This document shows positions 1 to 64,000 of a stretch of 64,000 bases of DNA, piece after piece. Position 1 is the stretch's first letter, and each line of letters begins with the position of its first letter. The stretch comes from Isoetes taiwanensis (taxonomy: Eukaryota > Streptophyta > Lycopodiopsida > Isoetales > Isoetaceae). The stretch covers positions 3,780,623 to 3,844,622 of the forward strand of contig JAJEKV010000027.1 of the NCBI GenBank assembly GCA_021234155.1, read 5' to 3'. Under the pieces are notes generated by a model. The model did no database searches, was not told the origin of the DNA, and saw nothing but the letters and a program-made list of their open reading frames with translations. The position numbers and the translations under genes are program-made.

Positions 1-57
1 GTCCTAATAAGGCTACTTTAACAAATATATCCAGTAAGCTAATGTGATTATTTTTTA

Positions 58-223
58 TCTTTTGAATTTATATTTTTTTTATAACAACCCATTCAATTGT
101 TTTAGGGATATATGGTCTATGGTTCCAGGAATTGTTTTTTTATCTTGAATTTATGTTTTTTTAATAAACCCATTCAATTGTTTTAGGGATATATGGTCTA
201 TGGTTTCGGGAATTGTTATTTTT
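58..223. repeat. 84-bp tandem duplication, two copies
   Basis: Two adjacent copies (about 58-141 and 142-223) share a stretch beginning ATCTT..GAATTTAT, then CCCATTCAATTG and TTTTAGGGATATATGG. The copies differ by a few indels in the T runs and by CCAGGAA in the first against TCGGGAA in the second. No coding content was recognised. Confidence 0.85.
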
Positions 224-3200
224 TACATCCATATCAAATCCCCTGGAAACCCCTGCTATTTTGCTACATATTCATATAAAACACCTTAAAAAGTTCATTT
301 AGAAGACCTGAAATATTAAATGCTCTTAATAAAGCAAATCATATCAGCCAAAAGTTGCGAACCTAATCTACAAAATCATGTATAGCAAACTCATGCACAC
401 CATTGCTAACTTTGCTTGAGGTGACAGTAAATTTATGCAAATTGGCTGCAACTAATTTAATCCATTAAAATGAGTGTGGTCCACAAATGTTTTCAATTTT
501 TGTTGTGTGCTTTATAAATCCTCAAAGGCGGACCTAGATAACTTTTGGTGATGTATTACTTTTGGATTTTGAAATCCTATGACTTACTAATGATGTCAAT
601 CAAAAGAGAATGTGATTTAAGACAATTAAACACATCAAAATGAAAGCCAAATACTCACATTATCAGCCTATGACTTTTTAGATTTAGGAAGATCTGAACT
701 TAGGTTGACATGGCCTCGACATATAAGGATAAAATGGAAGACATATAGAGAATCTTGCATGCATCCTACTAGAGATTTATAAGCTTTTTACAAAGAAAGG
801 GGAATAAGTAATCATTCTTAGAATACCCATTTGGATGGAGGTGGAGATAAATAACCCAAGAGAAAATATATGGAATGTCCATAGACATCAAAAGCGTCCG
901 CAATTACTGAAACCATTATTGACATACTTGTGCGATAAGATAAAAAAGGAGCACCATGTAGAGATGGCACCAACATCGGTAATTTTGATCTTTCTGATGC
1001 ACGCAAAGCGTCATAATTTCAATCAAGAACTACGATTCTGCGGTGCAAATTCGTTAAAGTTTAGTACCTTTAAAAGCAGCATGCGCAAGATGCAATGCCA
1101 TTATTTCCAGCGGTCCGTGTAAAACATCAAAATAATGGGGTTGCAAATGAAGTCAATGAATGATCTATTTCCTTAGCGGTAGGTAGCAATTCTGCGGATT
1201 TTGCAAAAAGCTTTAATTGTAGCAAAATCGCTTTTTGATGTAACCAACCAGCTGCGCATCACGTTGAAATAATAAAAGGGTACAATCAATGTATTGTAGT
1301 AACACATGGATATCTAGTACCGTCATTTATTACAAAATTTAATAAATATGGGGCACCTTTTTATTTCTTGCAAAGTTGTTTAAAAGCAGGAATGCGTCAG
1401 CATCACAAAATGTATAATCACTTGCAACAATTGACACATAAAAACTGATTAGTAAAAAAATCAAGTCAGAGATCTCAAAACAAAAGAACATAATAAAAAG
1501 AAAGGATAACCCTAAGTTAAGATCAACCAATTTATGAAGGATTTTCATTTAACAAGCCATTTTTCTCAATGTGAATGTTATGCCAAAATATCTTGACAAA
1601 ATTGCATTTATGAACAGAGCACAGAAACACAAACTTGTAACATGAAAAATCTAGAAGAGGAAATAATCATTGTCTCGGATATTCTTCCACTGAATATATC
1701 TTGCCTGCGTCATGCGATTCGAGAAAAATTGACTTGCTTTGAGTAACGGATGAAAAGACCTAATTGCCCATTTTTAAATGAAAAATTCATGCAGCAAATG
1801 AAGTAATCAAAGAGGCTCCATTATATTACATACATAAGGCAATAACCTTTAAACAGAAATACCTTCTACTCGGGCATTTTTCCTCAAATGTTATTTTTCT
1901 TTATGCAAATCAAGGAGATAGTTATATGGTTCCATTTTAAAATAGGGGTAAGAAGCAAAAATCATTCTCCATTTTTGCCACATCTTAGGTTAGCAGGCTT
2001 TCGTGCAATCCAAAAAACAACGAAAACCTAATAACCAAGGACATAATATATGAACATGTTACATGATAAGAACATGAGAAAATGCTAGAATTTAACCATG
2101 TGCTCTATGTGAATTGCCTTTATATGTTGTCATGTGAGCAAAAGATAGCCATTCCAGGATCCTGTGAAAAAAAAATATATCCATCACCATATCAATGCAT
2201 TTGGAAATTTAACATACCATTCTTACCTATTCCAAACATCTAGTTCTTTGCCAAGAATTGTCTAGAGTTTACCAATTCTCAGATATCCATCTAGAAGTAC
2301 GTTATGAAGTAGATGCCATTGTATTGAAAAGCTTACCAATATGGCAATAATAATAATAATGGCATAATAATATGCTATAACATCGGTCTAGCGATCGCCG
2401 AAATCGTTATGGGCAAAACTTACTAAGCGGTATGTTGCTTTACTTGTTCTTTGCTGTCTTGAGGATGTATCTGACATGTATAATCAACATAGACATGGCT
2501 CGAATAGCTCGAATACATTTCATCAAGCATTATATATGCTATAACAAAATTAGGAATTTGGTGCAAACCAAAGTCGGCTCAATGCTTCACAAAACGTGGC
2601 TTCTATACCGTAATTGGGGACGGATAACGCATCACCCGAAAATCCCAATTTCTAAATCATAGTAAAATGCACATGCTCGATTTTTGGACTGCCGTATTCT
2701 GTCAATAAAAGTCCCTATAAATGTTCTAATTATTTCGTTTGGTATTTGGGGAGGGTATCTCACGCATGGTTTTGCCTAGATTTCGGGGTTGTATTGTATT
2801 CAAAATCGTAGTTGAAGTGCTTACATATTTTTAGTGATTTGAGGAAACTGGCGGCAGTGAAATGAGCATTCCAAAATGGGCTCTGGTCTTTTGGATGGAT
2901 CTCACGGATGAATTTTTATGGGTTGCCCACTGAGGGCAAACTACGTTATAATGGTATGTGGGCATATTCAGAAGTATATGCTGGCATATGCCAGCATATC
3001 TTGCGTTGGTACTAAAAGCGTTTGGCACGCACGTAAATGCCGATCATCCCTCCCTTCCGCTGCCAAGTCGGGGAGTTACGGCGAGTTGAGCATCTACGCC
3101 TTTGTTCTGCTTTGAGCTTGTGGTTGACCATGCTTTGAGCTTAAGCCTTTGTGCATTTAGGTACAGAGTACAGGGTGGAAAGGCGCTTTAACTACCGTGT

Positions 3201-6200
3201 TTATTTTGACGATGGATGTTTTGTCTCATTCGCGAGAAGTTCGTTTGGCCAAGGCATCTTAAGGTTGTTCTCATGATGATGCTGAGCGGGGCCAAGATCC
3301 TTATGCCTTTCGTTTTTCTTACCTCCTATGGGCGGAGGTGTGGTTATAGCGTGAAGATGCGAAGCTCAACGAGTGCATTTGGACAATATTTCAATCATGC
3401 TGTTGCAACGCACATAAAAAGCAGGGACATTAGGAACTTCAAGCATCGTGGCAGCTTCGCATGAGGGGCGCGAGAGGTTCTAAATTTTCGAATTATGATG
3501 CGGGCATCTTCGACACACGGATGGAGTACAAATTTGAGGAAAGCTATCACTTGAAAATTTTCTCACCTATGCAACAAGCTTATATCGGGTTGCCTGTGAT
3601 TCTTTGGTCTTGGTTCTATCACGGCTTTAAGCCTTTAGCATTCTCATGGTTTATAATGGTTTTGTGTCTCATTATTTCCTTTGAGTGCCATTGTGCTAGC
3701 AATGAGTCTGACTAAGTCTTGAACTTGCTTCAAATTGGTAGCCAAACAACCTTGATGACCCAATCCATATCCTATCTCTCTTACTTGCTCCTTTTCTACA
3801 ATCTATGACTAAATGTCTTTCTTGAGTTTTCTTTGGGTTTCTTTGCACAATATGGTATAATGCCATTTTGATGCATTTGGGGCTCTAGTCATCAGATCCA
3901 TATCTGCTTGGTCTCATTTTTAATGGCATGTTGTTCACCGAATTACCATGTCCAATATTTATAAGCACCCCACGTCCCGATTTTACATTACTTGAGAAGC
4001 TTCATGTTTCATTTTGAAAGCTTCCATGATAATTATTTTACTGGGCTTTGAAGTTTGCTAATGCTTGCCAAGCAAGATTTGAATATAAGATGTGACCAAT
4101 ATAGGATAGTCGATATTTACTTACTGATGGGGCTTATTTTCAAATTACATTTGCAAAGCAACCCTCTATTGAGGTCGGCGCACCGCTCAATTCAGCACTG
4201 ATCACGGTATCATTATTATGTCGGTGCTGCCTTTTTACGTGGTATGGACCTTGCAGCGGCATATAGGCAAGCTTTTGCACATAATAGCATGTAATGCCCT
4301 TTCACTTGCTTAAAACGAGCTAGACATCATGAGATCAAGCCTCAAGTTTGCCTTTTCTTTTCTCGCCGATTGTTATGAAGAACATTTCCTTTGGTCTATA
4401 CTAGAGGAACTTTTTTGTTATTTGAGTTCCACTCTGATAATGGCAACCCAAATGAGATTCAAATACAAGGGCTGGCACAAACCGAGCCCGCAGGGGATTT
4501 AGAACCAACTCCGTTTACATCATCAAGCGGCTTTAAGATTTACTCAATGGTAATGGATGCGTATCTTAACTCCGATTGGATCTTTTGTTGGTTAAATTTT
4601 ATTTGGATTAAATTATGTTTCCAATCACCGAGGGCCTAAATAGGTTGCGATGCAGCGATTAGGTAGTAGAGTACACATATGGAGCTTTGGAACGGTAATA
4701 TTTTGGGTTCGCGAAGGCTAAGCGACTCTGAAATAGCTCATTTTATTCATTTAATCGAAAGTAGGGGCTATACTGAGTTTTTGGCTGATGAGAGCGCTCA
4801 TGTGGCTCGGATAATGCATTCCAAGGTTGCAAGTGTAGTATGTCTTTACGTATGCTTTTCTTTGGTGATCTTCAACTGGCAGATAATGCGGATCTTTGAT
4901 GGAAATGAATGCATTAACTTAAATATGAGTAAGGATGCGTGTTTTCTGTCCTTGCGTCCATTGTTATCACCGAGGCGGTACCTAGATTTTGTATGCTTTG
5001 CAAGCATGTGGCTGCACATTACATAGCATGTTGGAGTATTGTAGATTTATTTGTTGTGCGATTCAGGATTTCGAGACAAATGCGGAAAATTATTATATTT
5101 GTTGATCCGTTTTGTTTTCTAGAATTTTTGAGCATCTATAAGCTCTCTTGACACATGGCAAAGTAGGTGCCTTGGATATCTCCTCTATTTATAGTCGTGC
5201 TATTTGAGAACTATTTATAGTACATTTGCTATTTAAGAACCTTATATTTTGACAGAAATTGAAATACATGTAGGTATTGATTTAGCGTTGTGAAATACAG
5301 TTGAGAAATGGTATGGTGGGCAATTTTCATGTCGAGTTTATTCTTATTTCAATGTTTCTTTTATTTAGGGTCTTAATATATATGTTTTTGGAGATTTGGA
5401 GCATCGGTACTACTATTACGTTCTGTTGATACAAGGTTGTAGAAAAGAGGCCATCGTTATTGCGGCTAGCGGTGCTCCTGGAAACCTCCGTAGCTCTGAA
5501 GCCATCTAGCTATTCTTACGCTGGTGGACGCTACAATTTAGCGATTGTACTCTCGGTTTCTAGCGAATTCTGCGTTATCACGAAGTGCAATGGAAGAACA
5601 TGATGTCTCAATTTCATCTTATTTATTTGCGAAATCCAGTTCCTTGGTAATTTTTTAAATTTATTGTCACTGTCTAGTTCATAGTTGACAGCAAATCATA
5701 CAATTTTCTGACCAATTGTTTCTATTTTCTATATTTGTAGGAAGGCCCATAATATACCGCGTATTATTTGGGCGTTAAGGGTTGTGATTTTTCTGCGGGG
5801 AACAAGTGATGGTAGAACATCACGAGGAATTAAATGCGTTGAAATTCATGACTTCCATTTCTTTGTAACACCTTCATACTTTTACTTGGTATGTCACGAG
5901 ATATTCATGCCATCTCATGTTAAAAGGGGTCCTAGTAGCGTTGCAAACTTAAGTGAGAGCTCATGCGAGATTGATGCCAAGGTCACATGCTTCGGATCTT
6001 GTCTTGCATGGATTTGTTTGTTGATCTTAGCGAATGGGCTTTTGGGTTTTGCACCTCATTTAAGCAGTGCTTGATACGGCGGCATCGATATCATTTAAAC
6101 TTGATTTCCTAAGAGGCATCGTGCTCCGGATGCTATTATCTCGCTGTGCTCTACGTAATTACAGTGCGTACATTTGGGGTATTGATGACAAAGTTGGGGG

Positions 6201-8354
6201 GTGGCTAAAAGCTTGAATCTTGGGGCATTGACAAGTAATGCGGGGATTGAGAGAATTTTGGCTTGAGCAGGAGGAACAAAACATAGGCTAGAATTTGGGA
6301 AGCACATTTCAAGGTTTGGCCCCTTTTTGGAATATCTTTCCAATTTCTCAAGACCATGAAAATTGTGAAGATGAGATAAACTTAAGAGATATGAGGCAGG
6401 TCGAGCTTGTCAAAAATCTGGCCCGATTGCTAAGCGTGTAGGATTGAATAATTTTGTGGTACGGGAACAAAACTTTGAGGCTTAATTTGGAAGCATTGCT
6501 AAGGTAAGGTAATAAAAGGTTGTCTAGAACTATCTGATTCTAACATGGTGGAATTTCACAATGAGTGATAAGATGTGAAACAATGCATAAAGGTATATAT
6601 ATAATGAATGATGAATATGATTTGAAAAACAATTATATGAAACACTACCACTTAAAAGCGTTCTGTTTTACACGCAGAACAGCTGCCCACTTCATGAAGG
6701 CAGTTAGCCTTGGGCGGAAGCATTTGCAGGAACATGCATATCCATAACAACAATGATGACAGCGGCTAGGAAAAGATTTTAGTTATTGAGATGGCGTGCA
6801 CCACTAGGGCACCAATTCCTAGGATGCCAAGGCATATTTACGGACAATAGTATGATTGACACAGATGAACAATCTACTACCAGAGTACTTTGAAGCATTT
6901 GATTATTGCTTCAAGTACTTCAAAACAAATTTAGATATAGTTAATGCCATTTCGTTGCAGGAAAACAAGAACTACGTACGTGCGATTTAAACTGCATCTT
7001 ATGCCAAAAGTTTAAGCTGGCTTGAGTACCTCTTTTAGCCGCTACCTTTGGCTCCATCCATCCATCCATCCATCCATCCATCCATCCATCCATCACGGAA
7101 GCGAAGGTTGGTTGGCTTTGAGGGTATAAGCTTTCCTTGTGGTCTTCACGGATCTATGCGGCTATATTATATTTACCCTCATCCATGTGGGTTTTGTGGC
7201 ATATTCAAGTATATGTGGAGTATATGCTCTGAAAACATGACTTTAGTGTGATTTAAGCCATTTCACTCGGGTCCGCGGAGGGCAACCCCTCCATCTTGGC
7301 TTCTTGTTTTGCTTTGGTTTGTATGCATGGTACAGGAGAAATGGAAGGATAAGGGGGTGGTGTGGCCTGCCACTTTGGCTCGGATTGGGGTATTCTTGTG
7401 AGCAAATTTGCTTAAGCGGAATTGACAAGCGAGAAATTAAGCTTAGCATTTACATTTGCGGAAAAAGTTACTTGAGGTGAAATTACTTAACTATACTTGG
7501 CGTATTAAATAGAGAAGCTGTAAGCGGAGGGAGGTCGAGGATCTCGGCGGGGTTTTGGTTCTTAGTTAGACTTTGGTGGGAAATGGAAGATTAGGGGCTC
7601 CTTTTAATGATTTCGCGGCCCAACTAGTATGATAAAGCAAGGCAATTTGAATGCGGCCATTTGATTTTTCCTCATTTACGTTAACCTTTCCTTGTTGTTT
7701 TCTTCACCTGAAGTAGGATTGTGCTGATTTGAAAGCTGGATTGATAGCGAATTTCATAGGCGGGATTCTTGAAAATATTTGCAAGGATTTGATAAGCCGA
7801 ATTTTATAAAACTGGGATCTTGAAAGAATATTCCCTTGTGAAAGGGAATTTCCTGGGTAAACAGCGATCAATTTCGAGCAGGGCACACGCGCGATAGTCA
7901 ATTTTGGGGAGCGGAAAAGGCACCGCAGGCAGACAGGGGTTTCGCAGGCAGGGGTTTCGGCAGGCAGGCAGGGTTTTCTGAATGATAGTGCATAGACTTG
8001 GAGCAGAGATTGGAGACTTGGTGAAGGCGTTGCCGGAGTAGCCGGATTTGAGGCAGAGATTGGCTTCGAATCTTATGGCTCCGGCTGCAATCGATGCCAG
8101 CAGAGTTTCAGCAGGGGCTTCGGCAGGCACGCTTCTGAATGATTCAGGATTCATAGTTCCGTGGCCATAGCTGGAGTTTCTTAGGAAATTAACTTTAAAA
8201 AAAAACCAGAAAACTTTTTGGAATTAGCCCCCTCATCCCTGGGTTTGCAGGCAACCCTGAAGAAATTCGACCCGCTCAAGCCTCTAGTGGGATGGGAAAG
8301 GTTTTGAGGAATGGAACTGCGTGTACTTATCTAAAGGTGGAGCCTTATTAGAGG
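224..8354. other. Gene-poor stretch, no recognisable gene
   Basis: AT-rich sequence with only short open frames, none with a motif, composition or length I could tie to a protein family on either strand. Stretches such as 3.0-3.7 kb and 4.4-5.0 kb hold frames of 60-115 codons with cysteine- and aromatic-rich, low-conservation-looking translations that read as chance frames. The region from about 7.9 to 8.15 kb has short CAGGCAGGC-type repetition. It may hold degraded mobile elements that I cannot identify by eye. Confidence 0.5.
7053..7094. repeat. (TCCA)n microsatellite
   Basis: About ten perfect TCCA units. A chance open frame across it encodes Ser-Ile-His-Pro repeats, which I do not regard as a gene. 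Confidence 0.95.
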
Positions 8355-8355
8355 T

Positions 8356-8438
8356 CATAAATATGAAGCCTTTTCGTCAGGGTTTGGTTAGGGTTTATAG
8401 CTTTTTCCGTTCGCGATAACTAAAGCAGATCAGAAGAG
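8356..8438 (+). promoter_or_regulatory. Putative core promoter / 5' leader of the HAD hydrolase with telo-box
   Basis: A TATA-like CATAAATATG lies at 8356-8365. A TTAGGGTTTA motif lies at 8388-8397. AGGGTTT/AAACCCT 'telo-boxes' are common near plant transcription starts of growth and translation genes. The start codon at 8439 follows about 40 bases later. This is inferred from motif position only; the true start site is unknown. Confidence 0.4.
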
Positions 8439-9041
8439 ATGAAGGCGATCAGAGCGCTCCGGGGGGTGATTTTCGACTTAGATGGCACGCTACGAATTCC
8501 ACCATCCCTGGACCTGGATGCGCTGCGCAAAAAAGTGCTCACAAATCAAGAGCTTCTTACCAGGGAGCAGTTGGAGCAGACATGTCAATCCATCAAGATT
8601 GCTGAGAGTCAAAGGCGGGGTTGCAAATCTGCGATTTTAGGAGCGAAGCAGGTATGTGAATTCTTAGACTCCATTCCATTGCACCGCGGAATGGTGACTT
8701 TGAGCAGTAAGGATGAAGCTGAGCGATTTCAGGCTGAACTCCATACCGCATTCTCCCCAATACTTGGCAAAGAATACCCTTCTTTGAAGCCATCTCCGGA
8801 ACCGCTTTTGCATGTCTGCAAGCAATGGGGTGTGAAGCCTGAAGAGGTTCTAATGGTGGGAGATATGCCTAGGTATGACATTGTTTCTGGTAACCTTGCT
8901 GGGGCATTGACATGTCTTGTGGACCCTCTCTATCGCTATAAGGACGTTGATAAGCTACCACTACAACATCGTCCCACCTTCAGGGTACAGTCCTTGCTCG
9001 AGCTCTTGCAGTTGATTCAAACGCACTTCCACACTAAATAG
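8439..9041 (+). CDS. HAD-superfamily hydrolase (At2g33255-like phosphatase)
   Basis: A 200-residue protein in one uninterrupted exon, with all four HAD motifs. Motif I is FDLDGT near residues 12-17 (nucleophile Asp plus the second Asp, typical of phosphatases). Motif II is the Thr of MVTLSS near residue 85. Motif III is the Lys in SLKPSPEP near 116. Motif IV is GDMPRYD near 141, supplying the Mg-binding acidic residues. The short helical cap between motifs I and II fits small phosphatases of the phosphoglycolate/pyrophosphatase-like group. Overall pattern and length (LRGVIFDLDGT start, FLDS, HRGMVT, PLLHVC, ALTCLVD) match the plant family represented by Arabidopsis At2g33255, whose substrate is, as far as I know, not established. 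The first Met is chosen because the HAD fold begins almost at once after it and a 5' leader motif precedes it. No organelle-targeting extension is visible in this frame. Codon use and CAG/CTG content look normal, unlike the flanking repeats. Confidence 0.93.
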   Translation: MKAIRALRGVIFDLDGTLRIPPSLDLDALRKKVLTNQELLTREQLEQTCQSIKIAESQRRGCKSAILGAKQVCEFLDSIPLHRGMVTLSSKDEAERFQAELHTAFSPILGKEYPSLKPSPEPLLHVCKQWGVKPEEVLMVGDMPRYDIVSGNLAGALTCLVDPLYRYKDVDKLPLQHRPTFRVQSLLELLQLIQTHFHTK

Positions 9042-9044
9042 AAT

Positions 9045-9066
9045 AGATAGATAGATAGATAGATAG
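9045..9066. repeat. (GATA)n microsatellite in the 3' UTR
   Basis: About five GATA units begin four bases after the HAD hydrolase stop codon (TAG at 9039-9041). Confidence 0.9.
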
Positions 9067-12000
9067 TATTTTTACGTCATGCCACTTCAAGAAAGATAAG
9101 CATGCGATGAAAGCTATAAATGAAGAAAGTTTATTTTATCAAGCTTCGTACCCAGCTCGTAGCCAGCTCAATTTGAATAAACGTAAGTTAGCGATTTCAA
9201 CTTATATCATTTACTGTATATAGGTTATTTGTTTAGTGGAAGGAAAATAAAATTATTTGAATCTTTTTTTCTGGCAGGTGGAAAACTTTTTGGATTTTTT
9301 CCTTATGTTAGTTTTTTAAGGTTTTGGGTTTTCCGTGATAGAAAAAGTTTGCTGATTTCCAAAAATTGCAAAGGCTTCTTTCTATGGTTTTAAATGGGGA
9401 CATGTCCGCTTGCTTTTCTCTGTACTTCAACACCTCTCTGATAATCTGAGATGGTGGCTTAAAATTCCCCTTTCAGCTATGTGAGGATGCATAGGAACCC
9501 GACATGCATGCCACGATTCTTGAATTGCTTTAATGGAATTTTTTAGACCCCGGTAGCAAATACATCTGCCCTGTATCTTCTTTTTCAGACCTATCTTCTT
9601 CCTTTGTCGTGTCCGGCCGGCCATTCCTCACAGACGAAGTATGATTCTGAAAAAAATGTTCATGTCCTATGTAGCATGCAAAAGATGGACATTATACAGC
9701 TTTTATGTCAGGTATTGTTTGCTCTGCAGCATTTATAGAGAAGAAAGAAGGTGCATTTGGGGATCAGATAAGGTAAGATAAGGTAAGATGGACGATGGTG
9801 AGTTCAATCTGTAATTGTTCAAATATACGTACTTTACAAACACTACAATCCCACTTTTTTGTTGTTGTTGAAACATCTCTAGGCTAATTCATCTGCTGCT
9901 TAATAACAGGTCCTCCTGTCCAAGTCAGAGTCTCCAAGGAAGAAGCCAGGCTAAAGCATTCTTCAAGCCTTGGATTAATGTTCTTAGTTTCTTTGCAGCA
10001 CAATCTTGCACAATTCATGTGTACCAACACACACAACGTAAGGGTTTTGTGTGCTTTGAAAATAATACAGTTGCTTTTCTTTTTTCAAAAATCTCATTCC
10101 CAAAGATCAATGTTATCATAAAGATCTAGACATTCCTTTGTTTGAATAATCTTTGAATGCATGTCTCTCATTTCCTGAAGATAATGTGAAGAGATCTGAA
10201 TCATTTTTATTCGGTATGATTCTTTGAAATTGCATTGCTTTTGAATGATTACAGCAGCGTCATTGTACTAATTGTGCAACTGATTGCAGGTGAGCAAGAT
10301 TTGTAAGATCCACTGATGATGCTTAGATTAATTTCAATCAAATCCCAGAAAAGCATGAGGTTTCTGTTAATATTCATTTGCTTAACATGGTCATTGAACA
10401 CTATTATATCATTGTCACACTCTTGTTTAGGTTGAACCGTGCCATCATGCCCACAAATGATTATAGTTCTTGAATTAAGATGGCAAGTGGTATGATTGAG
10501 GTTTCAGTAATTTTATCTGCCATTTTTATTTCCTGCAAGTGGTATTAAGTTATCAAGGTTTCATTTTCTGCGGAGGCATCTCATATCGTTGATGCTAATA
10601 TTTGCATTACTTTTGCTTAACAGATTTGGGTTGAGGTTCTTGCAATTCCTCACTTCAATTACCCTCTCTGTTGCAAAAATTGCTCCTGCACTCTAAAATT
10701 GAAGCATATGGTTTAATTTTCTGCTGCTGCAGAACAGGGCCATACACATGGTTCATTGTTCATACTGCCCACATAGTAGGATTACCTAGAATCCTACCTA
10801 GCTTGCAGCAGACAAGAAAGTAACCTTTGCATAAGTAAGGATTTGTGGCCAATTCAGGATTATCCTTGAAAATCTTACCATTGCACTATATGGTTCCATT
10901 AGCATGATCACAAGATGGCACATCTTGATGAAAGACACATCAGTTATGACATATCTGAGTAGACGTGAGGGAGATCATGCTGAAGGGCATTACATCAGGA
11001 CTATAGTTTTGGTAGCAAAGTGGATTACATCAGGTGTCAATACTCTGTTGCAGGTTTTTAGAGCATGGTCACACTACGCTTATTGAAAATTTTCAATTTC
11101 ATATCAAGGTACGTCTAAAAAATTGAAGAATTACATTGAATTTACATTGGATGTACAAAAATTCATATCCAGATACATTTAAAGAGTCCTATAGGTTATA
11201 TGACTTTTTGAGTATGAAAGGGATTCTTGCAAATACTTACACAAAGTATCTCAAAATATGCTAGAGGAAAAGACCATAAGCTTAGTTCTCACATTTTTCT
11301 GTCCATGTATCAAGAATAAGTGTCAATCTTATAGATGACACTAGCCTACTTCGGCAAAACTACAATGGGGGCTCAAATATGAACGGGAGCTCAAATATGC
11401 TAGCAGAAAAGATCTCACATTTTCCTGTTCTCGAAATGAGTCGTATAGTTGATAGTTAGCCTGCTATCAGCAAAACCAATGGGAGTAGTGGGATTCTGAA
11501 TTCTTTTTGAGTTTCACTGCTGGAAAATGAGGCGTGTCTTTGTCATCTCTCCATACCTTAAGCTTGGGATGCCGATAAGATGCTATTTGCAGCAAACCAA
11601 TAGTTTACATGTTTATAGGGACGTGGATTATAGTAACACTTGACAAACATAATTGCTCTTCAACTTTAATGATTCAAAAAGTCGCTGTCATTAGTTCATA
11701 ATTGTTGCTATAAATGGTTCTATAGATGGGAGTTGGACATGACGGAGATCCCTTAGCATTGGGCTTCCATATTATCATAGATTACACATTGTGGTATATG
11801 CAACGAACGCTCATCGTATGATTTAGCCTTATTTGCAATTTTATCATATCTTACCTATGTATTATTTTGATGTGGTTGCACCATAGATAGAACTTAATGC
11901 TTCCACGGTAGACCTTAGACTAAAACAAGTTTCATTCAAGTGAAAACATAAACAATCATAAACAATAAAAAAATGTAGTATGATGGGGTCTTACCTTTAC

Positions 12001-12915
12001 AGTCTCACCTTTACACGTGTGGATATGTGACAAGCCAAATAAATGCATCCATTGATATCTACAAATATCTCTTTTTTCCATTGTGTTAGTCTGCAATTTG
12101 AAGCCACTGCATTGTGAAAGCCAACACATGCATGGACTATGTTATTCACGGGGAGCAGGGGCGTCAAAGGCGTATTTGCCAGCTGCGGCGGTCGGCGGCG
12201 TGAGCGCGAGAGTGAAATTTGGCTACGCCCGAAGCCCTACGAGGCGTGATGAGGCACTCCGTGGATGCGGGGCGTAATACACTCGAGGCCAAGATTCACG
12301 AACAATAGATCTTAGGATTAGATCACGGTGCTACGGTCTGGTGGTTGCAAATGCGTGGATGGACCAAAACCCATTTGCATCATTATATTTTCTGCCTCTA
12401 TTTCCAGCATTTTTAATGGTCCCTCTGTTTTTAGATCATTGGTTGCATTTCCCTCTGCTTAAGATGGTGGAGGAGATGCTTGAACTCACAATGGCTAGCT
12501 CGTGGTATGAGAAAATAATATCTTTTCTTGGCCAGACAAAGCGATTTACTTGTGGGAGGGCAGAGATATAGGCGTGAAGAATTGTGTCATAAATTTTAGG
12601 TAAAAATCTGATAATCTTGGCTTTGGCGGGTGTGTAATGATATGTGTTCATTACTAAGAGCAAAAAGAGTTATGTAGAAGGGTTGAAATTTGCCAGCCCA
12701 ATGTGGATCATCTTTGTGCATTGTTCCTTCCATTCCTCTCACATATAACTAGGCATTGTACATATGGCTACATAGAACTGTATTTATGCCCCGCAACGCC
12801 GGACACCCGTTACTAGTTCTATATCTAATTGGATACTACATATACGTGACACCAGTTAAACATAAAAATAGAACTTTACATGAACGCGTTCTAAATTTTA
12901 AAACTTGCTTATTTG
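9067..12915. other. Non-coding stretch downstream of the HAD hydrolase
   Basis: It probably begins with the 3' UTR of the hydrolase. A 5-bp-scale repetition (AGGTAAGATA twice) lies near 9770-9790. No frame longer than about 77 codons has a recognisable motif. A GC-rich patch at 12.15-12.30 kb (GCGGCGGTCGGCGGCG-like) stands out in base composition but carries no domain I can name. No RNA gene seen. Confidence 0.5.
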
Positions 12916-13095
12916 ATACCAATTAACGAGAACTGGTGATGTTGTATATCTTGGTATTGATACTAATTAACGAGAATTGGTGATGTTGTAGTATATCAAC
13001 ATTCTTTTTAATCAATCACTTCATCAGGTCTTTGACGAGAATTGGTGATGTTGTATATCGACATTCTTTTTAATCAATCACTTCATCGGGTCTTT
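12916..13095. repeat. Tandem repeat, two full units and one partial
   Basis: Units beginning ACGAGAATTGGTGATGTTGT recur at about 12969-13033 and 13034-13095, both continuing through ACATTCTTTTTAATCAATCA to GTCTTT. An earlier partial unit lies near 12916-12960. The two full copies differ at CATCAGGTC against CATCGGGTC, a CAG/CGG difference seen throughout the window. Confidence 0.85.
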
Positions 13096-13500
13096 TTCTA
13101 TATAGTCATTTTCTATACAATTAGGAACATCAATATGCATGGATAGACCATTAAATGAAATAGTAATCGTAGCACATAAATATGCATTGCCAACAACTAT
13201 ATTAAATGTCGCACTATATTTAATTCCAACTATCCAACATATCAACACGTAGGGAAATACAAGAATCTGCAATGGAGATCAAAATTGCAGTTTATTTTTG
13301 GAATTCTATTGTTTCTAAGTCTCTATGTCCAAGTTCTAATGCTCAATGTGGCAATCTCATAGTCGCGTGCTAGGATATTAATAGTGATCCATAGCTGCTT
13401 GCTCCCTTAAGTACTTGTTTATGCTTATTTGCCAAAACAAGTGAAATTTACGTGCAATTGTGTCAAATATATATACGTTATTATGATCTGATGATGAAAA

Positions 13501-14298
13501 GCTTTGCAAATGCATGCGGGTTTTCCTGCCCAGTTTGTGGTTGAGTTCATTAAGTATGTCAGTAATGTGGCATGGCTGCTCATTGGAGATTTCAATATGG
13601 TTGAAATTGAGATAGACAGGCATAGTAGGGGATCACAGGTGGTTCAGGGATTTGAGCGGGGGCAATGGCATTGTGGCCTTGTGGAGATCGAGGGTGATCA
13701 AACCTTCACATGGTGCAATGGATGGACAGGCAATGGAAGAGCTTACGCCTAACATGATCGTGGCTATTATAATGCAATAGCTGTTGATTTTCTTCAGTTG
13801 TAGAGAACTAATTTGTTGGATAGTGGAGTGTCGGATCATAATCCACAATGGTTCTCTACTGGACAACCTCTATGGCGAAGAGCTATAAAAACTTACTTCA
13901 AGCTCAATACTAAAGATTTGAAGGATGGTAGATTCCGCTGCCGGGTTGTATGAATGCATGGTCTCATGAGATTCTCTACCATTAGTGGTGGTATGGGTGG
14001 TGTTCTTTTGCTCTCGGAGGAGACTTTTGTTAAATCCTTTGCAAAGGAAGTGGTGGAATCATGCACAAGTGGTCGAGACTAGAGGCCTTTAATTAAGCAG
14101 GTTGTATGGGGAGTTACAGTGTAAGCATTCTTGTCCCTTCTTACGCTATTAGAGAGAAAGCAATCTTGAGAGAGATTAAAGCCATTGGGAGCGACTCATA
14201 TGAATCAAGCGGATAAAATTTTGGTGGAATGATTTAGATCTAAGTGATAGATGCTCTCACTTCTTTTAGGGCTGGTAAGAGGAAAAAGTATGATGGCC
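13501..14298 (+). pseudogene. LINE (L1-type) APE endonuclease fragment
   Basis: The frame near 13504-13752 contains WLLIGDFNMVE, the GDFN motif of the APE-like endonuclease of plant L1-type LINEs. It is followed by a DR pair, then GDQTFTWCNG, matching the family's FTW(x)N(G) segment. About 60 bases after a stop codon, another frame gives SDHNPQW (around 13830-13860), the SDH motif that completes the active site. No complete ORF1 or reverse transcriptase follows. The copy breaks off near 14.3 kb, where an LTR begins. Frame changes make it non-functional as written. Identification is from motif order. Confidence 0.75.
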
Positions 14299-15442
14299 TC
14301 TGATAACTCCCTTATTTTACTGATAGTTCATAGTGTTACGATCATTTGAATTGAAGCGGTCGGGGAGGATATGCAATCTGCAATCTTGTCGAGTCCACCC
14401 CATTATATGAAATTTGAGTAGAGTGCACACCTGGGATTGGAACATCACCATCAATGACTTACATCATGGGTTGCATATTCCCGGTCAGATGGTAGGGAGG
14501 GGATCCTCCCATTAGGGGAGACCCATGCCAGGCGAACTAGAGAGCCCTTTGCTGGAGTCTCGGCTTGAACTCACTGGGAAGTGATGCCATCACCTAGGAG
14601 GTGTGAGGTCTATACACTGCTCAGCGCAATGGCAAACTATCAGACCTAGCCCACAATGTTCCCTGGCCGTCACTACTTATCAGAGGGATCAACTCCAGTT
14701 GGATAAGTCTCCCTTAATGCTTGATTTGACCCGCCACCCATAGCGGTGAGGCTTCTACATACCTGAGCGCATTTCATGTGCTACGGAAGTAATTTTATGG
14801 GCATCATTTACAAAGGCTCTGGATCTCTACCCCCTTCCCAATACACAAGAGGTGCGCACAGAGATAAATCATCATCATCCATAAGAACTTGAAACACAAT
14901 AGCTTTTAATCTATCTACCTAAACATATAAGGTTAGGCTGGATTAGATTAGGGGCCAGAATCTGTGAATCTAAGTGCCTTTAAGACTTAGAAAAAGATGC
15001 AAGCTTCGGATCAATGCGGTCAGCGGGATTGCATGTTAGATCGATCAAATACCAGATCCTTGGCTTGCTCCCAATCCTCGAATGATGTCTACACTCTCTG
15101 GTCGGATCTGGATGATCAAGGCTTCACGATTTGCTTGGAAAAGTGAGCTTCATTGGCGCTGATAGGTCAGAATCAATTTGATGCAGGTGTAATGTGAGCT
15201 CTGGAGGCCATAATTTGAAAGGAACACTTTTAGGGTTCCAGACTCCTTTTATCATGACGCTTTAGGGTTGGCATCTAAAGGGTCATTTAGGGTTATTGCC
15301 ACGTGGCGATAGTTGTGAAGCATATATTATGAGAAACCAATGGTCATGTTTGAGGTAAAGGTTCTATCTGATTTACGTGTACATATACGATGACATAGCA
15401 TTATAATATATATTCACATGGTATATTATCTTTGGCGTCACA
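14299..15442 (-). repeat. Probable 3' LTR of a decayed Ty3/gypsy element
   Basis: On the minus strand the sequence entering this block reads a purine tract (AAGGTAGGGAGAA) directly followed by TGTGACGCC. That is the same arrangement as the purine tract and LTR start of the better-preserved chromovirus at 48.93 kb (AAGGGGGGAAGAA then TGTGACG). Integrase sequence lies on its upstream side, as expected for a 3' LTR. The far boundary at TGATAACTCCC (about 14299) is inferred from the TG...CA rule and from the end of the LINE fragment; no second LTR is present to confirm it. Confidence 0.6.
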
Positions 15443-17450
15443 TTCTCCCTACCTTGAGTTGATGCTGCTCAAGCGGCATCATGTGTCTTCAACTTTGTGG
15501 GAATACGCATGATCACAGCCGGTTATTTGATGGTACAATTTAACTAGGAATAACTATTATATTTTTGATCATTTTAATATCAAGTTTTACAAAATTATAG
15601 CAAAGGGATTAACTACACCTGGCTTTTATTATGTCCTTGAAATATAGCGATCTACAACATATGGACCCTTTTTGTTTGCTTATAGCATGCTATAGAGGTC
15701 ATGTCAAACATAATCTTCCCTTAATGCGACGCTCTTGCTATTGTTTTTCTTTTTTTCGTTCTATTGAGGGTGCACACTACATTGCTATATTTCATTTTTA
15801 TATATAAAGGTTGGTTATTAAGGAACCACCCATTTAATTACATTTAATTAACTAAATGAATGCAAAAGCATTGGTAATGGGAGGCATTATTAGGAAGAGG
15901 ATAGTGGCGATGGAGACAAAGCGTCTATCATGTGTCTAAATGATTTCTAATGCCTACACCTTTTTGTCATCCCTTGGTGTGGAGGGATGGCTTCTTCCTG
16001 CGTAATGGCCATAGATTGAGACGCTTTCCTATCATGCATGATTTCATGATATACTTATCTCTCAAGGTTGTCTATTCCGTCTCATGGGAGAGTAGACTTT
16101 TAGTCTACAACTTCCACTCACCTATTGGTTGGGGTGTCGACTATTTACGTACCAATTGGTCTTTGCATTGCTCCATAGAATTGTAGATGCTGCTTCTTAG
16201 ATCACGATTGTAGTACCACACATTCGTCTTCCTTGAATAAGTGCATCCATTTGACTAGGTATTGGAGAAATGCGTGACCTTCTTGTTTTTCAACTTGTAG
16301 GATGCATTGGGACTTAGGGAACAATCTCTAGTTGTCATCCGTCATTTCGGTAATCTTGGAGTGTCGATGATTCCTCTAGATTAGGAATGTGTGTCTCTTT
16401 AGAAGACTTAAGTGGAAAACTTTGTGGATTTTCAATTTATAGGATTGGCTACCTACACTTTCAATTATTTTTAAATGGTCTATTATCTTGGGCAAAACCT
16501 CTTTAGAGTTCTCGATGGAGCTTTGCTTGTTTGACTTTATCTTAATGTATTGTCTCCCACACAAAACTCTCTTCGCATTTTGTGCTTATAAGCCATGCTT
16601 TTTACCGGCCTTCTTCTTTGTTGGGAGATAATTTAAAAAACAGCAGGTAGGATATCGACCGGAGGAGACTTTAGACATTTTGGTTGTGCCATGTAGCTGA
16701 GTCAAGCATTAGTAGCTATAATTGATCATGAATAGTGACATTTGAGATGATTCTTCATAGTGATGTTATATACAAACTCCACCAAGTGGATGAATCATCC
16801 ACTTTGATTGCTTGTTCGGATATAGTTTCTCAACATGTCTTTTAATATCTGTTAGTTTGGCTAAATGCGCCCATTGGTTTGAGGATTATGCACGTTGTGC
16901 TTTCGGGGACAATTTTATCTAGATGATGTTGAAGAGATCTTTCCAAAAATCATCTCATGAATTTGAGGGTCACTATCGAGGCGATCTTCCTTGGCATTCC
17001 ACGAATTACGAAAATCTCTTTTTTGAAAGAAGAGGCGATTGTCAGATGCGTGTCGATTGGTTCGACATGGTATGAAGTATTACCATCTTGGACAACTTGT
17101 CAACCACGACCATCAAGCATCTTTTGCTCTTTTGTGTGTTGCGGGAAGTCCTCTTATGAAGTCCATGCTTATAAGCCTCCCATTTTGGCATTTGGGGTTG
17201 CTAGAGGTTCCTGGCGCTCTGGTATTCAAAATTTGTTCTCCTTTGTTTGTTGGCACTGGTGGCACTTTCGTGGATGTATATGGCTGTCTGCTTCTTCATA
17301 CCGAACCCGATGTAGCTACTTCTTATCTTGAAGTAGGTTTCATGAATCCCACATGGCGGCTATTGGGCTATTGTGCGTGTCATGGAGGATCAACTTTCCT
17401 AACTCGGATGACGCTCACGGCGCCAAAATTTATTTTATGATAGAGAGGTT
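15443..17450 (-). pseudogene. Decayed Ty3/gypsy chromovirus pol (integrase and chromodomain)
   Basis: Read on the minus strand, from 17.42 kb downward, short frames follow integrase order. A segment near 17.32-17.42 kb aligns base by base with the zinc-finger region of the chromovirus at 50.8 kb. The core around 16.86-17.17 kb corresponds to the catalytic domain. At 16376-16564 the frame contains IHKVFHLSLLKRH, the integrase C-terminal motif. Around 16230-16290 comes QYLVKWMH, the conserved strand of a chromodomain. Upstream reverse transcriptase, protease and gag are absent, so the element is truncated near 17.45 kb. It is heavily frameshifted. The close match to the 47-60 kb element suggests a related chromovirus lineage, but none of that element's extra cargo is visible here. 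Confidence 0.8.
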
Positions 17451-17751
17451 ACCTTCTTTTGAAGTGTTTGAAGGTCTCCTTTCTTTATGTTCTTGCGCTT
17501 TTGAAACTTTCCCCTTTTTTTTTTCTCTTTATTAGGAACAAACATATAGCTAAAGGTTTTACTTTTCTTGACCAAGAACTACCTATGGAACTTACTAGCT
17601 ACTTCTAACATTAGCCATTAATATGCATATATGGCTTATTATTATAAACTTTTATACACTTAAAAAAAATAGCGTTAAAAGTTAATGGTGTACTATTAAA
17701 ACTACTTTGTTTATACAATGCTAGTCGAGGGTTTGAGAATGCAAAGCAATA

Positions 17752-17779
17752 TAGAATAGAATAGAATAGAATAGAATAC
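17752..17779. repeat. (TAGAA)n microsatellite, LINE 3' tail
   Basis: About 5.5 units of TAGAA. It sits at the 3' end of a minus-strand LINE and matches the tail of a second LINE at 61.1 kb, so I read it as a LINE target-primed tail rather than an independent microsatellite. Confidence 0.8.
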
Positions 17780-18979
17780 ATTAATGTCCCTTGTGCGCGA
17801 GGGCCACGGACTTATGGCATGGTAGAGCTCCTAAAAAGGGGTGCTACCTGCTTTTATCCTTATTTGTTATGATGTGGCAACACTACGGTGACTTTTTCTT
17901 GTACGGCATCGAAGCTTTTACACCTGCGGCCGTGGCGTGCGGTGATGCGTCGTTATCCAATCAGCTTTTAGCGGAGCAATTTGTACATGGGGTTTTGACC
18001 CGTTTTTGCGGATCATAATGCGAACCCTCTTTCAGCATGTACTTCTCTATATGCGACCGGCATTCTCGAATACGCATCGCCGTCACCGAAGCGATTACGT
18101 TGTCGTCATCAGAATGTAGACCGGTGCCCCCCCATCTTATACTTCTATATTTGTCCTGCGATGTCGCAAAGGTAAATGAGGCGTCGTTAATCATGTGATT
18201 CTCCTCCTCTATTCTCCCATCGTCCCGCGAGATTACGCATATCTGTCACTCCTTATGCATCCCTCTCCACTGTCTTTGATTCTTAAATCATGACTCATCA
18301 CGAATCTGGCGATAATATATTACATTTTCCCGATATATTTATCATTACATCACGGTGTCTATTCGCGATACGGATTGAAAACTTACATGAGCGAGCGTCT
18401 TGGGACTTTGTGTGTGTCTTCTTGACCAGCTCTTGGCTCTATCTGCCCATTCCTCATTCCACGCCCTTCTTCAATTAGGTCACTCAAATTTAATCCCATC
18501 TCTACGGTCCAAATTGCCACATCTTTAAACCACATCCACTTCACGTGAGGATGTGTGAAGTTTTCTTGGTCGGTAGTGCAATACTAGGCAGTTTTCCTTG
18601 AATGTCTCTTTTGCATTGTCCTTGTCCGAGGTACCTTGTGGTTCTCCATGCTCTCTCACCTCCATTGGTTTTGCCACTGTTTAGAGGATCATGATTGTTA
18701 GTGGCGTATTTGTCCTTGCCACTGAATTCTGGCCATTGCCATTGCACAAATTCCTTCACACTTTTCCCAATTTACTGTCTGCATTAGGCGGCCCCATAGC
18801 CACACTTTAGGTATAACTAGCGGTGGCTACCTGCTTGCATTGAATAAAACATTTGATGTCGATCAATTATTCTACTTACATTACAAAAATTCTTCATGTT
18901 GAAGTAACTCCTATAGGTGATTGGAACACGGCGTCGGCTCCTTTGGCCCATTTCCACTGTACCATGGGCATACCTAGAT

Positions 18980-19190
18980 ATCACGTATTGCGTTGCTTCC
19001 TCAATGTCGCTTTCCTTATATCTGAAGGGTCTATGCCTATTCATACATGACCAAAAGATGACTATCTTGAACTTTGCGAATTCACAGTGGATCTGTTTCT
19101 TCACCAATTGTTCTAGAATTTTTAGCCCGATCTGTGCATCCTTTGTTTTGTAGCCACATCATACTTAGATCATCAACATATAGCATTGGC
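18980..19190 (-). pseudogene. LINE reverse-transcriptase palm fragment (YVDD box)
   Basis: The minus strand at 19166-19186 reads MLYVDDL, the catalytic Y-x-D-D box of a reverse transcriptase. About 100 bases further on, FAKFKIVIF matches the downstream K-x-K-x-V-I-F block, and IEEATQY leads into the expected 'YLGI' position near 18970. Spacing and order fit L1-type reverse transcriptase. Frames shift between the blocks, so this is a relic. Confidence 0.8.
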
Positions 19191-20789
19191 ACCTTCGTGT
19201 CTCTAGTGTGGGGGCATATTAAGGTCCCCTTGTTGTTACGCTTTATGTATCACGCAGAAAGCATCTGTGTATATTCAAGCGAGTTGGGGATAGCAGGCCG
19301 TGCTATTTTGCTCTGTGTCTGATTATAGAATTTGTCCTTCTGTTCCATCTTAGCATATACCTTATGGTATAATCTTGCCTGTCGACCCTACCATATTTAT
19401 TGGGGCTTGCATGTCTATCAATCTTTTAATAGCTTCTCCCTCGGGCTGTAGCCGAATGTTTTAGAAATCACAAAGCGGCCGGATGATCTTCCTTCCTTGT
19501 GCTGTTACGTTCTGCAAATAACTCTCGAGAAGAGTCGCCGGGGCGGTCGGTGGATTTGGTGGTAGGCACAGATCCACCTTGCCCTTGTGCTCCTGCATGT
19601 TTCAACTATGCCCATTCCTTTAATTTATTTATCTAGTACTTTTCAGAAGCCATTTTGCGAAAATGGGCTCCACAAATATAGATCCTATAGTTCACTGAAT
19701 CTATGCGCTTCACTTGCGCCCTGTAGGGTATACTCTATTGTATAAACCATATGGAAGCCACTTTGTATGTATGAAATCATTTGAAAATATACGTGAGCAC
19801 ATCTGCCGTTGCATGACACGCCGGCAATTCCGGTCACGAGGCCATATAGATCGGTACTTTATGGTTATACATCTGTTTAGGGCTATCATTACCTCTAGCA
19901 TGTTGGGAACATGGTTTGTCCGTCTGCAATATTGGTAGTGAGAATGCTGGGCGCCCATCTTATACAATTTATCAGGTAATTCTCCCATCCCATTGTTCCA
20001 ATACCACCATCTTGTTCATTCCTTTAGCTTTCATATTATTTGCTCCCTCCCTTACGTTTGAGTCCCCTCCAAAATCGCCGGTACATTTCTTCAACAATCT
20101 TCCATATACCATTAGTCTTTGTACTTGAGGTTATTATCACCGTTTCTTCTTTAGTAATCTTATGTATCATTTTTGCTTTGGTATGTCTCCTTTCCTCTGT
20201 TATGTCCTTTTTGTTTCCTTTTTGCTCTCCTGCACTTGTCACATTAAACTACCATCTTGATGTTAAGATACTTTCCTGTTCTTTCTGGTTTTGATCCTTT
20301 TCCCCAAGCTTTGCTACTCTTTTTTCATGATATGGTAGGGTCGTAGCATTTGTGTTTTCCCCCAATCCGGTACCACCATTTCCTCCCACTGTGTGTGTAT
20401 GGATATGCTCTGCGTATTTCTCACAGGAATTGGATCCTCACTCATCTTTCTTATCCTCCTTTTCTTCTGTGCTATCAATACGTAGTGTGTCATTGATTGT
20501 TAACTTGATCGGTCTATGACTTTCTCTTTTCGGTCGGCCATTCACAGCAGCATTAGTCCTTCTATCCTTCCTATTGCTTGAGTAATTCCAAGATTATAAT
20601 CACACTATGCTCTTACCATATGCATTACGGCATAAAACGATCTCATTTCTTTATTGATTAAGCTATGATATTTCATTGCCGTCGCAGAACTTCCGGCTGA
20701 TAATTCACCTCTAGCATTAGCCTCATATCCTGCAATATCTCTACGCCATTCCACCGTGCTCTTGCCGTTAATGCGTTGTCGTGCCTTCT

Positions 20790-20860
20790 CCTCTATTTGT
20801 GTGCTTTAGCATTCCTTTTAAATGCAGTTACGGCATTTAAGTCTCCTACTAGTATCATTA
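20790..20860 (-). pseudogene. LINE endonuclease motif (GDLNA)
   Basis: Minus-strand codons at about 20828-20857 read ILVGDLNAVTAF, corresponding to the GDFNA motif of APE-type LINE endonucleases. It lies 1.7 kb upstream of the YVDD box, which is the expected distance in L1-type ORF2. Confidence 0.75.
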
Positions 20861-22829
20861 GTCCACATTCTTTACATTTCATTATATTTTCCCTAAGTCC
20901 GGCAATTCCTAGCTTACTCATTTGGCGGATAATATATGATGCTCGAAATACTTCTTGTTTTGTTTTCAATTTGGATGTTCAGGAACCATATGTCTTTGCA
21001 TTGATATCTGAATGTAACATACATGCCTTGTGCTTATCTTATTCTTTTGCCATAACATGCGGGGCTTTGCACTTTACCTCTATCTTGAAATCCTTGTCTT
21101 TCCGGCCGCATTGAATCAAATTTGGTATCCTTCTTCCTCACGGCTTGGCTTTTGGCGTTATGCTCTCATGTTTACGCCAAGCATATTATGTATGCGCTGG
21201 CCGTGGGCACCTTCTAGTCTTTCTCCATCATCCCGCGGGTATCAGGAATGGGTTTGTTGCCGCTAATACCAGCTGCAATCTTTTCCCCAGGAGTTTAGCA
21301 TACTTCAGGGGATCTCCGTGTTACTACGTACCATTACTTTGTTCTATTGGTCTTCCTCACGTGCTGGCCGGGTTTGGCCCCGAACCCTGTTTGTATTTGT
21401 TAGGTCTTACGCTCCCCGCTTAGTTTCTTCTGTTACTACGTTACGGTTCCCTTCTACTTACGTGGTAAGCCCTCGGTCTCCCCACATGTCTGCTCTCCGG
21501 CCCTGTTGTAGGGGTGTATGTTTTCTTTTACTGTTTGGGCGTTTTGCTGTCCCACCGCATCCCCCAACACAATACTGTTCTTGCGGTTGGGTAAAGCTTG
21601 TTCCTACTCTCTTGTGGAGTAGACCTTGCCATTCTTGACCCCGCTGTATCCTGCTTGGTTCGGCTCCACGGCTTTGGCTAATTCCTGTGTAGCCCTTGTG
21701 GCTGCATCACCGTTAAGATTTCGTACTTTGATTCCGACTCTCAATCGCGGATCCCATCCGCGGATTCTTTCTTTGTTTTGCCATGTCTCTCGGTGCATGG
21801 AGTTTTATATGCCTCGATCTCCCCTCCCTTGACTTTACGGTAGAGCCTTGTGATGGCGGCTCTGTGTTCGCCGAACACTTTATCTCTCTACTGCCTGCGA
21901 TGCTGATATATATCTCGGTAGGTCTCTCCGCTATCCCAGGTAGCCTAACATCATGCTTAATTTTACTTTTGCTCCTCATATTCAAAACTAAATGTGGCTT
22001 TATCTATCAAATGACTCTCTCCCATGCATCATTTCAACGTTTCTCTAATTCAACCAACCTTTCACCCGAGGATCTTTGCTTTCTCCTCTTGATCTCGTTC
22101 GTGCTTATTTTGCATTTCCTCGTTAGTCATTTCTCCCACCCCTCCTTTACTCTCCGTCATGCTAAGCGATGATTGATTTGTTCTTCGTACGTTTCATGGT
22201 AGTTGAGTGCATCCAAGTTAGGGATCTTTGATTCTAGCGCTTGTCCATCATTAACTAGGGAAATCCTTAAGGTCTGTTGACTCACTGGCGGCTCTTGCGC
22301 ATCCGGCTCTCCTCTTGGCGCTCTTTGTTGGTGAAATCTTGCTTCGGCCACATAGCTCTTGTTTGCAAGCTGCGTGGTGACTTTTGGAAGCGTCTTGGCT
22401 CGTACTGAGCTCTCTCTTGTAAGGTAGTGGTGGGTACCTCCTTAGGAGCTATATATCTCCTTTCTTACTTGGGTATTTTTTAAAGTGGGGTTTTAATTCA
22501 GAGCCTAAAATACGTATTATAGTCTCTTTTTATTGTTATTTAAAATGCTTTAGTTTTGTTGGCGAGGTTGATCACCCCGAGGGGCGATTAGTTTGGTAGC
22601 TTCACGCCTGTATTGATTATGTATTTCACATTATGGTATTCGTTCTTTCCGTATACGTATACGTATCTCCGTATTTACATGTTCTGTAGCTACCGCATTT
22701 ACATACATGCATACTTTTGGTGATACGGAACCATTTGGGGGAGCGTGTCCCGTATCACGATCTATATGAGGGGGTTAAACCCCTCCAGTCCATAGATGCG
22801 CCCCCCTTCGCCAACGCGATGTCGGCAAT

Positions 22830-23190
22830 TTGCGACACACTGAGTGTTCTTCATACCCGCTACCAGTCATATTTGGTACCGAATGTGCCGAGTTTTAGTG
22901 GTCGGTTACGGTTGGTAGATGCAGCCCTGCGCTATCTACGGTATGCGGCGGAGGCTTAGCCTCTCTGTCCCGTAACGCACGTCCACCTTTTACTGCGTAA
23001 TGCGATAAAACCGACAGCGAGGTATTCTTCATACCCCACGCCAAAAGTCATATCTTTGTTCTCCCAAATGTTAGCGAGAGTTTTTAGTGGTCGGGGTTGC
23101 AGGTTGGTGGGTCTAGCCCTACGCTATCTGGTATGCGAGGCTTATACTCTACGTCGTAACTTGCCCCGTCGCCTTTTACTGCAGTTCTTT
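22830..23190. repeat. About 177-bp tandem repeat, two diverged units
   Basis: Both units carry TTCTTCATACCC (22847 and 23025), then GTCATAT, TTTTAGTGGTCGG, GTTGGT, CCCT(A/G)CGCTATCT, GGTATGCG and CCTTTTACTGC. They are GC-richer than the surroundings. They lie just upstream of the minus-strand LINE and could be 5' UTR monomers of it; that is inference. Confidence 0.75.
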
Positions 23191-26100
23191 TGTTCTTTGT
23201 CTTGTACCTTCCTTTGGTCCGCCTTTTCTGAGGCTTGTGCAGCATAGCATATAGTATCCTTGTCCTTAAGCTTATCATCTCACCTTTCATCCTATATTTT
23301 CACGAAGCCCGACATGTTGCGCCCACCCTTTTTGTTACGATTCGATCTTTTACGTCATGGTCCATTTTCTAATTTTGCCACATGATTGTTGGATTACGGT
23401 GTATTTCAAATAGAGTACAAGGATATCCATAATTCCCCAACCATTGTCATGGAACATAATGTTTTATACTATAATCCAATTTATCATGCAGCGGGCATTT
23501 AGGGTTATATAATGAAGCTAATTCACCCGGTGACAATCATAAATTCCGATTTACTATTAGAAAAAGTTCTCCAAAAGCTGTCATACAATCATGTACCTTA
23601 TATTTAGGACCATTAGAAACAAGCACAGGAACTGGTATTTCTTTATCTAAGCGTCATATTGACCCGATGCATTTTATTCTGATTAATCCATCTTTAATAA
23701 TTGGCAGGGGATCATATGAATCATACTCTAAAGAGAGGTTGATTCAAGAGGAAAATGAGAAACAAACAAAAAACAAAAAGCGGTAGAAAACAAAACAAAA
23801 AGAAACAAAAAGAACGCAAGATTTCGCCCTAAACACCTCCGGACCTCTTCCACTTTTCCCTTCATTACGCCTTTCCCTCAATGCTTTATAAGCTTGGATC
23901 TACTTCTTTTGCTCCTTTTCGTTGATGACCCAATGTTCTTGACCTTTTCGGAGTTCCTAGGCAAAAACGGCAGAAATCCGGGTTCTTCTCCGCAGTAGAT
24001 GCAGATTTTGCCATGATCACCAAACCAAGATTATAAACGTCTTAAGCGGAGACTTTTGTACCGCTGCATGCATTTGAAGCCTATTGAAGGAAACATTGCA
24101 TCACTCTATCTAAATCTTGGCGCGCCTTGTGTGGATTCTTATCAGCCAGGGGAACCCCAAGCACTCCTAAAAGGAAGCCAGAGCTGTATCCGGCATCGCT
24201 TCATCGGCTAGCATGAATGGGCAGCAGGACTAAGCAATGCACGTCCGGCTTATGCGACCCTAAGCCCTTTATACGAAGCGCATAGGCACTGCGGATCATG
24301 AATGCACGAGGATTCAAATCTTCAAGGTCTGGATTATGGCGGAAACGCAGTAGATTGCGGCACTCCGTCTGGGGCGTTTCCACGGCGATTTCCTTTCCAT
24401 CTTCATCTCGGCGATCCTTTTCCTTTATCCATTATGAGCGTAATCTGTTATTTGGTACAGGTTTATTGTTACACACTAAGTCGAACTCGGGGAATTAGAA
24501 AAGGCTGTGAGAAACTTGAGGCGCTGGAATCTTGAGCTTCATATTCACCTTCTTCTTATTATGTCCTTTTAAGGATTCACCGAAATCTGTCACGAATTCG
24601 CTTCTTTATTCGCCCAAAATAGTTTCTTAATTGCTGGTCTTATTAACATCTGTCCTACTAACTTCTTTAGGTATCGTGTATCAGCCACAATACGCTACAT
24701 TGCTACTTATGACATTAAATTGCCATTCCCTCCTAGCTCTACAGCCATAATTATTTCCTCATTACTTCCCCTTCCTCCCGAATTCACGGCACTTGTAATG
24801 ATTACTCGGACCCAATTGTAGTTTATTAATCCCCACATTATAAATTGTGATTCACATATTCTCCACGATAGCCCCCAATTTGCCCGTTACCCCTCCTTTT
24901 TTATGATTCACACATTTATGTAACATTTTAACATTACTTAATATTGCTTTCTAGCCCTTAATGGCTAGGATTTTAAATTGGTGGTGAAATATAATTAGGT
25001 TAATGGTGAGTGGATGTAGAATTAAGTTATATTAAGTTAAATTAGAAATAAATTGAATTGTATACCATCCTCCCCTTAACTTAAAGTTTAATTTACAAAA
25101 TTAATTTAAATTAAATGTAGATAAGTTCTAAGGCTCTATATTTTGGTCAGGAGCTACGTCTGTCCATCTTTTCCTATATTTCCACTGTAATTCCATGGGC
25201 GGCGATTTTCCTTTAAGCCTGCGCCTCTATCCTTCTTGGATCCGCAGTGATACCTTGTTTTGACCATTGCTTTACTTTGTTTCCCCATGATCATATCAAG
25301 ACAGCAGAGATACTCATATCTCGGAGATCAAAATTCTCTTAAAATGCGGTTTGGGTGCAATGTAATAATCCTATAATCTATGATTTGTAATACTGTGTTG
25401 GACTTAGATACTTACGCCGTAGCCGTCTCTGTTGACATAAGCCCATAAGCCCATCGGGTGTAGCCGCTCGCCCATGGTTGACGCCGTCTTTTCTTGATTA
25501 ATAAGCGGAAGGGCCGCTATGAAAGTGATGGGAAGATCTACAAATGATGATAGCAGCGTGCTACTAATTGGTGAGGATATCCCTTTTTCACCTAACTCAT
25601 ATTTAAATGGTTATCACGTGTAAAACACTAGGGGCTATTGGTCGATGGAAATAACAATGCATTATCCGGCCCTATCCTACTACCAATACGTTACAGCTTA
25701 GATGTCGGAAAGTGAGAAGGTCTTTTGTTTGGGGGTTTCAGCAAAATTGCTTGAGGTGGGAGTATGATTCGTCAATGAGACCTAATAGTTGGAATGAAGA
25801 AACTGCTAAATGAAAGTATCGCGAAAATGATACGAGCTATTTGGCGTCAGAGATAAAATGATTTGGGCATATGTATAATCATTGAGGCGTAGTTAATCAA
25901 AAGCGTGGAGCAAGTGACAGCGCTGCAAGCAAAAGCAACAAAAATTATACTAGGCGGATTCGGTAGGGATGGTGAGAATGCTACAATGGATCATAACTCT
26001 TGAGTTCTGAAACACATGCGGATGAGGTATTGTTGAGACCATGGCGACTGTCGGATAGACTAGTACCAAAGTCTTACACATTCTATTTCACGGTTTGATG

Positions 26101-26343
26101 GAAGAAGCCACGATGGAAAAGCCAAATAGCAATGCGAGATAGGGAGTTTCTGGGTATTTCTAAAATAAAAATATAAAGTAATACAAGCGGTTTTGCAACA
26201 TGTCACTAACCACATCTCGGATAAGGGACCACAGCAGCCATTTATTGAGTGCCATTGAAAACTTGCATGGTACCAACTATTTCTACGATAGGCTTGAGCT
26301 ACTTAGCGCCATGGCGACCGCCAACACTTCTGGCCGAGGACTT
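23191..26343. other. Unassigned stretch between the LINE and the compound retrotransposon
   Basis: An A-rich patch (AAAACAAAAAG repeats) lies near 23.76-23.82 kb. Minus-strand frames at 23.9-24.4 kb include a CIYCGEE fragment that could be a broken zinc knuckle, perhaps from a LINE ORF1, but the remaining zinc ligands are not visible. 24.6-26.3 kb holds AT-rich sequence without a recognisable protein. No RNA gene seen. Confidence 0.4.
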
Positions 26344-26348
26344 GTTTA
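26344..26348. repeat. Putative 5-bp target-site duplication GTTTA (left)
   Basis: GTTTA lies immediately outside the start of the left, plus-strand LTR. The same five bases lie immediately outside the right LTR at 59952-59956. Ty3/gypsy elements make 5-bp duplications. The LTR start on the left is ambiguous by one or two bases because of an indel (TAATGACG against TGTGACG). Confidence 0.5.
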
Positions 26349-27925
26349 TAATGACGTTCGGTATTTATATAATTATACATATAAATATCTTGACGATCAC
26401 CGGCGAGGTACATACATGGGGTATTGTAACCTAGAGTTGACCTAAAGGATTAAATTAAATTTGATATTCAGATAACCTATAATTTAGGGATTAATATTAA
26501 AATTGGATTAATTAAGCTGAGTAATGCTTTGGGAAGAAGCCACTGATAAATGACGTTGGCGGCATAGAGGACTTCAAATTAGGCTATCAACTTGACCCCT
26601 GCACATAAATTGTCTCCCCATAATCCGATCCGAGGGAAGGGGCGGGCTGGCGCCCACCTTGCCAGCACACTTTACTGTGTAGCGGAGTTGAGCACCAAGT
26701 CCAAGAAGATGGAAGCACCAAGTAGCGGGTCCAGCGAGGAACTTCAATTGGGTGGCTAGTACTCAGCGAAATTCTAGGAGTAGCACCCACTGTGAGCACC
26801 CAATAGTGTTTATTTCTTATACTGTGTTTTACTTGTAGGAACTAACCCTTGTTTGCAAAGTTGAGTTCTCTTTATTTATTTGATTACAGTCTTGCTCTTA
26901 AGGATGATTGATAGTTCTTTATATGGAAATGGGGGAAATTAAGGGGGGTAGAACCTCTGAGCCATGTGTAGTAGGAATACGCTCCTGGAATTGATCACCA
27001 TATTTCCCATTACTTGCTAAACTTTGTGTACAAGAGACCATAGGGTCGTAGATGCTATGGAATAGTACTTTTGAGAAGGAACCTTGATGGTGAGTGGGGG
27101 TGGGGGTCTTTGCCGCGAACATAAAAGGCTCACGAGACTCCTACGGTGGGCTAGGCACATTAGCGGAGTCACGTAGAGGCGGGGTATGGGTCGACACTCA
27201 CTGGGTGTAGAGGTGTGACCCATAGGGCACCTTGCACTTTAGTAGATTTAGGGTGAGTAAGTGGGAATGCCAGGATGGGGAGTGTGATGCGTACGTATTC
27301 TCTAGCTCACCCATGGAACCAATGATCTGGAAGGGGCAGCTTCCACGACACACCTGTCGGACGAGAGCGTCGAACCACTGGAGTAGGCTCGTGGGGTGAT
27401 ATCTTGAGTCTGTAGCGTCTCCGGAAGGCTATAGCAAAGCCGCCAAGTGAATAAACCCATCACCAAAGTATTATTACTGCAGGAGGATGGAGTGAACAAC
27501 CCCAACCCTTTGTTCTATGCCGGTAGCGCCGGTGCCTTACCTGCGTCTGTACGTCTCTTGAGAACGTGGAGTCTATCCTCGCAGTGCGAGCGGGGGTAGA
27601 ACACGGGGTTTGGGGTGTTTTCATAGGATTAGATGCATATTCTTTCAGAGTAGTACTTGAATGGATGTGCCACCCTTACGTGGTGGTGCCTTATATATAT
27701 ATGATTTATCATTATTGCTAAGATAACCATTCGCTCAGCGGCGTAGGAGTCCCATTGAAGGCGTGGGCGAATGACACCTCAGTGTCAGCTTCACCGGGCA
27801 TCTTTCTATAGATGGCCGGGATAGGCTGAGGAGGAGCCTGCTCATGGCGAGATGATGCATGAGTAGGAGAGAATCACTATATGTATATACAGTAGAGTGC
27901 AAGTATATATATTGAGGAAAGTAAA
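26349..27925 (+). repeat. 5' LTR of copy 2 of the H3-carrying retrotransposon
   Basis: This 1.58-kb block is the reverse complement of the LTRs at 47325-48925 and 58337-59951, in the same order throughout. The TGACGTTC start, the GGGGTATTGTAACCTA block, the CTTTGGGAAG block and the ATCTATAGAAAG-complement region all align. It is diverged, with many 1-2 base indels that cluster at CAG/CTG positions (for example TTCGG against TTCCAGG next to the start). A primer-binding-site remnant follows at about 27927. Confidence 0.9.
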
Positions 27926-28338
27926 TGATATGAGGAAGCATGGATTCACGGGAAGCCAGAAACTATTGCCTTTGGCCACATACTAGCTTCTGGATTAGAT
28001 TGGAGTAGATTGGCTAGTGAGTGAGGATTTTGGAGTAGTATGAAGATTTGGGTGAGATTGTAGTATTAGATGTAGATCTTGATTGATTTAGCGTGGTTTA
28101 AGAGTGTAATGGTATGTGTACGGGTGCAAAACCTAACCTAAGTGAAGCGAGGCGAGGGTACGGTGTTCTTGGCGGCGGTGAGGTGAGGTCGGTAGAGGTG
28201 CCCGTAGCACAATTATAAAAACTGACGCCCTAAGTGGCGGAAGCGGGGGTACGGGGCGGCTCCTGGCGGCACGTAGCGGCGTCGAGGTAGAGAGTGCCTG
28301 CGCCCAGCAGCGTTTCCGCCACTTTTCTTTAAAAAAAA
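27926..28338 (+). other. Leader of copy 2 with remnant primer-binding site
   Basis: TGATATGAGGAAGCATGG at the LTR end aligns with the primer-binding site of copy 1 (TGGTATCGAGCATGG). It is followed by the shared CACGGGAAGCCA, GGCCACATACTAGC and TGGTATGTGTACGGGTGCAAAACC leader sequence. The two GC-rich leader repeats of copy 1 are also recognisable at about 28140-28315. The leader stops at an A-run where another insertion begins. Confidence 0.8.
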
Positions 28339-29170
28339 CTAGCAAAAAGGCACGCTTGATCATATAAAATAAAAGCGAAAAAATTAGGGCAAAAGGTAAT
28401 TGGATGGCAAAAAAGATAATTGAATTGTCTTTGTATTAGGGCAAAATTGTTTTGAAGGCAAGCTTCTCGTCAAAGCATATGTCGCAGCACCGTGGTCATG
28501 GATTACTCATTTGTGATCGTGATTGTATAATTTCATTAGGGGTGTCATCATTTGTTTGTCCGCGGTGCTTGTTTGAGATAGACATTCTACATCGATGGGT
28601 GGTGGTACTCACGAAGAGATGGTTGCAAAGGCGTTGTATTCCTTGTTTTTAGGTGGAAGGACATTAATTTTTTAGTTTTGCTTTCGGCGTACTTCCTTAT
28701 TTCAATGAATTTACAGGTGGTGACCTTGTTTTTCATTATGTTAAATATTTGTGACTATGAGCTTTTGTTATATCCTACTACCATATCTTCAAACAAAATT
28801 TCCATGTCTAAGTAACTGTTGATGTACAAATGAGAATAATTTGAGGAGGACTAGTAAGCTTGCGAGTGCTTGGCATTCACGGGGGCATATTCGAGGTTTA
28901 TATTAATCTAAGGCGGTATATTTGCGATGCGTGTTAATCCAAGATAGTTGTAATAAGATATTATGCGTGTTCAAAAATTTTGGTAATACATGCCGATGTT
29001 GCAACATATAAGTAAAAGATCTTTTATATCGGCCTTCAATCATTGGTCTTACAAGCGTGCTTGATGAAATTGCTTCATCAAGGTCCCCTAAAGTCATGTA
29101 GCGTGCGTTTGCACGATCATCAAGCGGGGACCTTTGCTCTTCATTATCTGACTATCTTTACTGTCGCATT

Positions 29171-29350
29171 GAAGACTTCATATTATAACAATCACAAGGG
29201 TCCCCATGCGTACAATACAAATTTTGAATGCGATGTTGGTCTTACACAAATAGCAATTCTGACACTTCATATTATAACCAATCACAGGGTCCCCATGCAT
29301 TTCATCTCTAAATTTTGAATCTTATATTTGGTCTTACAAATAGCAATTCA
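29171..29350. repeat. 90-bp tandem duplication
   Basis: Units 29171-29260 and 29261-29350 share ACTTCATATTATAAC, AATCAC, GGGTCCCCATGC, AATTTTGAAT and TTGGTCTTAC..AAATAGCAATTC. It lies within the unclassified insertion. Confidence 0.85.
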
Positions 29351-32300
29351 CATTTGGCAGAGGCTGCGCAACCAATTAGAGATCCAAATTTGACAACTTG
29401 TAGCGGCTTAAGGAGGGGGATATCCTTTGATTATGACTATGCCAATGGCATTGCAGGTGAATAAGCAAGTGGATAACATGAGCTCAACTTCACATGCACA
29501 ATCTTTCCATAAACTCAATTGTTGGTGAAATCGAGAGACTAATGAAACATCCCATGGTACAAAAGCCGTCAAAAGCAATCATGGGCATGGCTCATGCATT
29601 GGTATCGATTAAATCAGCGATACACCAAGACTCTCTTACGATCGGCAAAGAAGATGACAAATCTTTTGAATGGTGTTGCATTTACCTCCAAATATTGTTC
29701 TCGGGCATGCTTCGTTTAATAAGGTGCTTTACATTTGGCCTTTAAAATACGATGCGATGCTATGTAATAGTCTTGACCCATGCATCCATAACTCCACCTA
29801 ATGGACTGTGGTGAACCTCACTTATAATTTGTTTATGCTCGGCATTGCAGTCTTGTATAGCAGATAATTCGCCCGGTGGCTGAGAACCGCGAGGTTGATG
29901 AATCAACATCTCTAGTTGAGAATCACCTTGTAGAGCAGAATAAGTAAATTTGTAGATGTTGCAAATGGATAAGAAAAAAACCTCCAAGGATTACCATTTG
30001 CTTCACTTTCTGCTTTTGGCCGGTCCTCGAGCGGCGAATTCTCTGTTGAAATTCGAGAGTGTCTACGGCATAGATCCATATAGCGAGGAAGCGAGAGAGT
30101 ACCATCTTTACCTTACACGGTTTCTATTTTCTTTATTTGCGAGAGAGGAACATGGTACTAAATTAGATGAAGATGTAAATCGTCGAGATGATGAAGTAGA
30201 GTATGATGAGCTGCATTTTGAAGAAGGCTTCGTAAAGGAGGAAAATGCACCTTTCAAATAACCTCATGCCGCGGGCAAGTTTCAACCAAGTGTTTATGCG
30301 ATGACCAAACTCACAGTTTGTTTATAAAGAGTTTTGAAACAAAAACATGTTCAGCGAGTACTTGATTTTCAATATGCATAATGTTTCCTCGTTGATCTTT
30401 GAGGTAGAAATTTTCATTTGCGCAAGTATAGTATTAGGAATGAATATTTCGTTGAAACTAAGCTCATAAAATTTGGAATTAGAAATTTGAGTGCCCTTGG
30501 CGGGCGCAATATAAAGGGCAACTTCGAAAAGTTCACAAAAGGTTTTGAGCGGCTCTAGTATTAACATTCCTAAGCGTCTTTTGAACATATGAGAACTCTC
30601 CATATTCTTTTAACATGGTTGTATTTATCAAATCAAAGGAAGTCGTCATACATGTAACATAATTTGAGGTATGCACTTGGCGGTGAACGAAGCAATAGCT
30701 CCTCGACATCTACCTTTCTGCCCCTCCAAAAGCGTGTCTTGAAGCATATCGGCGGTGAGGCCGAGAAAACCACTAAAAAATATCTTGGATACAAAAGATG
30801 CAAAAAGTTTAGTCATACTACAAGTTCATGTAGAGTATACGCTTGAACAACCATATATGAATAATGCTTTATAGAACTCAAATCTAGATTTCATATAACA
30901 CTAACTAATACTTGTTTGTGCATGCTCTATTCCGAGAAATAAGCGGGGAATGCGCTTTCTGTCATATAAGCGGTGTGTGTGTCACGAAAGCTTCTTTGGT
31001 GCAAAGCTACTTCGATTGTTCTTTAACCATCTGAGTATCTGCCGAGCGGCTTGAGTTGGATATGAGATGAGTTCAAAAGGACAATGGAAGTTATGCAAAA
31101 CAAGTCTTGTTTGAGTTTCCTTTCCCATATTGTCCTTCATTTACGAAATTTCCTTTCAAAAGGCTCTCCCACGAAACATTGAAGTAAACATGGACTAATT
31201 ACTATGACCCTTTTAAGTCTTTGATATCACGAGGGCCGGTGTGCTCTTCTTTATTAAAAAGAAGTCTTAGGATGGCTTTGAAATGCTCTGAGCATTGGAG
31301 TGCGGGAATATTCTGAAACTTAGCGACGTGTGGCCTACAAATATTCTTGCCATAATAATAGTGATTTTTGATATGAGTAAAGGGCATGAATCACACGAGA
31401 CAGCACCCAATTGACATAATAATTTTGAGACTTTTTTAAATGCGACAAAATATGTGATTGGACCAGCGGCGAGGGTTTAATAGAAAGATATAGGCTGATG
31501 AGGGTTATAAAATGTTCTTCAAGACTTTCCATAGATACGGTTGCCACACGCGGAAGCTCATTGTTTTGGTTGAGCGTCGGCGAGTTTAAAAACATGTCGG
31601 TGGATTCGCGATATACCTCTGATCATAGTTCTAAGCGCACATTATTAAAACAACGATTTAACTGCGGGAAATTTGGATAAGGTTGAGATAAAAGCACTTC
31701 GAGAATGATGTTTTGTGAGCTATGTTCAATGATAAATTGCTCTTTGGACATCTAACATGCGCCTTCTTTGTTGATACAAGCTTCACTATATGCAGAGATG
31801 CTAGAAAAAGAAAAGACTGAATCTCCATTGTCGCGGTCGAACATCAATAGCTTGTCGATGCTTGATCTGAATGGATCCTATAGAATCTTTTAAAGATAAT
31901 GGATCCTACCATGTCATTTTGCTATTGTGGTACGCCACCCATAGAATAGCACAAAAGCTGAACTCTGCAATGCACACAAGAAAATAGTGTTAGAAACGTT
32001 TTAATCAAGGGCTAAATGCACAAAAAGACCAAGCAGCAATGGGCTCCATTGCATTCCTTTCTTTATGTCTTGCAAAATCAGGGAGAGAATACGAGTTGAT
32101 TGTTGTGAGAAGCGCATAATTCAATATATCCAGCTTCAATGGTTTTGACTTTTAGTCCAACATGGCAGAGTTTTCAATTTCCATAGCATTCCCTTTTTGG
32201 ATCTTAGGAAGCTTCTACTCTGATTCATATATTGGCGGCGAAAAAGAATGAATTCACGGAGGGTGATGAAGTTTATGGGAGAAAGCAATAGATTACCTGT

Positions 32301-32809
32301 TTGGAAGGGAAGAATTCAAGCACCATAGGATTACTTTTGCGAGAATTTGTCAAAAGACCAATTTGCAATGCGATTAAGAAAGAAATATATTAATAGTAGC
32401 GGGTATCACGCACATTAATCTTTTCTTGTGATGCATGAACCTCTATCCATTTACATATTCTCCCACACTTAAGCGAGATGTTTTCCGCAGTACTAAGCTA
32501 GGATTAGTGGGCGATACCTCTTCCAACGATTATGCTAAATGGAACGGCTTTCTATTAGGAGGTATGGCTTACCATGAGACAAGCGTTAGGCGAAATCAAA
32601 AGGCGCAGCTCGAGATATTTCATCTGCGGATCAAGCACTAAAGCGAGTAAAATTACATGTTCAAGATAGATTAACCTACAGTGTTGGGATTTAGCGTTTC
32701 TTTGCTGCCATTGCCTTTAAAACACATCAGCTATAATTGCGAAGGAAGTTTGGTTAGTATTGGCATGTCACTCCTATAGAAGTTTCTCAAGCTATGCCTC
32801 ATTATGCAT

Positions 32810-33160
32810 GTTTTTGACCCATTTGTAGCTGTTGCAAAATATGCGCCCTAGCATCATTTGTGGATCTTCCAGCGATCTTTGCGATACATGTTCTTCCACA
32901 AGAATGGAGTTTCATTTTGGGAATTATGCCCATATTTCTAAATTTGTATAAGCTGTGGCAGCAAAAAGCATTGCCTGATTTGGCACTGTTTTGGCATTTA
33001 TGCTAGGAATTTTGAAAATGCATGCCTAGCATCCAATTATGCATCTTTTGTTGACCTCTCCGACAGGATGTTCTTCTTGTAATGAGAGTTTTTGATTTGG
33101 GAGTTATGGCAATGTTTCTAGTTGAGGTCTATAAATTTGTGGCGACAAACGCATATTACT
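32810..33160. repeat. Diverged tandem repeat of about 175 bp
   Basis: Two segments share, in order, TGCGCCCTAGCATC / TGCCTAGCATCCAATT, TGTTCTTC, GGGA(A/G)TTATG, GTTTCTA and a following AAATTTGT. They are diverged but colinear. Confidence 0.6.
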
Positions 33161-34360
33161 TGTTGGGGCTTGCTAACAGGGGCTCATTAGAAACATCAAT
33201 ACAAAGCCCATGATGCCATCTAGCGAAGGTGGAAAAATGAATAAATCATGAAGCATAATGAAAATTATAGGACTAAAAACCTTGCCTTTGCAGAGTTCAA
33301 GGAGATTTGAAGGCGAAGTGGCGCGTGAACTTGGAGGAGGACACATAGGAGGCAAATAAAATAACTGGCGATGGCGATTATTAAGTGGCCTTTTCCATCC
33401 TGAAACTTCCATCGAAACTTAGGGGATAAGCGAAAGGAATGCCATTCTTGTGGTTTATATTTTGAAAGCTTATTAGAACTTTAGGAGTTTTTGAACAAAG
33501 TGACAAATACATGCAAACCACTGCTGAAACTAGTATTAAAGCTTAATGTCCATGTTACTCTCTTTGCTGCTCGACATGTATATATTAGCGGCCAGGCGCT
33601 TACGAAGCATTACTTGACCTTTGACAAACTCGGTCGAAATTTTGTGTGTTGGATTGGAGGCCTTTGACAAAGCGCGGTATTTCGCGGGATCTCGAAGCGC
33701 CCAAAATTTGCTACGCAATGTCAGACAAAAAGTTGGACCCGGGGAAAACTTTCCTACAATACGGCCGAGAAATATGCAAATCCGCCGAGGCTAAGCGCAT
33801 CCTAACTAATCCGTGAAGACATTTTTGGCAATAGCATCTTACGATTTACTATTGGGTAGCAGTTAGCGGCAACCTTAAGCAATGAAGCGTGAGGGAAAAT
33901 GCAAAAGACTATTACTTGGCGGATGATGAAAGCTTGCGGATAAAAGAAGACTTCTTGACATCACCAGCGAGGGCCTCAAATAAAATAACGAAACAGTATT
34001 TGTGGCCTTTTCAATCTCCTTTGCTTTTTAGCCATTTTCTAATTTTTAAGGCGTAGATTTTTTAAAAATCTATACTTGAAACTATTACCCGCATCAATTT
34101 TTTATGAGAATTGGACATGCTAAATGGATAGTCACAAATTGCAAGGAAGGTTGCGGCAGTTGAAATTTTGGCGTGCTAAAATTAGGGTAAAAATTTCAAA
34201 ATTTAGTCAAAGGTAACTTTTCCTTCATTTTTCTAGCTTGGTGCTCTCTTGTGTGCTCTGCCTAGCAGCCATAGCGCTTAGCCCGGAAGCTTCCCTCCGC
34301 CGCAGCAAACCTCGTTTCTTGCCTTCCTCTCTAAGCGCCCTCAGCAGCCCACCTTTTGTG

Positions 34361-35384
34361 ATGGAGGAACCCAGCGGTATACAAAGCGCAAGCCTGTATT
34401 CCCAATCTCCCATAGAGTCACGATGGCCATTGGCCCTTTCACGCCCAACCCATTGCCGAGAAGAAGAGGCTAAAAGTGAGGAGCTACTGGAGTACTTTGT
34501 TAAGCGTTTCTATGAAGGAATTAGGATACCATACCCAGCTCTTTTGCTATAGCGGCCGTTATTACAACCTTAAGCATGCATCAATAGCGTGCAAGTGGTT
34601 GAAACGAGGAAAGATGGTGTCGAGAGAAATATACTACCCAGTTCTTTCAGGAAGAGGATGAGCAAAATTTGACGAGGCCATACAAGCCTTGGGCCATAAG
34701 ATCCTTCAAATACTTTCTTGGCCGGACCTACAACCAACTGCGGCCAGATGACCCGGCCGAGTACCGTTATCTTAGCAGCAGGATGTGCCTCTTTAATGGG
34801 GGGTCATACACCATCCATCTTTTCTTATGAGGAGAGACTAATACGTATCATTTGGGAATTTGGAACACCCCCATTTTCCTGGTCGATTCAGTAGAGACGT
34901 CGAAGGCGAGGACATCGCGAGGCCAGCCCTCCACGGTATTTCCTCGACTTAGCGAAGAATGGGCCGGATAGCGAGGAAGCGGCCGGGAAGCGGCGGCACT
35001 CTGGCACAATCCCGCGAAGGCAACTCAATTGTGAAAGAGGCTTGCTAAGATTAAGTGAAGATACCCTCCATACCTGGCTACGGCTAGAGCGGGGGCTTGA
35101 GAATAGGAAAGAATGCGAGGATGAAGGCGAGGCGGGAAGGGGCGAGGCGAGAGAGAGAGGCGGTCAAAGAGGCGGCTTGGAAGAGAGAAAACGCGAGCAG
35201 ACCGTCCAAGATCAGCCACCCCGAATGACATATTCGCCGAAGGCGAAAGAAGGCGCCGTAAGTCGGGTGCTAGAGTATAAGGATCAGCTCAAGGCTTCGG
35301 GGGTGGGTGTCGCTAAGGCTGCGCGAGGGACAATGGCGGATGAAATCATCGAAAGGCCGGCATCGAGAGCCAAAAAGCATGAAA
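34361..35384 (+). pseudogene. Copy 2, first part of the coiled-coil/H3 fusion gene
   Basis: From the ATG at 34361 (MEEP start) this aligns with the minus-strand cargo gene at 57723-56690 of copy 1. The KR(F/Y)YEG(I)RIPY block, the MCLFN block near 34785, the glutamate/arginine-rich coiled-coil region and the DEII(E/R) segment near 35338 are all recognisable. Multiple frameshifts scatter the protein over three frames. It stops at the Mutator-like insertion and resumes at 44636. Copy 2 lacks the in-frame TAA that interrupts copy 1 near 57358, which suggests that stop is a private change or error in copy 1. Confidence 0.85.
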
Positions 35385-38300
35385 GAGGGTAATGCATTAC
35401 ATAAATGCTGAATTGAAGGGCCAATTTGTGCTTTTGGGTACATTTTAGATGTACATCAAGATACTATGGTTTGTCGTTTTGTGTCGGATATGCAATGATT
35501 GCAAGTCATCACGACATTCCCGAAAATTCTTGGTTAACCACCGAACCACCGAACCAAATTGAATGGATCCGTCCCTCCCTTTCGAAATTCCCCCTTTCCG
35601 CAGGCCAATTACGAAGGAATTCGAGGAAACAAACACATGCCAATTGAATCTACAAGAAGTACAAAATCAATTTCAATCTGTTCCATGGAGAGGGTGAAAT
35701 TCCAATGGAAGTGATGGTTCTAAGCGCAGAAATAGCTGCGACATTGGCGGTGTTATGCCACAAAACAAATAAAGAAAGCGTGTTGGCAATTGGAGGTGGA
35801 TTGCATCCTCGATTTGGCGGCAAGCGGCCGTCGGATCGAATTAGTTTTGTGATGCGTTTGTTTACCCAGGTCGGCAGGCTTTTTTCTGTTCGAACACAGT
35901 AGTGGAAATCCTTCGAAGTTATTGTTATGAAATCAATGATGAGAAGCTTGAAAGATGGACTTCAAGAAGTAAAAGTCTGCTAATAGCAAAGATAAATTGG
36001 TACGCAAAACATTCCACTTTGTTATCAATGATTGTTGGAAAAAGGAGATATAAACAGAATGTTTCTTCAAAATTACTAAAAGATCACGGCCAAAGAAGTT
36101 TATCCCAAAGGCTGCTGACAAGAAGGAAGATATGTCATTAAGTGGAGCAAATGTATGGGCTTTGGCGAGGAAGGATGCCAAAGATCAAATAGAATGCGAT
36201 GATTGATCAAATGTCAGGGTTAAAATTGAATTTTGAAGCGACAATACCAAGAAGTTTTCACCAAGGTTAGAATGTCATGAAGAGGAGAACACAAAAGCAA
36301 TACAATACCTTGATATCCTCCTTGAGGTTTGCTCTTGTAATTGAATCAGTCAGTCTTGGAGTTTATGTTTCTTCCAAAAATTCTTTCATGACTTTATTAC
36401 GTACATTCTAGTTACATTCGAGTGACACGTTAATGAATACACATGGTTCTCATGGAAATGTATTGCATTTTACATTGTTTATAGTAGCGAGAAATCTTGC
36501 GATGATATTATAGTAGGTACTTTTTTAGATGTGTACATCCATTATGATTGCATGTCCATGCAGGTACGCATTTACATGTACTTGAATATCAAAATTACAT
36601 CATTCTACATTTTTAGTGTACTTTTCGGTGTGAAGCCAAACAAATGGAACATATATGTACATTAATTTGTACTAATATTGTAACATTAATGTGATGTACT
36701 AATATTGGAACATTAATTAGATGTACATTGGATGTACATTGAATGTTGATTAGGCTTTGTTGGTGGCCATTAGATATCTTCTTGTACATTAGATGTACGT
36801 AGATGTCACGATATGAGATGGTGAAATTTGTTGGATGGACATTTTATGTACATAGAACATACACGTGGTACAATAGTATAGTTCAATACTCTTTTGGCAT
36901 GCAGTTTTGCGACATCATTTTAACATGGTCTTTAATGCTTTTGTTATTGCGATGCAGGCTTATCAACGGTTGTATATCCCGGAATCCACGATGCAAAATT
37001 AAGCCGGCAGTTCCGAGTATCGGAAACCTGATTGCATAAGAAATTGAAGGGAGAAAGCACATATTTGTTGTGCAGTAAACGCATGAGCAGCAGATGCATG
37101 CTGAAAGGCCCTTCAATGATATGAGGAGATCCTACATGGTAATTGCACTTTGGTACGTAGTATGCGTGCATCGGCAAAACAATGGAAGTATATCAGCAAA
37201 CAGAAAACTTTGATAATGTTAGTATCTTGTAAGGTGCTTGATTTTGCGAAATATATGGCCGGTGAATGGCATAAACTAAAAATGCATCAAAGCCGGAGAA
37301 ATATGATGAATGTGGAGTGAAGAAATTAGACATGCATCCCAGCGAGGAAAGATGGAATTGAGAATGTGGTAAGCAAAGTATATGCATGTCAATAGTACGT
37401 AAAAAGGTACATCAGAAGGCTTAGATTAGTTGTCCCGGGGAATGACAAAAGCATGTTTTTGTTAAAAGAACATGAAATCAGCTTGCTAAGTTCACAGTCC
37501 TTACAGCTTTACGGCCTGCTTGTGAGAGAGCAAGCGAGTTTAAAAGATGTGTTGAGAAACTCCGGATAATAGTGTGTTGTACATTTGTTGACTGCGGAGA
37601 ACTACACATTGAAACGAGGGCAGAGATTCTGTCAGAGCATTGGAATCTGATCCAGAGTAGTATTTTGGTCCATATTTGTATTGAAAATAGAAAGGTAAGC
37701 TTAAGCAGTGCATTTCTATGTTTAGGATGGCCGGGGAAGCATGACACTTTCATTTTGTGCAACATGGTTTTAAGTACATTTCCCGGGGTGGCTTAAGAAT
37801 AATAAGGTGGACACATAAGCCTTCGTGTGTGGTCGGATGATTTGTGCATCTCAATTCAAAAATACACTTACTTACGTGCATGGTAGCGGAATCTGTAGAT
37901 GATACCATGTTGAAAATAAAATTCCGAGTGATATGGAATTTCTTTGTATCACGGTATGGGAAGGCACACATGATGGCCGAGGCTGGTATAGCAAGTTGTG
38001 GCTTGAAGCGGCGGAGAAAAAAAATAGCATGCCGGTGGCAGTCTGGCTGAAAACTTGTCGCAGTTTTAGGGGCCAAAGAGTGGACGTGAAAGGGTGTTTT
38101 GGGAGGTTGGAAAAGCAGGATGTGAGCGAGCGACAAGCATTCAATTGCAGGGCTTTACACAGCCTTTCGGCCGGATGCGATACGTAGTCAGCTATAAACC
38201 CGGCCAGATCCAACAAAGTTGCTATCGCAGAACCACTCTTGTGCTTTTGTGATGCTTGCATTAACTTCAATTGGTTGAATTGTGAACACATTAAACATTG

Positions 38301-41300
38301 TGGAGAATGGTCTCTAAAAGTTTTGGAACCCACGAGATCATATTGCCTCTCGTGTTGAAGCTGAAAATGATGTGGAAGTTTTTGTATCAGAAGGGGCGAG
38401 AGTGGTTTAGATGACCTTGTAGGCACGATTTATAGAGATGTATTTGTGTCTTTTGCAGCGCGGACAATGTGGAAGGTGTTTCATACTATATTCTCATGTG
38501 CACGAGGGAAAAGCATGCATTGGAAGAAGATTCAATTGATGACTATGGAAATATGAATACTCTGCTTGGCACTAGTGTCATTGAAAGGACAATATTATGA
38601 ACTAATCGGTACATACAATAAGTATAAAGCCTTCCTACTAAGAATGTTTTGGTACTGCGAGAATCGTGATTGGGTTGAGATCCCATTCAAAGAAAGTAAA
38701 ACACAATTTGAAGGGGGCAAGCAAAATTTCACTTGCGGATAAGTCATGAGACATTGTTATCACAACTTCAGCAATTGTAGATGACATGGACTAAAAGTCG
38801 AATCTGTAGTACTTTTCTGAAATATTGTAATACTTTGTTATAAGAACTGAAGAAGCTGAATTTGCCGAGGAAGTGCATTATGTACATCAATGTACATAAG
38901 ATGGCCTATGAATGTACATCTTATGTCTACATCATTGTACATTCGAAATCTTATAAAAATTTGTTAAGTGTAAAGTTGATTAGAATTGAACACAAGAAAG
39001 GATTGGTGCATAAACACTAAAATGGTTTTAGGTCATGGCAAAGATAAGAAATGGGCGAGTTTTCATGTACAAATGGTTGATATATTTATATATTGTGGAC
39101 ATAAATATAACACACCCAAAATGAGCATAGCTTCATAATTCATGACCAAGCTTCAAAATATGCGTTAGGAGCACATTATCTTATGACTATTGCATCATGT
39201 CTTCGGCCAGCGAGAATTTGAAGAGATATCCTCTAAGCGTGATCCCATGCGGTTTCACATAGCGCGTGCCAGCGGCAAACCTTTCCATCCCTACATAGCG
39301 CATCTTCGAGACCGCGTGCCTTCCCAAAAGGGTTGTGCAACAAGTGATTTCTTTGCCAATATACCTTTTCATAGTTTGCTGGATTCCTCATAATTTTCAA
39401 TTTGCTCGAAAGCCTTTTCCCAAAGGACGGCCATTATAGAAGATAATGGGTCCCCACAACCCTAGCCCTTGCGGCTTGTGTTGGTTTGTATTACCTGCAG
39501 GTGCAGCGAGAACTCTATCTGTGAAAAGTTTCTTAATAGTCTTTTGTGTTTCGATCCATTCATCTACAAAGCAAATGAAGATCACTTAGTATATACACAC
39601 TCATATAATTGTACCAATAAGAAGGACCCATTAAAATAAATTTTCAAGTGCAATGAACAAAACTTTGATACATATATTCACCAACATTTGGGTACATCAG
39701 TCAAAGTCTGTACCAGCAATGGGCCAGTCGAGGAGGCCAATAACATGATGTGAGTTTCTCTCCATTCCTTGCTCCATTATTGACTAAATTTAGGCAGCGA
39801 GAGGCACTAGGATTCTTTGCCATAGTTTGCCGGCAAAATCACATTCCACGCTCATTATGCCACTTATCTTTTGCATTGAATCATTGGATGCTCTTTCACA
39901 TAAACGCTATACCATCTTAGGCCATTTTGAATCCATTAAGCCATGGAATGAGCTCCATGACCAACAATCTGTCACTAGCTAATATGGGTGTCAAGAGAAA
40001 GGACATATGTAACTTCCTCTGATTCAAAATTAGTTTGTATCTTTAGATGGAAACCGATGAGCGTATGTCCATAGTACTTTCACGGGTACTCTTTCCATAC
40101 CACAGCTAATGGTTTCACAAACGAAAAGCCCCTTTTGAGGTTGATTGGGGTGTTTGTGTGGCAGTCAACAACATCTGGTACGTAAACAAACTTGACTTTA
40201 TGGAAAAAGCATCACAAATATGTTCACAATTGGTTGAAGATTTTTTAGAAGTGGGTAGAACCGGATATGGCAACATCAAACCCTTCTCATACAAATGCTA
40301 TGATGATGATGCTAACCACGGCTGTGATAAAAACACCATTTTCCTATATTAAATTGGAAATAATCTTTACGGATCGGTGGTATCTTGAGTTAATATTTTT
40401 CATTCTTGTGCACACTCTTGCCCAACCGCAATTTAAGTCAGATAACGAAACTTTCTCCTGAATTAGATGATTCACTGTCGGCAAGAAAACACTTGAGATT
40501 CACAATTTATAATTACATTTGAGGACACACAATTGAGAAAACACATTGATATTAATTACGATTGTTATTTGCCGCAGTGTAAGTGAGACAAATAAATTAA
40601 TTTTTCATTACTTATTGAGTACAAAGAAATTTCGGACGCCAGAAACCATACAAAACTGTAATTTACAAACAAGTCAAAGGGACTACATCTGCAGTAGCCA
40701 AGGAACAAAGCTGGCAACCCATATTCATCTGCGTAGCCTACCACAATTAATGCCTCCATTAGACTGATCCCTCCGTGACTTGGCATAGGCATGGTGAACC
40801 AAGCTGGGTGTCATCTTGCATGGTGCCTGAAATATTAGAGGACTATACCAACAAATAACTAATGGGAAAATAACATGTTCTACTTACAAAATGGAGCTTG
40901 GTACATTGCATCAACCCGCGACATCTATGGTGTTGTGCATGTAAGCCACAATGTACATGCAAGGGTTCTTTGGTACTAGTTTACGGCATTTTAGAGACGA
41001 GAACCGCGAGGGAGCATCAAGTTCTTCCTACCCATAGTTTAAGCTGTTGGATCCGAGCATCATGTTGTGATCCACAAACTTATGAAACACAAAAGAGTAC
41101 AATGTGAGAATAAATCAAGCATAGAATTGCAATATGAGAATAATCAAATCATAAAACCATGAGAAACTCATACTTACTTACGGACCACTTTGGGACGACA
41201 GATGGAAAGAGGCTTTTCATTGGACCCAGCGAGCACAAGAAGTATTGCCAATGCCACATTTGGGCCTTGCGAAATTGGAACAAATATGTATTGGCATCTT

Positions 41301-44300
41301 TGCAATCAAATGCCATCAGCCTTCCTTTATGTTAGTGTTACGTGCATACACTTTGTTCTTGAGGAATTAAAATTACCGGAAGGTGTGCGGTCGAACGTAA
41401 AAACTTGTGTTTCCAATGGGATGGAAAATTTGCTACAAAAGAGTGCACGCACACAAATCCGAGATTATATTAATACATAAGATGAGTGACTTAGGGAATG
41501 AAATATAACATAAATATGTTGAAATGCCTAGCCTACCTCCATAGACATCCTACCATCTTAGAGGTCAAGTCCGACTTCGGCCCGAGAACACAAATCCAGC
41601 ATCACTTTGAAAGATAGAAGTGCGAGGCTTAGGAGGGCGATCCCTATAAAGAGTGGTCGGAACCAACACTTTTGATGGGGTTCACTAAAGCGTACAAGGG
41701 AAACAACAGCATTAGCAAAGAATATATCTATTGTAATCAATTGTATATTACTCATGTAAATTCATCTGTTTGACATCTTAAATTTCTTTGCACCTTATTT
41801 GTTATCACATCAATATTTGCTTTAGATCCTCTTCCTCTTAGGTTTCGACTTCCGAGGAAGAGGATCGGGATCGGCTTCCTTCAGGCACGTGATGGGTATA
41901 CTATGTACAAAAAATGTGGTTAATTACCGTCACGAGATGTTTAACAAAATTAGTTCATCTTGGACATACTCTTTCTAGGTGGTGGTGGCACTTTTTTTGC
42001 ACGGAGATTTTCTTTTGAGGAGGACATTTTTTTGTTCTTTGGAGATTTTTGCTGTTTTTTCAGCACACGGAGTGCCATCACCGGCATTCTTTTTGCCTCC
42101 TCTTTGGAGTGGACTCAACTACCAGCTTCGGCTTCCTCTTCCTGGTATCTCTGGGTTAAATCTGGATCTGTGTCTTGTAGCTATTAGCATGCTTGAGGTC
42201 AGGCTGGGACTGCCAGAGATGATCTTTGAGGCAATTTGAGATCTTTCTTAGCTTCTCCAATTTAATTTAGCACTTGTTGTTGAAAGATTTACTACATTGC
42301 GGCGGAGTCATTGAAGGCTCACACTTTGCCTGCTTTTGGCTTTTCTCAGAAGTGCCATCCTCTCAATTTCCTCAACTTCACTTTTGTATTCGGCGAGCAA
42401 CATTTGCGGTGTTCTAATGCATGCTTGAAAATATCATTGGTGATCTGGGCTAGAAAGGTAGAGGTCTGGTCGGAGTGCGCTTATTATGCTTAGTAAAATA
42501 CATGAAAGTCGTCACGGTAAACAAAAGAACATCAGCCATTAAAGGCATACGGGATAGGAGCGGCCTCATCTGCAAACAAACAAATGATCTAAATTTCAAT
42601 GAACATAAAAAGAACATGAAAGCGAATTTAATGAAATATATGGTACATCACATGGCATGTACATTTCATGTACATAGAATGTACCAAATGTAAGTAATAA
42701 CTACATTTAACTATAGCCAAATATTGCATGTACATGTTCCTCAATAATACATAAGGTACATCAATACTTTTGAATGTACAGCACGATGTACCCCGGATAT
42801 ACCAATTATCCGGTTAGGGAATGTAGATCTATGCCAGCAACATATAATGTAAAAAATGCATACTTATGAATCCATCTCTGAGATGCACTCTAAAAGATAA
42901 ATAAATGCTTGCACATCTGACTGAGATGCTTAGACTCCATTAGAGACATGTACAAGCTGATACAACTACTTACGGTCCAAGCTCAAAAATAAGCATCAAT
43001 AAACAAGCAAATATATGTCTATGTACCTACGCTTCTACAGGATGTACACTAAAAGTGCTCATGTACAAGGAATAGCAATGCAGAAAGCCATACATGTAGA
43101 ACTATGCGGTCTAATAACAAATATGAATGAAGAAATATAAGTTTAAGTAGTTGGAAGCAATTGCATGCCTTTCACGGCGAAACCAAGGTACGGTTGGGGC
43201 CTAACCCTCATCCCGGATGCGGCAACATGCAATTACGTCTTTCATGGACGGATAACACAAGCGGAAGGGCAATAGCATCTCACGCATGGAGCTAGCAGCA
43301 ACAAACCCGGTTGCCAAAGCCTTAGCCTACTTGGTACATGAAGCCCAGTGATGACTCTATAGAGTAGCTCCTACTGAGGTAGGGCCTGGTCTGAGAACAA
43401 TGAGTCTGCTCTCCCATGAAATCCAAAATACGTGAATGCCTTTCACGAAGACAATTCAAATGCAATTAAGTTTTCCTTTGCTTGTTCGAGTGAGATTTCA
43501 TGCCTTTTCAATGTCTTTAGTTGCTTCTGCCAAACCAATTTCTAGCTTAGAAAGTGTTTAAATTTCTTTATCATGTCTACTCTTAACAAGTCTTCCAACT
43601 TGTACTTCAACACTCAGAACATATGACATTTCGGCGGGGATCACGGGACAATTTGTCAAATTCACATTTTGTCTCATCTATTTTTAAGCGGATCTGCTGA
43701 GATCTTCGAGGATAACATATCCTTTCTACCCTCAATCCGGCTGATGACCTTCAATGCATCCCTCCTTTTTTTTCTTCAGTGCTTCTACTTCATTCAATAG
43801 GTTAGTTTCTCCTCCAACCCATGCTTAAGTAGCGCTTTATTGTGTCAACGATCTATAGAATAACCGGGGCTCTAATATTACGGCAATCGATATCTGACAT
43901 TAGTTGAGGATTTTGTTGCTTAGGGTCCTCTGTAGCGTACAGGCGAGGGTTTTGGCAAGATCGCGGCGGTCTAACCCGTCCATCCAATCAACAAGCGTCC
44001 TTCAGAAGTGAAACCGTAACAAGCAAAAATAGGGTTGAAATATAATGGTTTTGTAGCTTTGTTTCTTGCCATAAACAATTCATAATATTTAAAAATCATC
44101 TTTCAAAATGGATTCGGGTTTACCACTTCGCCCGAATCCTAAAATTAAATTTTTTTCCCAAGGGCTTCCGCATACCTCGTTCATAACCATCTCTAGGTTG
44201 GGTATGTGGGCCTCTGCATGTTTTCTCCGCGAGGAGGTCTTTGGCTTGGATCACCTCCCGGAGACTTAGCGTAAACTCCTTGGAGGTAGATTGCTTGCGG

Positions 44301-44635
44301 AAGCAGCGGCATCTTGCTTGGGGGCGTGGTGATGAGCAAGCACTCATGCAGGGAGGCGTTTTGGGGCCATAGCTAGATGAAGAAGTGCGTGTCCGAATCA
44401 AGCGGCGAGAGAAAAGCGGCGGAGGATAGTGAGCGAGAGGCGGCAAGAAAGAATTTGGGGAAGAATTCCAAAATCCGATAATTCTTGAGGTTGAAGAGTA
44501 GTGGATAGCCATTAATCATGGCGATTTACTAGCTGGTCATGATGACGATTATTCCAAAAAATGTGCATTACGGTACATATGTATATGTACAAAAAGGGCC
44601 TACATTTATAGACACCCTTTCATGCTTTTACCCTC
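35385..44635. mobile_element. 9.2-kb Mutator-like DNA transposon nested in copy 2
   Basis: It splits the cargo gene of copy 2. The left end starts GAGGGTAATGC and the right end, inverted, starts GAGGGTAAAAGC. The two ends stay colinear further in (AGGGCCAATTTGT...GTACAT against AGGCCCTTTTTGTACAT), giving imperfect terminal inverted repeats. Flanks AAAGCATGA (left) and AAAGGCAATGA (right) look like a 9-11 bp target duplication, the size made by MULEs. GTACAT-type motifs are dense near the ends and in patches (36.4-36.86, 38.87-38.95, 42.63-43.1 kb). Internal frames (35705-35902, 37572-38187 plus; 41558-41755 minus) are short, broken and not recognised; no intact transposase. A stretch on the minus strand near 41.8-42.1 kb encodes a basic KPKRK-like segment. 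Class assignment rests on ends and duplication length. Confidence 0.6.
36395..36860. repeat. Cluster of GTACAT / ATGTACAT motifs
   Basis: This segment of the Mutator-like element contains many near-palindromic ATGTACAT or TGTACATT words spaced tens of bases apart. Further copies lie at 35438-35452, 38876-38943, 42642-42780 and 44573-44592. Clustered subterminal motifs are typical transposase-binding regions of DNA transposons; that role is inferred. Confidence 0.6.
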
Positions 44636-44981
44636 AAAGGCAATGAGGAAAACTATTCACGGAGCTCCACCCAGCCTAAGAGGAGAGCATCTCGTTATAG
44701 CTTTGGCACCGTAGCACTTAGGGAAATAAGGAAGTAACCGAAATACGAGGGATTCTTGCCTCACGGAAACTTTCCTTCCGGCGTTTGCTCAGAGATTGCT
44801 CAAGAGTTTAAAGGCGGATCTCAGTTTTGAACTCATGGAAATTTCTGCTTACTCAGAAGCTGACGAAGCCTATTTGGTGGCCCTCTTGGCGATGCAAATT
44901 TATGTGCTATCCATGCTAGCGGTAGCGATAATGACAAAGGACCTTGGTAGCCGCGCGGATCGTGGGGAGCGGCTTGCGTGA
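44636..44981 (+). pseudogene. Copy 2, histone H3 end of the cargo gene
   Basis: It resumes the cargo gene after the Mutator-like insertion, with ATTC(A/C)CGGAGCTCCACCC followed by the H3 core from about 44693. GTTATAGCTTTGGCACCGTA and ACTTAGGGAAATAAGG match the [14 protein letters not shown] codons of copy 1. A later frame reads EAYLVALL, and another contains IMTKDL. The stop is at 44979-44981, aligned with that of copy 1. Indels put the core in at least three frames, so it is non-functional as written. Confidence 0.85.
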
Positions 44982-45221
44982 CTATGTAAAACTCTTTTAT
45001 TTTTGTATGTATGTATCGATATATTAATATGAATCTGTTTGACTGCTATTCCAACTGTGATTTTCTTTCTTTTATGTATGTATATTAAAAAAATATATAT
45101 AATAAAAAATAATTAGTTGGCCTCGAGCGTGCTTCGGAGGTTTAAAGTAACATTCGCTTTAGGGTTTTTCATTCATTTCTTATTCCTTCGTTTTCTTCCC
45201 TCCTCCTATTTTTCGTCGGCA
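44982..45221 (+). other. Copy 2 spacer between H3 gene and second cargo gene
   Basis: It is AT-rich (TATGTATGTATATTAAAAAA) and then contains GCTTTAGGGTTTTTCATTC near 45160. It is colinear with the 56116-56360 spacer of copy 1. Confidence 0.7.
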
Positions 45222-47324
45222 ATGGTTAGCGTTTGGCATGGTACATGGGAGGGAAGCGATTGAATCTCCAGATTCCATACCCTCTTTTGGATTCCCGTAT
45301 TTAACACGGTGTAAAGTGGAGCCTTACTCCTGACAACATGCGGGCACCTACGATTATGACACCTTCTAGAGTTTTATGATGAGAAATCACCTTTGCTTGA
45401 GAGTTTTGGAGAAGCGCCTCAACCCTATCTCCATAGGGATATCTTGAGGAGCACATGTTTGGGGATGACCGTCACCCGTTATGATATTCTTAAGGGCATT
45501 GTCCCGGGCGTGCTAACTTGCCGTATTGATTGTGGCTCTAGCGAGGCGTACTGAGGCCCGGTTGCCCTTGCCTTATCATGGATAGGTATGTTGAAGTCGC
45601 AGGCTGCGGCCTTAGAGCAAGCCAAGTCCCCACTTCCCCGGATCTGAGGAGGATGGCGGATAAGCTATCTTTGAGCTTTTAGCCAAGATGCGGAAGGAAT
45701 TGGCCACCCGGAAGCCTTTACCTGCGTAGTAAGGGCTGGCTGTAATGAAGCAAGCTCCTTCCTACTATAAAGGTTGGGGATCAAGATTACCCCCTTTCTT
45801 GGCGGCATTCAATGGGCATATCGGCTATATAGCCAATAAGGGCAAGCAAAGAAGCGGCTCATCTCCTCATGAGCTGGTAGAGTATTGTCGAGGTGAGAAC
45901 GACTTCGCCGATTATTCTCGGCAGATACATGTGCGAAGATACACCAGCGCTCAACTATCGGCCTCTTGATGTTACAGGCCTATCCCATACCTTTGCTATC
46001 GCTACGGCGTTAATGATTGAGTACTCGAGTCCTCAATTCTGAATCGGCTTTTCCGCGCTACGACATTCCCAACATCAACGATGTAAATGCGTCAAAAGAT
46101 CGAAGGCGACTTAGCTTATCGGAGGATCATGTGGTGAAGAGGCCAGTATGCTTTCCGGGAGGAGAAAGATTTTGCTATGGAAGGCCCCAAAGCACGATGC
46201 GGGTGAAGCTGTTTAACCCATCAAGCATTTGCGGGATTGAAATGCCATATTACCCGGTTCTTCTTGTGGAAGCTTCCGCGAGCAAGCGAAGTCCTCTTCT
46301 TTGCTAAAGCAATTGCACACGAAGCGGTACGTATGAGCGCAGGGCACTTTCTACGGCCAAGCGGCCATAGAGATTGCCCACCAACCTCGGCGGAGTCATC
46401 ACGGTGAATGCGTGATCTAGCCATTGATGTTTGACCATCGGTTCTTGGATGAACATGAGTCTGTTGGTTGCAGCGCCATTGGCTACAAATGTTCCACGAG
46501 AGATAAGCTTCATCCAGGCTGCCTCATGTCCCGATTTAACCTAGTGTGCTACTCTGTGGCCACGACCCGAGGCGACTTTTTGACACCCAAGCACAAGATG
46601 TGGAAGAGATTAGGCCTCTTAGTTCTAGATTTTATCGAACAATTGTATCAGTTTTAAGTAGTTTTGATTGGCGTACCTTTAGTAAGGCATCCACGCAATT
46701 CATGTACTATTTTCTTATATATATTGAGGATATCTCCTTATATTTTTCTTGTACTGATGAAAACCATTGAATTGTCTTTTTCCTTCAATGCTTATCTCTC
46801 TTCCTTAAAGTTGGGGTATAAGAAAAATTGTTCAATGTATATATATTCATTCTTGCCACCTTTAGACGAGGACTCGAAGAATATGAAGAAAGAATCAGGC
46901 CGGATAGCGGAAGGGATGATCGGGCCTCACAGAGCGAGTTCGCGACCCAGCGATATGGGGAGTACCGGAGCGAGGCGGTGATTATGAGATGAACCCATAG
47001 AGGCGAGAAGAGCCCTATGATTCAGAAAGGGGTTGGAAGTAATTAGCATTCTGGAGAGCGGGCCTTTGAGGATGCGAAGCAAACTCTTAGATGCACATGG
47101 GACTATTGAGACATGACAAGGCATGAAGCTTTCTTGATGCCAATGATCACTGTGGCGAGATTTTTCTGTATGCGCTAAGGAGGCTCTTTTCGAAAATCTC
47201 GCTATCCATTAGCCCACATCACGACTACCAACCTATTATCATCGGTGCGCTTCACAAACTGAGTGGTACGTAGCGTCGAGTGTTAACTACTGCGATCTTG
47301 TACCCGCTTTGCGAACCGATCCTT
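45222..47324 (+). pseudogene. Copy 2, second cargo gene, broken and cut off
   Basis: Colinear, on the plus strand, with the minus-strand cargo at 56115-54030 of copy 1. The ATG at 45222 aligns with that at 56115, the TTCAATGGGCATATC segment is at 45807, the CATTCTTGCCACCTT intron end is near 46850, and the CTTGTACCC near the stop is at 47299. All frames are broken. The sequence ends exactly where the outer end of the 3' LTR of copy 1 begins (47325), so gag, pol and the 3' LTR of copy 2 are missing. Confidence 0.8.
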
Positions 47325-48925
47325 TGTGGCTTCGGCCGGTATACTCGACCCCGGCCGTATACATCTGAGGACTTTCCCCTCCCGCGGCGACCATCTGCGC
47401 CATGGCGTTTCAGTCTATCGGGGCCATCTATAGAAAGATGCGAGTGAAGAGTTTCTGAGGAGGTGTCATTACGGCCCATACCTTCAATGGGACTCGTGTG
47501 AAGAAGCGTGAATACATGTTAGCGCACAGCGCCAAATCATATATATATATATATAAGTAACCACCGCGAAAGGTGGCACATCCATCAAGTACCACGGCAA
47601 AAGAATATGCATCTATAAGGAAAACACCCCAAACCCGGAGTTCTACCCGGTTGAGACTCTGTGAGGATAAGAAGCGGCGGCACCGGTCTCAGAATCAGCG
47701 AGGCCAGTATAACTGGCGTTAGGCATAGAAACGATGGCTAAAGGTTGTCCCTCCCATCCGCCCCTCACATTGCACACTTTGCGGTGGGTGATTGCCTTGT
47801 GGCTTGCGCTACGCTTATGCGAGCAGACTCAAGGTATCACCCTCTGACACCTACTCGAGTTCATGGCATACGGTCCGGCGAAGCGAGGTCAAAAGGAAGA
47901 ATACCTTCCCGGGGATCCGCGGTAGTTCCATGTGGGTGAGCTAGAGAAATCGTGCCGCGTCGGCGACCCGCATCCGTACCCGACATACTCACCTAAATCT
48001 ACTCAAAGTGCAAGGTGCTTACATATGGGTCACACCTGCACACCCGAGGGAGTGTGAGACCCGCCTGCCCGGCCCCTCACGTGACCAGCTGCTCGGGGCC
48101 TAGCCCAGCTGGCCAAGTCTCATGAGCCTTTTATGTTAGGTGCAAGACCCCCACCCCCACTTCACCATGCGTCCCTTCTAGAATTTTAAGCCATTCCATA
48201 GCATCGACGTGTCTCTTGTACCTGAGCATAAGTAATGGGAAATCTGAGGATCATCCTAGGAGCATTCTACTACATATGGCTGAGAGGTCTCTACCCCCAT
48301 AATTTCCCCCATTTCGAGTAATACTATACAAAAGAACTATCAATCCATCGCTAGAGCAAGACCGAATGAGAAATAAAAGAACTCAACTTTGCAAACAAGG
48401 GGTTGGTTCCTACAAGTAAAACACGAGAGAGAAACGAGGAAGAAATAAACACTACAAGTGCTTAGCAGTACCTAGAATTCTCAAGTTATACTGCTATAGC
48501 CACCCACACGAGTTCTGCTTTGGACCCGTTTGTCATTTGGTGCTTCCATCTTCCTTGGACTTGGTGCTACGTACGGCTACGGAGGGTAAAGGTGCTTGGC
48601 AAGGTGGGCGCTCAGCTCCTGCTCCTCCTGATTGATTATGGGAGACAATTTAGGGGTAGGGGTCAAGTTGACAGCCCAATTTGGAAGTCCCCATGCTGGC
48701 CAATTAATTTAGGCCAGGTGGCGCCTTCCCAAAGCATTAATTAGCTTAATTAACCCACTTAATATTAATCCCTAAATTATAGGTTATTATCTTTAATGAT
48801 TAAATTCTAATTTAATCCCTTTTAGGTCAACCCCCTAGGTTACAATACCCCATGGTGGCATACCTTTGCTGGGTGACGTGTCAGTATATTTATACATATA
48901 CCGTATAAATACCTGGAACGTCACA
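47325..48925 (-). repeat. 3' LTR of copy 1
   Basis: 1601 bp, colinear with 58337-59951. In plus orientation it begins TGTGGCTTCGGCC and ends ACGTCACA. The inner end is followed by the purine tract. It differs from the other LTR mostly at CAG/CTG sites (CCAGAG against CGAG, CCTGAG against ACGAG, CTCTGGCT against TACGGCT). An (AT)n run lies near 47538-47557. Confidence 0.93.
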
Positions 48926-48940
48926 TTCTTCCCCCCTTAG
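48926..48940 (-). other. Polypurine tract of copy 1
   Basis: The minus strand reads AAGGGGGGAAGAA immediately before TGTGACG of the 3' LTR, the standard plus-strand primer position. Confidence 0.9.
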
Positions 48941-49544
48941 AAATAATGCTGTCCTCAGCATTGAGGTTAGTTAATGAGAAGTATACTTAAGAAAGGAAGA
49001 TAATGCATTATTTTGGTAGTAATAATATAAGTTGAAAATATAACATTGAAGTTGAAAATATAACAAAGTGTAAGCACCAAGGTGCATTTTTACAACTTAT
49101 CATCAGAAAAAAAAGTTTAAGGGCTAAAGTCCCATTTCAAACATGATAAACAACGAAAATTGACACATGTAGACCAAACGGATCTGGAAAAGTCGGGTCA
49201 TCAGCAACCCTCTATACATGGGCAGGTCACGAACTGCTCACTGGCCTGCACATGTCAATATATCAGTATATATCAATACTATAATTAGATTGTGGTTGAA
49301 GGGACCACCCCCCTATAATAAATAAAAGAAAACCATATCTACAAGGGAACCTATCATGTCTATAGTTTGCAATTCATTGCGGCATAAGGAATGGTCTAGT
49401 TCCCATTATAGCCGAGATGAACGCAGTCTATCAACTATATGCTTTCCAAGCAATTCGCGGTCATGTCCACATTGACAATATACCACGTCCTAGAGAACAC
49501 ATAGGTGATCCCATCATCGGTAACTATTATTACTTACGATGCAT
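48941..49544 (-). other. Non-coding 3' region of copy 1
   Basis: Lies between the integrase stop and the purine tract. It contains a 20-bp direct duplication (GTTGAAAATATAACA at about 49031 and 49050). No additional frame with a recognisable product was seen on either strand, so there is no envelope-like gene here. Confidence 0.6.
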
Positions 49545-50318
49545 CTACCCCTGTAGAGCATTACTCTTGGCAATCAAGCTTCCAAGCTTACCGCCGGTTG
49601 CGGGGTTGATAGCATCGTTGATGGTGTGGCCCTGAGATTCCTGCATGAAGTCCGAATAGTGCTTGTCAAGGTCTATCTTCATCACCCAGGTAGCATCCTC
49701 AACTGGTAAGTGCTTCCACTTAACCAAGTATTGCAACATTTGAGTCCTTCTGGTTTGTTTATAAGCTCGATCAAGAAGAGCTTCAGGCACTATCTCCAAC
49801 TGCTCCTCTGTCATTTCTAGGAGGGTAGGGGTATCCAAAACCTCCTCTGGATCAGGGGTGTGTTGTTTCAGAAGACTCACATGAAGGACCTTGTGGATCT
49901 TCAAGCGGGGTGGCAAATCCAAGCGATATGCCTGTTCTCCAATACGTTCAATGATTTTGAACGGCCCAGCCCATCTGGGTGCCAACTTCTTGCAGTTATC
50001 AATCTTAAGCTTGGCTTGTTTTACTTTAATCTTAAGCCAAACTGATTCGCCCACCTGGAAGACTCGTGGGGTTCTGTGCTTATCCGCTACACTCTTCTGA
50101 CGACTGCGCGCAGCTAATAAGTAACCACGAACCTCTTCAATCAAGGCTTGCATTTCCAAGAGGAGTTGTTGAGAAAGCTCCACCTTAGAAACAGGGTTAT
50201 GCCATGTGTCTGGAGTAAGACATTGATAACCATAATTTATCATAAAGGGAGACATCCTGGAAGACTCATGTTTCATGCTGTTATAGGCAAACTCTACCAG
50301 ATATATATACTCCACACA
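49545..50318 (-). pseudogene. Integrase C-terminal part with chromodomain
   Basis: This frame takes up pol after a break at about 50.31 kb. It starts at VEFAYNS, the helix following the integrase catalytic core, then has the GPFKI(I)ERIG barrel and the KIHKVLHVSLLKQH motif (about 49.88 kb). It ends with a chromodomain at about 49641-49805 (QYLVKWKHLPVEDATW). The first aromatic residue of the HP1-type methyl-lysine cage is not conserved (IVPEALLDR at that place), as in the 'group II' chromodomains of many plant chromoviruses. Chromodomains of this type help direct integration to particular chromatin. The frame ends at a stop at 49545. A loss of about 30 bases plus a frame change separates it from the upstream integrase frame. 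Confidence 0.9.
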
Positions 50319-51232
50319 TAACTTTGTAGCATATCTTCGATAATACGATTGGTACGTTCTGTCTGACCATCCGTCTGAGGATGATATGCCGTACTTATAG
50401 CAAGCTTGGTCTGGATGGTGGCGAAGAAATCTTTCCAGAATGCACTTACAAATTTGGGATCCCTGTCGGATACAATAACTCGTGGCATTCCGTGCAACCT
50501 GAAGATCTCCTTTGCAAATAGCAGGGCGGTGTCGAAGGCGGTGTCGGTGGTACGACATGGCAAGAAATGAGCCATTTTCGACAATTTGTCGACCACTACC
50601 ATCAATGCATCATATCCACGGAGAGTACGTGGAAGGCCCACAATGAAATCCATGGTTATCACTTCCCACTTAGCATTGGGCACATCCAGAGGTTGCAACT
50701 CTCCTGGAATCCTTAGTTGCTCAGCCTTGGTTTGTTGACACACTTGACACTGCTTAATGTACCTAGCAATGTCCTTCTTCATGGAAGGCCAAAAATAACT
50801 GGAGCGGATCTTAAAGTAGGTCTTCATAAAACCTGCATGTCCAGCTATAGGGCTATTGTGTGTGTCATGGAGAATCAGCTTACGTACTCCTGAAGTCTCA
50901 GGTACACACAACTTATCCTTGTAATATAGTAAGTGGCCCTCTTTCTTATATGAACGGAAAGCTTCCCGCTCTTTATCTGTGCGTGCCTCCTTGGTCAGAC
51001 TATCCCAAACATCACGGAACTCAGGATCTGTGGCCAAGGTTTGTTCTATTTGTTTTCCAAACTCACTGGTGAGTGTGAAAATTGCATTACAATGGGTTCG
51101 GGTTACCAAGGGATGGCGTGACAACGCATCCGCAACTACATTGTGCTTCCCAGGCTTATACATAATCTCAAAATCATACTCTTCCAAAAATTCCATCCAT
51201 CTTCTCTGATGGAGGTTGAGACTCCCATGTCC
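50294..51232 (-). pseudogene. RNase H remnant and integrase core
   Basis: The frame opens with the last part of RNase H ([15 protein letters not shown], then [10 protein letters not shown]). The integrase follows: the HHCC zinc finger (HDTHNSPIAGHAGF ... CQVCQQTK), then the D,D-35-E catalytic core with Asp in ITMDFIVGLP, Asp in VIVSDRDPKF and Glu in HPQTDGQTERTNR. All catalytic residues are present. It joins the element's cDNA to host DNA in the nucleus. The frame is lost just after EDMLQSYV, where a short deletion shifts reading into the next segment. The start at 51232 is where the sequence re-enters the pol frame after an internal deletion that removed most of RNase H. Confidence 0.9.
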
Positions 51233-52060
51233 CTTACTGCTTCTATCTTTCCTGGATCTGTAGCAATTCCCTCTGCTGAAATGATATGCCCCAAATAATC
51301 CACCTTGGGAGTGGCAAACTTGCACTTATAGAACTTGGCATAGAGTTGGTGACGTCTTAACTTTTGTAGGGCCAACCTAAGATGTTGCTCATGCTCTTCC
51401 AAAGTCTTGCTATAGATGAGAATGTCGTCAAAGAAGATAACAACAAAATCATCTAAGTATTGTCGGAAGACGTCATTCATCAATCGCATGAAAGTTGCAG
51501 GAGCATTAGTTAATCCAAAAGGCATAACGGTAAACTCATAATGCCCATATCTAGTGCGAAAAGCAGATTTATGGATGTCCTCGTCCTTAATCCTTATCTG
51601 ATGATATCCGGAGCGTAAATCAATCTTTGAGAAATATTTGGCCCCTTGCAACTGGTCCATTAGATCGTCTGCCCTAGGCAAAGCATAGCGATTCTTGATG
51701 GTATGCTTATTGAGCTGCCTATAATCAATACACATCCTCAAGGAGCCATCCTTTTTCTTAACAAAAAGGATAGGAGCGCCAAAAGGCGAAACACTAGGCC
51801 GAATGAAACCTAGGTTTAGTAACTCCTGAAGTTTCTTCTTAAGCTCTGCCAACTCTGGGGGACTCATGCGGTACGGGGCCTTGCTGGTAGGCTTAGTACC
51901 TGGTTCTAGAGCTATCTCACATTCTACCCCTCTAAAAGGAGGAAGCTTCTGGATCTCATCTGGAAAAAGATCGCTAAATTCTCGGAGAAGATTAGCAATC
52001 CCCTTTGGCAAGGTATCGATTACTTGCTTCTGCTTAGCATCCGACTCAATGGAGGCAAGT
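51233..52060 (-). pseudogene. Reverse transcriptase, truncated after the thumb
   Basis: Ty3/gypsy reverse transcriptase. The fingers motif is [16 protein letters not shown]. Catalytic Asp 1 is in [24 protein letters not shown] follows, and the catalytic Asp pair is FFDDIL, where the usual second residue of the YxDD box is Phe. [10 protein letters not shown] then begins the thumb. At GKIEAV the sequence jumps directly (about 51233) to the end of RNase H, in a different frame, so the connection and nearly all of RNase H are missing. The frame is -1 relative to the gag-protease frame, with a short overlap around 52061. I see no canonical slippery heptamer there. Without RNase H this copy could not complete reverse transcription alone. 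Confidence 0.9.
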
Positions 52061-53425
52061 CTAATGACGCAAAAGGAGCTTATCCTTGCGTATAGCTTTT
52101 TCTAACTGACTGATGGACATAGACTGCATAATAGGGTTGAATGGATCACCTTTTACAGTCACGCGGGCTCCATTAGCGGCGTTGAAGGTAACTTCCCGTT
52201 TCTCGCAGTCTATATTGGCCTTTGCAGATGCCAAGAATTCCATACCAACAATAAGATCATATTTGCCAATATCCATTATCTCGGCACCCAAGGCAACTGG
52301 TGCACCTGGTAACTGCATCTTAAGGTTAATGCGACGGCCATGAGTGTGTCTGATCTTACCACTGGCTAGAGTGACAGGCTTTGGTCGGGACCTCAAAGTT
52401 TCGAGCTGCAATACCTGGGCCATTCTAGGAGAAGCAAAATTATGTGTACTACCCATATCCATCAAAATTATGAAAGGCTTACTGTCTACTTGGCCTATGG
52501 TGGAAATAACAGAAGGCTGACTTTCAGCATTGCCGGTTTCGATGGCTGCAAGGATATGAGACGCACTGTGAATGTACTTGGGAGCCTCCTCCTTGATAGG
52601 TGGTGTGGACTCAAGGTCATCCCAATCGAGGTCGGCCATGGCCAGCTGGGCAGTCTGCGTGACATAAGGACAATTCTGCATGAAGTGCCCGGGCCGCATA
52701 CACCTGTAGCATGCCTTATCCCGGCGGAGCTGCTCTCGAGCCTCTTTAGGAATGGACTGTAAGAGGTTCCGAACTTCCTTGCCGACATTATTCGATTTAT
52801 CGGGCGTGCTGAAGGTGACTTTCTTTTCCTGGCGGCCGTGAGAATTCTGCTGAGAGGGTCCCGGACTGGGTGAACGGCCCTTATAAGGTGTGTACGGGCG
52901 TGGCTGGGAGTAAGATGCTGGACGTTGGTACTGGCTTCGCGGCGTGTCCTCTTCAAGGCTCAGTGCCTTAGCCTCGGCCTCCGCAACTGACTTGGGGTCT
53001 ATGGCCTTAACCATTCGTTTAATTGATGGGGCCAACCCTTCAATGTAGCCCTCCACCACCCTCTTCTCATTCATACCCGGCACATATAGCCTCAGGCGCA
53101 TGAATTCATCAGTGTGGGCCTGGACCGACATACTCTTTTGCTCTAACCGGTAAAAAGTTTGAATTTGTTGGCATTTGTGCGCACAAGGCACGTAATGCGA
53201 CTTAAAGGCTTTAGCAAACTTTCTGAAGTTGCATCTACTCCTATCCAGATGCTTGGCTCTGGCATAGCCCTTCCACCAAATACGGGCAGCTCCTGTAAGG
53301 TTTGTGGTGGCAACCTTCCCTGTATTCTTTTCTGTCATGCCATAGGATTTCCCAAACTCCTTCATCTCGTCGAGCCAGGACTCTGCATTCAGCCCACCTA
53401 TAGATTTGCCATCAAATTGGGCCAA
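52061..53425 (-). CDS. Gag (capsid, zinc knuckle) and aspartic protease
   Basis: A 454-residue open frame. Residues about 10-160 are a retrotransposon capsid domain ([50 protein letters not shown]). A Pro/Ser-rich linker follows, then a CCHC zinc knuckle at residues 239-252 (C-x2-C-x4-H-x4-C). The aspartic protease follows with active-site DMGST at 323-327; most family members have D(S/T)G, so Met after the Asp is unusual. IVGMEFL is the downstream hydrophobic-Gly block. Gag forms the particle that packages the element's RNA, and the protease cuts the polyprotein. The N-terminal part of Gag lies in another frame just upstream (53449-53766), so the Met at 53425 is only the first in this frame. 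Confidence 0.9.
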
Positions 53426-53448
53426 TTTCCTATTTTTCCATATACTGG

Positions 53449-53766
53449 TTATGGCTGTATCAACCGTTTTACGATACTCCTTGTCCCGACGATGTAACCT
53501 CGATGACGTTTGGAACGGTGCCTCCTCGGTACGGGTGCAGGACTGGATTCAGGTACAGAAGGCTGCTGTGGTGGGGGACTTGGCGGTAACGGAGGTAACT
53601 CAGGTCCATCCTCCTGGACATGCTGCGGTGGGTTGACATTTAGTACATAAGTCTGCAACTCAACTAGTTGCCTCTTCATCAACATAAGTTCCTGCTCAGG
53701 GGTTAACCTACTGGCATTCGAGGGTGTCTGCCAGGCGGCGTTGCGTGCACCGTCTATATTGAGCAT
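53449..53766 (-). pseudogene. Gag N-terminal region, separate frame
   Basis: Encodes a segment with a predicted helical stretch (LTPEQELMLMKRQLVELQTYV) and a proline-rich stretch, typical of the region ahead of the capsid domain in plant chromovirus Gag. It runs into the capsid frame only after a frame change near 53.43-53.48 kb. The Met at 53766 is the likely Gag start, since a 250-bp non-coding spacer precedes it. Confidence 0.75.
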
Positions 53767-54021
53767 AAAAAGATATAAGCAGAATTACAGCAACATCAAG
53801 TCTCACAACAAGATCATTTTGGGTAGTACTGAAGAAAGAGTGAATAAGAAAAGACGAAGGGAAAGATTTTAATTATAAGTCAAAACAACTGTTACATTGA
53901 AGAACTTCACATTGAAGGTAGTTACCAACTTAAAGTTATATAATACACAGGTGGATCTTATACATGGGGCACTTCCTTAGTCACATTGAAACATAGCAAA
54001 ACAAAACTGAGGGGTCCGGAT
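53767..54021 (-). other. Spacer between cargo gene B and gag
   Basis: AT-rich, no frame of note. It follows the TAG stop of cargo gene B. Confidence 0.6.
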
Positions 54022-54482
54022 CTAGGGGTTCGTAAAAGGGTACAAGATCGAGTAGCGAACACTTTCACGCACAGCCCTGACTAGCTTGTAGCGCGCCCAG
54101 GTCTGGATGATAACAGGTTGGTAGTCGTATGTGGGGCTAATGATAAGGAGATTAAAGAGCCTCCTTAGTGCATAGAAAATCTGCCACAGGTGATCATTGG
54201 CATCAGCAAAAGCTTCATGCCTTGTCATGTCCCAATAGTCCCATGTGCGACGAAGAGTTTGCTTCAGATCCTCAAAGGCCCGTTCTCTGAGAATGTTAAT
54301 TACTTCCAACCCCTTTTCTGGATCATAGGGCTTTTCTGGCTTTACGGGTTCCTCCATCTCATAATCACCGTCTCGTTCTGGGTACTCCCCATATCGTTGG
54401 CCGTAATCCTGTTCGGGAGGCCCTGGATCATCCCTTCGTATCTGGTCGGTGATTCTTTCTTCATATTCTTCGAGTTCCTCGT
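54022..54482 (-). CDS. Terminal acidic exon of cargo gene B
   Basis: An open segment of about 150 codons from 54482 to the stop at 54022. It is preceded by TGCCACCTTGCAG, a good plant 3' splice acceptor. The first 45 codons are strongly acidic (DEELEEYEERI, then many Asp/Glu/Pro/Tyr). A basic-aromatic helical part follows (LRRTWDYWDMTRHEAF ... WARYKLVRAVRESVRY). No family recognised. The acidic stretch resembles in composition those of histone-binding proteins, but composition alone proves nothing. If the acceptor is used, this is the last exon of the gene starting at 56115; otherwise a Met at 54357 would begin a 111-residue protein. A colinear copy lies at 46864-47320. Confidence 0.55.
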
Positions 54483-54726
54483 CTGCAAGGTGGCAAGAAT
54501 GAATATATATACATTGAACAATTTTTCTTATACCCCAACTTTAAGGAAGAGAGATAAGCATTGAAGGAAAAAGACAATTCAATGGTTTTCAACAGTACAA
54601 GAAAATATAAGGAGATATCCTGAATATATATAAGAAAATAGTACATGAATTATGTGATGGCCCATTAAAGGTAATGCCAATCAAAATTACTTAAAACTGG
54701 ATACAATTGTCTGATAAAATCTAGAA
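54483..54726 (-). other. Probable intron in cargo gene B
   Basis: AT-rich with a pyrimidine-rich 3' part ending CTTGCAG, between two coding-looking segments in different frames. It is better conserved between copies 1 and 2 than the neighbouring exons appear, including a TGTATATATATTCATTCTTG stretch. The donor site is not clear (GTATCC near 54.7 kb is a candidate). Confidence 0.45.
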
Positions 54727-56115
54727 CTAAGAGGTCGACCCTTCCACATCTTGTGCTTGGGTGTCAAACTCAGGCTCTGGTCGGTGCTGCAGGAGTAGCA
54801 CACTAGGGTTAACTGATGAGGCAGCTGATGAAGCTATCTCTGGTGGAACATTTGTAGCCAATGGCGCTGCAACCAGCAGACTCATGTTCATCCAAGAACC
54901 GATATCGTGGTCAAACACTGCAATGGCTAGATCACGATTCACCAGGATGACCTGCTCGAGGTTAGTGGGCAACTTCTTATGGCCGGCGGTCGTAGAAAGT
55001 GCCCCAAGTGCCCATACAGCCGCCTCTGCTTCAGGTGCAATTGCTTTAGCAAAGAAGAGGACTTGCTTGCTCGTGAAGGCCGACAAGAAGAACCGGGTAA
55101 TATGGCATTTCAATCCCGCAACAGTTGGATGGGTTGAAGAAGCCAATTCAGACTCCAAGTTTTGGGGCCTTCCATAGCAAAATCTTTCTCCTCCTGAGCA
55201 TACTGGCCTTCACCACATAGATCCTCCATAGTTGGGTCGTCTTCGATCTTGACGACGACATCGTTGATGTTGGGAACATGTGGGGTGAAAGGCGGAAAGC
55301 CGATTCGAATTGAGGACGAGTACCCCAATCATTAACCGTAAGGATAGCAAGAGTTGATAGGCTCAACATCAAGAGGCCGATAGTTGAGCGCTTGGTGTAT
55401 CTCTCGGCACATAGAGCGGTCGAGAATAATCGATGAAGTCGTTCGACCGGCGACAATACTCGGCCAGCTCATAGAGGAGATGAGCCGTCTTTTGCTTGCC
55501 CTTATTGGCGATATGCTGATATGCCCATTGAATGTCGCTCAGCAGCAAGTAATCTTGATCCCCAACCTTTATAGTAGGAAGGGAGCTTAAGCCGACAAGA
55601 GCTTGGCCCTTACTACGAGGTAAAGGCTTCTCTGTGGCCAATTTTCCATCTTACAAAGTCGGCATAGCTTATCTGCTCATCCTCCTCAGGATCTGGGGGA
55701 AGTGGGGACTTGGCTTGCTCTAAGGCCGTGTCGGTACCGTCAACATACCTATCCATGATAAGGGCAAGGGCAAACTGGGCCTCAACAGCTCGTTAGAGAC
55801 ACAGTCAATAATGGGGGCGTGCTTAGCACGTCTGACAATGCCCTTAAGAATATCATAACTGTGACGGTCATCCCCAAACATGTGCCCTAAGATATCCCTA
55901 TGGATATAGGGTTGAGGCGGCTCTCCGAAAAACTCTGCTTGGGGCAGGATTTCCTCATCATAAAACTCTAGGAAGGTGTCATAATCAGGGTGTGCCCGCA
56001 TGTTGTCGATAAGGTCGACTCTACACTGCAACATGGAATCCAAAAGAGGGTATGGAACCTGGGGATCCCACTGCTCTCCTCCCATGTACCATGCCAAACG
56101 CCCAGCGTAATCCAT
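54727..56115 (-). pseudogene. Cargo gene B, unrecognised protein in several frames
   Basis: Starts at the ATG at 56115 (MDYAGRLAWYMGG) after a leader that looks like a plant 5' UTR. The first frame runs to about 55.80 kb (EFYDEEILPQAEFFGEPPQ, HMFGDDRHSYDIL). Continuation requires frame changes: EQISYADFV near 55.67, DIQWAYQHIANKGKQKTAHL near 55.53, VPNINDVVVKIEDDPTMEDL near 55.27, then an Ala/Leu-rich last part (55158-54727). Total about 460 codons. I recognise no domain; it is acidic overall. Copy 2 has the same gene in the same place (45222-46660), so it is a fixed part of the element. The frame breaks may be sequence errors, given the pattern described for CAG/CTG sites. Confidence 0.6.
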
Positions 56116-56360
56116 TGCTGCGGACAGAAAATAGGAGGAGGAAGAAAACAGATGGAATAAGAAATGAATGAAAACCCTAAAGGGAATGTTACTTTTAAAC
56201 CTCCGGGCACGGCGTAGGCGCCAACTAATTATTTTTATTATATATATTTTTTTTAATATACATACATAAAAGAAAGAAAATCACAGTTGGAATAAGAAGT
56301 CAAAACAGGATTCATATTAATATATCGATTACATACATACAAAAATGTTATTTTACATAG
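56116..56360 (-). promoter_or_regulatory. Spacer with possible promoter for cargo gene B
   Basis: After the stop of the H3 fusion gene there is a TATATTAAAAAAAATATATA-like AT block (about 56225-56265). CCCTTTAGGGTTTTCATTC, a telo-box-type motif, lies at about 56172-56190. A pyrimidine-rich leader (TTCTTCCTCCTCC) then runs up to the ATG at 56115. This looks like a host-derived 3' UTR plus promoter/5' UTR, so gene B may have its own start site. Inferred from sequence look only. Confidence 0.4.
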
Positions 56361-57723
56361 TCACGGCCGTTCCCCACGGATCCGGCGTGCCAGCTGAAGG
56401 TCCTTTGTCATTATCGTCACTCGCTTAGCATGGATAGCACATAAATTTGCATCGCTAAAGAGGGCCACCAAATAGGCTTCGGCCGCTTCCTGGAGTGCTA
56501 GAATTGCATGAGTCTGAAACCGGAGATCCGTCTTAAACTCTTGAGCAATCTCTCGGACCAAACGTTGGAAGGGAAGTTTCCGTAGCAAGAACTCGGTAGA
56601 TTTCTGGTACTTCCTTATTTCCCTAAGTGCTACGGTGCCAGGCTTATAACGATGCCTCCTCTTAGGCTGGGGTGGAGCTCCGGGAATAGTTTTCCCCGCT
56701 GTCTTTGGATGCCGGGCCTTTCGGATGATTTCATCTCGCCGATTGTCCCCTGCAGCCTTAGCGACACCACCCCGAGCCTTGAGCTGATCCTTATACTGAG
56801 CACCCGACTTACGGGGCGTCTTCTTCAGTCTTCGGCGAGGAATATAAACATTCGGGGGTGGCTGATCTTGACGGTCTCGTTCCTGTTCTTCTTTCCTAAG
56901 CCGCTCCTTGACTGCCTCTGTTGCCTCTCTCGCCCTCTGCTCTGCTTCATCCTGCATTCTTTTCCTATTCTGCTCCTGTTCTAGCTGCTGTGCATGGAGG
57001 GTATCTTCACGAATCTTAGCAGCCTCCTTTGTCAATTGAGTTGCCTTCTGTGATTGTGCCAGGAGTGCTGCCTGCTCCTCTGCTCGCTTTTCCCTGGCTA
57101 TCCGAATGTCCATTCTTCGTTTAAGCTCGAGGAAATACCGTGGAGGGTTGGCCTGCATGTCCTGCTCGACGGCCCGCTGGAACTGATCTGTGAAAAATGG
57201 GGGTGTTCCAGCTTCCCAAATGATACGATTAGTCTCCTCCTCATATGAAAAAGATGGGATGGTGTATGACCCCCTATTAAAGAGGCACATCCCGTTGCCA
57301 AGATAACGGTACCTTGAAGCTAGATCATCGGCTGCAAGCCATTGTAGGTCCGCTGCTTATGCCATTTGAAGGATCTTATGGGTCTGCGTTTGTATGGCCT
57401 CGGCTTCAGCTTGCTCATCCCCTTCCGATGGAAAGAACCGTGTATATTTCTGGACACCATCTTCCTGTTCAACCACGGTGTACGTTTCTTGGATGGCGTT
57501 AAGCTTGTACACGAAGCGCTCGTTATAGCAAAAGAGCGGGTATGGTGGTATGGTATCCTAATTCCTTCATAGAAACGTTTAACAAAGTACTCCAGTAGCT
57601 CCTCAATTTTAGCCTCTTCTTCTGGCGATGGGTTGGGCGTAGCAGCAGTTCGGCCATCAGGGACTCTATGGGAGATTTAGAATAGCGAGGCTTGCGCTTG
57701 TATACCTGCTTGGGTTCCTCCAT
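56361..57723 (-). CDS. Cargo gene A: coiled-coil protein with C-terminal histone H3 domain
   Basis: About 453 codons from the ATG at 57723; an upstream in-frame Met at 57846 is also possible. A frame change near 57.62 kb and an in-frame TAA at 57357-57359 interrupt the first third. From 57290 the frame is open for 309 codons. In that part, residues 1-50 are unassigned. Residues 52-140 form an Arg/Glu/Gln-rich coiled coil. Residues 151-212 are a basic tail with TPRKS and KARGGVAK, reminiscent of the H3 tail. Residues 213-309 (56364-56654) are a full histone H3 core from [19 protein letters not shown] to RRIRGERP. It has the canonical 97-residue length, no loop-1 insertion and the normal C-terminus. 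Residues equivalent to Y41, H87 and L90 match plant H3.3 rather than H3.1. Other changes include FLL for LLI, THAI for SHAV, and MTKD for MPKD. The product could enter nucleosomes with H4; function is unknown. Confidence 0.92.
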
Positions 57724-57939
57724 CACAAAAAGGTGGGCGCTGAGTGGGCGCTTGGGAGAGGAAGGCAAGAAACGAGGTTTGGCTATGGCGGAGGGAAGCT
57801 TCCAGTTCCGGCGGCTATGGCGGCTAGGCGGAGCACAAGAGAGCACTAAGCGTTAGGAAAAATGAAGGAAAAAGTTACCTTTGACTAAATTTTGAAATTT
57901 TTTTTACCCTAAATTTTTTTTTTTTTTAAAGAAAAAGTG

Positions 57940-58155
57940 GCGGAAACGCGTTTTTCTAGGCGGTGGGCACCCCCTACCTCGACGTCGCTACGGCCGCCAG
58001 GAGCGTCCGGGTACCCCCTGCCCGCCACTTAGGGTTAGGTTTTTTTTTTTTTTTTTTTTTTTTTTAATTAGGGTGGCGGGCACCCCCTACCTCGACCTCG
58101 CCACCGTCGCCAGCAACACCCGGGTACCCCCTGCCCGCCACTTAGGGTTAGGGTT
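57940..58155 (-). repeat. GC-rich leader tandem repeat with telomere-like words
   Basis: Two units (about 57958-58037 and 58074-58150) share GGCGGGCACCCCCTACCTCG, GGGTACCCCCTGCCCGCC and ACTTAGGGTTAGG. They are separated by a run of about 28 T. The repeat is also visible in the copy 2 leader. Homopolymers here are likely to be poorly resolved. Confidence 0.8.
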
Positions 58156-58320
58156 TTGCACCGGGTACACATACCATTATTATTCTTAAACCACGTTAAA
58201 TCAATCATGACGGCATCTACTACACCACCCAAATCTCATACTACTCCAAAATCCTCACTCACTAGCTAACGATCTAACGAGCTAGTATGTGGCCAGTGCA
58301 ATAGTTTGGCTTCCCGTGCA

Positions 58321-58335
58321 CCATGCTCGATACCA
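58321..58335 (-). other. Primer-binding site, initiator tRNA-Met
   Basis: The minus strand reads TGGTATCGAGCATGG one base after the 5' LTR. The usual plant iMet primer-binding site is TGGTATCAGAGC. The single difference is CAGAG written as CGAG, the same loss seen across the window. Confidence 0.9.
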
Positions 58336-58336
58336 C

Positions 58337-59951
58337 TGCGGACGCCCCTCGAATATATACGACCCCCGGCCGTATACATACGGGGACTTTCCCCTCCCAC
58401 GGCGACCATCTCGCCATGAGCAGGGCCCTCCGTCTATCATCTATAGAAAGATGCCCGAGTGAAGGACACGGAGGTGTCATTCGGCCCACGCCTTCAATGG
58501 GACTCCTACGTCGCGGAAGCGTGAATACATGTTAGCACACAGCATAAATCATATATATATATATATATAAGTAACCACCACGAAGGGTGGCACATCCATC
58601 CAAGTACCACGACAAAGAATATGCATCTAATCCTAAGGAAAACACCCCAAACCCCAGGTTCTACCCCGGTTCAGACTCCTGTGAGGATAGACTGACGGCT
58701 CGGTCTCAAGAGATCAGCAGACAGAGGTATAACCTGGCATTGGCTGGCATAGAACAATGGCTAGGGTTGTCCACTCCATCCGCCCCTCCTGTGCACACTT
58801 TGCAGATGGGTCGATTCACGCTATGGCTTCGCTATAGCCTTCCGGAGACACAAACTCAAGGTATCACCCTACGAGCCTACTCCAGGGTTCATGACGCCCC
58901 GGTCCGACGAGGCAGGTCAGGGAAGCGTCCCCTTCCAGGATCACAGTGGTTCCATGGGTGAGCTAGAGAATACGTGCCGCATCAGCGACCCCCGCATCCG
59001 TACCCGACTTACTCACCCTAAATCTACTCAAAGTGCAAGGTGCCCCATACGGGTCACACCTCTACACCCAGGGAGTGTCAGACCCATACCTGGCCCTCTA
59101 CGTGACCGGCTATCAGGCCTAGCCCACTGTAGGAGTCTCAGGAGCCTTTTATGTTCGTGCAAGACCCCACCCCCACTTCACCACTGCGTCCCTTCTCTGG
59201 TGCTAGGCCATTCCATAGCATCTACGACCCGGTGGTCTCTTGTACACAGGCCGCAAGTAATGGGAAATACAGGGATCATCCTAGTAGCATTCTACTACAC
59301 ATGGCTCAGAGGTCTCTACCCCCCTTAATTTCCCCCATTTCCAGAGTAATACTATATAAAGAACTATCAATCCATCCTTTAAGAGCAAGACCAGAATCAG
59401 AAATAAAGAGAACTCAACTTTGCAAACAAGGGTTAGTTCCTACAAGTAAAACACAGAGAGAACAGAAGAAATAAACACTACAAGTGCCCAACAGGGGCGC
59501 TACCCTAGAATTCTCAAGTTATACTAGCCACCCACCTGAGTTCCTGCTGGACCCGTTGTCATTTGGTGCTTCCATCTTCCTTGGACTTGGTGCTCAGCTC
59601 TGGCTACACAGGTAAAGGTGCTTGGCAAGGTGGGCGCTCAGCTCCTGCTCCTCCTGATCGATTATGGGAGACAATTTAGGGGTAGGGGTCAAGTTGACAG
59701 CCCAATTTGGAAGTCCCCATGCTGGCCAATCGATTTAGGCCAGGTGGCGCCTTCCCAAAGCATTAATTAGCTTAATTAATCCACTTAATATTAATCCCTA
59801 AATTATAGGTTATTATCTTTAATGATTAAATTCTAATTTAATCCCTTTTAGGTCAACCCCCTAGGTTACGATACCCCATGGTGGCGTACCTTTGCTGGGT
59901 GACGTGTCAGTATATTTATACGTATACCATATAAATACCTGGAACGTCACA
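58337..59951 (-). repeat. 5' LTR of copy 1
   Basis: 1615 bp. In plus orientation it begins TGCGGACGCCCC and ends ACGTCACA. It carries an (AT)n run at 58552-58570 and an ACACGTCACC word near the upstream edge (transcription runs leftward). Open frames of 68-145 codons in it are shared only as chance frames with the other LTR and are not genes. Confidence 0.93.
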
Positions 59952-59956
59952 GTTTA
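59952..59956. repeat. Putative 5-bp target-site duplication GTTTA (right)
   Basis: Matches GTTTA at 26344-26348, on the far side of the compound structure, rather than the bases next to 47325. Confidence 0.5.
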
Positions 59957-61094
59957 AATATATTATGGTTTAAAGAAAAATATGCTTTTTATTGACTGAA
60001 CAAAAGCAAGAACGCGCCAAACAGGTTGAAAATTATGATATTAAAAGTATTTTCTTTGATGTTTTCGAAAGTCTAAGCAAGTAGTATTATTTTTGAATAT
60101 CAGGCTTAAGGTGTACATCTGATTCATTTGAGTGATAGTATCAGAAAAGCAGACAGTGACCACAGTATAAGAAAAGATGCACCCTAAGATTGGGTTTTCC
60201 ATTGAAAGTTTATTAAGTTACAAATCATTCTATGGAAGGAATACTGACAAGTACCCATCTGGATTGTTAAATAAAAATGGTTCTCCATCTTTAGCATAGA
60301 ATTAATCCTCTGTTCCTTTTAAACATAAGGCTAAGAAGGTGCAATGAGTGACCAGTGATAAACCAAGAGACTCTATGTACCTTCTGGCCCTGGATTTGTT
60401 ACCATTTTCATGCTAACAAATTCTTGGTTGGCTGCAGGTACGAACGTCTCTCTTCTCATTGCTCTTTGTCTGTTGTTCGAAGGGAACTTTGAGGGAATAG
60501 TACTACTGTCAAAGGCTTTGATTACCAATTGTGGAGGGCACCTAACGTTTTATCCAGTCTGCTGATATGGTTGCATGTTGACCTTAATGATGTTTTGTTG
60601 AACTATCACTGGTATGATATACTTAATTTTTGGCTACTTAAGGCATAAATATAAGAGGTATAATATTCTCCAACTTTCAATGTATTGAAAAAATGTGATG
60701 TCCTTCATTCGTAACAGACTGTTTTTTGAATTTACGAATTATGTTTAGCATATTTGACAGTCCATATAACTAACAGTTCTAAGTATATTCGTGTTTAAAC
60801 ATATATTTGGTTTCAACAGCCTCTCATGAGTCTAATAATCGACATATGCAGTTACATGTATATCCACCTTAAGTCTGTGCTACAGAATGGGTTTAAACTA
60901 ATAATTTGTTTCTTGTTTAAATAGGAAAGGAGAAACCTTTGATGAAGATAATTTTTAAAAGATTAACAATTCGAGTAATCAATTTCCAATTAAAGGCAGC
61001 TAGTGTTATGTACTAGAAGAAAGAAATATGATACTCTAATAACAACAAAAGCTAATTTAAATACGTCCATTAGCACCTAATGAATTTTACAAGC
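59957..61094. other. AT-rich non-coding stretch
   Basis: No frame, RNA gene or element recognised. It could be intron or intergenic sequence of a gene further right. The TTGGCTGCAG|GTACGAACG-like junction near 60437 resembles splice signals, but no exon is evident. Confidence 0.4.
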
Positions 61095-61860
61095 TTTGAA
61101 TAGAATAGAATAGAATAGTTTTTTTAACGTCCACGGAGACCAATAGGTCATGGGACCCATACAATGGGCTAGTACAATCATTACTACTAGGATTAAAAAA
61201 CCCCTGCCTCGAAAGGTTTTCAAGGGAAAAACCTTTGCAGTAATGATGATACTAGACAAGCAGAGATAATGACTACTGAGGGCTCAGTAATTGCAGACGT
61301 TTATCTAGAACCTCAAGTATGTATAATGCCAAGTCATGCACAGATGGTGCTCTGAGAAGTTGTGGAAGCGTGGAATGGAATGCTAAGGTCAAAAAATGAT
61401 TCCAGACTATCTCAAAAGCAGGGCAACTCAGAAGAGTATGGCTTTCATCTTCAATAACCTGTAACTGGCAACAGGCACATAGCCTCGCTTCTCGCGGCAA
61501 TTGCGGCCGCTCCCATCTACCTGTCTCAATCCGTAGCCTGTGGGACCCCGTGCGAATTGATGCAATAGCTACAAGCTTGTTCCTGGATAATGAAGCAAGC
61601 AAATAAGCTTGGGGCCCTGGTGCCAAGGTGGGATTTATGTGTGCATGATAATGACCAGTTTTCACTTGGGCCAAAGTAACTGCGTCCCATATCTTTTGAG
61701 AAAAACGACCATTGAGATATTGTTGCAAAAGCTCAGGATCAGAACTGGCAAGCATCAGGTAGTGCTCTGGTTGCACAGCCCAACGGGCAAACCATGTAGT
61801 GCAATGCTCTTTCCAACATCGTTTCAAACGCTGAGGAGATTCATTTGAATATGTAGCATA
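61095..61860 (-). mobile_element. 5'-truncated LINE with (TAGAA)n tail
   Basis: On the minus strand: a coding part (61827-61273), a 3' UTR of about 150 bases ending GGTCTCCGTGGACGTTAAAA, then the (TATTC)n tail at 61118-61098. The tail matches that of the LINE at 17.75 kb. The 5' break is near 61.86 kb. No target duplication was identified. Confidence 0.75.
61273..61827 (-). pseudogene. LINE ORF2 C-terminal end with CCHC-type zinc motif
   Basis: An open frame of 184 codons that lacks the reverse transcriptase. It contains SHRLRIETGRW, then a zinc-binding signature (C-A-C-C, with His and Cys in ESHTLLSCPAF). This is the typical C-terminal segment of L1/Jockey-like non-LTR retrotransposons, where it binds nucleic acid. 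The Met at 61827 is not a true start; the ORF is the tail of a longer polyprotein. The frame is intact over its whole length, which suggests a fairly recent insertion. Confidence 0.75.
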
Positions 61861-62137
61861 ATAACATGGGGTTTTTTGTGTGTTTTTGTACGCTTTTCAC
61901 AAAGGTTTTCCTAAGATTTCATGGCGTATTCGAATGGATGTACTAATGCGTACATCTAGAGTGCACCATATCTTAGTCGTTGATTTAGTTTTTTTTTTTG
62001 CAATGGTCCAACATCGAAGGGCTCAAAACAAAAGCCCTCTTTTTATTTTAGGGGCTGAACATGCAAGCCTCGTGGATAGCATTTCAGGGCATTCTTGCAA
62101 AAAATTAATGTTCTTGTGATCAGACTTACGCAGTGGC

Positions 62138-62338
62138 ATGGATAGATCCGGCAGTAAGGCAATGTACTCTGCTCAACGAAGAAATCATGTCTGGAATGGC
62201 AAGCTAACATTTTTTGTGGATGATTCAAGCATTCGAGACGGAAGCGGAGCATTTATGGTAGAAATTTATTCCCATGGAGCCCTGAGTGATTATTTAGTAG
62301 GAACTGTAAGATATCCCTTCAGATGCAAGGCAAAATAG
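62138..62338 (+). other. Possible exon fragment, unassigned
   Basis: A short frame with WNGKLTFFVDDSSIRDGSGAF, followed by more beta-strand-like sequence. It resembles a beta-sandwich carbohydrate-binding or lectin fold, where an Asp-x-Ser-Gly-x-Phe turn is common, but it is too short to assign. No clear splice sites. May be a chance frame. Confidence 0.2.
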
Positions 62339-62451
62339 TGCCGCAAATACTCAGTTTATGGCTTATAGTGTGCGCAGATCTTGAGGCCGTAAACATGGCA
62401 TACTCAATGTTTCCGTCAGACTCCATTACAGATCGATTCTTCTTCCTCTCC

Positions 62452-62752
62452 AAACCCTAACCCTAATACTCCATCTTCTAGACCTAATTCTTCAAGCTCT
62501 AGGGCAACAGAGGCAGTTATGGCTTATCCTCAACAATCTTACCAATCTGCTGAGTCTATTTCTGAAGGATTCTCTGAACATATCCCATTATGTGGAAGCA
62601 TATCTGTGCCTATATCTGTGCAGTTTCCTAGAGCTTTTCTTTCAAATCAAATAACAGGGACATCACGGCACATCGGATTTGAAGCAGCAATTTGCAGCAT
62701 ATTTGAAGCAGCGGATTTGTCAAGGCAGATGTCAAGTTTTGGGCCTTTATAA
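62452..62752 (+). other. Possible 5' end of a gene (telo-box plus short frame)
   Basis: AAACCCTAACCCTAA at 62452-62466 is followed at 62519 by an ATG opening a 77-codon Ser/Gln-rich frame (MAYPQQSYQSAESISEGF). The arrangement resembles a plant 5' UTR and first exon. No domain recognised and no firm splice donor seen. Confidence 0.25.
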
Positions 62753-63026
62753 AAACTTCTAGGGCAAATCCAGAGTTCGGGGTTTCTCCTACAGCCAGAG
62801 CTCGGGAGGTTTCATCTGCAGCCAGAGCTAGGGAGTTCGGGAGTTCTGGAGTTGGGGAGTTCTTTTTCCTTTTTATTTTTTGAAATTGCTGGAAGGGTCG
62901 GCCTGCAGGAATCTCAGATCTCCAAATGATCCACCGCAGCTCAAGTTTTTCGCCGGAGTTAAGAAGAAGCCTGTCATGTGCAACAGCGACGCCTAGGCTG
63001 CTTTGCTTATTCAAACCTCTGCATTA

Positions 63027-63133
63027 ATGGCTTCCTTGTCAAATTTCGTTGCATTAAATCGGCCGTTCCACGTGCTCGCTGCTCCATTTACGAGCATGAT
63101 GATGCCCTACTGTACTCGGTTTTACAGTATCAT
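63027..63133 (+). CDS. Possible first exon encoding a targeting peptide
   Basis: The ATG at 63027 opens a 35-codon frame rich in Ser, Arg and hydrophobic residues and poor in acidic ones (MASLSNFVALNRPFHVLAA). It ends at a good donor, CAT|GTGAGTATA, at 63134. Composition fits a mitochondrial or plastid transit peptide. It could belong to the gene whose exon lies at 63.6 kb, though GH9 enzymes normally carry a secretion signal, so a separate gene is equally possible. Confidence 0.3.
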
Positions 63134-63570
63134 GTGAGTATATAGTCCCTCCTTTCTCTCAATACCTTCTAATCCTCTTCCCGTTCAACCAGCGGTTTAT
63201 AATTCTTAGAATTTTTTTCTCTTTTGCTCTTCGGTTGGATTATAAGGCAAGCTTTCTTGATTCATGGCTCCAGTTTTCTAATGGTGAAAACGGAACTACC
63301 ACCGGTAGTTTGTTTGGCGATTCTTTGCTCCTCTCATAATTCACTTCTTTCGCTTTAACGTGGAGTTTTTACTCTTCTCCGCCATTTTTTTGAATGCTTC
63401 ATACATCTTTTGATTCCGCATACACATATCTCGTAGTTTTAGATTTTGCACAAACCGCAATGGGGATTTTGGCATACGCATGATCGTAACACTATTCGAC
63501 TCGATTTCTCAGAGAAGCAGCCTAGCGAGGAGATTCGCCCCTACACACACGAGATGATGTAAACCCGACA

Positions 63571-63799
63571 TAACGTAGGATTATATGACGCAAATAGACG
63601 CTAAAGGGACACCGTGGAAGTTTGGTTTTGCAATGGCTTGCAATGGCTTTTGTAGCCACAGTTCTAGCATGGAGAATTCTTGAAAAAGCTGGATTGCTTG
63701 ATCAAGCAAGGGGTACAATGCAAGCAAGGGGTACAATGCGCTGGATTACAGATTATTTTATAAAGATTTCATCCTTCCAAGAATGAGCTATACTTCCAG
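63571..63799 (+). pseudogene. GH9 endo-beta-1,4-glucanase exon, disrupted and partial
   Basis: Frames here read LYDA, KFGFAMA, then VLAWRILEKAGLLDQA, MRWITDYFIK and KNELYFQ, ending at a donor CAG|GTGAAATT at 63800. This matches the N-terminal part of the catalytic domain of glycoside hydrolase family 9 (GGYYDAGDNVKFG...MAF...LAW...RWGTDYFIK...ELY.QVGD). These enzymes cut beta-1,4-glucan in cell walls. Two short direct duplications (GCAATGGCTT twice at 63629-63648; CAAGCAAGGGGTACAATG twice near 63703-63738) and one extra base near 63763 change the frame. The conserved GDN is not readable. The rest of the gene lies beyond the window. Whether the breaks are genuine or sequence errors cannot be told. 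Confidence 0.6.
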
Positions 63800-64000
63800 G
63801 TGAAATTTCACCCCTTGTCCTTCTAAGCATTATGTTATCTTCTATTTTTCATTATGCATTGTGCTCTCTCTCGTTTGTTCTAAGCTTAATTCCACACTGT
63901 TAAACCATGGAATTCATTGCTTCAAGTTATGCAATGGCTTGCTTTCCTCTGTCCAAGCTCAAATTTACATACTACCTTGCTAGCATTTGTCATGTTCTTG

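Follow-up and report, generated by a model that had tools for sequence, protein, structure and literature searches.

The window, that is, the whole 64,000-nucleotide stretch of Isoetes taiwanensis DNA analyzed here, harbors between 47.3 and 59.95 kb, on the minus strand, a chromodomain Ty3/gypsy LTR retrotransposon with accessory open reading frames (ORFs) between its primer-binding site (PBS) and gag. We refer to this element as element B, to distinguish it from a second member of the same family, copy A, described below. Its features, from the 5' to the 3' LTR, are as follows.

58337-59951, minus strand: 5' LTR (TGTGACG...CCGCA), from the self-alignment of 58354-59951 with 47340-48925, ends read from the sequence
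58319-58335, minus strand: PBS TGGTATCGAGCATGGTG, one base past the LTR
57724-58318, minus strand: leader, containing a pair of 86-nt direct repeats and, at 57881, a donor-like AAGGTAA
57291-57723, minus strand: upstream part of ORF1 (from MEEPKQV), interrupted in element B, with a homologous stretch in copy A
56361-57290, minus strand: ORF1, open frame of 309 codons comprising helix, H3 tail and H3 core
56838-57290, minus strand: ORF1 residues 1-151, E/R/A/Q-rich, predicted helix at residues 49-141
56655-56837, minus strand: ORF1 residues 152-212, H3 tail, RxKxTxRKS retained and the rest diverged
56364-56654, minus strand: ORF1 residues 213-309, H3 core H39-A135, from ungapped comparison with plant H3.3
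54727-56115, minus strand: ORF2, in three frame pieces (55720-56115, 55369-55641 and 54727-55158), present in copy A
54022-54501, minus strand: ORF3, 159 codons, preceded by an acceptor-like TTGCAG
53449-53766, minus strand: possible N-terminal gag piece, an ORF with no Pfam match
52061-53425, minus strand: gag capsid and aspartic protease (Pfam Ty3_capsid, 2.1e-14; Retrotrans_gag, 6.5e-14; RVP_2, 5.5e-13)
51136-52011, minus strand: reverse transcriptase (RT) (Pfam RVT_1, 5.8e-39), thumb and RNase H absent after about 51220
50294-51325, minus strand: integrase zinc-binding region and core (Integrase_H2C2, 4e-21; rve, 1.4e-7, its 32.1 bits lying slightly below the Pfam cut-off of 32.6)
49545-50558, minus strand: C-terminal part of integrase (SH3_Tf2-1, 4.8e-21) with chromodomain at about 49641-49790 (Chromo, 4.9e-8)
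48926-48938, minus strand: polypurine tract AAGGGGGGAAGAA, read from the sequence
47325-48925, minus strand: 3' LTR, error-rich below about 48560, outer end approximate

Pfam matches and self-alignment revealed the hallmarks of a Ty3/gypsy chromovirus, namely, the order gag-protease-RT-integrase, a chromodomain at the C terminus of the integrase, LTRs, a PBS and a polypurine tract. The PBS resembles the complement of the initiator tRNA-Met; scanning the window for tRNAs and Rfam families returned nothing at the thresholds used. Since gag, protease, RT, integrase and chromodomain all follow downstream on the strand of ORF1, ORF1 sits between PBS and gag, in agreement with a preliminary description of the locus that had placed a sense-strand gene there. 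The same description had taken the element to be structurally complete, which it is not: element B is a defective copy. Its pol is spread over three frames, and reading the three minus-strand frames by eye showed that RT runs straight into the integrase zinc-binding region, with neither thumb nor RNase H in between. A Pfam scan likewise gave no RNase H match in any of the four gag-pol ORFs. We attribute the missing RNase H to a deletion inside this copy, the family placement resting on the other features. Upstream of the ATG at 57290, ORF1 is interrupted by one frame change and one in-frame stop. No matching target-site duplication was found at the flanks (47317-47340 and 59951), one flank and LTR end being error-rich, and self-comparison of the window showed that the sequence of copy A, which ends at element B, does not resume past the right end of element B (no match in 59951-64000). 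Element B may therefore have undergone LTR-LTR recombination or deletion, or an assembly join may lie in the LTR; the stretch from H3 to pol is in any case wholly inside. As ORF1 is broken upstream and pol is defective, neither of the two copies in the window is intact.

The gag ORF keeps the zinc-knuckle motif CxxCxxxGHxxxxC, as read by eye. In an alignment with the HP1 chromodomain, the chromodomain of element B has I, W and L at the three aromatic-cage positions. Group I chromodomains, the readers of H3K9me, have three aromatic residues there; in element B the first and third are absent. Such a cage is of the type found in group II chromodomains, described as lacking a known partner (PMC3350952, PMC6317226). 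ORF1, a sense ORF between the 5' LTR and gag, has the position of a Tekay-type 5'aORF, and this anatomy, combined with the group II-type chromodomain, suggests that element B belongs to the Tekay clade. Remains of a second Ty3/gypsy integrase, with a protein 27-33% identical to that of element B, lie at 16208-17502 on the minus strand. The window also contains an open frame of 200 codons that encodes a HAD-type hydrolase at 8439-9041 on the plus strand (Pfam, 1.2e-12), perhaps a host gene, and a 184-codon frame at 61273-61827 on the minus strand with a weak zf-RVT match (E of 0.033, below the cut-off), perhaps the end of a LINE.

The 309-codon frame of ORF1 (57290-56361, minus strand) is open throughout and ends in a histone. 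Residues 195-305 matched the Pfam Histone family at 5.9e-43, and among the H3 chains of solved nucleosomes in the PDB the best value, 1.5e-52, was obtained for an H3.3 chain aligned with residues 189-308. The last 97 codons aligned from H39 to A135 without a gap, as would be expected from the full H3 core announced in the preliminary description, and were identical to plant H3.3 at 85 of 97 positions and to H3.1 at 82 of 97 (12 versus 15 differences), the references being Rosa H3.3 (P0003) and the H3.1-type copy in P0001. The core carries Y41, H87 and L90, which we take to be diagnostic of H3.3 and at which the difference between H3.3 and H3.1 is visible between the two references, and it retains K56, K79, K115 and K122. 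Its net charge is +9. The 12 changes relative to H3.3 are L60F, D77E, S86T, G102A, T107A, P121T, I124L, R42K, I62L, V89I, E105S and A135P. We also considered the centromeric histone CENH3, which has a diverged core and a longer loop 1, and rejected it, the core of ORF1 being too canonical and aligning ungapped to H3.3 at 85 of 97 positions.

In contrast to its core, ORF1 lacks the canonical N-terminal tail of H3.3. The tail keeps R2, K4, T6, R8, K9 and S10 (RxKxTxRKS) together with scattered residues, exceeds the host H3 tail by about 22 residues and has a net charge of +17. In front of it lies a predicted 93-residue helix, for which AlphaFold2, run on the single sequence, gave pLDDT values of 92 to 96 (means of ten-residue blocks) over residues 81-130. 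The model of ORF1, made without an alignment, had a mean pLDDT of 61.5; the helix was confident and the histone part was not, so that the assignment of the H3 fold rests on sequence comparison. The helix may be a coiled coil or a single helix; of the in-frame coiled-coil N-terminal part proposed earlier, the frame and the long predicted helix are retained. In its core identity, its H3.3-type residues and its conserved lysines ORF1 resembles plant H3.3, from which it differs by the diverged and enlarged tail, the long helix in front and the location within a retrotransposon.

It is unlikely that the 212 codons preceding the core are open by chance, since none of 5000 base shuffles stayed open. 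Third-position GC was 0.50 in the helix, 0.54 in the tail, 0.51 in the core, 0.53 in gag and 0.45 in RT; the similarity between helix, tail, core and gag is in line with a long residence in the element, without being proof of it. When the 309-residue frame was compared with known proteins, the H3 part was matched, but residues 1-200 had no homologue at an E value of ≤0.001 among 568 candidate proteins. Among the best 120 of the 7935 matches to full-length ORF1, motif counting gave two or more copies of H3 in 119; a relative with one H3 and a weak match at its N terminus could lie below these best 120. Of 22 pattern matches to ORF1 in viral contigs, none was confirmed as a relative, and no homologue of gag-protease was found at an E value of ≤0.001 among 6598 candidates. 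With no relatives of either ORF1 residues 1-200 or gag-protease, the lineage seems poorly sampled.

We then asked how conservative the core changes are. The 12 substitutions relative to H3.3 had a mean BLOSUM62 score of +0.83, compared to neutral means of -0.59, -0.56 and -0.50 at transition weights of 1, 2 and 4, obtained by simulations that placed twelve non-synonymous single-base changes at random in the same codons, with Rosa H3.3 standing in for the host ancestor. A score of +0.83 was reached in only 20, 9 and 24 of 5000 runs, respectively. The core changes are thus unusually conservative. Together with a tail that changed and gained about 22 residues next to an ungapped core, this suggests that the histone fold was under constraint and the classical tail was not. 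The constraint may stem from the element itself or from a host gene before it, such as an H3 variant captured late.

Beyond ORF1, element B has two further ORFs before gag. ORF2 and ORF3 are, as judged from sequence, putative accessory proteins of the element family; their pieces had no Pfam domain above the cut-off and one below it (TBX2-3_RD, E of 0.0084). A simple pattern search gave nine acceptor-like matches in total, among them sites on the minus strand near 56131, before ORF2, and near 54498, before ORF3. ORF1 could accordingly be translated from unspliced RNA and the later ORFs from RNA spliced from the donor-like site at 57881. The direct repeats of the leader, of 86 nt each (57959-58044 and 58072-58157), contain CCCTAACCCTAA-like telomere-type motifs and oligo-T runs.

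Self-comparison of the window identified copy A, a member of the same family on the plus strand, which is split by two insertions and ends at element B. Its parts are as follows.

26352-28338, plus strand: 5' LTR and leader, from self-alignment
34178-35372, plus strand: upstream and N-terminal part of ORF1, from self-alignment
44635-47317, plus strand: H3 end of ORF1 (to about 44980), ORF2 and ORF3, from self-alignment and motif test

The order LTR-leader-ORF1-ORF2-ORF3 was identical in copy A and element B, with 77-82% identity and many gaps. All six core motifs tested, the shortest of 6 bases, recurred in copy A with their order unchanged. They cover 7 of the 12 derived H3 residues (L60F, D77E, S86T, G102A, T107A, P121T and I124L), the other five (R42K, I62L, V89I, E105S and A135P) falling outside the motif test, in stretches where the alignment of the two copies is unreadable or ambiguous. 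The derived residues common to both copies indicate that the histone was acquired and altered before the copies separated. Since copy A also shares the leader, the H3 gene and both of the ORFs that follow, the histone gene belongs to the element family. The insertions in copy A (28339-34177, 5.8 kb, and 35373-44634, 9.3 kb) have inverted-repeat-like ends, TAGCA.../...TGCTA and AAAGCATGAAAG.../...CTTTCATGCTTT, and are probably DNA transposons.

The differences between the two copies are concentrated at particular sites. In the three stretches of copy A, 86, 91 and 95% of CAG sites were touched by changes, as were 79% of those in the 3' LTR of element B, compared to 12 to 24% of ATG sites in the two ORF-bearing stretches of copy A. 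CCG, ACG and CTG sites were changed at 67 to 87% in the two longer stretches of copy A. With the four stretches pooled, the rate per base on CG/CHG sites was 0.197 for substitutions and 0.155 for indels, and at least 9 bases away from them it was 0.039 and 0.068, respectively. Of the one-kb intervals, 41 of 48 in 1-48 kb had CAG/CTG at less than 0.9 of expectation, compared to 5 of 16 in 48-64 kb. The signature spans positions 1-48560, in particular 26352-28338, 34178-35372 and 44635-48560, and is largely missing from 48.6-59.95 kb. We infer that most of the differences in copy A are uncorrected nanopore base-calling errors at CG- and CHG-methylated cytosines, in which case copy A would be methylated in the sequenced plant. 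The CHG focus of the errors, the H3.3-type residues and a chromovirus with a group II-type chromodomain all speak for a plant source of the DNA. Age and decay alone were rejected as the main reading of copy A, given that the changes focus on CAG and include frequent A>G changes and indels, not C>T alone.

Base-calling errors of this kind mean that ORF breaks in the error-rich stretches should not be taken as biology. The two LTRs of element B were 83.5% identical, and at the error-poor LTR end 14 of 361 bases differed, with 2 additional indels; with errors at CG/CHG sites, LTR identity is no clock, and differences between copy A and element B neither date the insertion nor measure selection. 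For the H3 piece, the comparison gave 10 non-synonymous and 4 synonymous changes off CG/CHG sites (over 175 non-synonymous and 51 synonymous sites), 5 and 1 at a distance of at least 2 bases, and 2 and 0 at a distance of at least 3 bases, all error-dominated. The corresponding counts for the N-terminal piece, equally dominated by errors, were 18 and 9, 13 and 2, and 12 and 2. No purifying signal was seen in these counts, in which errors prevail.

Parts of this arrangement have precedents. The 5'aORFs of Tekay (Del) chromoviruses, as in sunflower Tekay group 2 and rice RIRE3/Retrosat-2, are also sense ORFs between the 5' LTR and gag (PMC11728184). Their products are predicted to be nuclear and to combine helices with disordered or low-complexity parts, and the authors suggest that they may modulate RNA silencing (PMC11728184). 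Unlike the 5'aORF products described there, that of element B terminates in a complete H3, and gag is preceded by two additional ORFs; the word histone does not occur in the main text of that paper. The histone H4 of bracoviruses (CvBV-H4/CpBV-H4; see also PMC5423620), with about 87% identity in the fold and an extra tail of 38 residues, is described as entering host nucleosomes and altering host expression through its tail (PMC9145170). Like this H4, ORF1 encodes the single histone of a genome parasite, with high fold identity (85 of 97) and an extended N-terminal tail. Unlike it, ORF1 is an H3 with some 150 extra residues plus an enlarged tail, whereas the bracovirus protein, with its 38 extra residues, belongs to a wasp polydnavirus that does not retrotranspose. 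Closest in terms of the gene itself are the hAT DNA transposons of Dothideomycete fungi that captured histone H3 (PMC6710886), which are likewise mobile elements with an intronless host H3 coding sequence amplified in the genome. In contrast to element B, these are DNA transposons, and the available passages give neither a fused N terminus nor a 5'aORF position (PMC6710886). Among the listed matches in the literature on histones in mobile elements, which lie mostly outside subscription papers, we found no LTR retrotransposon with a histone gene and no plant chromovirus with a histone, the latter in keeping with the preliminary description. While 5'aORF chromoviruses, parasite-borne single histones and H3 capture by fungal hAT elements are already known, a histone in an LTR retrotransposon has no counterpart among these matches.

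Plant LTR retrotransposons are silenced mainly by a loop that joins histone H3 methylation with methylation of the DNA. The explanation that we favor, with a probability of roughly one half, is that of a chromovirus family that captured a host H3.3 and kept it as a 5' accessory ORF whose product enters nucleosomes and perturbs silencing. The family would have taken up the coding sequence of a host H3.3-type histone, free of introns and joined to the end of a long helical segment, and the fusion would have become a 5'aORF. ORF1 would be translated from element RNA, and its product would enter the nucleus, pair with H4 and join nucleosomes by the replication-independent route of H3.3. The altered tail and the bulky N-terminal helix would then weaken or redirect the marks by which the element, or its cDNA before integration, is silenced. 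The parts of this scenario differ in strength. That H3 was captured and kept as a working histone is rather probable, and nucleosome entry is likely in view of the intact core. Nucleosome deposition and an effect on silencing are proposed by analogy with bracovirus H4, and anti-silencing as the main role of ORF1, equally an analogy, is less likely than not. The broken upstream part of ORF1, the defective pol and the absence of a purifying signal between the error-dominated copies count against the favored explanation, as does the error pattern of copy A, from which this copy appears to be methylated despite carrying the H3 gene.

The main alternative, which we consider rather unlikely, is that the H3 gene, perhaps a diverged host variant with a long N terminus, was a passenger gained shortly before copies A and B, brought no benefit and owes its constraint to the host gene. 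Capture of gene fragments by plant LTR elements is common. The window holds two copies that are of one lineage by their common derived residues; the upstream part of ORF1 is broken in element B, and the comparison of the copies, error-dominated as it is, shows no purifying signal, all of which a passenger would explain. The fungal hAT elements offer a precedent, their H3 copies in Pseudocercospora fijiensis being inactivated by RIP and those in Pyrenophora tritici-repentis potentially active, according to the available passages (PMC6710886). However, a passenger accounts poorly for N-terminal residues 1-200, which had no match at the above threshold among the 568 candidates, for an H3 tail changed and enlarged in contrast to the full-length H3 tails of the matched proteins listed, for the fixed order of ORF1 and two further ORFs in both copies and for a 309-codon frame that is still open. 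An assembly artefact joining an H3 gene to the element is very improbable: the large error-rich stretches in the window and the lack of a matching target-site duplication of element B would fit it, but the LTR-leader-ORF1 order is identical in two copies on opposite strands, and 48.6-59.95 kb is largely devoid of the error signature.

Two other readings leave ORF1 a function different from that of silencing interference. ORF1 might condense nucleic acid in particles or on cDNA, its helix assembling and its H3 part and basic tail binding DNA or RNA, without ever being nucleosomal. The basic character of tail and core (net charges of +17 and +9, respectively) agrees with such a packaging role, as does the long predicted helix, which would suit self-assembly. 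Packaging would not, however, need the surfaces for H4 pairing and H3-H3' contact, yet conservation extends over the whole core, whose changes are conservative, and the zinc knuckle of gag leaves no nucleocapsid gap to fill; we regard this reading as improbable. Equally doubtful, and slightly more so, is that the encoded H3, in chromatin or on an H3.3 chaperone, guides the integrase to its targets, perhaps through binding of the chromodomain to the retained TPRKS motif. The tail does retain RxKxTxRKS and the integrase does have a chromodomain, but with I, W and L in the cage two of the aromatics are absent. A cage without the first and third aromatics is not expected to bind methylated K9, and the idea of a chromodomain reading the element's own K9 motif was downgraded for this reason.

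The favored explanation, a captured H3.3 kept as a nucleosomal accessory protein, would in its most specific form amount to a counter-defence, in which an LTR retrotransposon family makes its own tail-extended H3.3, deposited independently of replication on its own or host chromatin, and so escapes heterochromatin silencing; we offer this form tentatively, as something that may well not hold. If true, the element would encode a substrate of the very loop that silences it, with the tail changed, and would be a test case for retroelements fighting silencing at the nucleosome. The 5'aORFs of chromoviruses would then acquire a content as well.
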